From: a virus
DNA: 51,355 nt
Virus record (IMG/VR): IMGVR_UViG_3300024343_001092
Span: 1-51,355 of that record
Strand: one strand, 5' to 3'
Made by a program: the position numbers and the translations under genes. Below the pieces are notes generated by a model. It saw only the letters and a program-made list of their open reading frames with translations. It searched no databases and was not told the DNA's origin. Shown here piece after piece: positions 1-51,355 of the stretch (position 1 is its first letter; each line of letters starts with the position of its first letter).

Positions 1-711
1 GGGAAATCCGGTGGCCCCAAAATACAAAGAGTAACAGAAAGACCTATAAAAGACTAATAAGAACCGTTACCAAAACCGTTAGAAGAGAATCCTGATCCCG
101 ATCGAATGGGGCCCGTCCCCATCGCAACTAGGAGAACTCAAAGGGCCCTTATAGACTTTAACGTTCCCTGTAGGCCCCTTTTTTCCAGGTCCGGGAAACT
201 ACTACCCGACCCTCATCAGGGACCAGAAGTCTCGAGGGGCCAAGGTCATCGTCGGTGGAGGTGCGCCGAACTCAAAGGGCTACTAGACTCCAAATTGATT
301 GTTCGTCTATTAACTATAAACTGTAAACCGTAAAAGAGGTTAGAGATTCAAAGGATCGGCAGAGGCACTATCGGAGGGGACATAGAAATAAGAGCACTTG
401 GTATAGTCACCCTTCAGTGAGGCTGTCCCTACCTTCTTGGTTAATATGAATATTCATAATGGTACTTAAAGGGACCACGTAGTCTTCCGATGGTACGCTG
501 GCGTTACTATCAGGGTGTTAGACCAGTTGAAGATGTCCAAACGGAAAGTGTGAGAGGCCGAAGGTGAGGGCCGAAGGTGAGAGGCCCAATGGTATTATAA
601 TATAGACTGTGTATAAAAATTCTTAGGGACATAGATTACATGAAACAACTCAAAAATTTCCCATATAAGATAGGTAAAGAAAATCCCCCACATAACTAAA
701 ATTAAAGAAAT
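1..711. other. Gene-poor segment of unusual composition at window start
   Basis: No convincing gene is visible on either strand. The stretch to about 600 is clearly richer in G and C than the rest. It has short hairpins: TGGGG/CCCCA at 107-121, CCCT/AGGG at 210-221 and GGGCC/GGCCC at 568-587. It also has a 13-base direct repeat, GAACTCAAAGGGC, at 134-146 and 268-280, and an exact 13-base tandem duplication at 556-581. I found no tRNA T-loop signature on either strand. A 19-codon reading frame at 640-699 has no support. It could be a structured RNA region, a packaging or end region, or an assembly artefact. Confidence 0.5.
556..581. repeat. Exact 13-base tandem duplication
   Basis: The unit GGCCGAAGGTGAG occurs twice back to back, followed by AGGCCC. 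The flanks let GGGCC (568-572) pair with GGCCC (583-587). Its role is unknown. Confidence 0.8.
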
Positions 712-945
712 ATGATTAAAGTTCAACACACGCAATTAGAGTCTTCAACAATCGAAATGACTAGCTACTATGCTGACACTAAAGAGTTCATTGTAACTTT
801 CAAAAGTGGTGCCGTCTATTCCTACCATGGAGTTGAAGCCGATGACTATCACAAGTTTGCAAACTCTGGTAGTGCTGGACAGGCGCTAAATCATTTTATT
901 AAGGGTAAATACGAATTCACAAAAATCGAACAAGATGGCGAGTAA
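712..945 (+). CDS. KTSC-domain small protein
   Basis: This 77-residue protein matches the layout of the KTSC domain almost end to end. It has an N-terminal strand with SSTI, a central FKSGAVYSYHGV strand pair, then SGSAGQALNHFIKGKY. KTSC domains are small alpha/beta domains found alone or fused to nucleic-acid or lysyl-tRNA-synthetase-related proteins; the molecular role is not established. The ATG follows an A-rich leader without Shine-Dalgarno. The next gene starts inside its last codons (11-base overlap), so the two are probably translated together. The domain call rests on motif reading only. Confidence 0.7.
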   Translation: MIKVQHTQLESSTIEMTSYYADTKEFIVTFKSGAVYSYHGVEADDYHKFANSGSAGQALNHFIKGKYEFTKIEQDGE

Positions 946-1204
946 AAAAGAAGTAGTTGGTTGGAAAACTAAAATGATGGAAACGGTACATTTAGGCAAC
1001 AAGACCGGCAAGATGGCCCATGCGATGATTTGCATGAATTCAAAACCTGAATTAAGTAAATATTCTCAAGCTGCTCCAGAAGACGGAGTTTGCGATCAAT
1101 GGGTTTTTACTGGAACTGAAATTGCCTCGGTTCTATGTAGTAATTGTGTTCAACGTTTAATGTCCTTCGGTCCTAATCGAGGTTTAATCCAAAAAGAAGA
1201 TTAA
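935..1204 (+). CDS. Hypothetical cysteine-containing protein
   Basis: I do not recognise this 89-residue protein. It is basic at the N-terminus and carries four cysteines, including a CSNC pair near residues 68-71 that might bind a metal together with the upstream cysteines. No signal peptide or membrane segment is visible. It overlaps the KTSC gene by 11 bases and ends just before the LOG-family gene, so the three look like one transcription unit. Confidence 0.6.
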   Translation: MASKKEVVGWKTKMMETVHLGNKTGKMAHAMICMNSKPELSKYSQAAPEDGVCDQWVFTGTEIASVLCSNCVQRLMSFGPNRGLIQKED

Positions 1205-1205
1205 T

Positions 1206-1859
1206 ATGTCTAATAAGTCTATTGACGCCTGGCAAATTCTCAGAATACAGGGCGAGTTTACTCGAGCGTTCGATGAACTATCTGATTTAGACCGTCCTTG
1301 TATCGCCGTTTTCGGTTCAGCAAGAACTCCTAAAGATGATAAATTCTATCAAGAAGGCTTGGTCGTTGGAAAACAACTAGTCGAAGCTGGATTTGGAGTA
1401 ATAACCGGCGGTGGACCAGGAGTTATGGAAGCCGTAAACGAAGGAGCTAAAGAGGGTTTATCGATCGGATTAGGAATTGAATTACCATTTGAGGCAAGCA
1501 TGAATCCCTATGTCAATAAGGGTATAACATGTAGATACTTCTTTACCCGAAAAGTTTCACTTATAAAATACTCACAAGGATTTATCGTTTTTCCTGGAGG
1601 TCTAGGAACACTTGATGAGTTATTTGAAGCTCTTACACTTGCTCAAACTGGACACTCTCCTAAGTTTCCTATTATATTAGTAGGAAAAGATTACTGGAGC
1701 GGTCTATATAAATGGTTAATAGATACCGTGTTTATTAATGGTAAAATGTCTAATGATGATTTTGAACTATTCAGAATCGTCGACACTGGAGAAGAGGCAG
1801 TACAGAAGATTATCGAGCACAATGCAAAATATCGTCCTGATTCGAATACGAATTTTTAA
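1206..1859 (+). CDS. LOG-family protein (phosphoribohydrolase-like)
   Basis: This 217-residue protein has the two signature motifs of the LOG / TIGR00730 family: GGGPGVMEA at residues 68-76 and PGGLGTLDE at 130-138. An Arg-Lys pair (R115, K116) lies before the second motif, where the family places a catalytic Arg. Known members hydrolyse cytokinin riboside 5'-monophosphate or related nucleoside monophosphates to the free base and ribose 5-phosphate; others are annotated lysine decarboxylase by historical error. The length fits the family. In a phage it might act on nucleotides, which would agree with the pyrimidine enzymes at 3935 and 33808, but the substrate is not visible. Confidence 0.85.
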   Translation: MSNKSIDAWQILRIQGEFTRAFDELSDLDRPCIAVFGSARTPKDDKFYQEGLVVGKQLVEAGFGVITGGGPGVMEAVNEGAKEGLSIGLGIELPFEASMNPYVNKGITCRYFFTRKVSLIKYSQGFIVFPGGLGTLDELFEALTLAQTGHSPKFPIILVGKDYWSGLYKWLIDTVFINGKMSNDDFELFRIVDTGEEAVQKIIEHNAKYRPDSNTNF

Positions 1860-1863
1860 TTAA

Positions 1864-1871
1864 ATAAATAT
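1864..1871 (+). promoter_or_regulatory. Candidate late promoter (ATAAATAT)
   Basis: ATAAATAT lies 18 bases before the ATG of the ClpC-like gene. It resembles the T4 late promoter core TATAAATA and matches similar boxes before other genes here, for example 10516 and 43733. No -35 element is evident. Confidence 0.4.
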
Positions 1872-1889
1872 AGTAATAATACAATAGAC

Positions 1890-3908
1890 ATGATGGATAA
1901 TATAGAAGATATAAATAGTACAGGGACTAGTCCCAAAAAAGGTGGAAAAGGTAGAACTCCATTCCTAGATCAATTTGGAGAAGATTTAACACAGTTAGCA
2001 GCTGAAGGTAAATTAGATCCAATTATTGGTAGAGAAAAAGAAGTTCATCGAGTTTGCCAAATTCTTTCTCGTCGAAAGAAAAATAATCCAATTATCCTAG
2101 GAGATCCAGGAGTTGGTAAAACTGCAATCGTTGAAGCAATTGCTCAGCGCATAGTCGAAAAGAAAGTTGCGCGTACCCTATTAAATAAGAAAATTATCTC
2201 TCTTAACCTAACCACAATTGTAGCCGGTACCAAATATCGTGGAGAGTTTGAAGAGAGAATGAAAATGATTGTTGAAGAACTTAAGTCAAATCAGGACGTT
2301 ATTGTATTCATTGATGAGATTCATACTTTGATCGGCGCTGGAGGTTCTTCTGGATCTTTAGATGCTTCTAATATTCTAAAACCTGCTCTTGCACGAGGAC
2401 AAGTTCATTGTATTGGCGCTACAACAACCGACGAATACAGAGAACATATTGAAGAGGATGGAGCTCTAACTCGTCGTTTTCAAGAAGTTTTCATTGATCC
2501 ACCTTCAATAGACGAAGCAATTGAAATCTTAAACAAGATTAAAGAGAAATACGAAGATCACCATTCGGTAACTTATACACCTGAAGCTATTGAAGCTTGC
2601 GTAAAGTTATCTGAAAGATATATCACACAACGAGAATTACCAGACAAGGCTATTGATATAATGGACGAAGTTGGTTCTAAAATACATTTGCTAGAAATTA
2701 ACGTTCCTCCTTATGTTAAAAAGATGGAAGATGAAGCTGATGAATTTGGAAAACAAAAACACGAAGCTGTTAGTAAACAAGATTATGAAGCAGCTGCAAA
2801 TTTTAGAGATGCTGAACTTGGTAAAAGAAAAGAAATCGAGGCTAAATTAAAAGATTGGGAAAAGAGTTTACGAGATAAACGTAGACGTGTTACTGATCAA
2901 GATGTTGCCGGGACAATTGCTGAAATTACTGGAATTCCGGTAACTCGTCTAAGTGGAGATGAGAGTAAGATGATTGTAGGAATGAATAAAGAATTAAATA
3001 AAATTATAATTGGTCAGAGTGGAGCGGTAGATTCTTTATGTAGAGTTATTAAGCGTTCTAGAACTGGAGTATCTTCAGCTAAGAAACCAATCGGTTCATT
3101 TATGTTTATTGGTCCAACTGGAGTTGGTAAAACTGAAACAGTAAAAGCACTTACCGAATATTATTTTGGTTCAGAAGATAATTTGATTAGAATTGATATG
3201 AGCGAATACTCTGAGAAATTTACAGTTTCTCGCCTAGTTGGAGCTCCTCCGGGATATGTTGGATACGAAGAAGGCGGTCAATTAACCGAGCAAGTTCGTA
3301 GAAAACCATATTCAGTAGTATTATTTGATGAGATTGAAAAAGCGCATCCAGATATTTTTAATACCCTATTGCAGGTTTTAGATGATGGTAGGTTAACTGA
3401 TTCTTTAGGTAGAACAATTGATTTTACAAATACAATTATCATTATGACTTCTAATATTGGTGCCCGTAAATTTGCTGAATTTGGAGTAGGTATTGGTTTT
3501 ACAGACGGCTCAATATCTAGTCAAAAGGCTAAAATGGAATCGGTGATCAGGAAAGAATTAAAGAACAAGTTCCCACCAGAATTCTTAAATAGATTAGATG
3601 ATATGATTTTATTTGAGCAATTATCTGAAGAATCTATTCTTAAGATTGTAGAACTTGAATTAGCAGAAGTTGCTGAAAGATTATTAGATCAGGGAATGAC
3701 TATTAAATTTACAAAATCAGCTAAATTATTCTTGGTTAAAGAAGGTTATGATATTGCATACGGAGCAAGACCAATTAAACGAGCTATCCAGCATTTTGTA
3801 GAAGACTTATTGGCAGATTCAATCATTGATAAGACAATAACTCCTTCAACAGAGTTCTTTTATACCGTCAATCACGAAAAAGATGCGATTAAACTTTCTT
3901 TGAAATAA
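1890..3908 (+). CDS. clpC: ClpC-type AAA+ protein unfoldase
   Basis: This 672-residue protein has two AAA+ modules. D1 has Walker A GDPGVGKT at 71-78, pore loop KYRGEF at 115-120 and Walker B IDEIH at 141-145. D2 has Walker A GPTGVGKT at 408-415, pore loop GYVGYEEGG at about 455-463 and Walker [12 protein letters not shown] at 476-486. A UVR-type helix pair at about 283-311 separates them, as in ClpC. An IGF tripeptide (535-537) sits where ClpA, ClpX and ClpC carry their ClpP-docking loop. The usual N-terminal double Clp-N domain is missing, so host adaptors that bind it may not work. A ClpP homologue lies at 5099, so a phage ClpCP protease is likely. The ATG at 1893 is an alternative start. 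Confidence 0.93.
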
Positions 3909-3934
3909 GTGTATAACCTTTATAATTAAAAACA

Positions 3935-4843
3935 ATGAGTAATTTTTCAAACACGTTTATCGATATAATCGAAGACATTAATAAAAACGGTTCGGAATCT
4001 CAGCCGAGAAGTTTAAAAGTTCGTGAATTAATATATGGTCAATACTCAGTAGATTCTATTCAGCCATTTGCATCATTTAAAGACAGAGCTTTTAACTGGA
4101 AATATTTTGCTGGAGAAGTAGCATGGTATCTTAAAAAAGACTGTGATATCGATTACATTAATAAGTTCTCTAATTTCTGGAAAGGTATTACAAATCCTGG
4201 TACAAATGAAATTAATTCAAACTACGGAGCCTTATTATTCGGACCTCAACTTAAATGGTGCTTAGATAGTTTAAAAGCTGACATAAATACTCGTCAAGCA
4301 ATTGCATTCTTGAATCAGCCAAAATATCAATTTGAAGGTAATAAAGATTTTGTTTGTACAATGTACCTTAACTTTTTTATTAGAGATAATAAATTGAATA
4401 TGAAAGTTCAAATGCGATCTAACGATATTTTCTATGGTCTTACATTTGACGCTCCTTTCTTTGCAGTGGTACATCAACACATGCTTCTTTGGTTAAAAGA
4501 AACATATCCAACTTTAGAGATTGGAGAGTATGTTCATTTTGCCGATAATATCCATTATTACGAAAGACATTTTGAATTGTCTGATCAGATTTTAGAAAAT
4601 GGAAAAGCAGATAAGCAATATTCCATGGAGCTTACAAAACCATTATTCTACGTCGATGATTTTAATAATTTTACACTAACTGAAATTGGTAACGATTACA
4701 TTGACGAAATCGATGCGATCTCTACCAATGAAAATTCTAAAAATATAGAATATCTAGCCGTTTTATCTAAATACTTAAACGTAACCATTAATGAAAAAAG
4801 TACCAATAATAAAGATAATGCTAGGGCGGAATCATTCCAATAA
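3935..4843 (+). CDS. Thymidylate-synthase-fold enzyme, probable dCMP (hydroxy)methylase
   Basis: The 302-residue protein has the thymidylate synthase superfamily order: EVAWYLKKDCDI (catalytic-type Glu61), FWKGI, NYGALLFG, DINTRQAI (Arg120), Cys141 in DFVCTMYLNFFIR, MRSND (160-164), and HFADNIHYY with His207 and Tyr209. The enzyme transfers a one-carbon unit from methylene-tetrahydrofolate to C5 of a pyrimidine nucleotide. In thymidylate synthase an Asn after the GLPF motif selects dUMP. Here the matching residue is Asp172 (GLTFDAPFF), as in T4 dCMP hydroxymethylase. I therefore infer dCMP as substrate, though some related dUMP enzymes also vary here. The C-terminal tail of about 60 residues is unlike the canonical family. 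dCMP deaminase lies at 33808. Confidence 0.8.
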   Translation: MSNFSNTFIDIIEDINKNGSESQPRSLKVRELIYGQYSVDSIQPFASFKDRAFNWKYFAGEVAWYLKKDCDIDYINKFSNFWKGITNPGTNEINSNYGALLFGPQLKWCLDSLKADINTRQAIAFLNQPKYQFEGNKDFVCTMYLNFFIRDNKLNMKVQMRSNDIFYGLTFDAPFFAVVHQHMLLWLKETYPTLEIGEYVHFADNIHYYERHFELSDQILENGKADKQYSMELTKPLFYVDDFNNFTLTEIGNDYIDEIDAISTNENSKNIEYLAVLSKYLNVTINEKSTNNKDNARAESFQ

Positions 4844-5102
4844 GTTACTTAGTAATTATCTCGAAAGAGAAGGAGAAGACACGCTAAATAGACAAATAGT
4901 CTCGCATGTTTTAAACACATTAGATGGTACAATTAAGCATAATATATTATGTCAGTTCGAAGACGATAACGGAAGTAAATACGATATTAGTTTAGAAAAA
5001 GAAAACTGGAAAAAATCATTAAACAAAGCACACGCCTATTTTTTAGAAATAGAAGAATACGAAACTTGTAAAATTATTAAAGAAATACTAGAACAATTAT
5101 GA
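4818..5102 (+). CDS. Small EEYEKC-family protein (copy 1)
   Basis: A start at 4818 gives 94 residues and a 26-base overlap with the previous gene; ATG 4791 is possible but overlaps more. The function is not known. The last 23 residues (YFLEIEEYETCKIIKEIL and flanks) share a pattern with proteins at 25246, 26541 and 27062: a hydrophobic helix, aromatic-Phe, then EEYE(K/T)C and another amphipathic helix. The pattern faintly resembles the UVR helix of ClpC and UvrB. The stop overlaps the ClpP start (TTATGA), so the two are translationally coupled. An adaptor role for the Clp machine is a guess based on that position. Confidence 0.65.
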   Translation: MLGRNHSNKLLSNYLEREGEDTLNRQIVSHVLNTLDGTIKHNILCQFEDDNGSKYDISLEKENWKKSLNKAHAYFLEIEEYETCKIIKEILEQL

Positions 5103-5782
5103 ATTACTACAGCAAAGACAAAGAATTTAATAGATATGCCAAATCTGAGCATAACATCTCATCTTTAAAATTAGATTACTACGGTAAACAGGTTCAAGGA
5201 TCTTTGACACCGTATATTCTAGAAGAGAGAGAATTAAGAGTTAGTCAAATGGACATTTTCTCTAGATTAATGATGGATCGATTATTATGGGTAGCTGGAG
5301 AAGTTAACGATAATATGTCAACCATCGTACAGGCTCAGTTGATGTTTCTGGATTCAGTAAACAACGACGATATTACAATGCATATTGATTCTGGTGGTGG
5401 AAGCTGTAAATCCGGATTATCAATGGTGGATGTAATGGATTACATTAAGAGCGATATCAAAACCGTAAACACTGGAATGGCCGCTTCAATGGGATCAATC
5501 TTATTAGGAGCTGGTACTAAAGGTAAAAGGTCTTCTTTAAGATTCAGTACAACAATGCTACACCAATCTTCTGGAGGTTTCAGTGGAAATATTCAAGATG
5601 CTGCAATTGACTGGAAAGAATGGATCAAAGTAAACGATGTATTATTTGGTTTACTAGGAGAATATTGCGGTAAAGATCCAGAACAAGTTAAAAAAGATGC
5701 CGAAAGAGATTTATGGTTAGATGCTAATCAGGCTTTAGAATATGGTATTATCGATTTTATTGTAAAAAATAATAAAAAATAA
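5099..5782 (+). CDS. clpP: ClpP-like serine peptidase
   Basis: This 227-residue protein carries the full ClpP catalytic triad: Ser130 in GMAASMGSILL, His155 in TTMLHQSSGG and Asp204 in ERDLWLDANQALEYGIID. The HIDSGGGSCKSG segment (about 95-106) matches the oxyanion and substrate strand region. An N-terminal extension of about 40 residues precedes the usual start of the fold. ClpP forms a barrel that degrades proteins fed by Clp ATPases, and the ClpC-like gene is about 1.2 kb upstream. Some phages use ClpP-fold enzymes as prohead proteases. The usual T4-type protease is not in this window, so that alternative stays open. Confidence 0.9.
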   Translation: MNYYSKDKEFNRYAKSEHNISSLKLDYYGKQVQGSLTPYILEERELRVSQMDIFSRLMMDRLLWVAGEVNDNMSTIVQAQLMFLDSVNNDDITMHIDSGGGSCKSGLSMVDVMDYIKSDIKTVNTGMAASMGSILLGAGTKGKRSSLRFSTTMLHQSSGGFSGNIQDAAIDWKEWIKVNDVLFGLLGEYCGKDPEQVKKDAERDLWLDANQALEYGIIDFIVKNNKK

Positions 5783-5988
5783 TGAATGTACATATTTACA
5801 TCGAATCAGACAAAGTAGAGTACTTAAAAAGAATTCTTGATATTGTATGGTCTCTTGATTCAGATGAGCAAGACTCTATCACATATCAAAATATTCCTGC
5901 TAAAGGATGTGTTCAAGTATCTATGTCTTCAAATGAATTTATCGCCTTAACCGACCGAGGATTATTAAATGAAATTATCGAGCTATGA
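5782..5988 (+). CDS. Hypothetical 68-residue protein
   Basis: The ATG shares a base with the ClpP stop (TAATG), indicating coupled translation. The sequence alternates strands and helices (VHIYIESDKVEYLKRILDIV, then CVQVSMSSNEFIAL), suggesting a small alpha/beta fold. The 79-residue protein at 23822 has a similar start (LTIYIHHMLVDELFDFL) and may be a distant paralogue. I do not recognise the family. Confidence 0.6.
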   Translation: MNVHIYIESDKVEYLKRILDIVWSLDSDEQDSITYQNIPAKGCVQVSMSSNEFIALTDRGLLNEIIEL

Positions 5989-6299
5989 GCAGAGACAGAC
6001 AACGCAAACTTTTTATTGAATTAATCAATAAACAACTAGAACCATTCGGCAAAACTTACGAACAGGTTGTAGATATGCCAAATTGGTATATGAATTTTCA
6101 GACAACACCAGAAGAACAAAAGAAATTCACTGAATATTGTGTTACCAGAATTAGCAAAGAATTAGGATTAACTAAGAAACTGGCCGAAATGGAGGCTAGC
6201 TGGTTTATTCTGCAATGGGGATTAACTACATCATCTACCGAATATATTTCTCCTTCTAAAAAGAATTCTGAACCGGTTAAAATTAAGAAAAAGAATTAA
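5985..6299 (+). CDS. Conserved-looking phage hypothetical protein
   Basis: The 104-residue protein is mostly helical, with a basic start (SRDRQRKLF), a central MPNWYMNFQTTPEEQKKF segment and ASWFILQWGL near the end. This arrangement reminds me of uncharacterised proteins of large myophages, but I cannot name a family. It overlaps the previous gene by four bases (ATGA). Confidence 0.6.
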   Translation: MSRDRQRKLFIELINKQLEPFGKTYEQVVDMPNWYMNFQTTPEEQKKFTEYCVTRISKELGLTKKLAEMEASWFILQWGLTTSSTEYISPSKKNSEPVKIKKKN

Positions 6300-6330
6300 C
6301 ATTTACTAGCATCTCCGTGATACATACAAC

Positions 6331-7026
6331 ATGGAGATACTGGATGATGATTGGCTTACTTCACAACCAATAGATTACGAATTTAAGAAGTATAAGCTTC
6401 TTTCAGCGGCTAATAAATATCAGTCGTTAATAAAGGATGGTGACATCTTTCCTGTTCTAGATGAAGTTGAATTCCATCTAGACTATCTCTACAAATTCAA
6501 GTACAAAATCGACGAAATTACTTCTAGATTAAGAACTCTCAAGGGCATTGATATCGATACAATGTCTCTTCAATACGAATACAACAATGCGAACACTGAT
6601 GAAATTAATACTATAATAAGTATTTCCGAGGATGCAACGGTTTTCTTTGAAAAAATATACAAAGACATTCGAGCTAAATGGAGAGATACTGAAAAGTTTA
6701 TTAATTTTACTCAAATACCCGAGCAGAAGAGAGTCTATGTTAACGGGTATTTAATACTATGCACTAATGATAAGAAATACAGGATCTATAGTTTTATTAA
6801 ACCGGGTTCGATTTTAACAAATTGGAAAGATTTCAAATTTGAATTATTTAAAGATGAAGATGATTACTCTATCGAAAAAATATCTGATTTTGTAACCATA
6901 GTAGGCATAAACGAGCCTAGTAGAATACATATCAGAGCAGATATTAAGAAAGCTTTTCCTCTAGAAACATGCCTCTTACCAATTACTCGATATAAATTAT
7001 TCAATTATCTTAAAACTAACACTTGA
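6331..7026 (+). CDS. Hypothetical protein, 231 residues
   Basis: No family is recognised. The N-terminal half is helical with heptad-like spacing (about residues 35-110), and the C-terminal half is strand-rich and hydrophobic (RVYVNGYLILCT, SDFVTIVGI). No signal peptide is seen. The ATG region GGAGAT can pair with ATCTCC about 20 bases upstream, which might modulate initiation. It closes the ClpP operon ahead of the fibre genes. Confidence 0.6.
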   Translation: MEILDDDWLTSQPIDYEFKKYKLLSAANKYQSLIKDGDIFPVLDEVEFHLDYLYKFKYKIDEITSRLRTLKGIDIDTMSLQYEYNNANTDEINTIISISEDATVFFEKIYKDIRAKWRDTEKFINFTQIPEQKRVYVNGYLILCTNDKKYRIYSFIKPGSILTNWKDFKFELFKDEDDYSIEKISDFVTIVGINEPSRIHIRADIKKAFPLETCLLPITRYKLFNYLKTNT

Positions 7027-7041
7027 GTAGTTAGTATTCCA

Positions 7042-7050
7042 GATATATAA
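7042..7050 (+). promoter_or_regulatory. Candidate late promoter (GATATATAA)
   Basis: GATATATAA lies about 28 bases before the ATG of the first fibre gene and belongs to the recurrent AATATATA-type boxes. It starts the structural region after a 52-base gap. Confidence 0.4.
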
Positions 7051-7078
7051 ACAAGATAAAAACAATAAACAGACAAAA

Positions 7079-8518
7079 ATGGCTTACTTTGCAAAAGATG
7101 ACATTCTAATATATTTAGAGCAAACAGTTGGTATTGGCCAAGGACTATCAACTAACGTAAAATTAACATTTTTTAAAGATTTCATAGGACAGCACCTAGA
7201 CGTAAGAAATTCAGGTTCTCTTAGAATATCTTTATTTAATGCTGCTGGAAAAAGATTATTAACATTCAGATATCCAGACGACCTAACAGCGTACGGTGGA
7301 GAACCAATTTCTGTTTCAACAAATCCTGCAACTAGAGGAGAAATCGAATTTACAATTTCACAATTTTATTCTAGTAGATTAGATGTAGGAGCAATATACG
7401 CCGAAGTTGTTTTTGTCGATACTGTAAATTATTATCCGACCACAAAAACATACGCGTTTGATCAATTTGCATTAGGTACAGTTGCAGCCACTGGAATTCC
7501 TTTATTACAGGAGGCAGTTGCTGGAGATTCATTAGTTTCTACATTCAATATTAGTTCTATCACTGGAGCAAACCCAACAGCTTCCGGTACTGCTTCAATA
7601 AATAGCAGCGCACCCCAAAGTGTAACAACGATAAAATTCAATAATCTTAACGAGAACAGTATTAGATTATCTTCATTAGAAAATTTCTTAACAAACAGAT
7701 TAGCTAAATGCGAAGGAATCATAACATTAATAAATACTCTAGCTCCAACTCAATATGCTGTTTACAAAATCATATCATGGAGTAGAATTAATTTAAACGG
7801 AAGTACTGATAGCGAATTCGGTGATGCGATACAAATTACATTAGAATTTGAAGCAGCTGCTAGCAGTCAAATATACGCTGCTTTGACATGGGCGATCGGT
7901 TCAAGAATATCTTACCAATTAGAAGCATTTGCCGATGTTGCCGATATCGAAACTTCTTTATCACACGTTCTTCTTTCGATTGATTCTTTAGAAACTACAA
8001 TTGGTGGAACTACATTGTCTTCTTCGGTTGATTCTTTAGAATCTCAACTCTCTTCTTTATCACATGTTCTTTCTTCGATTGATTCTTTAGAAACTACAAT
8101 TGGTGGAACTACATTATCTTCTTCAATCGATTCTTTAGAATCTCAACTATCTTCTCAATTGCTAGCAATATTTGCAAGCATAGATAATATCGAAAGTATT
8201 TCTCATCCAGTATCATTTACTGAAAGAAATAGAATTCCAATTACAACTTCTGGAAATAATGCATCTACTGGAATAACTTTGTCTAGACAACCTACAACCG
8301 CAACATTTATCGAAATTAATGTAAATGGATCGATTATAGATGTTAAAGACGGCACAGGAACTAATCAAAGTTGTTATTTCTCAGTCGATGGCGGATTAAC
8401 ACCAAAAACATACGCGCAATTATCAATTGGAGATACTCTATATTGGAATGGAATTTTAGCAGGCTATGATTTAGACGGATATGATAGAATAGACATGACA
8501 TATCAGGTAGAATCATAA
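7079..8518 (+). CDS. Tail fibre / adhesin-type structural protein with SxDSLET repeats
   Basis: The 479-residue protein has a strand-rich N-terminal domain (about 1-280), then helical repeats with SIDSLETTIGGTTL and SVDSLESQLSS (about 300-365), and a C-terminal beta domain (about 375-479). The repeats have a 33-residue period and are typical of trimeric coiled-coil shafts. The same SVDSLET phrase fills the next gene, so the two probably belong to one fibre assembly. The order suggests a proximal or connector fibre subunit. The role is inferred from repeat structure and neighbours, not a recognised family. Confidence 0.7.
   Translation: MAYFAKDDILIYLEQTVGIGQGLSTNVKLTFFKDFIGQHLDVRNSGSLRISLFNAAGKRLLTFRYPDDLTAYGGEPISVSTNPATRGEIEFTISQFYSSRLDVGAIYAEVVFVDTVNYYPTTKTYAFDQFALGTVAATGIPLLQEAVAGDSLVSTFNISSITGANPTASGTASINSSAPQSVTTIKFNNLNENSIRLSSLENFLTNRLAKCEGIITLINTLAPTQYAVYKIISWSRINLNGSTDSEFGDAIQITLEFEAAASSQIYAALTWAIGSRISYQLEAFADVADIETSLSHVLLSIDSLETTIGGTTLSSSVDSLESQLSSLSHVLSSIDSLETTIGGTTLSSSIDSLESQLSSQLLAIFASIDNIESISHPVSFTERNRIPITTSGNNASTGITLSRQPTTATFIEINVNGSIIDVKDGTGTNQSCYFSVDGGLTPKTYAQLSIGDTLYWNGILAGYDLDGYDRIDMTYQVES
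7982..8150 (+). repeat. Tandem coding repeat, 99-base period
   Basis: The segment beginning GATTCTTTAGAAACTACAAT recurs 99 bases later (7982 and 8081). It encodes the SIDSLETTIGGTTL shaft repeat, and the two copies differ at a few silent or conservative positions. Confidence 0.75.
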
Positions 8519-8563
8519 TACATTTTAGTGCAAAATTATTACTATAATATTGAAGAATCTTCT

Positions 8564-8591
8564 AATATATAGGAGCTTTAATAATATATAA
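8564..8591 (+). promoter_or_regulatory. Two AATATATA-type boxes (candidate late promoter)
   Basis: AATATATAG (8564-8572) and AATATATAA (8583-8591) lie 47-66 bases before the fibre gene at 8639, inside a 120-base gap. The downstream box fits the spacing seen elsewhere better. Confidence 0.4.
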
Positions 8592-8638
8592 ATCATCCAG
8601 ATCAATTATGAACTGGGACCAAACAAATTTAAAAACAT

Positions 8639-10459
8639 ATGTCGCAATTAAGGTCAAAACAAATTTCTGATTTCTTAGCTACCGTAAACTGGGGTACGGT
8701 AACTAGTGCTCAGATTCCAAATGCATCTGCTGTAAACACCCGATTTACTGCAGCTGAAGCATCTGTTGACTCTATTGAAACTGTGCTAGCTGGTGTTGCA
8801 ACTGGTTCTAGCTTAACAGACTTGCAAAATTCAGTTGATTCTCTTGAATTAACCACATCCGCTGCAGGTTCTTCAATAGACTCTTTAGAGACGTTAGCTG
8901 GAACGCTAGCAACAAAAACATCGATTGATACTAGAGCTACGGCAATAGAATCTACCGACACCGCTCAAAATTTATCTATTGATTCATTAGAAACTTTAGC
9001 TGGAGCAGCCGCACCTAGAACTTCAACCGATACTAGATTTGCTAATTTAACAAATGATGTAACTTTTCTAGGATCTTCTGTTGATTCATTAGAAACAGCA
9101 CTATCTGGCGAAATCACAACTAGAGGTACTGCTGATACTTCATTAACTACTAGAATTTCTGCTGAAGAAGTAGCTAGAGCTAGTGCTGTTAGTGCTGTTG
9201 GAGCTTCAGTTGATTCATTAGAAGCTGTAGTTACTGCAATCAACACTGTTGATTCTTCTATTAACTCTTCTGTTGATTCATTAGAAACTGCATTAGGTGC
9301 TGAAATTACAACTAGAGGATCTGCTGATACTTCATTAGAAGCTAAAGTAACTTCAATCGATACGAGAGTATCTTCTGTTGATACTAGAGCTACTGCAATT
9401 GAATCAGTAAACACCTTACAAGGTACTGCAATTACTGCTGTTGAATCAGTAAACACTGCTCAAAATCTTTCTATCGATTCATTAGAAACTTTAGCTGGAA
9501 CTTTAGCAACATCTTCTTCAGTTGATACGAGAGTATCTACTGTTGAATCAGTAAACGTCGTACAAGGTACTGCAATTACTGCTGCTGAATCAGTAAACAC
9601 TGCTCAAAATCTTTCTATCGATTCTATCGAGACTGTTTTAGCTGGTGTTGCAACTGGTTCAAGTTTAACAGCTTTACAAAACTCAGTTGACTCATTAGAA
9701 ACAGCCCTATCTGGAGAAATCACAACTAGAGGAACTGCTGAGACTTCGTTAACTACTAGAATTTCTGGTGAAGAAACTGCTAGAGGTACTGCTGATACTT
9801 CATTAACTACTAGAATTTCTGCTGAAGAAGTAGCTAGAGCTTCTGTTGATACAGTAATTAACTCTTCTGTTGATTCATTAGAAACTGCACTATCTGGAGA
9901 AATTACAACTAGAGGATCTGCTGATACTTCATTAGCAACTTCTATCACTACTGAGAAAAACAGAATTGATGCTATCTTAGCCGCTGCTAGTGCAAGTGCT
10001 GACACATTCGTTGAGATCGTTTCATTAATTAACGCAGTAGACACAACTAACGATACTGCTTTTGCTACTTTCGTTTTACGTGCTGACGCATCAGTTGATT
10101 CATTAGAAACTGCTCTATCTGGCGAAATTACAACTAGAGGAACTGCAGATACATCACTAGAAACTAGAGTATCAACAGTTGAAGCAACTATCGCTTCAAT
10201 CGATACTAACTATGTAGCTGACGCTGATCTAATCTCTGAAAACTACACAATGGCTGGATTTGTTACTACTACAATTGGAGCTCCATTCAGTTTAGTATTA
10301 GTAAATAGTCCAGTAAATACTGCAAGTGTTCAATTATTCGTAAATGGTGTTAGGATTCCTGCACCGACTGGAATATCTGGAACCACTGTAACATTTGCCG
10401 GACTTCCTTATGTAATTGATTCATCTGATTCACTAGTGATTAATTACGTTAAAGCGTAA
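8639..10459 (+). CDS. Long coiled-coil tail fibre protein
   Basis: This 606-residue protein is mostly repeats of SVDSLETALSGEITTRGTADTSL type, interleaved with TRISAEE and AIESVNT segments (about 40-530). Low hydrophobicity with regular Leu and Val spacing indicates a long trimeric shaft. The N-terminus (MSQLRSKQISDFL) resembles the attachment peptide of the collagen-like fibre at 11801 ([13 protein letters not shown]). The C-terminal 80 residues form a beta-rich tip (FVTTTIGAPFSLVLVNSP) resembling small phage fibre tips. It is followed by a strong terminator. A chaperone or receptor domain is not obvious. Confidence 0.8.
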   Translation: MSQLRSKQISDFLATVNWGTVTSAQIPNASAVNTRFTAAEASVDSIETVLAGVATGSSLTDLQNSVDSLELTTSAAGSSIDSLETLAGTLATKTSIDTRATAIESTDTAQNLSIDSLETLAGAAAPRTSTDTRFANLTNDVTFLGSSVDSLETALSGEITTRGTADTSLTTRISAEEVARASAVSAVGASVDSLEAVVTAINTVDSSINSSVDSLETALGAEITTRGSADTSLEAKVTSIDTRVSSVDTRATAIESVNTLQGTAITAVESVNTAQNLSIDSLETLAGTLATSSSVDTRVSTVESVNVVQGTAITAAESVNTAQNLSIDSIETVLAGVATGSSLTALQNSVDSLETALSGEITTRGTAETSLTTRISGEETARGTADTSLTTRISAEEVARASVDTVINSSVDSLETALSGEITTRGSADTSLATSITTEKNRIDAILAAASASADTFVEIVSLINAVDTTNDTAFATFVLRADASVDSLETALSGEITTRGTADTSLETRVSTVEATIASIDTNYVADADLISENYTMAGFVTTTIGAPFSLVLVNSPVNTASVQLFVNGVRIPAPTGISGTTVTFAGLPYVIDSSDSLVINYVKA

Positions 10460-10483
10460 CTAGAATTATAATAACTTTAAACT

Positions 10484-10511
10484 AAAGAGAGCCGAAAGGC
10501 TCTCTTTTTTT
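10484..10511 (+). terminator. Rho-independent terminator
   Basis: AGAGAGCC / GGCTCTCT around a GAAA tetraloop is followed by a run of seven T. It closes the first fibre transcription unit, and a candidate late promoter follows at once. Confidence 0.92.
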
Positions 10512-10515
10512 ATGA

Positions 10516-10523
10516 ATAAATAT
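10516..10523 (+). promoter_or_regulatory. Candidate late promoter (ATAAATAT)
   Basis: ATAAATAT lies directly after the terminator and 22 bases before the ATG at 10546. Terminator followed by promoter is good positional support. Confidence 0.5.
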
Positions 10524-10545
10524 AACTAAATAATAGTAAATAAGA

Positions 10546-11724
10546 ATGGTTATTGGAATCACTTTGGGACTTCAGTCTGAACATGAAAGTGTTTGGGTTA
10601 ATGGAATTAAATTAAATGCTATCTTCTTGGCGAAGTGCCTAAAAAAGATAGGTAAACATGAAGTTATCATACTTGATACGAGCGACAAAGTAAAGGACCT
10701 GACCAAAGTTAATTGGGATCCTATTGAATTTCCAGTTAAAAGATATTGGGATGTTTGGAAAGATGTAGATATTTTAATCACATTAGGAACCAGTTTTCCA
10801 AAAGAAAACATGGACCAGTTCAAGGCATCTGGAAAGAATAAAAGGGTTATCAAATACATGTGTGGAAACAACTATGTAATTGATATGGAGAGAGCTATTT
10901 TTACAGAGGGTAAAGATATGGTCGCAACTTGGGATTTAGGAGCCGACGAAGTATGGTATGTACCCCAACAAGGTTATCAAAATCATTATTACTATAAAAC
11001 TATTTTTAGGTGTAATGCTATTCCTGTTCCATTCGTGTGGGATCCAATGTTCCTAGACCTAGATTATAAAGTTAGACAAAATCTTAGTAAAAACTTACCA
11101 AATTATATACCTCGCCCAGCAGAAGAAAAAAGAATTTCAGTCTTTGAACCGAATTTAAACACGGTTAAATATTCAATGATTCCTATTATGATCGCTGAAG
11201 AATCATACCGAGCTGGTGCAAAATTTGACAATATACAAATTGCGAGTGGAGAGAAACTACTGAAGAACGGCTACTATAAAACCATGATTAAGCAATTAGA
11301 TATTGTAAGCGAAGCCAAACCACCAAAAATTAAATTCACACCTAGATACCCAGTCTGTCACTACCTAGCTGAAGCAACTGATATTGTAATATCACATCAA
11401 TGGGAAAATCCATTGAACTACGCGTATCTAGATGTTCTCTATTATAACTTCCCGTTAATCCATAATGCTGATATGATACAAGATGCTGGATATTATTATC
11501 CTGATTTTAATATCGAAGTTGGATCTAATTTACTAAATTGGGTTCTGCGTCACCATGATGAGAATTTAGAGGAATACAATAGAAAAAATCAAGAGATTAT
11601 TAAGCGATATACCGTTGAAAACGATAAACTTGTCGAGACGTATGATAAGCTAATTAAAAATCTATACAAGAAGAACAGAAAATTAGATTGGAAATACGAC
11701 TGGAAGACAAATATTTCTGAATAG
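10546..11724 (+). CDS. DUF2827-like glycosyltransferase (GT-B type)
   Basis: The 392-residue protein matches the plan of the DUF2827 glycosyltransferase-like family: a first strand IGITLG, then ESVWVNGIKLNAIFLAKCL, a Rossmann-like half with ILITLG and YMCGNNYV, and a C-terminal half with EATDIVISHQWENPLNYAYLD, YNFPLIHN and a late helical tail. GT-B enzymes transfer sugar from an activated donor. It lies alone between two terminators directly before the collagen-like fibre. Decoration of that fibre is the simplest guess; donor and acceptor are unknown. Confidence 0.75.
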   Translation: MVIGITLGLQSEHESVWVNGIKLNAIFLAKCLKKIGKHEVIILDTSDKVKDLTKVNWDPIEFPVKRYWDVWKDVDILITLGTSFPKENMDQFKASGKNKRVIKYMCGNNYVIDMERAIFTEGKDMVATWDLGADEVWYVPQQGYQNHYYYKTIFRCNAIPVPFVWDPMFLDLDYKVRQNLSKNLPNYIPRPAEEKRISVFEPNLNTVKYSMIPIMIAEESYRAGAKFDNIQIASGEKLLKNGYYKTMIKQLDIVSEAKPPKIKFTPRYPVCHYLAEATDIVISHQWENPLNYAYLDVLYYNFPLIHNADMIQDAGYYYPDFNIEVGSNLLNWVLRHHDENLEEYNRKNQEIIKRYTVENDKLVETYDKLIKNLYKKNRKLDWKYDWKTNISE

Positions 11725-11743
11725 GACTTAGATTCCTATTTTT
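11720..11743 (+). terminator. Terminator overlapping the stop codon
   Basis: AATAGGA / TCCTATT with loop CTTAGAT is followed by TTT. The 5' arm includes the TAG stop of the glycosyltransferase gene. Confidence 0.65.
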
Positions 11744-11748
11744 AACTT

Positions 11749-11757
11749 AATATATAG
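11749..11757 (+). promoter_or_regulatory. Candidate late promoter (AATATATAG)
   Basis: AATATATAG follows the terminator and lies about 43 bases before the GTG start of the collagen-like fibre. The same nine bases occur at 17728, also right after a terminator. Confidence 0.45.
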
Positions 11758-11800
11758 AATAGATTCAACAATCTTATAAACTTAATCATATTTATAAAAC

Positions 11801-15769
<3,969 letters not shown>

Positions 15770-15770
15770 T

Positions 15771-16538
15771 ATGCAAGCAAGAATTGACTATTTAACTCAA
15801 TATAATGTTGCTCCCTTAGACAAGGTCAAGCAATCAAAATGTTATATCATTGATCCAAATTTAAATATTCTGCTTACACCACAGAATTATTACACGTGGA
15901 CTATGAATCCTTTCGATACTCCAGTACTTCAAGATACTGTAACTAGATTTGCTGATAATATTATTGGTAAAAAGGTATTAGTAATTGGACACAGTATTGG
16001 TATACTAAATTCTTTAATTAGAAATTTAGCACCAGCCGAGCATTGGATTATTGAATCTAGTGCGGATCAGAGAGGTCGAATGACTACTGCTGGATTTATT
16101 ACCGAAGGAACAACACATGTTATTGAAGATCGTTGGGAAGATTCAACCAGAGTTGAAGGCTTCCCTACTAATTTTGATTTTATATACTATAATGTCGGAT
16201 ATGATGCATTTCCAGAAGATTACAATGGTATTCTTGGTTTTGCTAATAACGTTAGTAAGTTTCTTAATACAGACGGAGTTTTTACTTGGTGGGGTTGTCA
16301 TAATTCTAAAGTTCAAATGAATATTATTGTTAATGAGGCTGATGAGGTTCCATGTTCAGTTGCGCGTGTATTATATGAAGATTATGGATTTACATATCAG
16401 ACTGACATAATCGATATCGATCCACAGGTAATTCCTGAAACTTATGATGCTCCACCAACTATAATATTTAATAAAGACAAATATTTAAATGGTTTTAAAT
16501 ATCAGCAAGCATGGATAAAAAATACTATTAACACGTAA
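15771..16538 (+). CDS. Methyltransferase-like Rossmann protein
   Basis: The 255-residue protein has a strand-turn-helix (KKVLVIGHSIGILNSLI, about residues 68-84) like motif I of SAM-dependent methyltransferases. An acidic strand end (HWIIESS) follows where the adenosine-binding acidic residue is expected, then FDFIYYNVGYDAF in the motif IV region and GVFTWWGCHN. The glycine motif is not perfect, so a non-methyltransferase Rossmann enzyme is possible. It starts two bases after the collagen-like fibre and is coupled by TAATG to the Hint-domain adhesin, so a fibre-related substrate is plausible. Confidence 0.5.
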   Translation: MQARIDYLTQYNVAPLDKVKQSKCYIIDPNLNILLTPQNYYTWTMNPFDTPVLQDTVTRFADNIIGKKVLVIGHSIGILNSLIRNLAPAEHWIIESSADQRGRMTTAGFITEGTTHVIEDRWEDSTRVEGFPTNFDFIYYNVGYDAFPEDYNGILGFANNVSKFLNTDGVFTWWGCHNSKVQMNIIVNEADEVPCSVARVLYEDYGFTYQTDIIDIDPQVIPETYDAPPTIIFNKDKYLNGFKYQQAWIKNTINT

Positions 16539-17653
16539 TGGGTAAATTAGTTTCAGTTGGAGGATATGCGCTTTCTACACTAAGATCGATTATAGAATGC
16601 GGAAATGGTGGATTTACAACAGCTTCTAGCATAAGAGGCAAGTTTGCTGGATACGCAGGTACCGGAAACATGGCATTCGCAACAAATAGTTGGATTAATA
16701 CCAGATGTTGGACGCTTGCTGTTGATGCTGGTGCTGGACAGGTTGCTGTAACTGCGCCTTGGTCAAGTGGATATACTGCAGGTTCTATTTATCCGCCACA
16801 GAACTTTGCGGTTACATCTAATAGTGATGTGTGGGTAACTTTAAATGCAATCGCCAATGCGAATTATGGATTTGCGTATTGGATGAGAACTGATCCATAC
16901 GAAATTTGGGCATACAACGCAAATGTTAGTTATTATGTACCAACTCCAGGTTGGGAAGATACTTACTATTTAGGAGCAGTGTTCAATTACGAGCCTCCTC
17001 CGCCACCGCCGGAGGAATGCTACGACTTTTATTTAGATGGATATGAGTACTGGTCCGGTACTAACTGTCAAGGAGGTAATGTGAGCGGCTACTCATACGG
17101 CGAGTATAGGTGTTTACAGTCATTGTTCTACGGTGGGACTCAAACTGGTGCAAGTTGTCAACAAGGATGTCCGGTTAAAGGAACTAGTATTGAAATGGCC
17201 GACGGAACCTTTAAGTTAATTGAAAAAATCAGAATTGGAGACCTTTTAAAAGGCATGAAAATCAGCGATGCGCCCGAAGACGATACAATTGTTGGATGGT
17301 CAACTGATACTTTAAACCTGGTAGAAACTGAAGTTAAAGTAGTTGGTATCCGTCCTCTTAGATCTCAAAGAATTCATAACTTTAATAACGGTTTAATTGA
17401 AACTTCTGAATCGCATGCTCATTTTATTAAAAGAGGAAATGATTGGTTTTTTGAACAATCAAAGAATATTCAAGTTGGAGATTTCCTAGTTGACAAGGAT
17501 GGAAGCAGTATTGAAATAACTTCAATTGATGTTTTACAAGGAGAAGACGCAAAGATTGTATATTCAATGGACGTTGAAAATACCGATACTTATATTGCGA
17601 ATGGTTTAATTACGCATAATCCTGCTGAAAAATTACCTGGATTCGAATCTTAA
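16538..17653 (+). CDS. Adhesin-like protein with C-terminal Hint (intein-like) domain
   Basis: Residues 1-150 of this 371-residue protein are a beta-rich, aromatic domain like tail adhesins. A PPPPPP linker (153-158) and a cysteine-rich section follow. Residues 211-361 form a Hint domain: Cys211 opens block A (CPVKGTSIEMADG), IRIGD follows, block B is ETSESHAHF with His293, then IQVGDFLV, and block F/G is VYSMDVENTDTYIANG ending LITHN (His360-Asn361). The next residue is Pro, not Cys, Ser or Thr, and only ten residues remain. Normal intein splicing is thus unlikely; it resembles bacterial intein-like (BIL) domains that cleave or form adducts at the N-terminal Cys. It starts by TAATG overlap and ends before two terminators. 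Confidence 0.85.
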   Translation: MGKLVSVGGYALSTLRSIIECGNGGFTTASSIRGKFAGYAGTGNMAFATNSWINTRCWTLAVDAGAGQVAVTAPWSSGYTAGSIYPPQNFAVTSNSDVWVTLNAIANANYGFAYWMRTDPYEIWAYNANVSYYVPTPGWEDTYYLGAVFNYEPPPPPPEECYDFYLDGYEYWSGTNCQGGNVSGYSYGEYRCLQSLFYGGTQTGASCQQGCPVKGTSIEMADGTFKLIEKIRIGDLLKGMKISDAPEDDTIVGWSTDTLNLVETEVKVVGIRPLRSQRIHNFNNGLIETSESHAHFIKRGNDWFFEQSKNIQVGDFLVDKDGSSIEITSIDVLQGEDAKIVYSMDVENTDTYIANGLITHNPAEKLPGFES

Positions 17654-17661
17654 TAAACAGT

Positions 17662-17702
17662 ACCCGAGTAGCATACCATTAGAACTGCTCTCGGGTCGTT
17701 TT
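17662..17702 (+). terminator. Terminator hairpin 1
   Basis: ACCCGAG (17662-17668) pairs with CTCGGGT (17690-17696), with an inner AGCA/TGCT extension and CGTTTT after it. It lies just after the Hint-domain gene. Confidence 0.7.
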
Positions 17703-17703
17703 C

Positions 17704-17724
17704 AACCGGTACTTGCCGGTTTTT
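17704..17724 (+). terminator. Terminator hairpin 2
   Basis: AACCGG / CCGGTT with loop TACTTG, followed by TTT. It stands directly after hairpin 1, making a double terminator. Confidence 0.8.
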
Positions 17725-17727
17725 CTT

Positions 17728-17736
17728 AATATATAG
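17728..17736 (+). promoter_or_regulatory. Candidate late promoter (AATATATAG)
   Basis: AATATATAG directly follows the double terminator and lies 24 bases before the ATG at 17761. It is identical to the box at 11749. Confidence 0.5.
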
Positions 17737-17760
17737 AATGTAGTATAATAATATAAGATT

Positions 17761-18786
17761 ATGAAATTCTGTATCGCAACCCTTTCACATGACGCTCAGT
17801 ATCGAGCAGAGTATCTAGAAAGAACAATCTCTTCTTTCACAGACGCTAATCCTGATTTTGAAGGAGATTGGTACATATTCTTGAATTCATATAATGATGA
17901 ATTGTTAGAAGTGACTGAAAGATTATTTAATCAGTACTCTAATATCACGTGGCACCTAGAACTTTCTGAAAAGAATTTAGGAGTCGGCGCTGGAATTAAT
18001 CGACTTAATGAACTGGTCGAGAATTATGAATACGTTTTATTCTTAGAAGGAGATTGGACTTGTTTACCTCAGAAAATCAGCGGACTCTCACCAAACTGGA
18101 TAGATGAACTTGTTGAATGTATGGAAGATTCTGATTTAGACCAAATGGTTCTTCGTAGATACTTAAATGATACTGATGATCGTCAATTTGGGTATTCATA
18201 TTGGCTTAAAGAAGATATTCTACTAGAAGAGAAAAACTACAAATCAATTAACTATTGGATCCTATCAAAAAAGGAATATACTAACAATCCTGTTATTCGT
18301 CGAAACAAAAGATTTTACGAAACTGGAATCCTTCCACTCTCTGAATTCTTTGATGATAATGGAGATGCTGTTGAAATAAAGGGGAATCCTAATTGGGGTC
18401 GAGCTGAAATTGAAAAAGAGGCTGAAGGATTTCAACTCAAATCAGCGTTTATGAAATGGGGTACCTTTGTCCATGACGAACATTGGCCATTTAAACTAGA
18501 CTGGGATTCATATTACGATACTCTAAAACCATGCGGATTTAAAGGTTCAGAATTTGAATGTAAGTATGGTTACATTAAACTTGAACAATACTTCTGTGGA
18601 TGCTGTCCTAAAAATTGGAAGTTTACCGATCTCGAGAAACACAATCAATATTACGAGCAGGTAATTGTTGAACTTGTCGACAAGGGAGCATCAAAGGAAG
18701 AGATAATTAAAGGAATGATGGATATTGCCGATGGGCTCACAGTAAATCCCGATACATATATAAACTTCGATAAAAAGAGAAGATAA
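17761..18786 (+). CDS. GT-A type glycosyltransferase-like protein
   Basis: The 341-residue protein begins with a nucleotide-binding-like strand and loop (KFCIATLSHDAQYRAEYLER), then NLGVGAGINRLNEL and YVLFLEGDWT, where EGDW (96-99) sits in the place of the DxD metal motif. It resembles family 2 glycosyltransferases but departs from the classical DxD. The C-terminal part has a Cys cluster (YFCGCCPKNW). It is the first gene of a unit containing two more glycosyltransferases and two 2OG-oxygenase-like proteins. Confidence 0.65.
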   Translation: MKFCIATLSHDAQYRAEYLERTISSFTDANPDFEGDWYIFLNSYNDELLEVTERLFNQYSNITWHLELSEKNLGVGAGINRLNELVENYEYVLFLEGDWTCLPQKISGLSPNWIDELVECMEDSDLDQMVLRRYLNDTDDRQFGYSYWLKEDILLEEKNYKSINYWILSKKEYTNNPVIRRNKRFYETGILPLSEFFDDNGDAVEIKGNPNWGRAEIEKEAEGFQLKSAFMKWGTFVHDEHWPFKLDWDSYYDTLKPCGFKGSEFECKYGYIKLEQYFCGCCPKNWKFTDLEKHNQYYEQVIVELVDKGASKEEIIKGMMDIADGLTVNPDTYINFDKKRR

Positions 18787-18824
18787 ACTTAATCAATTAA
18801 TACGATATAATAACAAACACACTT

Positions 18825-19748
18825 ATGATTTACAACCATTTCACGAAAGACCAGAATGTTTTCTGGCACTTTGATTCAATTACAAAAGTATCAGATAATA
18901 ATTACAATGTAACAGGTTGGATAGCTGTCAAGGATGGTGATCTCTTTAAACCTGTTAGTTCATTGATAGTCAATGATATAGAAATACCATTAGAAGTTAT
19001 TAGTCGACCAGATGTTACCGAAATTTATCCTGGTAAAGATGATCAGGTTGGAGTTTCTTTTAATATTCCAAAAGGTGCAAATATCCAAGTTAACTTTGGA
19101 GAACTTACCTATAATCCAGGAAGCATTGACAATTTTATTGCTTATTACTCTGGATTCTGTAATGAAGACAAAGGATTAATCGTAGTTGATGACTTCTACG
19201 CGGATCCTGATTTTGTCAGAGATTTCGCAATGAGAAATCTAGAATACAACCCTTCTGATTATCATAAAGGTAAAAGAAGTAAAACACGTTTCGTTTTAGA
19301 TGGTACTAAAGAGAAATTAGAAAAGATAATTGGTCGTGAAATTACAAACTGGAATTATGAAAGTTATGCAAACGGAGTATTCCAATATTGCGTAGCAAAT
19401 GATCCATTAGTATTTCACGTTGATAGTCAAATGTATGCTGGAATGGTATTCTTAACTAAAGACGCTCCATTCGAAACAGGTACTTCGTTCTATTCTAGTA
19501 AAAATACTGGTCGAAAAAGATTCGATAATTTCGAAGACCAAGAAGCATACGAAACTACATTTAGAGGCAAGAATGCTGCAATGAATTTCTATGACTCGAC
19601 ACAATTTGAAAAAATTGATGAAGTTGGAAACGTATACAATCGTTTAGTTCTATTCGATGCTAAACAAATTCATGCTCCTAGTAAATATTTTGGAGATGCA
19701 ATTGAAAATGCTAGATTCTTTCACATGTTTTTCTTTGACGTAATATAA
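18825..19748 (+). CDS. DUF6445-like 2-oxoglutarate/Fe(II) oxygenase fold protein
   Basis: Residues 1-110 of this 307-residue protein are a small beta domain. Residues about 117-307 follow the DUF6445 pattern: GLIVVDDFYADPDFVRDFAM, then FHVDSQMYAGMVFL and FDAKQIHAPSKYFG. His198, Asp200 and His283 form a candidate HxD...H iron site within a double-stranded beta-helix. The substrate is unknown. It sits between two glycosyltransferases and is one of two oxygenase-like genes in this unit; see 22260. Confidence 0.7.
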   Translation: MIYNHFTKDQNVFWHFDSITKVSDNNYNVTGWIAVKDGDLFKPVSSLIVNDIEIPLEVISRPDVTEIYPGKDDQVGVSFNIPKGANIQVNFGELTYNPGSIDNFIAYYSGFCNEDKGLIVVDDFYADPDFVRDFAMRNLEYNPSDYHKGKRSKTRFVLDGTKEKLEKIIGREITNWNYESYANGVFQYCVANDPLVFHVDSQMYAGMVFLTKDAPFETGTSFYSSKNTGRKRFDNFEDQEAYETTFRGKNAAMNFYDSTQFEKIDEVGNVYNRLVLFDAKQIHAPSKYFGDAIENARFFHMFFFDVI

Positions 19749-19752
19749 TAAT

Positions 19753-21597
19753 ATGATAGACAATTCCCGAAAGCTACACGTAATTACAAGATGTAGCAGA
19801 TTAAATAACATCCTTGCCGTTGGAGAATCTCTTCCGGCTAAAGATGGTAAATTACAAGTTGAATGGCATGTAATTTTTGATTCGACTAGATTAAAGGATA
19901 TCGATGCTGAAATTCTTGGTAAATTACAACAATTTGGAGCCAAGATTTATTTTGAATTCTCTCAAGGCGGAGATTACCTATATCCTCAAATGAATAAAGT
20001 TATCATTGATAACATATCAGATGGTTGGATCTATTCGCTAGACGATGACAATATTCTACATGAAAAGTTATTCGATAATTTTGAAGCTCTTGTGGGATTT
20101 GCCGAAGCAGAAAAATCGATTGGAATAGTTTTTAATCAACAAGTAGACGGTAAAGATTTTACTGGATGCGATGTTAGATATGCTAAACCTGAGAATATGA
20201 AAGTTAGGTCAATTGACTTGGCCCAGTTTATTCTTAATCGATCAGTTTTTAATGACTTTGATTTTAAAGGTGGTTATGATGCTGATGGTAAATTTATTGA
20301 AGTTGTTTATCAAAAGAACCCAGACGGATTCTTATTCATAGACAAGATTTTAGCTTATTACAACGCGCTACAAAAACCTTCAAAGGCTAAATTCCCAAAA
20401 ATACTCTATATTGGCAAGGATCGTCCAGATTTAAAAACAAATAACTTTGTAAATTGGGAATCTAAAGAACTTGAAGTCGAATATATCGAAGACGATTCTA
20501 ATATTTATGCTGATATCGCAAGGGTAAAACCAATTGCAATTGTTAGTACCTATGAAGATCCATCTCAACTACAAAATTTATGGAATGCACCTGGTGAATT
20601 TCGTAAAATATGGATTAATTTAATTGAAGGAGACGTAGATGCTGGCGAAAAGGGTTATCATTGCGCAATGAGTGCTATGTTAGTAAACGATGTTAGTAAA
20701 CTCATTTCTTATTTTACTCCAATTTACAATACTGGAGAGAAACTATGGATGACTTACGAATCTCTTACTAGACAAACATATACCGATTGGGAATGGGTTC
20801 TTGTAAACGATTCGACTGACGGAGGAGCAACTATAAAGATTGCACAAGAAATTGCAAAAAGAGATCCTCGTGTTAAACTATTTGATTTTACACCGAAAAG
20901 TGGTGGTATAATTGGAGAAGTTAAATGGAGAGCAGCTACCATGTGTAGAGGTTATATTCTAGCCGAGTTAGACCATGATGATTATTTGGTGCCGACTTGT
21001 ACTGAAGATTTATTTAATGCTTCTCAAAAACACGAAGATGTAGGATTCTTTTATACTGACTCTGCTGAAATTGATCAAAACTGGAATTCACTAAAATATG
21101 GAGAAGGATTTGCATTTAGTTATGGACATTACGTTACAGAAAATGTAATGGGTAAAGATTTCGAAGTTGCAGTATCTTCTAACATTAATCCTAAAACGAT
21201 TAGACATATTGTTGGAGTTCCAAATCACGTTCGAGCATGGAGAAGAGAAACCTATTTCGAAATAGGCGGACACTGTAGAGACCTTGCAATCGCAGATGAT
21301 TATGAATTAATCGTTAGAACATTCTTGAAAACCAAGATGATGAGAATACCTCGATTAGGCTACCTTCAATTTATATATGATAATGGTAACACGACTAATT
21401 CTCATAACTTAGCAAGAGCAGATATTCAACGCCGAGTTAAAACAATCATGTGGCACTATAACGAGCAAATTAAATCTAGATTCGAAGAATTAGGACAGAA
21501 AGATTGGGCATACGAAGAGAATCCAAATGATCCGATTGGAACTCCTAGTAAATTTGGAGAAGACGAAGGATATGTAAACGAAATCTATCAATTATGA
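19753..21597 (+). CDS. Two-domain glycosyltransferase (two GT-A modules)
   Basis: This 614-residue protein carries two sugar-nucleotide modules. The N-terminal one (about 1-230) has HVITRCSRLNNI and SLDDDNI as the DxD motif. The C-terminal one (about 310-600) is a family 2 enzyme with SLTRQTYTDWEWVLVNDST, LDHDDYL as DxD and ADDYELIVR. A linker resembling a Rossmann half (about 215-300) lies between. Two active centres imply a polymerase or the sequential addition of two sugars. It overlaps the next glycosyltransferase by four bases (ATGA). Confidence 0.85.
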   Translation: MIDNSRKLHVITRCSRLNNILAVGESLPAKDGKLQVEWHVIFDSTRLKDIDAEILGKLQQFGAKIYFEFSQGGDYLYPQMNKVIIDNISDGWIYSLDDDNILHEKLFDNFEALVGFAEAEKSIGIVFNQQVDGKDFTGCDVRYAKPENMKVRSIDLAQFILNRSVFNDFDFKGGYDADGKFIEVVYQKNPDGFLFIDKILAYYNALQKPSKAKFPKILYIGKDRPDLKTNNFVNWESKELEVEYIEDDSNIYADIARVKPIAIVSTYEDPSQLQNLWNAPGEFRKIWINLIEGDVDAGEKGYHCAMSAMLVNDVSKLISYFTPIYNTGEKLWMTYESLTRQTYTDWEWVLVNDSTDGGATIKIAQEIAKRDPRVKLFDFTPKSGGIIGEVKWRAATMCRGYILAELDHDDYLVPTCTEDLFNASQKHEDVGFFYTDSAEIDQNWNSLKYGEGFAFSYGHYVTENVMGKDFEVAVSSNINPKTIRHIVGVPNHVRAWRRETYFEIGGHCRDLAIADDYELIVRTFLKTKMMRIPRLGYLQFIYDNGNTTNSHNLARADIQRRVKTIMWHYNEQIKSRFEELGQKDWAYEENPNDPIGTPSKFGEDEGYVNEIYQL

Positions 21598-22256
21598 TAA
21601 CATTTGTAATTCCAACCCTTTGGAAGTCCAACAGGATTAAAGATACTATTGAATCGTTTAAATTATCCGATAGAAAGGATATTGAGCTGATTATCATCGA
21701 TAACGCTAATTCAGATTTTAAAGATAAGGATCCTAGAATTACGGTTATTAAAGTAAAAAATAATATCTTTGTAAATCCAGCATGGAATATTGGAGCTACT
21801 CTAACCAAGAATAATTATATATGTCTTCTCAATGACGACATTTCTTTAAACATAAATTGTTTACTGAATAATTTTAAAAAACTGGTAGAAGTTGATCCTA
21901 ATTTTGGAATGATTGGATTGTATAAGCGTAATTTTAATGTAGATGATTATAATTCTGATTCTGACAAATTACAATTAGTTGAATTAGATAATAGACCATT
22001 TGGATTTGGCTGTATGATGATTCTTAAAAAAGAAAATTATGTCGCAATACCAGATATTTTTAAAGTCTTTTTTGGCGATGATTATTTGTACTTTTATAAT
22101 AAAGACATGAATCATCGAAAGATATATTGGATCGAAGGACTTAAAACACCCGGAGAAATATCAGCTACTAGTAAGAGTTTTGAATCAGATCATATGCAAC
22201 AAGAGCACGCATTCTGGGATCAAGAGATTAACGCATTAATAAACAAAAATAAATAA
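21594..22256 (+). CDS. Family 2 glycosyltransferase
   Basis: The 220-residue protein shows the minimal GT-A fold: FVIPTLWKSNRIKDTIES, LIIIDNAN, NPAWNIGATLTKNNYICLLNDDIS with DxD at NDD, then PFGFGCMMILKKENY and GDDYLYFYN. No membrane anchor is seen, so the acceptor is probably soluble. Start and stop overlap with the previous gene (ATGATAA) indicates tight coupling. Confidence 0.85.
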   Translation: MITFVIPTLWKSNRIKDTIESFKLSDRKDIELIIIDNANSDFKDKDPRITVIKVKNNIFVNPAWNIGATLTKNNYICLLNDDISLNINCLLNNFKKLVEVDPNFGMIGLYKRNFNVDDYNSDSDKLQLVELDNRPFGFGCMMILKKENYVAIPDIFKVFFGDDYLYFYNKDMNHRKIYWIEGLKTPGEISATSKSFESDHMQQEHAFWDQEINALINKNK

Positions 22257-22259
22257 CAT

Positions 22260-22859
22260 ATGAACTTTCAAAACATTTTCGTACAACCGGAAAACGATCC
22301 ACAAAACTACTATTGGTTTGATAAAGGATTTACAGCAGAAGAATTAGATAAAATTTCTAGAGAAGTTGGAAATCTTCCTTTTGAAAAAGCAACAACTATC
22401 GGTGCAGATACATCATCTACTGATAAAAAAGTTAGAAGCTCTAATATCAAATGGATTCCTCAATCTCAAGAATGGAGTTGGCTGTATGACAAATTAACAG
22501 CAATGTCGACAGAAGCAAATACAGCCCTATGGGGTTTTGATTTGTATTCTGCTCCTGAATCTATTCAATATACTGAATATTATGCAGCCGAAGGCGGTCA
22601 TTATGCATGGCACCAGGATATTGGAAATGGAATAGCTTCCCGTAGAAAAGTATCAATCACTGTTCAATTATCTGACGATACTGAATACGAAGGCGGAGAC
22701 TTAGAATTATGGGGAGGTGGAGAATGGATTCGTCAAGCACCTCGTGGAAAAGGTAACGTTGTAGTATTTCCATCTTATTTGATGCATAGAGTAAAGCCTG
22801 TTACTAAAGGAACAAGAAAATCTTTCGTTCTTTGGTTAGGTGGTCAGCACTACAAATAA
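22260..22859 (+). CDS. Prolyl-hydroxylase-like 2OG-Fe(II) oxygenase
   Basis: The 199-residue protein has the full 2OG-oxygenase signature of the PKHD / prolyl 4-hydroxylase group: HQD (His118, Asp120) in GHYAWHQDIG, GGDLELW, FPSYLMHRVKPVTKGTRKSFVLW with His176 as the third iron ligand and Arg186 binding 2-oxoglutarate. These enzymes hydroxylate Pro or other residues using iron, oxygen and 2-oxoglutarate. The collagen-like fibre at 11801 is full of GPT triplets and is the obvious nearby candidate substrate, although its Pro lies mainly at the X position. The start follows a 3-base gap from the glycosyltransferase. Confidence 0.88.
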   Translation: MNFQNIFVQPENDPQNYYWFDKGFTAEELDKISREVGNLPFEKATTIGADTSSTDKKVRSSNIKWIPQSQEWSWLYDKLTAMSTEANTALWGFDLYSAPESIQYTEYYAAEGGHYAWHQDIGNGIASRRKVSITVQLSDDTEYEGGDLELWGGGEWIRQAPRGKGNVVVFPSYLMHRVKPVTKGTRKSFVLWLGGQHYK

Positions 22860-22876
22860 AATATAATATATAGAGT

Positions 22877-23821
22877 ATGAAATCTCTATTAACATTTGAA
22901 CAATTTGTAAACGAAGCAATCGTCGTGGATGATTTCAAGAAAGTGTGTATCACTCGAAGAAAGGATCTCGACGATTCTTTTATTACCGGACCAGAGTATC
23001 ATACTTCTGAATATTGGGCAGTTATCACAATGGACATGGATCCTATTGATTACCCTAAAAGCATGCCTGTTTTAAACTACGATAGAAAAACTCTAGAAAA
23101 GTTTATGGAAGCTGGAGCAATTCAGCATACTCAAATCTACAACCACCCAGAAGCTCGTGAAAGTGTTTCATCGAAATCAGAATTCTATAAGTTGCATGTT
23201 GATAGTGAATACATCATTCCTACTGTAACAAGTGCAGAGGATGTTGATAAACTTACATTCCCAGTCGTAGCAAAACCCGATAACGAGCATAGTGGTTTAG
23301 GTATTACAGTATTTAAAGATGCTAAAGAGTTTGAAAATGCAGACCTTAGTAAATTTACATCTTTCTCTGAAAAGATTTCAATTAAAGAAGAGCACCGATA
23401 CTGGTTATGGAGAGGAGAACTTATTCAATGGGCACAGAGAATTCCAATGGATGACGAAACAGCCGATATTGCTAAAAAAGATCCAGAAAAAGAAACTAAT
23501 TTCTCTTATATCTGTAAGGATATTAAGAACATAAAAGATTCTCATATTAAAGCCTGTCGATATTTTTCAGATATGCATTCTGATTTAGATTTTTATGCAA
23601 TAGACATGGCTGAAACCAAAGACGGTAAAGTTTATGTCTTTGAAATGAATTCAGAACCTGGCGCCTTATTCGGTATTATGACTGAATTGTATAAAAGAAT
23701 CTATGAAGACTATTATGAAACTGAATTAAGTCAAGAGACAATAGATCTATTAAAGAAATTTAAAGCAGAAGATTCTGCACAGAATACAAAACAAAATCCT
23801 ATCTGGAAATTAGAAAAGTAA
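22877..23821 (+). CDS. ATP-grasp ligase with capsid-targeting-like N-terminus
   Basis: This 314-residue protein has an ATP-grasp core: FPVVAKPDNEHSGLG (about 129-142, Lys133), a linker strand FSEKISIKEEHRYWLWRG, and metal residues in FYAIDMAETKDGKVYVFEMNSEPG (Asp243, Glu256, Asn258). ATP-grasp enzymes form an acyl phosphate and join a carboxylate to an amine or similar group. The first 14 residues, MKSLLTFEQFVNEA, resemble the T4 internal-protein propeptide MKTYQEFIAEA and would allow prohead-protease cleavage after Glu13. The same kind of start appears at 32743 and 33238. An AATATATAG box ends four bases before the ATG, too close for a standard promoter. Confidence 0.78.
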   Translation: MKSLLTFEQFVNEAIVVDDFKKVCITRRKDLDDSFITGPEYHTSEYWAVITMDMDPIDYPKSMPVLNYDRKTLEKFMEAGAIQHTQIYNHPEARESVSSKSEFYKLHVDSEYIIPTVTSAEDVDKLTFPVVAKPDNEHSGLGITVFKDAKEFENADLSKFTSFSEKISIKEEHRYWLWRGELIQWAQRIPMDDETADIAKKDPEKETNFSYICKDIKNIKDSHIKACRYFSDMHSDLDFYAIDMAETKDGKVYVFEMNSEPGALFGIMTELYKRIYEDYYETELSQETIDLLKKFKAEDSAQNTKQNPIWKLEK

Positions 23822-24061
23822 ATGGGTTATCCGAATAACAAATGCATGGTTCTTACAATTTATATCCATCACATGCTAGTCGATGAGTTATTTGATTTCT
23901 TGAATGATAGAATTGATACTCCACCACCTTACTGGTTTTCCGAATCTGACGCCCCTTATTCTATTTCAGGTGGCTATATTGGAATACATTTAACCTACGA
24001 CCAATATACTAAGGTCCGTTCGGTTAAAACATGGGCCGATCCTTTCGAGTCCAACGAGTAA
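23822..24061 (+). CDS. Hypothetical 79-residue protein
   Basis: Its ATG directly abuts the ATP-grasp stop. The N-terminal strand-helix (MVLTIYIHHMLVDELFDFL) resembles that of the 68-residue protein at 5782, and a proline-rich middle (DTPPPYW) precedes a second strand (GGYIGIHLTYDQY). The family is not recognised. Confidence 0.6.
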   Translation: MGYPNNKCMVLTIYIHHMLVDELFDFLNDRIDTPPPYWFSESDAPYSISGGYIGIHLTYDQYTKVRSVKTWADPFESNE

Positions 24062-24127
24062 ACAATCTTCCTTTTTTTCATATAATTTGAAAGTAATTGC
24101 ATAAATATTTTTTTATGTCGATTATTT

Positions 24128-24153
24128 TGTTTATATTTACATATAACAAATTA
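24128..24153 (+). promoter_or_regulatory. Recurrent promoter element, copy 1
   Basis: TGTTTATATTTACATATAAC plus AAATTA, three bases before the ATG at 24157. It is preceded by TTTTTTTATGTCGA as in copy 3 (29542). TATATTTA resembles the Bacteroidetes -7 box TAnnTTTG. Confidence 0.6.
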
Positions 24154-24156
24154 GAT

Positions 24157-24432
24157 ATGGCTAGAAAACCAAAAGAAATTCAGGTAATTAACGTTAAAAA
24201 TCCTAAAGTAGGTAAAATGTACGAGTTTGTATGGGCTAAAATATCAACGTACCATGGAACTTTAATAGGAGAGAACGCAGGTTTAACAAAATCTTATGGC
24301 GTTAAATGGTATTCATTTTCCGTTCCAGCTTCTCCAGCAGATGCTGCTAAATTAGGACGCCCTTACTGGATTTATCCTTGCTCAATCTTTGATATTATCA
24401 AAGAAATTCCACAAATTAAAATCGTAAAATAA
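24157..24432 (+). CDS. Hypothetical 91-residue protein
   Basis: I place the start at 24157 (MARKPKEIQVINV) rather than the longer frame at 24097, because the latter would include the promoter element. The protein is basic at the N-terminus, then beta-rich (KMYEFVWAKISTYHGTLIGENAG, VKWYSFSVP). The stop overlaps the exonuclease start (TAATG). Family not recognised. Confidence 0.65.
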   Translation: MARKPKEIQVINVKNPKVGKMYEFVWAKISTYHGTLIGENAGLTKSYGVKWYSFSVPASPADAAKLGRPYWIYPCSIFDIIKEIPQIKIVK

Positions 24433-25163
24433 TGTATACAAAAGAAGAAATTAAATCGATGCTCTTCATTGACATTGAAACTACTTCAGGTTTTAAAACA
24501 TTTGGAGAATTAAAAGAAACACATCCCGAACTCATGAGCTTCTGGGAGCGTAAGGCTAAATTTATTAAAGCTGAAGATGTTGAACTTAGAGAATCTTCTG
24601 ACGAGGAAATCTATTTTCAAAAAGCCGCTCTATCTCCAGAATGGGGTAGAATAGTTTGTATCTCAGTTGGTCAGGTTAAATTTGACGAGGTAACTGAAGA
24701 TCCATACATGCAAAAGAAATCTTTCTACGGCGAAGACGAGAGAGACATCCTAAGCAGCTTCGCAAACTTTATGAGTCAAGTATTCTTTAAAGCACCAGGT
24801 ATTAAAATAGTCGGGCACAATATTAAAGGATTCGATCTACCATATATCATTAAGAAATCTATTCTACATGGTATTGAATTACCAAGACAATTACACTTAC
24901 ACAAAATGAAACCTTGGGAAAACTGTCTAGTAGACACATACGAAGTATGGAAAGCTGGTGGATGGTCAAGTGCTGCACTAGCTCATATATGTCTATTATT
25001 GGGAATTAAGAATCCTAAAGACGACATGCAGGCTGGAGAAGTCGGAGCTGCATTCTATGCTGGTAAAATAGAAGAGATCAAAAACTATTGCGAAGAAGAT
25101 ATTGAAGCTGCCGGTAGTTTAGTTTTAAAGTTTGCCAATATGCAACCGATTAGGTCTGCGTAA
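24432..25163 (+). CDS. DEDDy 3'-5' exonuclease (DnaQ/PolB-like)
   Basis: The 243-residue protein has all exonuclease motifs: ExoI FIDIETT (Asp14, Glu16), ExoII GHNIKGFDLPYI (Asp135) and ExoIII NYCEEDIEAA (Tyr219, Asp223) in the YxxxD form that defines the DEDDy class. It resembles the stand-alone predicted exonucleases related to the proofreading domain of family B polymerases. No polymerase domain is attached. It would remove nucleotides from 3' ends of DNA in repair or replication. Confidence 0.87.
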   Translation: MYTKEEIKSMLFIDIETTSGFKTFGELKETHPELMSFWERKAKFIKAEDVELRESSDEEIYFQKAALSPEWGRIVCISVGQVKFDEVTEDPYMQKKSFYGEDERDILSSFANFMSQVFFKAPGIKIVGHNIKGFDLPYIIKKSILHGIELPRQLHLHKMKPWENCLVDTYEVWKAGGWSSAALAHICLLLGIKNPKDDMQAGEVGAAFYAGKIEEIKNYCEEDIEAAGSLVLKFANMQPIRSA

Positions 25164-25164
25164 A

Positions 25165-25230
25165 TTGTTAATAACTTTTTGAACAAAAGTTTTACCGTTT
25201 GAAAAATATTGTTTATATTTACATTATAAA
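25165..25230 (+). promoter_or_regulatory. Terminator-promoter module, copy 2
   Basis: The stretch TTGTTAATAACTTTTTGAAC starts it; AACTTTT/AAAAGTT (25173-25191) forms a hairpin followed by TTT. After TACCG comes TTGAAAAATATTGTTTATAT and TTACAT. It lies 16 bases before the ATG at 25246 and is nearly identical to the module at 29830. Confidence 0.65.
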
Positions 25231-25245
25231 ATCAAAATAAATACT

Positions 25246-25557
25246 ATGTACGAAAATGATTATAACGACTTCGAAGATAATTTCAACGAAGAAACTGAAC
25301 AAGACGAAATAACACAGATTATGCAAGCGAACGAAGTAAAAGCAACTTACTATGATGTGATCGACCAACTGGTTAGAGCTAATTTCAAATCAATTGAAAC
25401 GCAAGGAATTGACGTTCGACAAATGAAATTAACTAACTTAAACGCTAATCAACTAAAAGATACACTATCTTTTATGTTAGACTGGTTTGTTAAAACTGAA
25501 GAATACGAGAAATGTAAAACTATACAATCGTATCTCGAAGAACTAAAGGAGGCATAA
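25246..25557 (+). CDS. Small EEYEKC-family protein (copy 2)
   Basis: The 103-residue protein is very acidic for its first 23 residues, then helical. Its last 30 residues contain LDWFVKTEEYEKCKTIQSYL, the motif shared with 4818, 26541 and 27062. Function unknown. Its own promoter module and a terminator across its stop make it a single-gene unit, suggesting independent and probably early expression. Confidence 0.75.
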   Translation: MYENDYNDFEDNFNEETEQDEITQIMQANEVKATYYDVIDQLVRANFKSIETQGIDVRQMKLTNLNANQLKDTLSFMLDWFVKTEEYEKCKTIQSYLEELKEA

Positions 25558-25570
25558 GCTTCCTTTTTTT
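25545..25570 (+). terminator. Terminator overlapping stop codon
   Basis: AAAGGAGG pairs with CTTCCTTT (one G-U pair) around CATAAG, followed by TTTT. The TAA stop is in the loop region. Confidence 0.65.
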
Positions 25571-25601
25571 ATGAGATACATATATTTTAAATAAGAAAAT
25601 T

Positions 25602-25793
25602 ATGGCAACAGAACCAAAATTATTAGAAGCGATGGCTGCACTCACGGCCCAACTGAAGCGAATCGCTGACGTTATTGAACGCGACCACAAGAAGAGTATA
25701 ATTGAAATGCGAAAAGGACAGCTTAATAAAGACAAACATGAATTATTATCAAGTATTAGGAGTCCAAAAGACAGCAACACAGGAAGAGATTAA
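25602..25793 (+). CDS. Possible small helical protein upstream of dnaJ
   Basis: A 63-codon frame starts after the terminator with [28 protein letters not shown], a clean amphipathic helix. Its last 18 codons overlap the DnaJ start in another frame, and its C-terminus looks random there. It may be a real leader gene coupled to dnaJ or a chance frame. Confidence 0.45.
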
Positions 25794-26544
25794 ATCGGCT
25801 TACCGAAATCTTGCAAAACTCCACCATCCAGACCGGAATTTAAATAATCCAGGAGCTACTGATAAATTTCAACAGATCCAAACTGCGTACGAAACATTAT
25901 CTGATCAAGCTAAGCGTGATCTATATGACGGAAAATCTACCTTTAAAGAGTTTAATTTTCAGGACATATTTAACCAATATGGTAATTGGTCTGGAGACTT
26001 TGACAAAAATTTCGGAACAAGAAAAGAATCTAAAGGAGCAGATGTTACTGTTAGAGCAACATTTACGATAGCAGAAGCTTATAATGGATGTACTAAAACT
26101 TTTGATTTTGGCCATGATTCGGTTAGAGTAGATTTTGGAAAAGGTATACATAATGGAATGGTATTGAAAGTATACGGTCGAGGAGATTACAATAGGTTTA
26201 ATAGTAACGCTCAACGGGGAGACCTTATTATCAATATTAATATTAATCCAGATGATTCGTTAATTCTACAAGGAAGCGATATATGGGTAGATGCATACCT
26301 TCATTTTTATGATTTAATTTTAGGAGCCAATATTGAAGTAGAAATTCCATTTGGCAAATATAAAATAGACGTTCCAGCCAAAACAGCATCTGGTAGAGTA
26401 TTGAGAATTCCAGGAAAAGGAATGCCAATATATAACAGTAAGAACAATGAGTATGGAAATCTAATGGTTAAAGTACATGCTAATTTTCATGGTCTAACAG
26501 AAGCACAGTTGGACTTAGTTAAAAAAATTAAAGAATTGGAATGA
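25738..26544 (+). CDS. dnaJ: DnaJ/CbpA-type co-chaperone
   Basis: I set the start at 25738, where the J domain begins ([20 protein letters not shown]); a longer frame from 25702 adds an unrelated N-terminus. HPD is at residues 30-32, followed by [13 protein letters not shown]. After a short linker come two beta domains ([36 protein letters not shown]) typical of DnaJ C-terminal substrate-binding domains. The zinc-finger domain is absent, so it is CbpA-like, 268 residues. It would stimulate DnaK ATPase; no phage DnaK is in the window, so the host DnaK is the likely partner. Confidence 0.93.
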
Positions 26545-26798
26545 CAGAAGATGATTTACCTTTAGATGACGATGGTTTTAGTTTTTTTAATAGTATTAAA
26601 AAAGCGTCACGAGAGAAAATGATGGACATGGTATATGATGCTATCGTTAATAAAACACAAGATGCACTTAAAAGTTCTTCGACACTAGAACAAAAAATTG
26701 AAGCAATAACTTTTATTATAAACTGGTTTGAGGCCAAGGAGGAATATGAGAAGTGTTTAGAACTTAAAAAAATAATAAAAGAATTAGAAGCATGTTAA
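26541..26798 (+). CDS. Small EEYEKC-family protein (copy 3)
   Basis: The 85-residue acidic protein overlaps dnaJ by four bases (ATGA). Its C-terminal half has [17 protein letters not shown] followed by a Lys/Ile helix, the motif shared with 4818, 25246 and 27062. Function unknown; it is cotranscribed with dnaJ and bS21, placing the motif among chaperone and ribosome genes. Confidence 0.75.
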
Positions 26799-26989
26799 TA
26801 ATAGAAGTTAAAAACGGAAATATAGAACAAGCGTTAAAACAGTATAAACGCAAAGTTATTAAAACAAAACAAATAAAAAACTTGCAAGATCGTCAACAAT
26901 TTACTAAGAAATCAGTAGAGAAAAGAGATGAGTTTCGTAAAGCATCTTATGTCCAATCCCTTAGGACAAATGCAGAAAAAGAATCATAG
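26792..26989 (+). CDS. rpsU: Ribosomal protein bS21 homologue
   Basis: The 65-residue protein starts [20 protein letters not shown] and continues with a basic helix, QQFTKKSVEKRDEFRK and ASYVQSLR. This is the order and wording of Bacteroidetes bS21 (MLIIPVK...IERALKRYKRK...RQAFTKPS...KAAYIQ). Tyr53 aligns with the Tyr near position 54 reported to contact the 16S 3' tail in Flavobacterium ribosomes, where bS21 helps hide the anti-Shine-Dalgarno. It could replace host bS21 on the 30S subunit. It overlaps the previous gene by seven bases. Confidence 0.9.
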   Translation: MLIIEVKNGNIEQALKQYKRKVIKTKQIKNLQDRQQFTKKSVEKRDEFRKASYVQSLRTNAEKES

Positions 26990-27012
26990 AATACGTTAAT
27001 ATAGTTAACATT

Positions 27013-27036
27013 CCGGAGTATCCGGTAAATATATAA
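27013..27036 (+). promoter_or_regulatory. Short palindrome plus AATATATAA box
   Basis: CCGGA-GTA-TCCGG (27013-27025) stands directly before AATATATAA (27028-27036), 25 bases upstream of the ATG at 27062. The palindrome could be an operator over a late-type promoter. Confidence 0.4.
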
Positions 27037-27061
27037 TGTATAAAAAGATTTTTACCTGCGA

Positions 27062-27322
27062 ATGAGTAATAATATTTCAAGCCGAGAAAAAGACAACGTG
27101 ATGAGAGCAAGCTACTACACTCTCACCCGCAATTTCACGAAAACAGTGAATCGTTTCGTTGTGTTCCAAGAAGGAAAGGATCTTATTGAAATACCGCACA
27201 GCATGGGAGAACGCTCCAAATTTATAGAATTACTAATTGAATACTTTGAAACTCTAGAAGAGTATGAGAAGTGTGACACATTAATGAAACTCAAAGCTCT
27301 TGTCATAATGGCAGGAGATTAA
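27062..27322 (+). CDS. Small EEYEKC-family protein (copy 4)
   Basis: The 86-residue protein has a basic N-terminal half (ASYYTLTRNFTKTVNRFVVF) and a C-terminal FIELLIEYFETLEEYEKCDTL helix pair shared with 4818, 25246 and 26541. Function unknown. It is followed after 15 bases by phoH, probably in the same transcript. Confidence 0.72.
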   Translation: MSNNISSREKDNVMRASYYTLTRNFTKTVNRFVVFQEGKDLIEIPHSMGERSKFIELLIEYFETLEEYEKCDTLMKLKALVIMAGD

Positions 27323-27337
27323 ACACAACAAAAACGA

Positions 27338-28033
27338 ATGACAAGAAAAGCTACTAATACAAGGGTTAGCACAACTAGCACTGAGAATTCTCTAAACAGA
27401 ATTTATTTAAAAGAATCACAACAAGGATACGTTGATACTATTCTTAAAAATCAGATTACATTTTGCTATGGACCTGCAGGTACTTCTAAAACTTTTTCAG
27501 CATGTTATGCTGCAATTAAATTACTTAGAGAAAAGAAAATCAAAAGAATTATCTTGACAAAGCCGATCCAAGAAGCTGGAGAAAAGCTAGGTTTCCTACC
27601 CGGTACAATTGATGAAAAGATTGCACCTTATATCAAGTCATTTACATCAAATATTGAAAAAATTATCGGATTCAGTGAAGCTCATAAATTACTAAGCAGC
27701 GGAGCTGTAGAATTTCAGCCTCTAGCTTATATGAGAGGAGATACATTTGACGATGCCATCATGATTCTAGACGAAGCTCAAAATGCTGATTATAAACAAC
27801 TAATGTTATTCATTACTCGTATGGGAGAAGATAGCAAGGTTGTAATTGCCGGAGACGTTAGTCAATATGATATCGAAAGAAGCAAAGTTTCTCTACCTCA
27901 ATTTATTGAACTGATGACTGGCGTTAAAGGGGTTGGAGTACATCAATTTGGTGAAAGCGATATTGTTCGTGCAGAAATCTTACAAGAGGTTGTACGCCGA
28001 TATGAGAAGTGGAAGTACGACAATCATAAGTAA
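27338..28033 (+). CDS. phoH: PhoH-like ATPase
   Basis: The 231-residue protein has Walker A GPAGTSKT (45-52), the RIILTKPIQEAGEKLGFLPG motif, and Walker B MILDEAQN (142-149) followed by a sensor (SKVVIAGDVSQYD). This is the P-loop helicase-like PhoH family, common in large phages. Members are thought to act on RNA, but the phage role is unsettled. The length fits PhoH without extra RNase domains. Confidence 0.92.
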   Translation: MTRKATNTRVSTTSTENSLNRIYLKESQQGYVDTILKNQITFCYGPAGTSKTFSACYAAIKLLREKKIKRIILTKPIQEAGEKLGFLPGTIDEKIAPYIKSFTSNIEKIIGFSEAHKLLSSGAVEFQPLAYMRGDTFDDAIMILDEAQNADYKQLMLFITRMGEDSKVVIAGDVSQYDIERSKVSLPQFIELMTGVKGVGVHQFGESDIVRAEILQEVVRRYEKWKYDNHK

Positions 28034-28056
28034 TATTCCTAATAAACTTTTTAAAA

Positions 28057-28108
28057 AAAGCTCATATAATTTGTACATGTTTAACATAGACAAATTTATA
28101 TGAGCTTT
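28057..28108 (+). promoter_or_regulatory. Long inverted repeat covering a start codon
   Basis: AAAGCTCATATAATTTGT (28057-28074) is complementary to ACAAATTTATATGAGCTTT (28090-28108) except for one extra T. The 15-base loop includes ACATGT. The ATG of the next gene (28100) is inside the 3' arm, so a folded mRNA would hide it. It could be a translational switch, an operator or a terminator. Confidence 0.75.
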
Positions 28109-28510
28109 CATTCTTTTAAAAGAGCAATAACTCGAGCAAAGATTCGATTTATTAAAATCACCGGTGGTCGTTCTAGAATGTCCGAAGATACTAAATTCAT
28201 TTATGCCATTGTTAGAGCGATGGTTAACCACCCTGATACGAAGTTCTTAACTGCGCCGATAAGTCAGACTTATTATCTTGAGAACAAGAAGCTAGACTAT
28301 TTTATCGTGCTAGATCTCGAAAGTGTTAGAATTACTAATCACAAATTCTACGCATCAAAATCGGTAAATAGTTCTGATGGAGATAAAATGGTCGGTTACG
28401 TTAGAAGCCATATTGAAGACATTAGAAAAGAAATGGAGAAGGAGATATTCCAAAATCAACATGCTCTATATAAGAATATTTACGAAAATTTAAAAGCGTC
28501 AATCAACTAA
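28100..28510 (+). CDS. Hypothetical 136-residue protein
   Basis: The N-terminus is strongly basic (SFHSFKRAITRAKIRFIKITGGRSR), suggesting nucleic-acid contact. The middle is strand-rich (KLDYFIVLDLESVRIT), and the end is a long amphipathic helix (VRSHIEDIRKEMEKEI). No family is recognised. Its start codon lies in the 28057-28108 inverted repeat. It precedes RNase HII with a two-base gap. Confidence 0.65.
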   Translation: MSFHSFKRAITRAKIRFIKITGGRSRMSEDTKFIYAIVRAMVNHPDTKFLTAPISQTYYLENKKLDYFIVLDLESVRITNHKFYASKSVNSSDGDKMVGYVRSHIEDIRKEMEKEIFQNQHALYKNIYENLKASIN

Positions 28511-28512
28511 TT

Positions 28513-29145
28513 ATGGGATTAATACAGTTAAAATCAAAGTACAATACCGAAGATAACTTAATTGAAGTTGGTGTCGACGAAGCAGGAAGAGGAGCATTAG
28601 CTGGACCAGTAACCGTTGCAGCATGTATCATGCCTTCAGACTTTTCTCATCCTTTGGTTAAAGATTCTAAATTGCTTTCAGAAGCTCAAAAGAAAACTGC
28701 GCATGAAATCATTTTAGAAAACGCAATAGCATATTCAGTCGTTCATATCGATATTAACCATATTGAAACTATGAATATCCTAAAGGCTACTCTATTTGGA
28801 ATGAATCAGGCTCTTGAAAATGTTCAGGCTGAAGTTGATTTTGACTTTGTCTTAATCGATGGTGACCAATTCCACGGTTATAAAGATAAGAGTTACACCA
28901 CTATTGTCGGTGGAGATAACAAATATACTTCTATTGCTGCCGCCTCGATTCTTGCTAAGGTTTCTAGAGATAATTTAATGAAATCTTTAAACGAAACCGA
29001 AGAGAACAAAGTATATGGATGGGGTTCGAATAAAGGATACGGAACCAAACAACATATTACTGCTATTCAAGAAGTTGGCCCATCTGTTGAGCATAGACCA
29101 AGTTTTATATCTCATTTGACTACAAAAACCGAGTCTTTATTTTGA
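28513..29145 (+). CDS. rnhB: Ribonuclease HII
   Basis: The 210-residue protein has the RNase HII motifs: GVDEAGRGALAGPV with Asp22 and Glu23, VKDSKLLS, VLIDGDQF with Asp116, GGDNKYTSIAAASILAKVSRD and the C-terminal YGWGSNKGYGTKQH. Length and order match cellular RNase HII. It would cut the RNA strand of RNA-DNA hybrids, for primer removal and ribonucleotide repair. Its stop overlaps the next gene's TTG start. Confidence 0.95.
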   Translation: MGLIQLKSKYNTEDNLIEVGVDEAGRGALAGPVTVAACIMPSDFSHPLVKDSKLLSEAQKKTAHEIILENAIAYSVVHIDINHIETMNILKATLFGMNQALENVQAEVDFDFVLIDGDQFHGYKDKSYTTIVGGDNKYTSIAAASILAKVSRDNLMKSLNETEENKVYGWGSNKGYGTKQHITAIQEVGPSVEHRPSFISHLTTKTESLF

Positions 29146-29486
29146 GAGCATTAATTTATGGAATCTTCTTATTTTTACTTGGACAATCTCTTATTTGGTT
29201 TCAGACAAACGGTCAATTCCTTTGGACATGGTGCAAAAAGAATCCATTATTAATTGCTATAATCGGAGGTTCGACAATATCCTACATTTTTATAGAGGCT
29301 ACTAGATTAATTGCAGAACATTACGATGGTCAATTATGGCCCGGTAGATTTATTGGCTTTACCATGGGTATGATTTCCTTTTCAATATTAACCTACTTCA
29401 TGATGGATGAGGCTCTAAATGCCAAGACCCTAATCTGCTTGATACTCTCATTTATCATAATCTGCGTCCAGATCTTTTGGAAATAA
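29142..29486 (+). CDS. Four-helix membrane protein
   Basis: The 114-residue protein shows four hydrophobic segments, at about 2-20, 35-55, 70-88 and 93-112, with short polar loops. It is reminiscent of DUF486 or small multidrug-resistance-like proteins, though I cannot assign a family. The first in-frame codon is TTG overlapping the RNase HII stop (TTGA); the ATG at 29158 is out of frame, so the TTG start is favoured. Confidence 0.65.
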   Translation: MRALIYGIFLFLLGQSLIWFQTNGQFLWTWCKKNPLLIAIIGGSTISYIFIEATRLIAEHYDGQLWPGRFIGFTMGMISFSILTYFMMDEALNAKTLICLILSFIIICVQIFWK

Positions 29487-29514
29487 TGTTAATAACTTTT
29501 TTGAAAATAATTCA

Positions 29515-29542
29515 CTCGGCATTTTTTTATGTCGAGTTTTTT
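29515..29542 (+). terminator. Terminator before promoter copy 3
   Basis: CTCGGCAT / ATGTCGAG (one G-U pair) with a T-rich loop is followed by TTTTTT. It merges straight into the promoter element at 29542. Confidence 0.75.
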
Positions 29543-29567
29543 GTTTATATTTACATATAACAAATTA
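29542..29567 (+). promoter_or_regulatory. Recurrent promoter element, copy 3
   Basis: TGTTTATATTTACATATAAC plus AAATTA is identical to the 24128 and 29875 copies and lies 11 bases before the ATG at 29579. Upstream it shares GTTAATAACTTTTTTGAA with the 25165 and 29830 modules. Confidence 0.65.
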
Positions 29568-29578
29568 ACAATAACACA

Positions 29579-29827
29579 ATGGCAACTCTTATTAAAACAG
29601 CAAAAGAAGCAGAAGTTAAAACTCCAATCAAAATTGGATCTAAAGTAACATTTATCGGTAATCTTCCTGGAGGATACCATGATAACTACTCAGGTTGGTC
29701 TAACCGAGGAGCAGTTTATGGTACAGTAATTAAAAAGTTTGTAGTTAACTGTCAGGTAATGACTAAAATCGGAGACATCTACAAGGTTGCCATCGAAGAC
29801 GTAACGAACATAGAAGATTTATTTTAA
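29579..29827 (+). CDS. Hypothetical 82-residue protein
   Basis: The protein appears to be a small beta barrel: KIGSKVTFIGNLPGGY, GAVYGTVIKKFVVNCQV and GDIYKVAIEDV resemble SH3 or KOW-like strands, but no family is certain. It is a single-gene unit between two promoter modules. Confidence 0.65.
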   Translation: MATLIKTAKEAEVKTPIKIGSKVTFIGNLPGGYHDNYSGWSNRGAVYGTVIKKFVVNCQVMTKIGDIYKVAIEDVTNIEDLF

Positions 29828-29829
29828 AA

Positions 29830-29900
29830 TTGTTAATAACTTTTTGAATAAAAGTTTTACCGATTGAAAAATAATGTTTATATTTACATATAACAAATTA
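29830..29900 (+). promoter_or_regulatory. Terminator-promoter module, copy 4
   Basis: TTGTTAATAACTTTTTGAAT with hairpin AACTTTT/AAAAGTT, then TTTTACCG, ATTGAAAAATAATGTTTATA and TTTACATATAACAAATTA, 10 bases before the ATG at 29911. The first 60 bases match copy 2 with only a few changes. Confidence 0.65.
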
Positions 29901-29910
29901 AAACAATAAC

Positions 29911-30198
29911 ATGAATAAGCGATTAAAAAAAGGACAACATGGTTGGATCACTCAGGAAATCTTAGATTACGTATACTTTAATGGTGAAGTTTCTTATAAG
30001 GAAATGGACACTCATTACCAGACAATCTGCCAAGGAAAACCTGAATACACTAGAAGTAGTTCATTCAATCATCATTTAGTAAACTTAACAAATCCATCAG
30101 TTAGACGCAGATGTCGTAGGTATCTAGTCAAAGGTACTAATGGTAAATACACCGTTGGATATTCATTCTCGGCAACTGATCTTTATAAAACTAAATAA
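29911..30198 (+). CDS. Hypothetical 95-residue basic protein
   Basis: This is a basic protein with helices (GWITQEILDYVYFNGEVSYKEM) and an Arg cluster (SVRRRCRRYLVKG) ending in a beta strand pair (GKYTVGYSF). The layout suggests a winged-helix DNA-binding domain, which is a guess. It is expressed from its own promoter module. Confidence 0.65.
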   Translation: MNKRLKKGQHGWITQEILDYVYFNGEVSYKEMDTHYQTICQGKPEYTRSSSFNHHLVNLTNPSVRRRCRRYLVKGTNGKYTVGYSFSATDLYKTK

Positions 30199-30199
30199 T

Positions 30200-30433
30200 A
30201 TGACTCAATTAGAACAATATCTAAACATGATTAGCGGAGACTATCAGTTAGATAAAAACCATCCTGAATATTGTGGATTCTTAAATGTCGATCCTTCTGA
30301 TTCTGGAGAATTTACCACTATTGCCGTAGATATGGCATGCAACCCAAAGAAATATACAAATGCTCTCAACCGTGTTAATTTAGAATTAGAATCTGGTTCA
30401 TGGGAAGAGGAAATGATTTTCGTAAAAAAATAA
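30200..30433 (+). CDS. Hypothetical 77-residue protein
   Basis: The start is set at 30200 (MTQLEQYLNMISG), after the previous stop; the longer frame from 30140 lies inside the upstream gene. It is acidic, with CGFLNVDPSDSGEFTTIAVDM in the middle. Family not recognised. Confidence 0.6.
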   Translation: MTQLEQYLNMISGDYQLDKNHPEYCGFLNVDPSDSGEFTTIAVDMACNPKKYTNALNRVNLELESGSWEEEMIFVKK

Positions 30434-30441
30434 AACCAACT

Positions 30442-30621
30442 ATGATAAACCTAATCAAAGACATTCTGTTTAAAAGAGAAATTCTTGGAGAACCTGTCGA
30501 TTATCCAATTCCTGGTCAACCGAGAATAATGAAAACCACCGACTCTTTCAAGAAAATGGACTTTAATACATGGGCAATCCATATCCATACAACTGTTCGT
30601 GGCAAAAAATTTAAAAAATAA
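30442..30621 (+). CDS. Hypothetical 59-residue protein
   Basis: The start at 30442 (MINLIKDILFKREILGEP) follows the previous stop by eight bases. The protein has an N-terminal amphipathic helix and a basic C-terminus (VRGKKFKK). Family not recognised. Confidence 0.55.
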   Translation: MINLIKDILFKREILGEPVDYPIPGQPRIMKTTDSFKKMDFNTWAIHIHTTVRGKKFKK

Positions 30622-30652
30622 TTGAACAAAAGTTTTTCTATGTCAAGAAAAA

Positions 30653-30678
30653 TGTTTATATTTACATATAACAAATAA
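30653..30678 (+). promoter_or_regulatory. Recurrent promoter element, copy 5
   Basis: TGTTTATATTTACATATAAC plus AAATAA, five bases before the ATG at 30684. Upstream ATTGAACAAAAGTTTTTCTA and TGTCAAGAAAAA combine parts of copies 1 and 2. Confidence 0.6.
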
Positions 30679-30683
30679 ATAAA

Positions 30684-31088
30684 ATGAAAAAAATCGAAGC
30701 ATCAAACGTAAAAGCAAACGGACTATCAGGCTGCCATCCTTGGCCAGATACTAGTAAAATTAAACCAATCATAGAAACTGCAATCAGTGTCTATCGATTA
30801 AGGAATACTAACGAAGACATATTTAGAGAGATCGATGCAATCGCGCCTAACGGAGATTTCTATGCTGGTATGAGATTTTCTGATAATGATTCAGTTACAA
30901 TGCGCGCCATGTCAGCCCTTAACGAAGCCGCATTTCAATTAACAGAAGATGTCGAAGAAGCGCATCAACTAATTTACGATTTTATTAACAACATCAACGG
31001 TAAGGACATGGATATTGTTATCCTAGATTCTTTAATGGATTGCGCTGGAGCTGACTATTGGTACAAATATGAGAAACAATGGGACTAA
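30684..31088 (+). CDS. Hypothetical 134-residue protein
   Basis: The protein is mainly helical after a short basic start, with SALNEAAFQLTEDVEEAHQL and DYWYKYEKQWD at the end. Family not recognised. It overlaps the tiny membrane-protein gene by ten bases. Confidence 0.65.
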   Translation: MKKIEASNVKANGLSGCHPWPDTSKIKPIIETAISVYRLRNTNEDIFREIDAIAPNGDFYAGMRFSDNDSVTMRAMSALNEAAFQLTEDVEEAHQLIYDFINNINGKDMDIVILDSLMDCAGADYWYKYEKQWD

Positions 31089-31222
31089 TTCTTTATATAA
31101 TTATTGGACTTATTATAGTAGTAGGTCCGTTCATACTAGACACTAGAATCTCTAAAATGCCCGATGATTCTAAATTCAAAAAGTGGTGGCGAAATAATGT
31201 TATTGGCGAATTTATAGACTAA
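31079..31222 (+). CDS. 47-residue single-span membrane protein
   Basis: The short frame begins MGLILYIIIGLIIVVGPFIL, a clear transmembrane helix, and ends with a basic tail containing FKKWWRNN. It overlaps the previous gene by ten bases and joins the UvsE gene by a TAATG overlap, which supports it as a real gene. Tight coupling on both sides and good membrane-helix character are the only evidence. Function unknown. Confidence 0.6.
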   Translation: MGLILYIIIGLIIVVGPFILDTRISKMPDDSKFKKWWRNNVIGEFID

Positions 31223-32157
31223 TGGAAAAAACAAGATTCGGATATTGCTGTATCAATCTAACCCTACAGCAGCAGAAAGGTATTACAATTGGCCGTGGTA
31301 TGATTAAAAGAACCTTTGAACAAAAGGGTATAAGTTATGCTAGCGAGCTTGCTCTCAACAACGTCAGAGACCTCATCGAAATCATTAAATGGAATAATCA
31401 ACACGGCGTCAAGCTGTACCGAATGTCTTCTGATATGATACCATGGATGTCCGAGTACGAGCTTAAAGACTTACCTGATTATGCTAAGATTTCTAATTTA
31501 CTAAGAGGTGCTGGTAAAATTGCAGCCGATGCAGGTCAGCGGTTAACACTCCATCCTGGCCATTTTTGCGTAATTGCTAGTAAGAATCCAGATGTTGTTG
31601 CTCGTTCTATCAAAGAACTTAATCAGCATGGCGAAATCATGGATTTGATTGGCACTCCTAGGACTCCTTATGCTGCGATCAATATTCATATCAATACTAC
31701 TGCAGAAGGTAAAGAAGATTCGATTCAGCGTTTTATCAAGGCATTCCATACTCTAGACGAATCAGTAAAAACCCGTCTTACCGTCGAAAATGATGATAAA
31801 AAGAATCAATACTCAATCGAAGATTTATGTAATATTCTTTCTCCTGCTACCGGTATTCCAATCGTATTTGACTACCACCACCATTGGTGCTACGACGATC
31901 CTATGCCAGAAAAAGATGCACTCCACCTCGCAGCCACTACTTGGCCAGAAGGTATTCGTCAGCTAGTTCATTATAGTTCATGTAAAAAACTTCACGAAGA
32001 TTCTTCAGTTGTCAATCGTGCCCATGCCGATCATATCTACGAAAAGGTAAATTCTTATGGCTTGTCTATCGATGTCGATCTAGAAGCTAAAGCAAAAGAC
32101 CTTGCTCTGTTCAGTTATCTAAAAAAATATGAAACAATTTTAGTCGATCAAATATAA
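31222..32157 (+). CDS. uvsE: UV damage endonuclease (UvsE/UVDE)
   Basis: The 311-residue protein has the UVDE order: FGYCCINLTL at the start, LYRMSSDMIPWM, RLTLHPGHFCV, AINIHINTTAEGK, LTVENDDK, VFDYHHHWCY and the late EAKAKDLALF. These include the His, Glu and Asp metal ligands of the TIM-barrel nuclease. UVDE nicks DNA 5' of UV photoproducts and other lesions, starting repair without glycosylases. The length matches bacterial UvsE. It is a sensible repair gene for a phage of sunlit water. Confidence 0.93.
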   Translation: MEKTRFGYCCINLTLQQQKGITIGRGMIKRTFEQKGISYASELALNNVRDLIEIIKWNNQHGVKLYRMSSDMIPWMSEYELKDLPDYAKISNLLRGAGKIAADAGQRLTLHPGHFCVIASKNPDVVARSIKELNQHGEIMDLIGTPRTPYAAINIHINTTAEGKEDSIQRFIKAFHTLDESVKTRLTVENDDKKNQYSIEDLCNILSPATGIPIVFDYHHHWCYDDPMPEKDALHLAATTWPEGIRQLVHYSSCKKLHEDSSVVNRAHADHIYEKVNSYGLSIDVDLEAKAKDLALFSYLKKYETILVDQI

Positions 32158-32183
32158 TTATCATAACAAATAAAAATTAGAAT

Positions 32184-32426
32184 ATGTCATCATTAAAGGT
32201 AGAAGCTTTATTCGCAAGATATGAAGCTCAAAAGAAAGAAGCACTAGCTACTATGGAAGTTTACTTTGGTAATTCAGTTGGTATTGGCGAGCATCCTCAA
32301 ATCATTGATGAGATGGATAAACTAGTCAGAAAAGTAGACGAAGCAAACGGCCTAATTGCGACATTAGAAGTACTGTTTAAACAAAATACTCCTACTGACG
32401 AACAAAGTCAAACACCCAAGTCATAG
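32184..32426 (+). CDS. Hypothetical coiled-coil protein
   Basis: This 80-residue protein is helical throughout (KVEALFARYEAQKKEALATM, DEMDKLVRKVDEANGLIATL) with a short acidic tail. Family not recognised. It is the last gene before a strong terminator. Confidence 0.65.
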   Translation: MSSLKVEALFARYEAQKKEALATMEVYFGNSVGIGEHPQIIDEMDKLVRKVDEANGLIATLEVLFKQNTPTDEQSQTPKS

Positions 32427-32447
32427 TAACAGCTTCTTATGTTGGTT

Positions 32448-32475
32448 AGAGCCCTTCTTCGGAAGGGCTCTTTTT
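32448..32475 (+). terminator. Strong rho-independent terminator
   Basis: AGAGCCCTTC / GAAGGGCTCT around a TTCG tetraloop, then TTTT. The UUCG loop and ten perfect pairs make it one of the clearest terminators here. Confidence 0.95.
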
Positions 32476-32483
32476 GTTTTAAT

Positions 32484-32492
32484 GATATATAA
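32484..32492 (+). promoter_or_regulatory. Candidate late promoter (GATATATAA)
   Basis: GATATATAA directly follows the terminator and lies 21 bases before the ATG at 32514. Confidence 0.5.
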
Positions 32493-32513
32493 AAAGAACT
32501 AAAATTTAAAATT

Positions 32514-32750
32514 ATGAACTTATTTACAATCACTATTTTAGCAGCGTTACTCTATATCGTATATAGAATTACTGGCAAATTCGCTGATCGAAAGAACAGT
32601 ACTGAAATCTTTATAGAAGAACTTAATGCAAAACACGAAAATGCTAAAGTTTCTACTCCTAAAGAAGTAAAAGAAAAGGTTATTAAAACCGATGCTCCAG
32701 TTGCTAAGCCTAAAAGAAAGTACAAAAAGAAGCCAAAGACTAATGATTAA
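32514..32750 (+). CDS. Membrane-anchored basic protein
   Basis: The 78-residue protein starts with a membrane helix (LFTITILAALLYIVYRITG) followed by a charged linker and a very basic tail ending KPKRKYKKKPKTND. This suggests a membrane anchor with nucleic-acid or phospholipid contact. It overlaps the next gene by eight bases. Function unknown. Confidence 0.65.
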   Translation: MNLFTITILAALLYIVYRITGKFADRKNSTEIFIEELNAKHENAKVSTPKEVKEKVIKTDAPVAKPKRKYKKKPKTND

Positions 32751-33204
32751 ATCGTTCAATCAATTCTTATTCGAAGCTGAAGACCGTTCTGCCGAACCTT
32801 CTAAAGAAACTTGGACTGAGTGGAACAAGTTAATTAATATGACTCCTGCTCAGATTAAGAACTTTAGAGAAGATGACGGTAAAGATGCTGGTTTAACAAG
32901 CAAAGAAGCTGAGGCAAATGACATCGACAGTGGAAAAGAATCCGCTGAAATGTTAATTAAGATGATCCCAACCGGAAAATCTTATTCTGATGCCGAAAAG
33001 AATTGGACCCCTACGATGTGGTTTTGGTGTGGCAAACAAGTTTCATTTAACAGTCGAATGATTGGAATGAAGAAGAATATGAAAGCACCCTATTTCTTCA
33101 GAGATGGAGAAATGACCAGATGGCTTAAGTCTTTATTAATATGGGGCCATTGCCCTGAAGGCTACACTATTGGCAAAACTCCAGAAAAGGACGGAAATTT
33201 GTAA
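32743..33204 (+). CDS. Candidate internal head protein with capsid-targeting sequence
   Basis: The start at 32743 is preferred over 32692 because it gives MIKSFNQFLFEAEDRS, closely matching the T4 internal-protein propeptide pattern (KTYQEFIAEA). LFE|A fits the T4 gp21 cleavage rule (hydrophobic-x-Glu before a small residue). The mature 141 residues are hydrophilic, then contain a Trp-rich part (NWTPTMWFWCGKQ, MTRWLKSLLIWGHC). Fold and function are unknown. It would be packaged with DNA and injected if the signal works. The next gene has the same signal. Confidence 0.65.
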   Translation: MIKSFNQFLFEAEDRSAEPSKETWTEWNKLINMTPAQIKNFREDDGKDAGLTSKEAEANDIDSGKESAEMLIKMIPTGKSYSDAEKNWTPTMWFWCGKQVSFNSRMIGMKKNMKAPYFFRDGEMTRWLKSLLIWGHCPEGYTIGKTPEKDGNL

Positions 33205-33211
33205 TATATAC
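33203..33211 (+). promoter_or_regulatory. Candidate late promoter (AATATATAC)
   Basis: AATATATAC overlaps the upstream stop and lies 26 bases before the ATG at 33238, within the usual spacing of this motif class. Confidence 0.4.
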
Positions 33212-33237
33212 TTAATAATCAAAAAAAATTAAAAGAA

Positions 33238-33738
33238 ATGAGATATAAATCATTTGATCAGTTTGTTTCCGAAATGGACCGCTCTGAAGAAATCGAAAAA
33301 GAAATTCAGGACGTAAGCACTCCAGAGCAATCTGATGTTGAAGATACTGAAACTGAAGCTGACAAAGTACAAACTAACGAAGCCGAAGAAACTCCAGCTG
33401 AAGAAGCTCCAGCCGAAGAAACTAAAGAAGAAGAAAAAGCTGAAGAAGTTTCTCAAATATTAGAGAAATGTTATGAAAGCGTTGTTGTTGAAGCTAAGGC
33501 TTGGGAAACAGACGCACATGACGATCATACTATAGAAGCTTATATGTGCGAAAATGCTGCTCTAGTTGCTGGTTTAGCTGCTAAAGCTTGTAAAGATTGT
33601 AAAGAAGAATATGGCGAAGAAGCTTACGAAGCAGCGCTTAATATGATTAAAGAAGCATTCTCTAATAAAATTGAAGAAATTAAAATAACAATGAATGGAG
33701 AAACTCCGGCAGATGCCGAAGAGAAGTCAGCAGACTAA
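33238..33738 (+). CDS. Acidic prohead core / internal head protein candidate
   Basis: This 166-residue protein opens MRYKSFDQFVSEMDRS, the same capsid-targeting-like start as 32743 and 22877, with possible cleavage after VSE. Residues 20-75 are extremely acidic (AEETPAEEAPAEETKEEEKA), typical of scaffold or core proteins. The remainder is helical with four cysteines. Its own promoter box and terminator suggest high expression. It could be a minor scaffold or an injected internal protein. Confidence 0.65.
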   Translation: MRYKSFDQFVSEMDRSEEIEKEIQDVSTPEQSDVEDTETEADKVQTNEAEETPAEEAPAEETKEEEKAEEVSQILEKCYESVVVEAKAWETDAHDDHTIEAYMCENAALVAGLAAKACKDCKEEYGEEAYEAALNMIKEAFSNKIEEIKITMNGETPADAEEKSAD

Positions 33739-33765
33739 TAAAATCTATTTAAAATAAACTAAATC

Positions 33766-33800
33766 ATGGATCTGAATATAATTATTCAGATCCATTTTTT
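33766..33800 (+). terminator. Terminator before dCMP deaminase
   Basis: ATGGATCTGAAT / ATTCAGATCCAT with a six-base loop is followed by TTTTTT. The perfect 12-base stem also shows why a longer upstream start for the next gene is unlikely. Confidence 0.92.
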
Positions 33801-33807
33801 ATTTAAT

Positions 33808-34323
33808 ATGCCTAGAATCCCAATAGATAAGATATACATGCAGATCGCTTACCAAATCGCGAAACTGAGCTATGCTGAGCGTAGAAAAGTTGGCTGCATT
33901 ATTGTAAAAGACGGTCAAATCATTAGTGTTGGGTACAATGGTACTCCCCATGGATTTGAGAATGAATGCGAAGAAGTTGAAACGAGACATTATGATAATC
34001 CAGATGCTGCTATGATGTTAGAAGATATGGGTTGGACGATGCCACATGATAATAGTTGTACTTGCCATAGATTTGTTACTAAGAGAGAAGTTCTACATGC
34101 TGAATCCAATGCGATCAGTAAATTAGCAAAATCAACAATTAGTTCAGTTGGAACTACTCTTTATACGACGACGATGCCTTGTTTTGATTGTTCTAAATTA
34201 ATCATTCAGGCTGGAATAGTTGAGGTACATTATTGCGAAGATTATAGAGATACTAGCGGGGTCGATCTACTGACAAAAGCTGGAATTACTGTCTACCAGG
34301 ACGTAGTTTGGAATAACGAATAA
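33808..34323 (+). CDS. dCMP deaminase
   Basis: I use ATG 33808 (MPRIPIDKIYMQIAYQIAKL), giving 171 residues, because the 33766 start would be inside the terminator. The zinc site is HAE (His97, Glu99 as proton donor) with PCFDC (Cys125, Cys128). SCTCHRF before it may form a second zinc site as in T4 dCMP deaminase. The enzyme converts dCMP to dUMP for thymidylate synthesis. The thymidylate-synthase-fold enzyme at 3935 would then share or compete for dCMP. Confidence 0.92.
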   Translation: MPRIPIDKIYMQIAYQIAKLSYAERRKVGCIIVKDGQIISVGYNGTPHGFENECEEVETRHYDNPDAAMMLEDMGWTMPHDNSCTCHRFVTKREVLHAESNAISKLAKSTISSVGTTLYTTTMPCFDCSKLIIQAGIVEVHYCEDYRDTSGVDLLTKAGITVYQDVVWNNE

Positions 34324-34338
34324 ATATATTATATTAAT

Positions 34339-34551
34339 ATGGGATTTAACATAAGACACTATCCAGAGGATGTGACAATATTAGAAGATAAACTGAAGAA
34401 CGAGGGTTCTCACTACTTTTACAACATGTATATTAAAAGAGTTGAGTGCTGGATGGGGTCAGAAAAAGGAAAACAATCAGAGAGATTTATAGAAAAATTC
34501 ATGAAAAAATACAATGAATCTGATAAAGAATTCAATACTATCGAAGATTAG
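34339..34551 (+). CDS. Hypothetical 70-residue protein
   Basis: A small charged protein with one helix pair (SHYFYNMYIKRVECWMG, RFIEKFMKKYNESDK). Family not recognised. A TAAATATATT box overlaps the upstream stop. Confidence 0.6.
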   Translation: MGFNIRHYPEDVTILEDKLKNEGSHYFYNMYIKRVECWMGSEKGKQSERFIEKFMKKYNESDKEFNTIED

Positions 34552-34582
34552 TAAATTAATAAAAATTAATCCTAAAAAAGAA

Positions 34583-35131
34583 ATGAGCACAGAAGTTATA
34601 GAAAAAGAAACTAAGATTCCAGAGGTTAAAAGATTTCAATGGAAAAAGGGCGACGATTTTGGTAAGGTTGTAGAAGTTGAGTCAGAAGATAATGACTTTT
34701 TTATCTTTAAAGACGGATCAAGGATCTTTAAAAATCTTAGAAATGAATTCATGGAAGTTGTACACGATATTAACAATCTTCCATTTCCACCAGCAAACGA
34801 AATAATGTTAGGTTCTTCTCCACAACCGATAATCGAACCTACTAAACCAGTATCAATTCAACCGATTGTAAAACAGGTTGAAACTTCTCCATTAGAAAAA
34901 TTAATTATCAAACTATCTTCAAAGAATATTGAAACGGTAGATATTAAGTTAAATATTAATCTACCAAAACATGAAGTTTTCTCAATGTTATTAGAAAACG
35001 GAGATGAGACTAAAGAAGAGATGCTAAATACTATTTCTACGGTAGTGACCTCTCAAATACAGATAGATAAACTTCAAAACTATATTAACCAAGAAGTACT
35101 AAAATTTTTAAACAATTATTATAATGACTAA
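34583..35131 (+). CDS. Hypothetical 182-residue protein
   Basis: The start at 34583 (MSTEVIEKETKIPEVKRF) is preferred over 34514, which overlaps the previous gene by 38 bases. A small beta domain (GDDFGKVVEVESEDNDFFIF) is followed by a Pro-rich linker (LPFPPANE, EPTKPVSIQP) and a C-terminal helical domain. Function unknown. Confidence 0.65.
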   Translation: MSTEVIEKETKIPEVKRFQWKKGDDFGKVVEVESEDNDFFIFKDGSRIFKNLRNEFMEVVHDINNLPFPPANEIMLGSSPQPIIEPTKPVSIQPIVKQVETSPLEKLIIKLSSKNIETVDIKLNINLPKHEVFSMLLENGDETKEEMLNTISTVVTSQIQIDKLQNYINQEVLKFLNNYYND

Positions 35132-35507
35132 TAACGAAACACCCAACAGAAGACAACGCCGTGACATGTACAAGCGTGCCGGTTATTTAAAAGTAAAAAA
35201 CATGTTTGGATTCGGATCACCTCAAGCTAGAGCATGGTACGACAAATGTGCTAAAGATGGTGAAATGATCCATGAACAAAACACCAAAAACGCGATGGAT
35301 CAAATGGAGAATCAACTTCAAATTATTCTAGATCGTCAAAAAGAATTATGGGCTGAACTTGGCTACAATGCTGAAGAAATTCTTTTATTAGAGGAATCTT
35401 GGTCATTAATGGCAGTAAAGAATAAAGAAACTTATCGCGAAGATAAGAAAAAATCAAGAGAGCTTAGTGCAAAAGCTAGTCAATTAAGATTAGCTAGAAA
35501 CAAATAA
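35124..35507 (+). CDS. Hypothetical 127-residue basic helical protein
   Basis: A strongly basic N-terminus (NRRQRRDMYKRAGYLKVKN) is followed by long helices (MENQLQIILDRQKELWAELG) and another basic end (REDKKKSRELSAKASQ). It may bind nucleic acid. It overlaps the previous gene by eight bases. Family not recognised. Confidence 0.65.
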   Translation: MTNNETPNRRQRRDMYKRAGYLKVKNMFGFGSPQARAWYDKCAKDGEMIHEQNTKNAMDQMENQLQIILDRQKELWAELGYNAEEILLLEESWSLMAVKNKETYREDKKKSRELSAKASQLRLARNK

Positions 35508-35516
35508 CAACTATTT

Positions 35517-35843
35517 ATGCAAGTCATCACCGTACAATTAGCCGATAACGGCGTTATAAAAAGCGTGGAAGAGGATAATGCCAACGCTGCTGGTGAAGGA
35601 TATAGTTCAGTTGTTGTTTATGATTTCGAATCCGATAATGCTAGCGAAAATAAGATTAAATTTCTATATGAGATTTCTGAAGATTGCGGTTTAGAATTTG
35701 GAAGTACCAAGGATTCGGATCAAATAAAAATAATAAAGGATTGGGGAGACCATTATCAGCCTACCTTGGCTGAAATCGAAGCCAAAATTAATTCTTTTCA
35801 GAAAAGAATTAAAACGCTCGAATCCCTTCTTAAAAAATCATGA
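35517..35843 (+). CDS. Hypothetical 108-residue protein
   Basis: The N-terminal half is strand-rich (MQVITVQLADNGVIKSVEED, YSSVVVYDFESD); the C-terminus is a coiled coil (LAEIEAKINSFQKRIKTLES). It overlaps the next gene by four bases (ATGA). Family not recognised. Confidence 0.62.
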   Translation: MQVITVQLADNGVIKSVEEDNANAAGEGYSSVVVYDFESDNASENKIKFLYEISEDCGLEFGSTKDSDQIKIIKDWGDHYQPTLAEIEAKINSFQKRIKTLESLLKKS

Positions 35844-36244
35844 GTTTAATAATCGACTGCGTTTGGTCAGATCAACGAAGAGATTATGTTCGTTTCACAA
35901 AGGGAATAGAAATTGAATATAATACAATAATTGACCACTATGCTATTTCAAGCAAATTAGCAAAATCTTGTCCTTATGGAGAGGAACCGAACCCGTCGGT
36001 CGTTGGCCTTCATATTTTTAAAACTTTAGAAGCAGCACTAATCTTTCACACAGATCAAAGAATATTATACCTATTTAAAAACTTAGAACCAGTAACAGTC
36101 TCAAATCTCAAGGAGATCGTTACTGATTTCTATTATAGAGACTTTGAATTTAATTTAATAGTCCTATCAGAAACTAAAGAAATCGAAGACGACATATTAA
36201 CTCAATTCGATAACATTGAATACTTAATAAATGATAAAGCATAA
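35840..36244 (+). CDS. Hypothetical 134-residue protein
   Basis: A small alpha/beta protein beginning SLIIDCVWSDQRRDYVRF, with a central GLHIFKTLEAALIFHTDQRI and an acidic end. It overlaps neighbours on both sides by 4 and 14 bases, showing a tight operon. Family not recognised. Confidence 0.6.
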   Translation: MSLIIDCVWSDQRRDYVRFTKGIEIEYNTIIDHYAISSKLAKSCPYGEEPNPSVVGLHIFKTLEAALIFHTDQRILYLFKNLEPVTVSNLKEIVTDFYYRDFEFNLIVLSETKEIEDDILTQFDNIEYLINDKA

Positions 36245-36824
36245 ATTATTTACCAAAGGTGATAAAATCCATGCTCTGCTTTCTAATAAAAGATTTCCAA
36301 ATATTCTATTTCCAGTAAGAGCAGTAATCTACGATGTCAAGTTCGATGAGAACATGCCAAAGTACATGCTCAAGATCGACAAAATGTTCGATGATATCGA
36401 TTTTCTTAAACGATATTTCTTTGGCCTAACATTCGATGGAGGCTTTGACGGAAAACAAACTAAAATTAATTTAAGTAGAAAAGAATACTCCAAGATTGAA
36501 GATCTGGAGAGAGTATTTTCTGAAAAATGGGAGAGTTACATGTTTATGGTCGACTCTATCTTTTGTGTCAGAACCAAGATCGAACTAAACGAGCTATTTA
36601 TAAACTTACATGACTTCTTTGTTGAAAAACATTTAAAGGAGTTATACGAGATGACCAACAGATCATCATATTCAAAGGGACAATATTACTATCATGTCAA
36701 GGATGAGTTCACGATAGCACTTGGCAAGTTCTTAGGCGAACGTCTTCCCGATCAAAAGAATTATTTTGATAAATTATTATATAGACCTGATTCGGTAGAA
36801 TTAGATAAAATAGACAAGGGATAA
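36231..36824 (+). CDS. Hypothetical 197-residue protein
   Basis: An alpha/beta start (IKHKLFTKGDKIHALLSNKRF, VRAVIYDVKFDENMPKYMLK) is followed by a mostly helical C-terminus. It overlaps the glycosyltransferase downstream by one base (TAATG). Family not recognised. Confidence 0.6.
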   Translation: MIKHKLFTKGDKIHALLSNKRFPNILFPVRAVIYDVKFDENMPKYMLKIDKMFDDIDFLKRYFFGLTFDGGFDGKQTKINLSRKEYSKIEDLERVFSEKWESYMFMVDSIFCVRTKIELNELFINLHDFFVEKHLKELYEMTNRSSYSKGQYYYHVKDEFTIALGKFLGERLPDQKNYFDKLLYRPDSVELDKIDKG

Positions 36825-37561
36825 TGTTACAACCAAAGATTTCTATTATTATGCAGGCATATCTAGGAGACTATCCTGGATCACGAATAAATTCAGTTGA
36901 TAAATTCATAAGGGCAGTTTCTAGTTTCAAGAATCAAACCTATGAAAATATAGAATTGATTATTGTCAGCGACGGATGTGAGATAGTTCATAAAACCTAT
37001 ATGGAACTATTTCAATCTGACCCTAAAATCAAATACGCATTCGTCGATAAAAAAGGAATTCCAAATATGTATGAACTTGTTGATGGTAAAAAATATTACC
37101 GCGGAGTTCCTAGACAAGTTGGAATTACCCTAGCCGGCGGAGACTTAATAACTTACATGGACTCTGATGATTTCCTACTCTCGAATCATTGTCAATTAAT
37201 AGTACAGGAATTTAATAAAACGCCAAATCTAGATTTTTATACAAATGCATCATGGTATGATAATGTAATTGCTACTTGGCCTGAAACCCCTTCAATGTAT
37301 GCGACAAACCACCATGAATTATATAAAATCAAAGGTCTTGATAGCGAATGGGTTATTAGTGCGATGAAACCTGGAATGCTGACTATGGCTCCATGGCTTT
37401 TTATCCATAAAAATGTCGATGATATTAAATGGAGAGATACCACAGAAACCAGCGAAGATATTGATTTTAATACGCGATTCAGAAAAAAGTACAAAGTTGG
37501 AATCCAGATAAATATACCATCATATATTAGATGCCATTATTCCGAGCTCTGGGATTATTAG
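36824..37561 (+). CDS. Family 2 glycosyltransferase
   Basis: The 245-residue protein has a classical GT-A layout: SIIMQAYLGDYPGSR, SFKNQTYENIELIIVSDG, RQVGITLAGGDLITYMDSDDFLL with DSDD as metal motif, and TSEDIDFNTRFRKKYKVG as the acceptor-side acidic motif. It is separate from the fibre-region glycosyltransferases by 13 kb. Substrate unknown; fibre, capsid or DNA glycosylation are possible. Confidence 0.88.
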   Translation: MLQPKISIIMQAYLGDYPGSRINSVDKFIRAVSSFKNQTYENIELIIVSDGCEIVHKTYMELFQSDPKIKYAFVDKKGIPNMYELVDGKKYYRGVPRQVGITLAGGDLITYMDSDDFLLSNHCQLIVQEFNKTPNLDFYTNASWYDNVIATWPETPSMYATNHHELYKIKGLDSEWVISAMKPGMLTMAPWLFIHKNVDDIKWRDTTETSEDIDFNTRFRKKYKVGIQINIPSYIRCHYSELWDY

Positions 37562-37586
37562 AGAAAGAGTATGTTCGTGTATTATG

Positions 37587-37595
37587 AATATATAA
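37587..37595 (+). promoter_or_regulatory. Candidate late promoter (AATATATAA)
   Basis: AATATATAA lies 39 bases before the ATG of the first baseplate gene. A hairpin, ATAGGTAG/CTGCCTAT, follows in what would be the leader. Confidence 0.45.
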
Positions 37596-37634
37596 GATAG
37601 GTAGATACTGCCTATTAAAAAAAGATGGAATTTA

Positions 37635-39557
37635 ATGCCTAAAATAGTAGATTCACTTATTAAAACCGCGCAGGATACGTATGAGAGAGCATATAATATT
37701 GGAAAAGATCCTAAAAAGGCTTCGAAGCCAGCGGGTGCGGTAAAAAGAAAACATACAATTGTTGACAGTAAAGATGCGACAAAAACAACCTATGGATCTA
37801 ACGATTTGCCAGCTGATGTTTTAAAATCAGAGAATACAACTAGTCCTATTGAGCCAATTACAAACTTTGGTAAGAGTTCGAACTTTGCAAATACCGAAAA
37901 CAATCCATTTAATTTTGATAAAAAATTAGTAGAAGACGGTTTTGGAATTCCTGGGGATAATAAGATGTATACTAATAATTCAGTAGAGTCATATAAGTTT
38001 AAACCACCTGGAGACTCTAAAGAGACTTTTGAAAAGGATAAAAAAACTGGAAAGAAAGTACTTGTAAAGTCTGAAAAAGGTCCAGATGGACCAGAAATAT
38101 CAGAAGGTAAACTACCATACTCTTCATTTAACAGATACACTTTAATGAAATATCGAGGTACTCCATTGACTGGAATCCGGGCAAAAGCCGCGTTAAATGA
38201 AGGAGAATATAATCTAATCGATATAACTACTATAATTGAACCTACTATTACTAATATTATTGAACGTTCGAAGGAAGTAAAAGGTAATTTAGGTTATCAG
38301 TATGATTATGCTGATTTTGCAATGTGTAAATATCTAGGTAAAATACCAAACAATTATTTGATTACTCTTAGAAGATTTCCATTTCCAGTAGAGGATGATA
38401 TTATTACACCAGCTACAATTGGATCAGATGGAAAACTTAACGAAACGAAAAGTCCAGATATAGCAAGAGCGGTAACTTGGATGTCAGAAGCTACCGGAAA
38501 CTCTTTAAATGAAATACTTTCACTAAATTATAGTTATGATTGGGCTGAACAAAAGGCAGATGTTCAAGAGGTTACTTCAAATAATAGTAATGATTCTGGT
38601 GGATCTTTTGGTAGAGGATTATTAAGTACTGCGGTAGGTAAAGCATTTACCTCTGCAGGTCAAGGTATTGGTAATTCAAGAGGAGTAGAAGCAGCCGGTT
38701 CAGGCTTTGATCCATTAAAAGGTACATATCCAAATCATATATTTGGACCTTATAATAAGATTACTACTATGTTAACTAGAGGTCCGGACGGATTAAAATT
38801 TGAAAAAGAGTTTACTATTAAATTTCATTATGAAATGAAAGGACTATTTGGTGCAAACCCAAAAGTCTTGTTTATGGATCAATTAGCAAACATTTTAGCT
38901 CTAACTTATTCTACTGCTCCGTTCTGGGGAGGAGAAGTTAGATATTTAGGTAGTGGTTCAGTTGGTAAACCGTTTGGTAATGCAGCATTATTACAAGCAG
39001 GAAATTACGGAGGATTTTTAAAATCGGTAATGACAGACTTGCAAGGAATGGCAACGAATATAGTTGATGACATTAAGAAAAACGGGTTAGGCGGATCTAA
39101 CCTAGCAAAAAACTTAATAGGTGGTGCGTTACAAGATTTATTTAATTCGCCCCAAGCTCCTATGGTAGCAAACGCGCTATTAACAGGAGACGCCACTGGA
39201 CAATGGCACATAACGGTTGGAAATCCTTTAAATCCTATGATGGTTATGGGTAACTTATGTTGCACTGGAACTAAAGTATCTTTTAAAGGTGGTAATAGTG
39301 TTCAAGATTTTCCAGAAGAAATGGAAGTAGAAATCACCCTAAAACCTGGAAGACCAAGAGATAAAACCGACATTGAAAGTATGTTTAATGCCGGAAGAGG
39401 TAGATTCTATCTTAAACCACACGATGGTGTTAATATTAATAAAACAAGAGACGTATCGGGATATGGCGAAAAAACTTCATCTGCAGTTAACCTTAATGGT
39501 GAAGGAAATCCTGCTGGAGAAATCGATAACGCGTTCAGAAAATTTGCAGCTGACTAA
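37635..39557 (+). CDS. Large virion structural protein (baseplate/tube region)
   Basis: Residues about 1-190 of this 640-residue protein are polar and probably disordered. The folded part has YDYADFAMCKYLGKIPNNYL, RRFPFPVEDD, a long glycine-rich insert (FGRGLLSTAVGKAFTSAGQG), then EFTIKFHYEMKGLFGANPK, WHITVGNPLNPMMVMGN and DFPEEMEVEITLKPGRPRDK. The last motifs resemble tail-tube or tube-junction proteins of large myophages such as the T4 gp48/gp54 class, but I cannot assign one. It overlaps the gp53-like gene by one base. Confidence 0.65.
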   Translation: MPKIVDSLIKTAQDTYERAYNIGKDPKKASKPAGAVKRKHTIVDSKDATKTTYGSNDLPADVLKSENTTSPIEPITNFGKSSNFANTENNPFNFDKKLVEDGFGIPGDNKMYTNNSVESYKFKPPGDSKETFEKDKKTGKKVLVKSEKGPDGPEISEGKLPYSSFNRYTLMKYRGTPLTGIRAKAALNEGEYNLIDITTIIEPTITNIIERSKEVKGNLGYQYDYADFAMCKYLGKIPNNYLITLRRFPFPVEDDIITPATIGSDGKLNETKSPDIARAVTWMSEATGNSLNEILSLNYSYDWAEQKADVQEVTSNNSNDSGGSFGRGLLSTAVGKAFTSAGQGIGNSRGVEAAGSGFDPLKGTYPNHIFGPYNKITTMLTRGPDGLKFEKEFTIKFHYEMKGLFGANPKVLFMDQLANILALTYSTAPFWGGEVRYLGSGSVGKPFGNAALLQAGNYGGFLKSVMTDLQGMATNIVDDIKKNGLGGSNLAKNLIGGALQDLFNSPQAPMVANALLTGDATGQWHITVGNPLNPMMVMGNLCCTGTKVSFKGGNSVQDFPEEMEVEITLKPGRPRDKTDIESMFNAGRGRFYLKPHDGVNINKTRDVSGYGEKTSSAVNLNGEGNPAGEIDNAFRKFAAD

Positions 39558-40159
39558 TGAAAACATTAAAAAACAAGAAAATTTCAGAGATTGATGATAA
39601 AATCATCATGACTGAACCAACATTATTATTCCCAGATTATATACAAATATCGCGCGTTTTTAACGTGGAAGAATATTATGCCGGAAGAATCGATCTTATT
39701 TCATTAAATGTTTATAATTCTGCTGATTATGTCGATCAGCTTTTAAAATTTAATGGTATTTCAAATCCATTTTCAATAGCTGAAGGAGATATTCTCTATA
39801 TTCCACCGATGGATGTTTTACAAAAAACATTTAAAAAACCAGGGATCGGAATGTCAGAATCAAATGTTGTCAGAGACAGGTTTGTTGAAACTAAAAGACT
39901 TCCTATACAAGATCAGAATAGATTAGATTATCTTAAGAGAAAAGCTGCGTTAAAACCTAACGGTGCTAAAGAAATCCTACCTCCTAATGTTTTACAAACA
40001 GATCAAAAAAACGTCATTATTGAAAACGGAAAATTAATAGTTGGTGCTGCCTTACCTTCTTCGGCGGATAGAACCACTGCTCTGTTGACTTCTAACAAGG
40101 CTTTTCCAGGAGAAATACAAAAGATTAATACAATTAACAATACAAATAAAGACGCTTAA
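39557..40159 (+). CDS. gp53/LysM-like baseplate wedge protein
   Basis: The 200-residue protein contains DLISLNVYNSADYVDQLLKF followed by NGISNPFSIAEGDILYIPPM, a LysM-like module as found in T4 gp53 and similar small baseplate proteins. The rest is extended and Pro-rich. ATG 39608 (MTEPTLLFPDY) is a possible alternative start, but 39557 gives the TAATG overlap common here. It joins the hub gene by the same overlap. Confidence 0.65.
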   Translation: MKTLKNKKISEIDDKIIMTEPTLLFPDYIQISRVFNVEEYYAGRIDLISLNVYNSADYVDQLLKFNGISNPFSIAEGDILYIPPMDVLQKTFKKPGIGMSESNVVRDRFVETKRLPIQDQNRLDYLKRKAALKPNGAKEILPPNVLQTDQKNVIIENGKLIVGAALPSSADRTTALLTSNKAFPGEIQKINTINNTNKDA

Positions 40160-41691
40160 TGGCAAGTGATTTAGATAGACATATACTCGTAATTACTGAA
40201 CCAACTTTAAAATTGGATCCGATGGTTTATGATTCTGGAAAAGAAGAAGAACCAGGTGGAATTAAAATATCTAAGGAAAATGGTGGAATTACACCTGCTA
40301 TTAGAATTAATGAAATTGATTTACAACAATTTGACATTAACACTCTTTCAATAGATATGTCAGGATTTATTCCTGAAGTATATCTTACATTTATGGACAC
40401 TAATAACTATTTTAAAGGAGATTCTATTCCAAGAGATGGTGATGTTGTAAGTGTTAGGCTAGCTTCTAGACAAACTGATGTCTTTAAAGATATTAGAATG
40501 GATTTTGATATTATTAATTGTAGTGCAAATGCTGCACCCGAGGGTGGTCAAAATCCGCAATCATTACCAGGAGGAGAATACAGAATATCTGGAAGATTAA
40601 AAATACCAAAACTTTATGCTGAAGAATCTAAAGGTTATGGTAAGAAAACTTCATTAGATCATTTAGAAGAAATTGCAACTGAATTAAAATTAGGATTTGC
40701 TACTAACATTGACAAGACAGATGATGAAATGTCAAGATTTTGCCCATACATTTCAAAGGCAAAATTTATAGAAGATATTGTAAAGCATGGTTATATCGAT
40801 GATGAGAGCTTTGTTGTATGTAGAGTTGATCCATATTACCATTTGAATTACGTTGATCTAAATAAAGTTTTTAATTCTAAAAATGATTTAGAATTAAGCT
40901 ACTTTTCAAAGTTACAAGAGGATTTTAATAAGAATCCGGGTGATGACGATAGCGCTAACGTAATTAAAGGTCCTTTGTTAATTACAAATCATCCTGAATA
41001 TCAAGCTAGTCCGAAATTCTTTGAATCATTTAAAGTAATTAACGAGTCTGGTGAAAAAACAGCACGGATGGGTTATAAAATCAAAATGCAATATTTTGAA
41101 AACGATAGTGATGAGGGTCTAGTTTCTTTTGATATTGAATCGATGGCTAGTAAAAAAATGTCTGACATTGAAGAACCTCTAAGAGGTCGTAGAAAAGATG
41201 GTGGAGGAAAAGAAGACGATACTAGATTTGAAGACGAAGTTAAACAGAAATATGTAGGTAGGATTGATGCTGATAAAACTCATGGCAATATGAGTATTCA
41301 CCATTATTATGCAGCGATTCAAAATAAAATGAATTATAATGAGTCTACCAAAATTAAAATGGAAGTAACTCTAGATCAGATTAATCCAAGTATCTACATG
41401 TATATGAAGATTCCTGTTTTTGTTGTAGCCTATAATGATACTGAAGTTGCTAGATTAAAATCATTGAAAGAAAAGAAAAAAGAAAAAGGGTTTGCAACAG
41501 TTGGTGAAGAATATGGAGAAGATTTTGAAGCTGAAAGTGAAGGTAAGATAGCAATGGATGAATTTCACACTGGATATTATGTTGTAGAAGATATTAAATA
41601 TATGTATGATTCTGATACCGGCGCAGGAATCCAACAGAAAATAACTCTTTTAAGAAGAGAATGGCCTAGTAAGCTTAACACAATAAACTAA
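40159..41691 (+). CDS. Baseplate hub protein (gp27/gpD-like)
   Basis: The 510-residue protein has the outline of phage hub proteins: paired beta barrels (PAIRINEIDLQQFDINTLSI, FIPEVYLTFMDTNNYFKGDS, IPRDGDVVSVRLASR), a helical insert (TSLDHLEEIATELKLGFATN), then YISKAKFIEDIVKHGYIDDE and a final DEFHTGYYVVEDIKYMYD barrel strand set. The family is inferred from this domain pattern and its position directly before the gp5-like spike cluster. It would form the trimeric hub between tube and spike. Confidence 0.7.
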   Translation: MASDLDRHILVITEPTLKLDPMVYDSGKEEEPGGIKISKENGGITPAIRINEIDLQQFDINTLSIDMSGFIPEVYLTFMDTNNYFKGDSIPRDGDVVSVRLASRQTDVFKDIRMDFDIINCSANAAPEGGQNPQSLPGGEYRISGRLKIPKLYAEESKGYGKKTSLDHLEEIATELKLGFATNIDKTDDEMSRFCPYISKAKFIEDIVKHGYIDDESFVVCRVDPYYHLNYVDLNKVFNSKNDLELSYFSKLQEDFNKNPGDDDSANVIKGPLLITNHPEYQASPKFFESFKVINESGEKTARMGYKIKMQYFENDSDEGLVSFDIESMASKKMSDIEEPLRGRRKDGGGKEDDTRFEDEVKQKYVGRIDADKTHGNMSIHHYYAAIQNKMNYNESTKIKMEVTLDQINPSIYMYMKIPVFVVAYNDTEVARLKSLKEKKKEKGFATVGEEYGEDFEAESEGKIAMDEFHTGYYVVEDIKYMYDSDTGAGIQQKITLLRREWPSKLNTIN

Positions 41692-41702
41692 TTTTTAAAA
41701 AC

Positions 41703-41711
41703 AATATATAA
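41703..41711 (+). promoter_or_regulatory. AATATATAA box close to a start codon
   Basis: AATATATAA lies only three bases before the ATG at 41715. If it is a promoter, the transcript would be nearly leaderless; it could instead be simple AT-rich leader. Confidence 0.25.
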
Positions 41712-41714
41712 CAC

Positions 41715-43019
41715 ATGTCAGCATTCATAGATTTACCATCGTTTAGAAAATCAGGTCTCTTTAAAAAAGGAGACATTACGGGTACTGACATGTCTGCATA
41801 TCAAGATCCTACATATCTTTCATTTACACTATTATTTGATATGCAACTAACTTCTCCACTATTTAATGGAGAGGCTGCTGGTTTTATGAAAAAACATTTA
41901 GTTAATCAAAATCCTGCAAAGTATCAACATAAATTAGATTCTTTATTAGCCTTTAAAGAGGCTTTATATAAAATTAATTCTGAAATGCCGTGGCATTGGC
42001 AATCTCTTGCTGGAGTTGAAAGAATGGTTCAATTTACTCCTGAAAATCCTTTCTTTGGAGGTGACGATGCTAAGTTAACTATCGGTTGTTTAGAGACTAT
42101 TAATTTAAATATCTCAGGTCTAATGCAATTATATCGTAAAGCCGTATGGGATGAATCTAATTGGCGTTATATTCTACCTCCTAATTTAAGAAAATTTACA
42201 ATGTATTTGTTTATTTCAGATGTTAGAGGTTTATATGATAATTCAGCTGCCGGTGTATTAACCGGAGAAAACTTAAGACCTTTCTTTATGTTTGAACTTA
42301 GATTTTGCGAATTCGATATGATTAGCGGTAATAAGGCACTAGCTGATTTATCAGCAGCAGCTCCAGAAGCAGCAACAAATGAGATTATAATTAACTACAA
42401 TAGAGTATATCGAGTTGATGCAAGAGCCCTTAACGGTGCAATATTTCAATCTAAAGATATTTCAAAGAAAGATGCAACACAAAATATAGTTGCTGAAAAA
42501 GAAACTATTGTTCCAGTCCTTGAACTAGAAAATAAGTACAACGATCTTGATAGAAGGCAAATGGATCCAGAAGCTGGTTTAGATCCAGATACTGCTAAGG
42601 AAATAGCAGAACTAGAAGCTGGTATGAGCGCAGCTGATCCAGCGCAGGCTCAAAAATTATCGATGAAGCAGAATTTAGCTAAGGGAATGAAAAACCTTAA
42701 GAATAAAGCTAAAGATAAACTAAAAGAAACTGGTAAAAGAGCAACTGAAGATTTAACTAGAATGGCTAAGTTTAAAGCCGAAGAGGCTGAAATTGAAGCA
42801 CGTAGACTAGTTAATCGTAGAATTCCAACATTAGAAAATATTTACGGAAAGGCTATAAGAGCATTAGATGCCGCAACTGATATTAAAAAAATATCTGCTG
42901 CAATAGAAAGTACTGTTGGTAGGAACGTTCATTTTCTAAATGGAACTCCTTTAGTTGACGTCTTAAATAAAGCAAATCGAGACGCTTTGATTAATATAGG
43001 AAACGTATATAAAAGATAA
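41715..43019 (+). CDS. Baseplate-associated structural protein
   Basis: Residues 1-260 of the 434-residue protein form a beta-rich domain with MPWHWQSLAGVERMVQF, LTIGCLETINLNISGLMQLY and YILPPNLRKFTMYLFISDVR. Residues 270-434 are helical and highly charged (KNLKNKAKDKLKETGKRATE). Position between hub and spike genes suggests a baseplate wedge or tube-initiator component. Family not recognised. Confidence 0.62.
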   Translation: MSAFIDLPSFRKSGLFKKGDITGTDMSAYQDPTYLSFTLLFDMQLTSPLFNGEAAGFMKKHLVNQNPAKYQHKLDSLLAFKEALYKINSEMPWHWQSLAGVERMVQFTPENPFFGGDDAKLTIGCLETINLNISGLMQLYRKAVWDESNWRYILPPNLRKFTMYLFISDVRGLYDNSAAGVLTGENLRPFFMFELRFCEFDMISGNKALADLSAAAPEAATNEIIINYNRVYRVDARALNGAIFQSKDISKKDATQNIVAEKETIVPVLELENKYNDLDRRQMDPEAGLDPDTAKEIAELEAGMSAADPAQAQKLSMKQNLAKGMKNLKNKAKDKLKETGKRATEDLTRMAKFKAEEAEIEARRLVNRRIPTLENIYGKAIRALDAATDIKKISAAIESTVGRNVHFLNGTPLVDVLNKANRDALINIGNVYKR

Positions 43020-43022
43020 TAC

Positions 43023-43727
43023 ATGGCAACAATCGACGAAATAGGAAATGATAACATTAGGGATACCCATTGGCTCGGTAAAGTTGTTGATAACAAAGAC
43101 CCATTAAAAAATGGAAGATGTAAAGTTCTTGTCTTTGGTAAATTCGATAATGTACCACCTGCTGATATTCCTTGGGCTGCTTGCGGAAACAGAGGCACTG
43201 TAGGTGCTCATGCAATTCCAAATGTTGATGACGTTGTTTCTGTTCGTTTTGATAATGGTAACTTATACCATCCTGAATATTTCTATCAGGTCAATCAACG
43301 TAAAATTTTAAAATCAGAGGTTTTAGATGCCTTGTCAGAAGATGAAGCACAACAAACTATCTCATTAGTCTACGATGAAGTACGTGGCATCAGAATCTAT
43401 CATTCTCCTAAAGATGGTATAATTATCACAAAAGGTAAGGGTGCCAAGGAGAGACCCCTAATACAAATCGATGAGAAGAACAATATCAAAATCAGCACAG
43501 ATACTAAAATCTTTTTAGATGCTGGTAATGTTTATTTGTCAAATACTGGAGAGGCATCAGAAGATACTAAAGAACCTGCAGTTAGGGGTAAATCATTAGA
43601 AAAATTCTTAGAATCATTTAAGTCTGAATATAATTCGCATACACATCCTACTCCTACCGGTCCAAGTGGACCTCCTGTTAAACCATGGGCTCCAGTACAT
43701 AAGCCATATCAGCAAGAAGGTAAATAA
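43023..43727 (+). CDS. gp5-like baseplate spike (OB-fold) protein
   Basis: The 234-residue protein starts with an OB-fold barrel (WLGKVVDNKDPLKNGRCKVL, IPNVDDVVSVRFDNGNLYHP) like the T4 gp5 N-terminal domain. A beta-prism-like needle follows (GIRIYHSPKDGIIITKG, IQIDEKNNIKISTDTKIFLD), then HTHPTPTGPSGPP as in spike tips that bind PAAR proteins. The lysozyme domain of T4 gp5 is absent, so wall digestion must come from another protein. Confidence 0.85.
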   Translation: MATIDEIGNDNIRDTHWLGKVVDNKDPLKNGRCKVLVFGKFDNVPPADIPWAACGNRGTVGAHAIPNVDDVVSVRFDNGNLYHPEYFYQVNQRKILKSEVLDALSEDEAQQTISLVYDEVRGIRIYHSPKDGIIITKGKGAKERPLIQIDEKNNIKISTDTKIFLDAGNVYLSNTGEASEDTKEPAVRGKSLEKFLESFKSEYNSHTHPTPTGPSGPPVKPWAPVHKPYQQEGK

Positions 43728-43732
43728 TTAGG

Positions 43733-43740
43733 ATAAATAT
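43733..43740 (+). promoter_or_regulatory. Candidate late promoter (ATAAATAT)
   Basis: ATAAATAT lies 18 bases before the ATG at 43759 in a 31-base gap, the same spacing as before the clpC gene. Confidence 0.45.
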
Positions 43741-43758
43741 CTTATAAAATATAACATT

Positions 43759-45561
43759 ATGCCTGCACAGTGGCCACTATTTATAAATAACGTATCATCA
43801 AAACTAGCAAGTCGATCTTCTAAAGGAGCAGATGACTTTGGTACGTTTGTGGCAAACGAATATTTTAATGCAGTCAAAACCGCACAAACCCCATTTGGAA
43901 ATCTTCATAGTTCTGGACAAAAGACGATATTAGAAATTGGATTCAAAAAAGCATTCAATGATTTATTTAAATCCTTAGCTCCTACATTAGAAGATAAGAT
44001 TAAAGATGGGAATTATGCTGACTTATTAGAAGGACTACCAATTCCAAAGAAATACGATGCAGCAGCTGAATTTAGAAAATGGGTTGTTAGTAAGGGTGAT
44101 AAATTACCAGACACTAACTTCTATGAATTCTTTCCCCCTAAACCAGAACCAGCAAAACCAATTGGAACACCACCTGAATTAACAAGTGCTGACATTTTCG
44201 GAGCAGCAATAGAAAAAGATCAACCAATCTTAACTTTCACCGGTAAAAGCGGTGTAGCGCCTTACATATTTACATATACTTTAAACGATGGAGAACCGGT
44301 TCAACTTACTTCTGACGAATTTGGATTTGTAAAAATGTATGTTCCTTCTGACGTTCCCGGAAAATTAAAATATACTTTAATAAATGTAGTTGATTCTGCA
44401 TTTCCAGATACTCAACATAAATTAAATCAAACTGTTGAAATTAATATTCCAACAGATGCAACTAAACCACCTGAAGTTATTAATGGAGCTGTAAAGCCAA
44501 AATTAGTTTTAACAGAAGATGAGAAACTTGAATTGATTGTTAAAAGAGTTTTATACCAAAATGACGGCAATATTAAATTTGTAAGATTTTTGACTAGATT
44601 TTCATTAGGATACGAAAAAGAATACGGTAAAAAGGTAGGAGACGAATGTGCTAGAATACTTGGTGTTACTGATAGAAAAACTATAGTAAGTCAGATCACT
44701 ACAAAATATACTAATATTTATAATACCAAGTCTAAGGTGCCTACTCTACAGACAGCATACTCTATTAATAAAGAATACGAATTATTAATTGCTAATGAAA
44801 GATATGCTCTTGAAACTTCATTAGTTTCTTTTTTATCAAAAAAAGACGCTATCATACAATCAGAATCAGACGCTGAATATCTTCGCGTGAATTCAAATCT
44901 TAAAACTACTTTAAAGAATCCTCTAAATAAAAAAATTATTCAATTAGAACATTTAGATGACAAAGAAGTATGGCCAACTTGGTTGACGGATTTTCTTATT
45001 TGTAAACTATGTTATGTAAAAGGTATCGATGATGTTACCCAAAATACGCATGATAAAGCAACGACACCTAATGAGAATGATAGAATTGAAGCAAAAAGGA
45101 AACTCTATAAGGTAGATCGAGATAAGTATCATGCTCTGCAAAAACAATGGATTGATGAACTTGCAGTTTCCGAAAAGAAGGATGCCGATCCAGAAGATGG
45201 AAAGGATGATCCTTACGATACTATGGCAAGCGCAATAATTAATTATTGGATGAGTTGCGCCGTTGCACCATTTAAATCTGCTCCTCCGGTTCCACCATGC
45301 TTGATTCCTACACCAGGTACTTATATACCTCTATATTATGGAAGTAAAAAGGCTTTAGCAAAGGATCTTAGAAGAGCATGGAATACTGGTAAATTAGCAA
45401 AAGTTGAGCCACTATTACAACCAGCAACCAAAGCAGTTGCAGCAGCAGTTGCAGCAGCTTGTGCAAAACACATCTTACAATTAAAATTCATATACATGGG
45501 ACAGATACCGACGCCAGGTGGTCCTGTTCCGATGATTGGTTTCGTGCCAACTGCTTTTTAA
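43759..45561 (+). CDS. Large baseplate structural protein with Ig-like domain
   Basis: Residues about 1-145 of this 600-residue protein are helical (ANEYFNAVKTAQTPFGNLHS). Residues about 168-245 are an Ig-like beta domain (PILTFTGKSGVAPYIFTYTL, VPGKLKYTLINVVDS) of the type repeated in Bacteroidetes gliding and surface proteins. The C-terminus is Pro-rich with a hydrophobic stretch (TKAVAAAVAAACAKHILQLK) that could cross or insert in membrane, or be a buried helix. The position puts it in the baseplate. Function unclear. Confidence 0.65.
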   Translation: MPAQWPLFINNVSSKLASRSSKGADDFGTFVANEYFNAVKTAQTPFGNLHSSGQKTILEIGFKKAFNDLFKSLAPTLEDKIKDGNYADLLEGLPIPKKYDAAAEFRKWVVSKGDKLPDTNFYEFFPPKPEPAKPIGTPPELTSADIFGAAIEKDQPILTFTGKSGVAPYIFTYTLNDGEPVQLTSDEFGFVKMYVPSDVPGKLKYTLINVVDSAFPDTQHKLNQTVEINIPTDATKPPEVINGAVKPKLVLTEDEKLELIVKRVLYQNDGNIKFVRFLTRFSLGYEKEYGKKVGDECARILGVTDRKTIVSQITTKYTNIYNTKSKVPTLQTAYSINKEYELLIANERYALETSLVSFLSKKDAIIQSESDAEYLRVNSNLKTTLKNPLNKKIIQLEHLDDKEVWPTWLTDFLICKLCYVKGIDDVTQNTHDKATTPNENDRIEAKRKLYKVDRDKYHALQKQWIDELAVSEKKDADPEDGKDDPYDTMASAIINYWMSCAVAPFKSAPPVPPCLIPTPGTYIPLYYGSKKALAKDLRRAWNTGKLAKVEPLLQPATKAVAAAVAAACAKHILQLKFIYMGQIPTPGGPVPMIGFVPTAF

Positions 45562-45565
45562 ATTC

Positions 45566-45574
45566 GATATATAA
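45566..45574 (+). promoter_or_regulatory. Candidate late promoter (GATATATAA)
   Basis: GATATATAA lies 31 bases before the ATG of the S1-domain gene, consistent with separate or boosted expression of that gene. Confidence 0.45.
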
Positions 45575-45605
45575 CTCATAATTCACTTTTAATTTAAACA
45601 AACAA

Positions 45606-46823
45606 ATGCTACAAGAATTAGTACAAAAACAAGACCTAATCCAAAAAACAACAAAAGAGTTGCCGACCCAAGGATTAGAAGATTTCGATTGGGATGCACA
45701 CACCGAAGGCTGTCCTAGCCGAATGAGAAAAGGAAATCCACACGTTAAAGTACCACATGGTGTTAAAGTTTATTCTTTAGCAAAAGATGCTCAGCAAATG
45801 TATCACATGTATGAAGGCTCATTAGAGAAATTTATATCTAAAGTTGCGAATGGCGACCACTTAGTTGGTAAAATATATTCAATGGATTCAAGATGGGCAA
45901 CTATTGATGTTGGTCACAGAGAATTAATCTACATCGATCTAGATCGAGAATCTCCTGCTTTTAAAGAGTTGATTCAAAAAGATAAAGAATTTACTGTTAA
46001 AATTATCGATGATAGTTCAAGCAAAGGATTCTGCCTTGGTTCTGTAACTGAAGGAACTAAACAAGCAATCATTAATGATTTAATGGCAGCTGCTGAAACC
46101 AAAAGCACAGCATACGCTGGAAGGATCGATAAAATGATTCCAGGTGGAGGTTACATGGTAACAGTACAGGGTATCGAATGTTTCATGCCAGGATCTTTAG
46201 CAGGTATTAATAAACTAGCTAACTTTGAATCTATAATCGGAACGGACATGTATGTTGTTCCAGTTTCATTCTCGCCAGAAAAAGGTACAATTGTAGTTTC
46301 ACATCGCGCATATTTACAAGCAATGATTCCTCAACATATTGAAGAACTTAGAGCAAATATGGAGAAGGAACAAGAAGGTTATGTAACTGGTTCGACTAAA
46401 TACGGAGTATTTGTTGAATTTAATGGTTGCTTAACTGGTATGATTCACATCAATGATTTATCTACCGAAACAGCAGAACTTTATGCTAAGGGTAATTTAA
46501 ATCCAGGAACTCCAGTTACATTCTTTGTTAAAGATATTATATCAACTACAAAAATAACATTGACTCAGAAAACTGATTCTAATGTTAATCCGTGGAGTGG
46601 AGCATCTAGTAGATATACTGTACCTCAAGAAGTTCAAGGAACTGTTAGATCTATTAAAGATTACGGTTTATTTATTGAAATCGAGGAAGGAATTACTGGA
46701 CTTTTACATTCTAGCGAATTAGAAGGAATTAATATTCAAGATATTAAAAAGGGAGATCCAATAACTGTAGTGATTACTAGAATCGAAGAAGAAACGAGGA
46801 AGGTATTTCTAAAGTTAGTTTAA
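45606..46823 (+). CDS. bS1-like protein with four S1 domains
   Basis: Four OB-type S1 repeats of this 405-residue protein lie at about 85-150, 168-232, 256-322 and 341-405. The third (EGYVTGSTKYGVFVEFNG) and fourth (VQGTVRSIKDYGLFIEIEEG) have clear S1 signatures. The second (MVTVQGIECFMPGS, IVVSHRAYLQ) matches a Bacteroidetes bS1 domain (GIEAFLPGS, VVVSHKALIE). This favours descent from host bS1 over other S1 proteins. Host bS1 usually has six domains, so two are missing. It would bind mRNA at the 30S subunit or regulate phage mRNA. It sits inside the baseplate operon with its own promoter-like box. Confidence 0.85.
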   Translation: MLQELVQKQDLIQKTTKELPTQGLEDFDWDAHTEGCPSRMRKGNPHVKVPHGVKVYSLAKDAQQMYHMYEGSLEKFISKVANGDHLVGKIYSMDSRWATIDVGHRELIYIDLDRESPAFKELIQKDKEFTVKIIDDSSSKGFCLGSVTEGTKQAIINDLMAAAETKSTAYAGRIDKMIPGGGYMVTVQGIECFMPGSLAGINKLANFESIIGTDMYVVPVSFSPEKGTIVVSHRAYLQAMIPQHIEELRANMEKEQEGYVTGSTKYGVFVEFNGCLTGMIHINDLSTETAELYAKGNLNPGTPVTFFVKDIISTTKITLTQKTDSNVNPWSGASSRYTVPQEVQGTVRSIKDYGLFIEIEEGITGLLHSSELEGINIQDIKKGDPITVVITRIEEETRKVFLKLV

Positions 46824-46833
46824 ATCTTAACAG

Positions 46834-46844
46834 GATATATATAG
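46834..46844 (+). promoter_or_regulatory. Candidate late promoter (GATATATATAG)
   Basis: The box lies 26 bases before the ATG at 46871 in a 47-base gap that also contains a second AT-rich box, ACTATATAAATC. Confidence 0.4.
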
Positions 46845-46870
46845 TGAACATAACTATATAAATCCAGTAA

Positions 46871-48163
46871 ATGATTAACCTAAGTGATTCAGAGATTCTT
46901 CAAAAAGGTCTCGTAGGAGTAGAATTCGAATTCTATGCAAATGTAAGTCTAGAAGAAACAACTAAGCAATTAGCTGAGGTTCTAGGCAAGAAGATTAGAA
47001 TCGAGAAGAAACATCATAGTGAATTTGCTCCAAATCAAAAGGAGTTTAAGATAGAACCTGATATGAGTGGAGGCGCCGGACTAATGGAATTAGTTACTGG
47101 CGCCTTGCCTTATTCAGAGGCTAGAATGATTATAATTAAAGTATGTGATTGGATTAATAAAAATGGTTATACTTCTGACCGTTCATCGATCCATCTTAAC
47201 TTAAGTTTTGATCCTAAATTAACTGGAAACAAATACCAAATTTCCAGAATGAGTCCTCTTAAATTTATTTTAGATTTTAAGGAGGAGCAGGTTTGGAAAG
47301 CTTTTCCAATGAGAAAAGATTCAGCGTACGCAAAGTCAATTAAATTTATTTTGCCTAGAACTGAAACATATATCTACGACGGAAACCATATTAATCAAAC
47401 TAATTTTATATTCCCTCAATCAAAGTATTACGGTGTAAACTTTGAAAAATTACCAAAGAATTATTTAGAGTTTAGATATTTAGGAGGAGAAGATTGGCAT
47501 AAAAAACAATCAAAAATCTTAAATTTATTAGATTCATTCCTATTACAATTATGGAACACTTCGACAAGCGAAGGATTCTCTAGTAATAATAAACTTGAAC
47601 TAAAAAGAATCTTAACGAACAATAAAAAAATTATCAACTCTAGACTTGATTGGAGAAACATCAATAAAGGCTGGAAAGATATTACTTTACAGATCGATTT
47701 AAATGACGATCCGAATATTATTGACATCTACTGGCCTCAAATTAAAGACCGTGTTGTCCACTTGTTCACCAATGGCCAATTAGATAAGGGACATATTAAC
47801 TATGATTCCGATACTGGAAGAATCCAGGTTGAAGGCGGTAACCTACCCTATTGTTTCGATATTATGAACTACGAGTTTATAAAATGTAATATAATGGGAG
47901 AACTTACACAATGCGACATATTCCAGTCAGATGTAAAATCAGCAAATTTATTATCATGTAATTTATATCAAGGAACTCAAGTAAACGGTTCTAAAATAGG
48001 TTCATGCTATGTTAACAAAAGCTGTGTTTCAACAAACTGTTACGTTCATGGAATCGATGGAGTATACAGTGGTAGAATGAATAATGGAATCTTTAGAGAA
48101 GGAAAGTATACTAAAGAAGCTATTTTTAAAGATACTGAAATTATTGATTCAACAAAAATATAA
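46871..48163 (+). CDS. Amidoligase-like protein with beta-helix C-terminus
   Basis: The N-terminal 210 residues of this 430-residue protein have the layout of the putative amidoligase family (glutamine-synthetase-like fold): GVEFEF (Glu18, Glu20), KIEPDMSGGAGLMELVTGAL (Asp64, Glu73), SSIHLNLSF (His108) and LEFRYLGGEDW. Such enzymes are predicted to join carboxylate and amine groups. Residues about 335-430 repeat short Cys/Asn strands (FIKCNIMGELTQCDIFQSDV, SANLLSCNLYQG), suggesting a pentapeptide-like beta-helix. Its presence among baseplate genes raises the possibility that it is a virion enzyme. An ATP-grasp gene lies at 22877. Confidence 0.65.
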   Translation: MINLSDSEILQKGLVGVEFEFYANVSLEETTKQLAEVLGKKIRIEKKHHSEFAPNQKEFKIEPDMSGGAGLMELVTGALPYSEARMIIIKVCDWINKNGYTSDRSSIHLNLSFDPKLTGNKYQISRMSPLKFILDFKEEQVWKAFPMRKDSAYAKSIKFILPRTETYIYDGNHINQTNFIFPQSKYYGVNFEKLPKNYLEFRYLGGEDWHKKQSKILNLLDSFLLQLWNTSTSEGFSSNNKLELKRILTNNKKIINSRLDWRNINKGWKDITLQIDLNDDPNIIDIYWPQIKDRVVHLFTNGQLDKGHINYDSDTGRIQVEGGNLPYCFDIMNYEFIKCNIMGELTQCDIFQSDVKSANLLSCNLYQGTQVNGSKIGSCYVNKSCVSTNCYVHGIDGVYSGRMNNGIFREGKYTKEAIFKDTEIIDSTKI

Positions 48164-48171
48164 TTTAAAAG

Positions 48172-49005
48172 ATGAGTGATATTTATCAAGGTACCGATTC
48201 AGGACTTACTACACCACCTTCATGGTCAAGTACATGTTATACTAATTTTATCAATCTGTTAGCAGACGATATTAGTGGGTCTTGTATGATTCCAATGAAC
48301 TTACCGAGAAAAGAAGTTCAAAATATAGTGGAAAGAGCCAAGAAATGGTTTTATAAGAATTACGAATATTCTGTGAGAACGACTTTCATAGGAATTCCAG
48401 TTTCTGTATTTCAAACCCCATACTTTAAAAGAACAAGAAGTATTACCCTTCCAAAAGAAGATATAACATCTGGTGGTGGAGAGATATTTTCAGTTTATGG
48501 AGTATATCCTACTGGATCTAGATTCGGAGCTGGTACTTCAGTAACATTTACAACTGGAGATTTTGCTATGGAAAAAATGTTATATGGTGGTTTATATGGA
48601 GGTAGTGGAACGGTTTCTGGTGCTGAGAACCTACAATATTATGTAATTAATGAAAGTTACTTCGATTTAACTAGAAGCATTCTAGACAATCCAACTGGAT
48701 TTCATTATAGTCAATTAACACACGAACTTAGATTCACTGGCGAAGTTCCTATAAAAGATACTATTATCGAATGCTACGAAACAGTGCCACAATGTGCATT
48801 GTTTGACGATGAGGCATTCTTTAGATACTGTGCAGCTAAGATTAAAATCTCATTAGGAAGCAAAATGGGAATCTTTAATTTTAATCTTCCAGGAAATATT
48901 CAAATAAACGCAGACGCAATTCAATCTTTAGGAGAATCAGAATTAGAAGCAGTAATTGAAGAAATCAAAGGCGACGAAGGAGTTGACTGGATGATGCACT
49001 CATAA
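48172..49005 (+). CDS. Virion structural protein (baseplate/neck region)
   Basis: The 277-residue protein has an N-terminal helical part (NIVERAKKWFYKNYEYSVRT), a glycine-rich loop (LYGGLYGGSGTVSGAEN), and a helical-acidic C-terminus (SLGESELEAVIEEIKGDEGV). The order next to gp25 suggests a wedge or connector subunit. Family not recognised. Confidence 0.6.
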   Translation: MSDIYQGTDSGLTTPPSWSSTCYTNFINLLADDISGSCMIPMNLPRKEVQNIVERAKKWFYKNYEYSVRTTFIGIPVSVFQTPYFKRTRSITLPKEDITSGGGEIFSVYGVYPTGSRFGAGTSVTFTTGDFAMEKMLYGGLYGGSGTVSGAENLQYYVINESYFDLTRSILDNPTGFHYSQLTHELRFTGEVPIKDTIIECYETVPQCALFDDEAFFRYCAAKIKISLGSKMGIFNFNLPGNIQINADAIQSLGESELEAVIEEIKGDEGVDWMMHS

Positions 49006-49023
49006 AAACACGATAAATACTAA

Positions 49024-49383
49024 ATGGAATTGTATATTAAGACTAACGGAGACCCAAACTATGACCCAACAAAATTGCAGTCTGATAGCAGAATTGCGAC
49101 TCTGTTGGCTCAAATTGACGTTATTCTTTTTACAAGAAGAGGAGAAGTATTAGGAGAACCTGGACTTGGATGTAATCTTGAAGATTTAGTTTACGGTCTT
49201 AGTTATAATGACATTCAAATAAAAAACGAAATCGAAGAACAACTAGGACGTTATGTGCCACTAGCGAGGATAATGAATGTAACAGTTGATGTTGAATTTG
49301 ATACATCCTCGAACGATAGAGATGCGATATTCATTAATATTAATATTGATGGTGGCAGAGAAACAGTTCAAGTTGCAATATAA
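49024..49383 (+). CDS. gp25-like baseplate wedge protein
   Basis: The 119-residue protein matches the GPW/gp25 family: IATLLAQIDVILFTRRGEVL, GEPGLGCNLEDLVYGL, a helical section (QIKNEIEEQLGRYVPLARI) and closing strands. gp25-type proteins sit in the inner baseplate, where they trigger sheath contraction. It stands before the gp6/J-like gene, as in many contractile-tailed phages. A weak ATAAATA box lies only a few bases upstream. Confidence 0.88.
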   Translation: MELYIKTNGDPNYDPTKLQSDSRIATLLAQIDVILFTRRGEVLGEPGLGCNLEDLVYGLSYNDIQIKNEIEEQLGRYVPLARIMNVTVDVEFDTSSNDRDAIFININIDGGRETVQVAI

Positions 49384-49395
49384 ACATAGTATAAG

Positions 49396-51216
49396 ATGAC
49401 AAATTTAACCTTTTTACAAAAAACCAGAATCCAAGCTAGCGAATTACTAGTCGATACTAAAACCTATATGGGTAGACTCTACTCAAGATTAGGTGAAGTA
49501 TTTACGCCGGCTTCTCCGTTTTTTCAAATCATAACCGTATTGACGGAATTATCAGAATTGATATTCTTCTACATTGAAGACTCTACGGTTGAACAAAATA
49601 TCATAACCGCGCAACAGCCAGAATCTATTTATGGTCTTGCTAGATTAACGGGACATGATGCATTTAGAGGTTCTTCAGCAATTGGAGAAATTCGCATTAG
49701 ATTAAATACTTCAGCAAATTCTGAAATTGCAGGAGATGCCATTAATATTTCAGCAAATTCGGTTATTAAAGCAAACGGAAACGGATTAGAATATATTTTA
49801 AGAACAAATAACGATCAATTTAGAATTGAGAAATCTAATTTTAATTATATTAGGATTCCAATTATACAAGGTTCACACGAATCTCAAACATTAACAGCTA
49901 CCGGAGGGGCTCTACAATCTTTTAATATTAATACTAAGGGTTACACAGACCATTACGCTACAAGAGTATCGGTTAATGGTGAATTATGGACAAGACACGA
50001 AACTTTATATGATATGATGCCAACCACCAAAGGTTACCTTATAAAAACAGGTATTAGTGGAGGTTTAGATTTGTATTTTGGAAATGGTAGTTTTGGAATG
50101 ATGCCATCTTCAGGAGCTTCAATAATAATAGAATATATCGTGCATGGTGGAGAAGCAGGAAATCTCATTGACGCAAAAGACCTTACTTTTAAATTTCAAT
50201 CAGAAGGAACAGATTCAACTGGTCAGACATATGACCTAAATAAAATATTAGAGCTTGAATGCAGTTTAGCGCCTAAAATGGGAGCTTACCCAGAAACTAT
50301 CAAGACAACTAAATTAATTGCACCACTCGCTAGTAAATCTTTTGTGTTGGCTCACCCTGACAATTATGAATATTTCCTATCAAGATACGGTTTATTTTCA
50401 TACCTTGATGCCTATAATACAACTGATGATGGTTATTTAGATGATGACAATATTATTTACTTATTTATGCTGCCAAATACTAAAAAGAAATTAACAAAAA
50501 ATAAAGATTATTTTAGTCTAGATATTAATGAGTTCTTCTTTTCTTCAGATGAGAAGAATGGAATACTTGGTTTGCTAGAAAATTCTGGCCAGCAGATGGT
50601 TACAACGGAAGTTCAAATCGTGGAGCCAATTGCTAAGTATTATAGAATGGATATTAAGATCAGATATTTCGAAGGATATTCAAAAACAAATATTTTTACC
50701 GAGATTAGAGCAAAAGTTTCTGATTATCTAATGAATATTACAAGAAGAGATCGTTTACCAAAATCAGATTTGATTGCGATTATTGAAGGCGTTGATGGAG
50801 TCGATTCAGTAAATATTAGATTCGTTTCGGAAACTGAAGAAACCGCTAGAAAAAATGGATATTACACATCAACAACTACAACAGTAACTCCTTCTACTCC
50901 GACTTTAGAAACTATTGGAAATGGAAAACAGAAATTTGTATTCTTTAAAAGAACTACAACGACTGCAAATGTTAATTTTGCTCCAGGAGCTCCGCTTCCT
51001 GAATCAGTAATAGGATTAGATTCTTTTGGAGATATTATTCTTGGCAAACAAGAAGTTGCAATGTTTAGAGGTGGTTGGAAAGATCAAACTGGAATCGTGG
51101 TACCGGATGATGCAAGAACTGGAGAAATGGCGGCACTATCAGTTTATTTTGATGAACCGCCGGTTCAGAACACAATATACTCTACGATACAAACTCAAAA
51201 TAGAAAATCAATGTAA
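49396..51216 (+). CDS. gp6/BaseplateJ-like wedge protein
   Basis: The 606-residue protein has the gp6/J-type layout: helical N-terminus (ELIFFYIEDSTVEQNIITAQ), a beta middle with DLYFGNGSFGMMPSSGASII and IEYIVHGGEAGNL, then a helix-strand C-terminus with YRMDIKIRYFEGYSKTNIFT and SDYLMNITRRDRLPKSDLIA. gp6 forms the ring of the baseplate, and its neighbour here is gp25 as expected. It joins the next gene by TAATG. Confidence 0.85.
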   Translation: MTNLTFLQKTRIQASELLVDTKTYMGRLYSRLGEVFTPASPFFQIITVLTELSELIFFYIEDSTVEQNIITAQQPESIYGLARLTGHDAFRGSSAIGEIRIRLNTSANSEIAGDAINISANSVIKANGNGLEYILRTNNDQFRIEKSNFNYIRIPIIQGSHESQTLTATGGALQSFNINTKGYTDHYATRVSVNGELWTRHETLYDMMPTTKGYLIKTGISGGLDLYFGNGSFGMMPSSGASIIIEYIVHGGEAGNLIDAKDLTFKFQSEGTDSTGQTYDLNKILELECSLAPKMGAYPETIKTTKLIAPLASKSFVLAHPDNYEYFLSRYGLFSYLDAYNTTDDGYLDDDNIIYLFMLPNTKKKLTKNKDYFSLDINEFFFSSDEKNGILGLLENSGQQMVTTEVQIVEPIAKYYRMDIKIRYFEGYSKTNIFTEIRAKVSDYLMNITRRDRLPKSDLIAIIEGVDGVDSVNIRFVSETEETARKNGYYTSTTTTVTPSTPTLETIGNGKQKFVFFKRTTTTANVNFAPGAPLPESVIGLDSFGDIILGKQEVAMFRGGWKDQTGIVVPDDARTGEMAALSVYFDEPPVQNTIYSTIQTQNRKSM

Positions 51217-51355
51217 TGGCTAAAGAACAAATAAATTTATTTGACGGTTTATTTTCAGCAGGTTATGAAAGTATTTATGACTTTCAAGTTCAAACCGCTG
51301 ATAATAGAAAAAACCTAGGCCATGACTTTAGAACAAGCATACTTACAAAATCGCT
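51216..51355 (+). CDS. Start of next baseplate gene (cut by window end)
   Basis: The first 46 codons (MAKEQINLFDGLFSAGYESI...) are visible, and the frame is open to the window edge. It overlaps the gp6-like stop by one base. By position it could be a gp7-like wedge protein, but too little is present to judge. Confidence 0.6.
   Translation, partial: MAKEQINLFDGLFSAGYESIYDFQVQTADNRKNLGHDFRTSILTKS

Follow-up and report, generated by a model that had tools for sequence, protein, structure and literature searches.

The open reading frame at positions 3935-4843 (+) of the 51-kb viral fragment analysed here (the window; positions 1-51,355 of IMGVR_UViG_3300024343_001092) very likely encodes a T4-type dCMP hydroxymethylase, an activity predicted from its sequence. 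The DNA of this phage is predicted, with high probability, to contain modified cytosine, and we infer that the modified base is 5-hydroxymethylcytosine (5hmC). By likeness to known systems, such a modification may shield the phage DNA from bacterial defences and nucleases. The gene is described by the following entry:

3935-4843 (+), predicted T4-type dCMP hydroxymethylase, 302 residues (open reading frame, PF00303, PHROG 160, PDB match, residues, tree, fold model and Foldseek)

The frame is open and its translation has a thymidylate synthase (TS) fold, includes MRSNDIFYGLTFDAPFF and carries the motifs RSND-IFYGLTFD-APFF. The protein matched the Pfam thymidylate synthase family (PF00303, E 3e-20) and PHROG 160 (E 3e-40), which is also the best family for T4 gp42. 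When compared by sequence with solved structures, its first three matches were T4 dCMP hydroxymethylase (E 2.4e-18) and every thymidylate synthase ranked lower, with an overall identity to T4 gp42 of only ~28%. The AlphaFold model was confident (mean pLDDT 91.6) and placed CMP and dCMP hydroxymethylases at the top of the Foldseek matches. MilA came first by E-value, and the target-normalised TM score was highest to the T4 enzyme (0.80), compared with ~0.6-0.72 for most TS entries among the matches listed. An identical protein is encoded on two further IMG/VR contigs. The next gene (4791-5102) begins within the reading frame of the enzyme. The C-terminal end of the enzyme extends further than that of most relatives and is poorly modelled.

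The earlier note on this DNA had drawn attention to an Asp following GLTF, where thymidylate synthases have Asn, and to the retention of Cys141, Arg120 and His207. Asp172 is indeed seen after GLTF in the translation, the residue alignment sets it on T4 Asp179 and the other three residues were all found at the positions claimed. The codons with diagnostic value are:

4217-4225 (+), Ser95-Asn96-Tyr97, equivalent to T4 Ser94-Asn95-Tyr96, residues that hold the water and the base taking part in the reaction (residue panel; role from PMC6400193)
4346-4348 (+), Asp138, equivalent to the water-activating T4 Asp145 (residue panel; role from PMC6400193)
4355-4360 (+), Cys141, the nucleophile, and Thr142, equivalent to T4 Thr149 and EcTS His147 (residue panel; EcTS position from PMC8670742)
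4448-4450 (+), Asp172, equivalent to T4 Asp179, the cytosine-specific residue (T4 gp42 alignment; invariant in relatives)

Since Asp at T4-179 also occurs in Xp12-related phages and in proteins of the RB69/Thanatos type, we compared a panel of further sites, chosen as T4 positions with a known role in PMC6400193 (Glu60, Ser94, Tyr96, Asp145, Cys148 and Asp179). EcTS position 147 is additionally singled out in PMC8670742. The window enzyme has all of the T4 fold and active-site set (the Cys nucleophile, Glu60, Arg123, Ser169, Asp171, His216 and Tyr218), has the water-handling Ser94, Tyr96 and Asp145 as Ser95, Tyr97 and Asp138, and agrees with T4 gp42 at every discriminating site compared (Ser95, Tyr97, Asp138, Thr142 and Asp172). 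At T4 positions 94/145/149/179 the residues were:

Window enzyme: S/D/T/D
T4, 44RR, Xp15 and Effie: S/D/T/D
Canonical TS: P/L/H/N
Xp12 relatives AAT-1 and DLP4: A or S/N/P/D
SPO1-like dUMP hydroxymethylase: A/D/N/N
RB69 and Thanatos: T/E/T/D
AXL3, HTVC200P, PW916 and phage G: G/D/T/D

AAT-1 and DLP4 stand in for Xp12 as the 5-methyl-dCMP references. The residues taken for E. coli TS agree with those that the data give for canonical TS genes in the relatives. These four positions sort TS-fold genes into TS, 5-methyl-dC, 5hm-dU, RB69-type and 5hm-dC classes better than does the Asp alone. Asp at T4-179 is also found in the proteins of AXL3, HTVC200P, PW916 and phage G (L085, L117, L118 and L082), another TS-fold class, in which Gly-Ala-Tyr replaces Ser-Asn-Tyr.

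Conservation among relatives argues that Asp172 is not a chance substitution. Fifty loci from an IMG/VR scan plus the huge phage LR756500, ~41-100% identical to the window enzyme, all have Asp at T4-179 (51/51); both Asp codons are used (GAT in 44, GAC in 7), and in these same phages the canonical TS genes have retained Asn. Ser95, Tyr97, Asp138, Cys141, Thr142 and Asp172 were invariant in the alignment (n = 23). In a phylogeny with dCMP and dUMP hydroxymethylases, as had been suggested alongside the original observation, the window enzyme falls with T4 gp42, Xp15 and Effie in a clade split with full support (100/100) from TS, the Xp12 kin, the SPO1-like dUMP hydroxymethylases and the AXL3 types. 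T4 gp42 forms a long branch, leaving its exact place in this tree unsure. A 39% identical protein with Ser/Asp/Thr/Asp at the four diagnostic sites was also present on a contig assigned to a Lokiarchaeota MAG (L123:5001-5624), which is probably a misbinned phage contig. A megablast of window positions 5000-24000 against phage records gave no match.

The window is collinear with two larger relatives, G002 (256 kb) and G005 (236 kb), and the genes for dCTPase, DNA polymerase and TS, which lie outside the 51-kb fragment, were read from relatives. The hydroxymethylase gene was core to the near-complete genomes compared (4/4). Near-complete relatives encode a separate canonical TS (split across the record ends in G002) or ThyX, and the hydroxymethylase gene is thus not their thymidylate synthase. 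A T4 gp56-like dCTPase adjoins the DNA polymerase in G002, G005 and G015, and homologs were present in G002-G010, G014 and G015; a search of the more distant G019 and G020 gave no dCTPase homolog. A phmmer search for T4 gp1 (dNMP kinase) in G002, G005, G015 and G020 gave no homolog. dCMP deaminase genes occurred in 19/26 records as well as in the window, with T4 cd homologs at the matching place in G002 and G005. The accompanying genes in the window are:

1206-1859 (+), LOG-type (PF03641) putative nucleotide phosphoribohydrolase (PF03641 E 6.7e-30; same order in L146, L155, L167 and L179)
1890-3908 (+), ClpA/ClpC-like AAA+ protein, a conserved neighbour outside the chemistry (named by eye from sequence)
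5099-5782 (+), ClpP-like protease, a conserved neighbour outside the chemistry (named by eye from sequence)
33766-34323 (+), dCMP deaminase, 185 residues (PF00383 E 3.6e-22; phrog_174 E 2.4e-52)

The window arrangement at 1206-5782 (LOG, ClpA-like, hydroxymethylase, small gene, ClpP-like) recurs in L146, L155, L167 and L179, where LOG is followed by one or two additional genes. The LOG-type gene is conserved two genes upstream of the hydroxymethylase and lies near the dCTPase in many relatives; its product is possibly a nucleotide N-glycosidase in the same pathway. Elsewhere in the window, positions 11801-15769 encode a 1322-residue protein built of long collagen-like G-X-Y repeats; its C-terminus resembles a tail-fibre chaperone domain. 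The second half of the protein at 16538-17653, within the structural gene run, resembles a hedgehog/intein-type Hint domain.

The gene adjoining the dCTPase on the side opposite the DNA polymerase, a slot located outside the window, differs in content between genomes (exemplified in L131-L210, also L125:1997-3229, L128:1963-3000 and L126:8509-12054). In G003, whose enzyme is 69% identical, the slot holds a T4-type alpha-glucosyltransferase (AGT; PF11440 E 6e-18, phrog_2888 E 6e-77), and in the hydroxymethylase-bearing G010 it holds a T4-type beta-glucosyltransferase (BGT; PF09198 E 3e-10). LR756500 encodes a BGT 1.4 kb from its hydroxymethylase gene. Across 80 dCTPase contigs (52 distinct at 97%), T4-type glucosyltransferases were found in 23 (AGT 16, BGT 7), HMUDK_hel plus myo-inositol-1-phosphate synthase in 21 (one of them also with BGT) and a PLP-enzyme set in 25, six of which also had UDP-galactopyranose mutase and GT2. 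The rest had a 364-residue protein without assignment (7), GT2 alone (2) or unassigned content (3). T4-type glucosyltransferases act on 5hmC, and their occurrence in relatives therefore supports 5hmC as the product of the enzyme.

HMUDK_hel and the inositol-phosphate synthase occurred together in 21/21 contigs and never apart, usually with an FkbM methyltransferase. In L146, L147, L155, L167 and L179 this set, the dCTPase, a canonical TS and the Asp-type hydroxymethylase all lie within ~10-13 kb. No dUMP hydroxymethylase was found in the near-complete genomes with the HMUDK_hel set, which would leave cytosine and not uracil as the base on which the HMUDK_hel protein acts. On a speculative and rather unlikely reading, 5hmC would be a handle for swappable dCTPase-linked decorations and the HMUDK_hel set would attach an inositol-derived group to it. 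Inositol as the decoration is a guess read from gene content, and to our knowledge no inositol-derived DNA modification has been described. In L198 (7731-8768), the set has a T4-type BGT homolog (PF09198 just below cut-off) where the FkbM gene would otherwise be. The inositol-phosphate synthase of phage Ps15 proved no guide, as it sits among queuosine genes and no HMUDK_hel gene is annotated there. A carbamoyltransferase was discarded as a general decorator; only 1/26 records (G002) encoded one, which is only distantly related to the Xp15 type and lies among SGNH-like and sugar-related genes. The four GT2 glycosyltransferases of the window were likewise rejected as DNA glucosyltransferases, having no AGT or BGT match. 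Three of them lie in the same run as the collagen-like gene and others of structural appearance, and not one of the four is conserved across every near-complete relative.

A dCMP methylase as in Xp12, whose DNA contains 5-methylcytosine, would share the Asp-based cytosine specificity and yield 5-methyl-dCMP via hydride transfer rather than water addition. Asp at T4-179 is common to AAT-1 and DLP4, and an Asn-to-Asp change in TS yields a dCMP methylase, as cited in PMC8670742. We nevertheless regard this as very unlikely, because the Xp12-lineage mark (Asn at T4-145, Pro at T4-149) is replaced by Asp and Thr in the window enzyme, the Xp12 kin are placed elsewhere in the tree and methyl-dC offers no hydroxyl to the AGT and BGT of relatives. 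In T4, changing Asp145 to Asn (D145N) abolished hydroxymethylation activity (PMC6400193), so that Asn in the Xp12 kin and Asp in the window enzyme fit the two chemistries. The earlier note had proposed hydroxymethyl- or methyl-dCMP as the product. The cytosine specificity and the cytosine-modified genome that it envisaged are well supported. Of its two products hydroxymethyl is favoured by the retention of Asp138 and Ser95, the grouping with T4 gp42, Xp15 and Effie and the 5hmC-type glucosyltransferases of relatives, and methyl is disfavoured by the residues of the Xp12-related phages. It is highly improbable that the enzyme is a diverged TS or dUMP hydroxymethylase in which the Asp substitution is neutral. 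These enzymes do share its fold and Pfam family, and SPO1-like dUMP hydroxymethylases also have Asp at T4-145. However, the TS signature (Asn at EcTS-177, His at EcTS-147) is absent, with Asp172 and Thr142 in its place, the Asp is universal in the relatives and the near-complete ones carry TS or ThyX separately. At T4-179 SPO1-like enzymes and Molly carry Asn, the dUMP hydroxymethylase mark that the window enzyme lacks, and at T4-94 they carry Ala.

The case of Thanatos demonstrates that a gp42-like gene alone is no proof of 5hmC, as this phage has such a gene, a dCTPase and a dCMP deaminase, yet its sugar is reported to be linked directly to cytosine (PMC12838424). An enzyme of this RB69/Thanatos type, leading to sugar on 5-hydroxy rather than 5-hydroxymethyl cytosine, is nevertheless extremely unlikely here, given Thr94, Glu145, Ala82 and Asn171 in RB69/Thanatos versus Ser, Asp, Trp and Asp in both the window enzyme and T4. 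The chance that the enzyme is a CMP (ribonucleotide) hydroxymethylase like MilA, its top Foldseek match by E-value and one that shares the Asp (PMC5175136), appears very small. The ribose-pocket residues of MilA, Lys133 and Ala176, correspond to Arg120 and Ser162 in the window enzyme, as in deoxynucleotide enzymes, and the phage context includes dCTPase and dCMP deaminase.

For a T4-type dCMP hydroxymethylase, dCMP would be bound with Asp172 pairing to the cytosine, Arg120 to the phosphate and His207/Tyr209 plus Ser162 to the deoxyribose. Cys141 would then attack C6, methylene-tetrahydrofolate would supply the one-carbon unit (Glu61), and Asp138 would activate a water, held by Ser95/Tyr97, whose addition to the methylene intermediate would yield 5-hydroxymethyl-dCMP. 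The dCTPase seen in near-complete relatives would convert dCTP to dCMP, starving the polymerase of plain dCTP whilst supplying substrate, and dCMP deaminase would feed dUMP to the canonical TS, as in T4, with the separate TS or ThyX providing dTMP. 5hm-dCTP would be incorporated into phage DNA and, in relatives, the 5hmC is probably decorated further by the exchangeable genes adjoining the dCTPase.

The window system resembles that of T4 in the fold of the enzyme, in every catalytic and specificity residue tested and in having a dCMP deaminase, and its relatives resemble T4 in their separate TS, dCTPase and glucosyltransferases. It differs in that the enzyme has a C-terminal extension of ~55 residues, belongs to another phage group and is encoded between ClpA-like and ClpP-like genes. 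The gp42 of Aeromonas phage 44RR2.8t has the same full signature. Besides gp56, this phage encodes an HMUDK_hel fusion (Pfam HMUDK_hel score below cut-off) that shares 41% identity with the slot protein found in relatives. Unlike in the relatives, no inositol-phosphate synthase was seen near the fusion, and an SSF symporter gene adjoins it instead. This 795-residue protein (L213:6307-10287), beside an SSF sodium:solute symporter, is homologous to slot proteins of relatives, both the GDSL-like and the HMUDK_hel ones. The Xp15 and Effie enzymes are 35-36% identical, share the N-S-N-Y / D / T / D signature and form a sister lineage in the tree, but their phages have small siphovirus-size genomes with a carbamoyltransferase (a homolog of a tested 5hmC carbamoyltransferase) 2-3 genes away. 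The window group has no such clustering, only one distant NodU-like gene in G002. MilA is alike in structure and in using Asp for cytosine, and differs in its ribose-preferring residues. MetaGPA linked Asp at EcTS-177 to cytosine-modified phage contigs (available text of PMC8670742). The enzyme shares this Asp with the TS homologs described there and so belongs to an already known kind, whereas its lineage and the dCTPase-linked slot are not treated in that text. The swappable slot is thus more novel than the enzyme and provides a short list of candidate DNA-decorating enzymes, and together these data place T4-style cytosine replacement, as predicted here, in a group of large phages that is widespread and uncultured.
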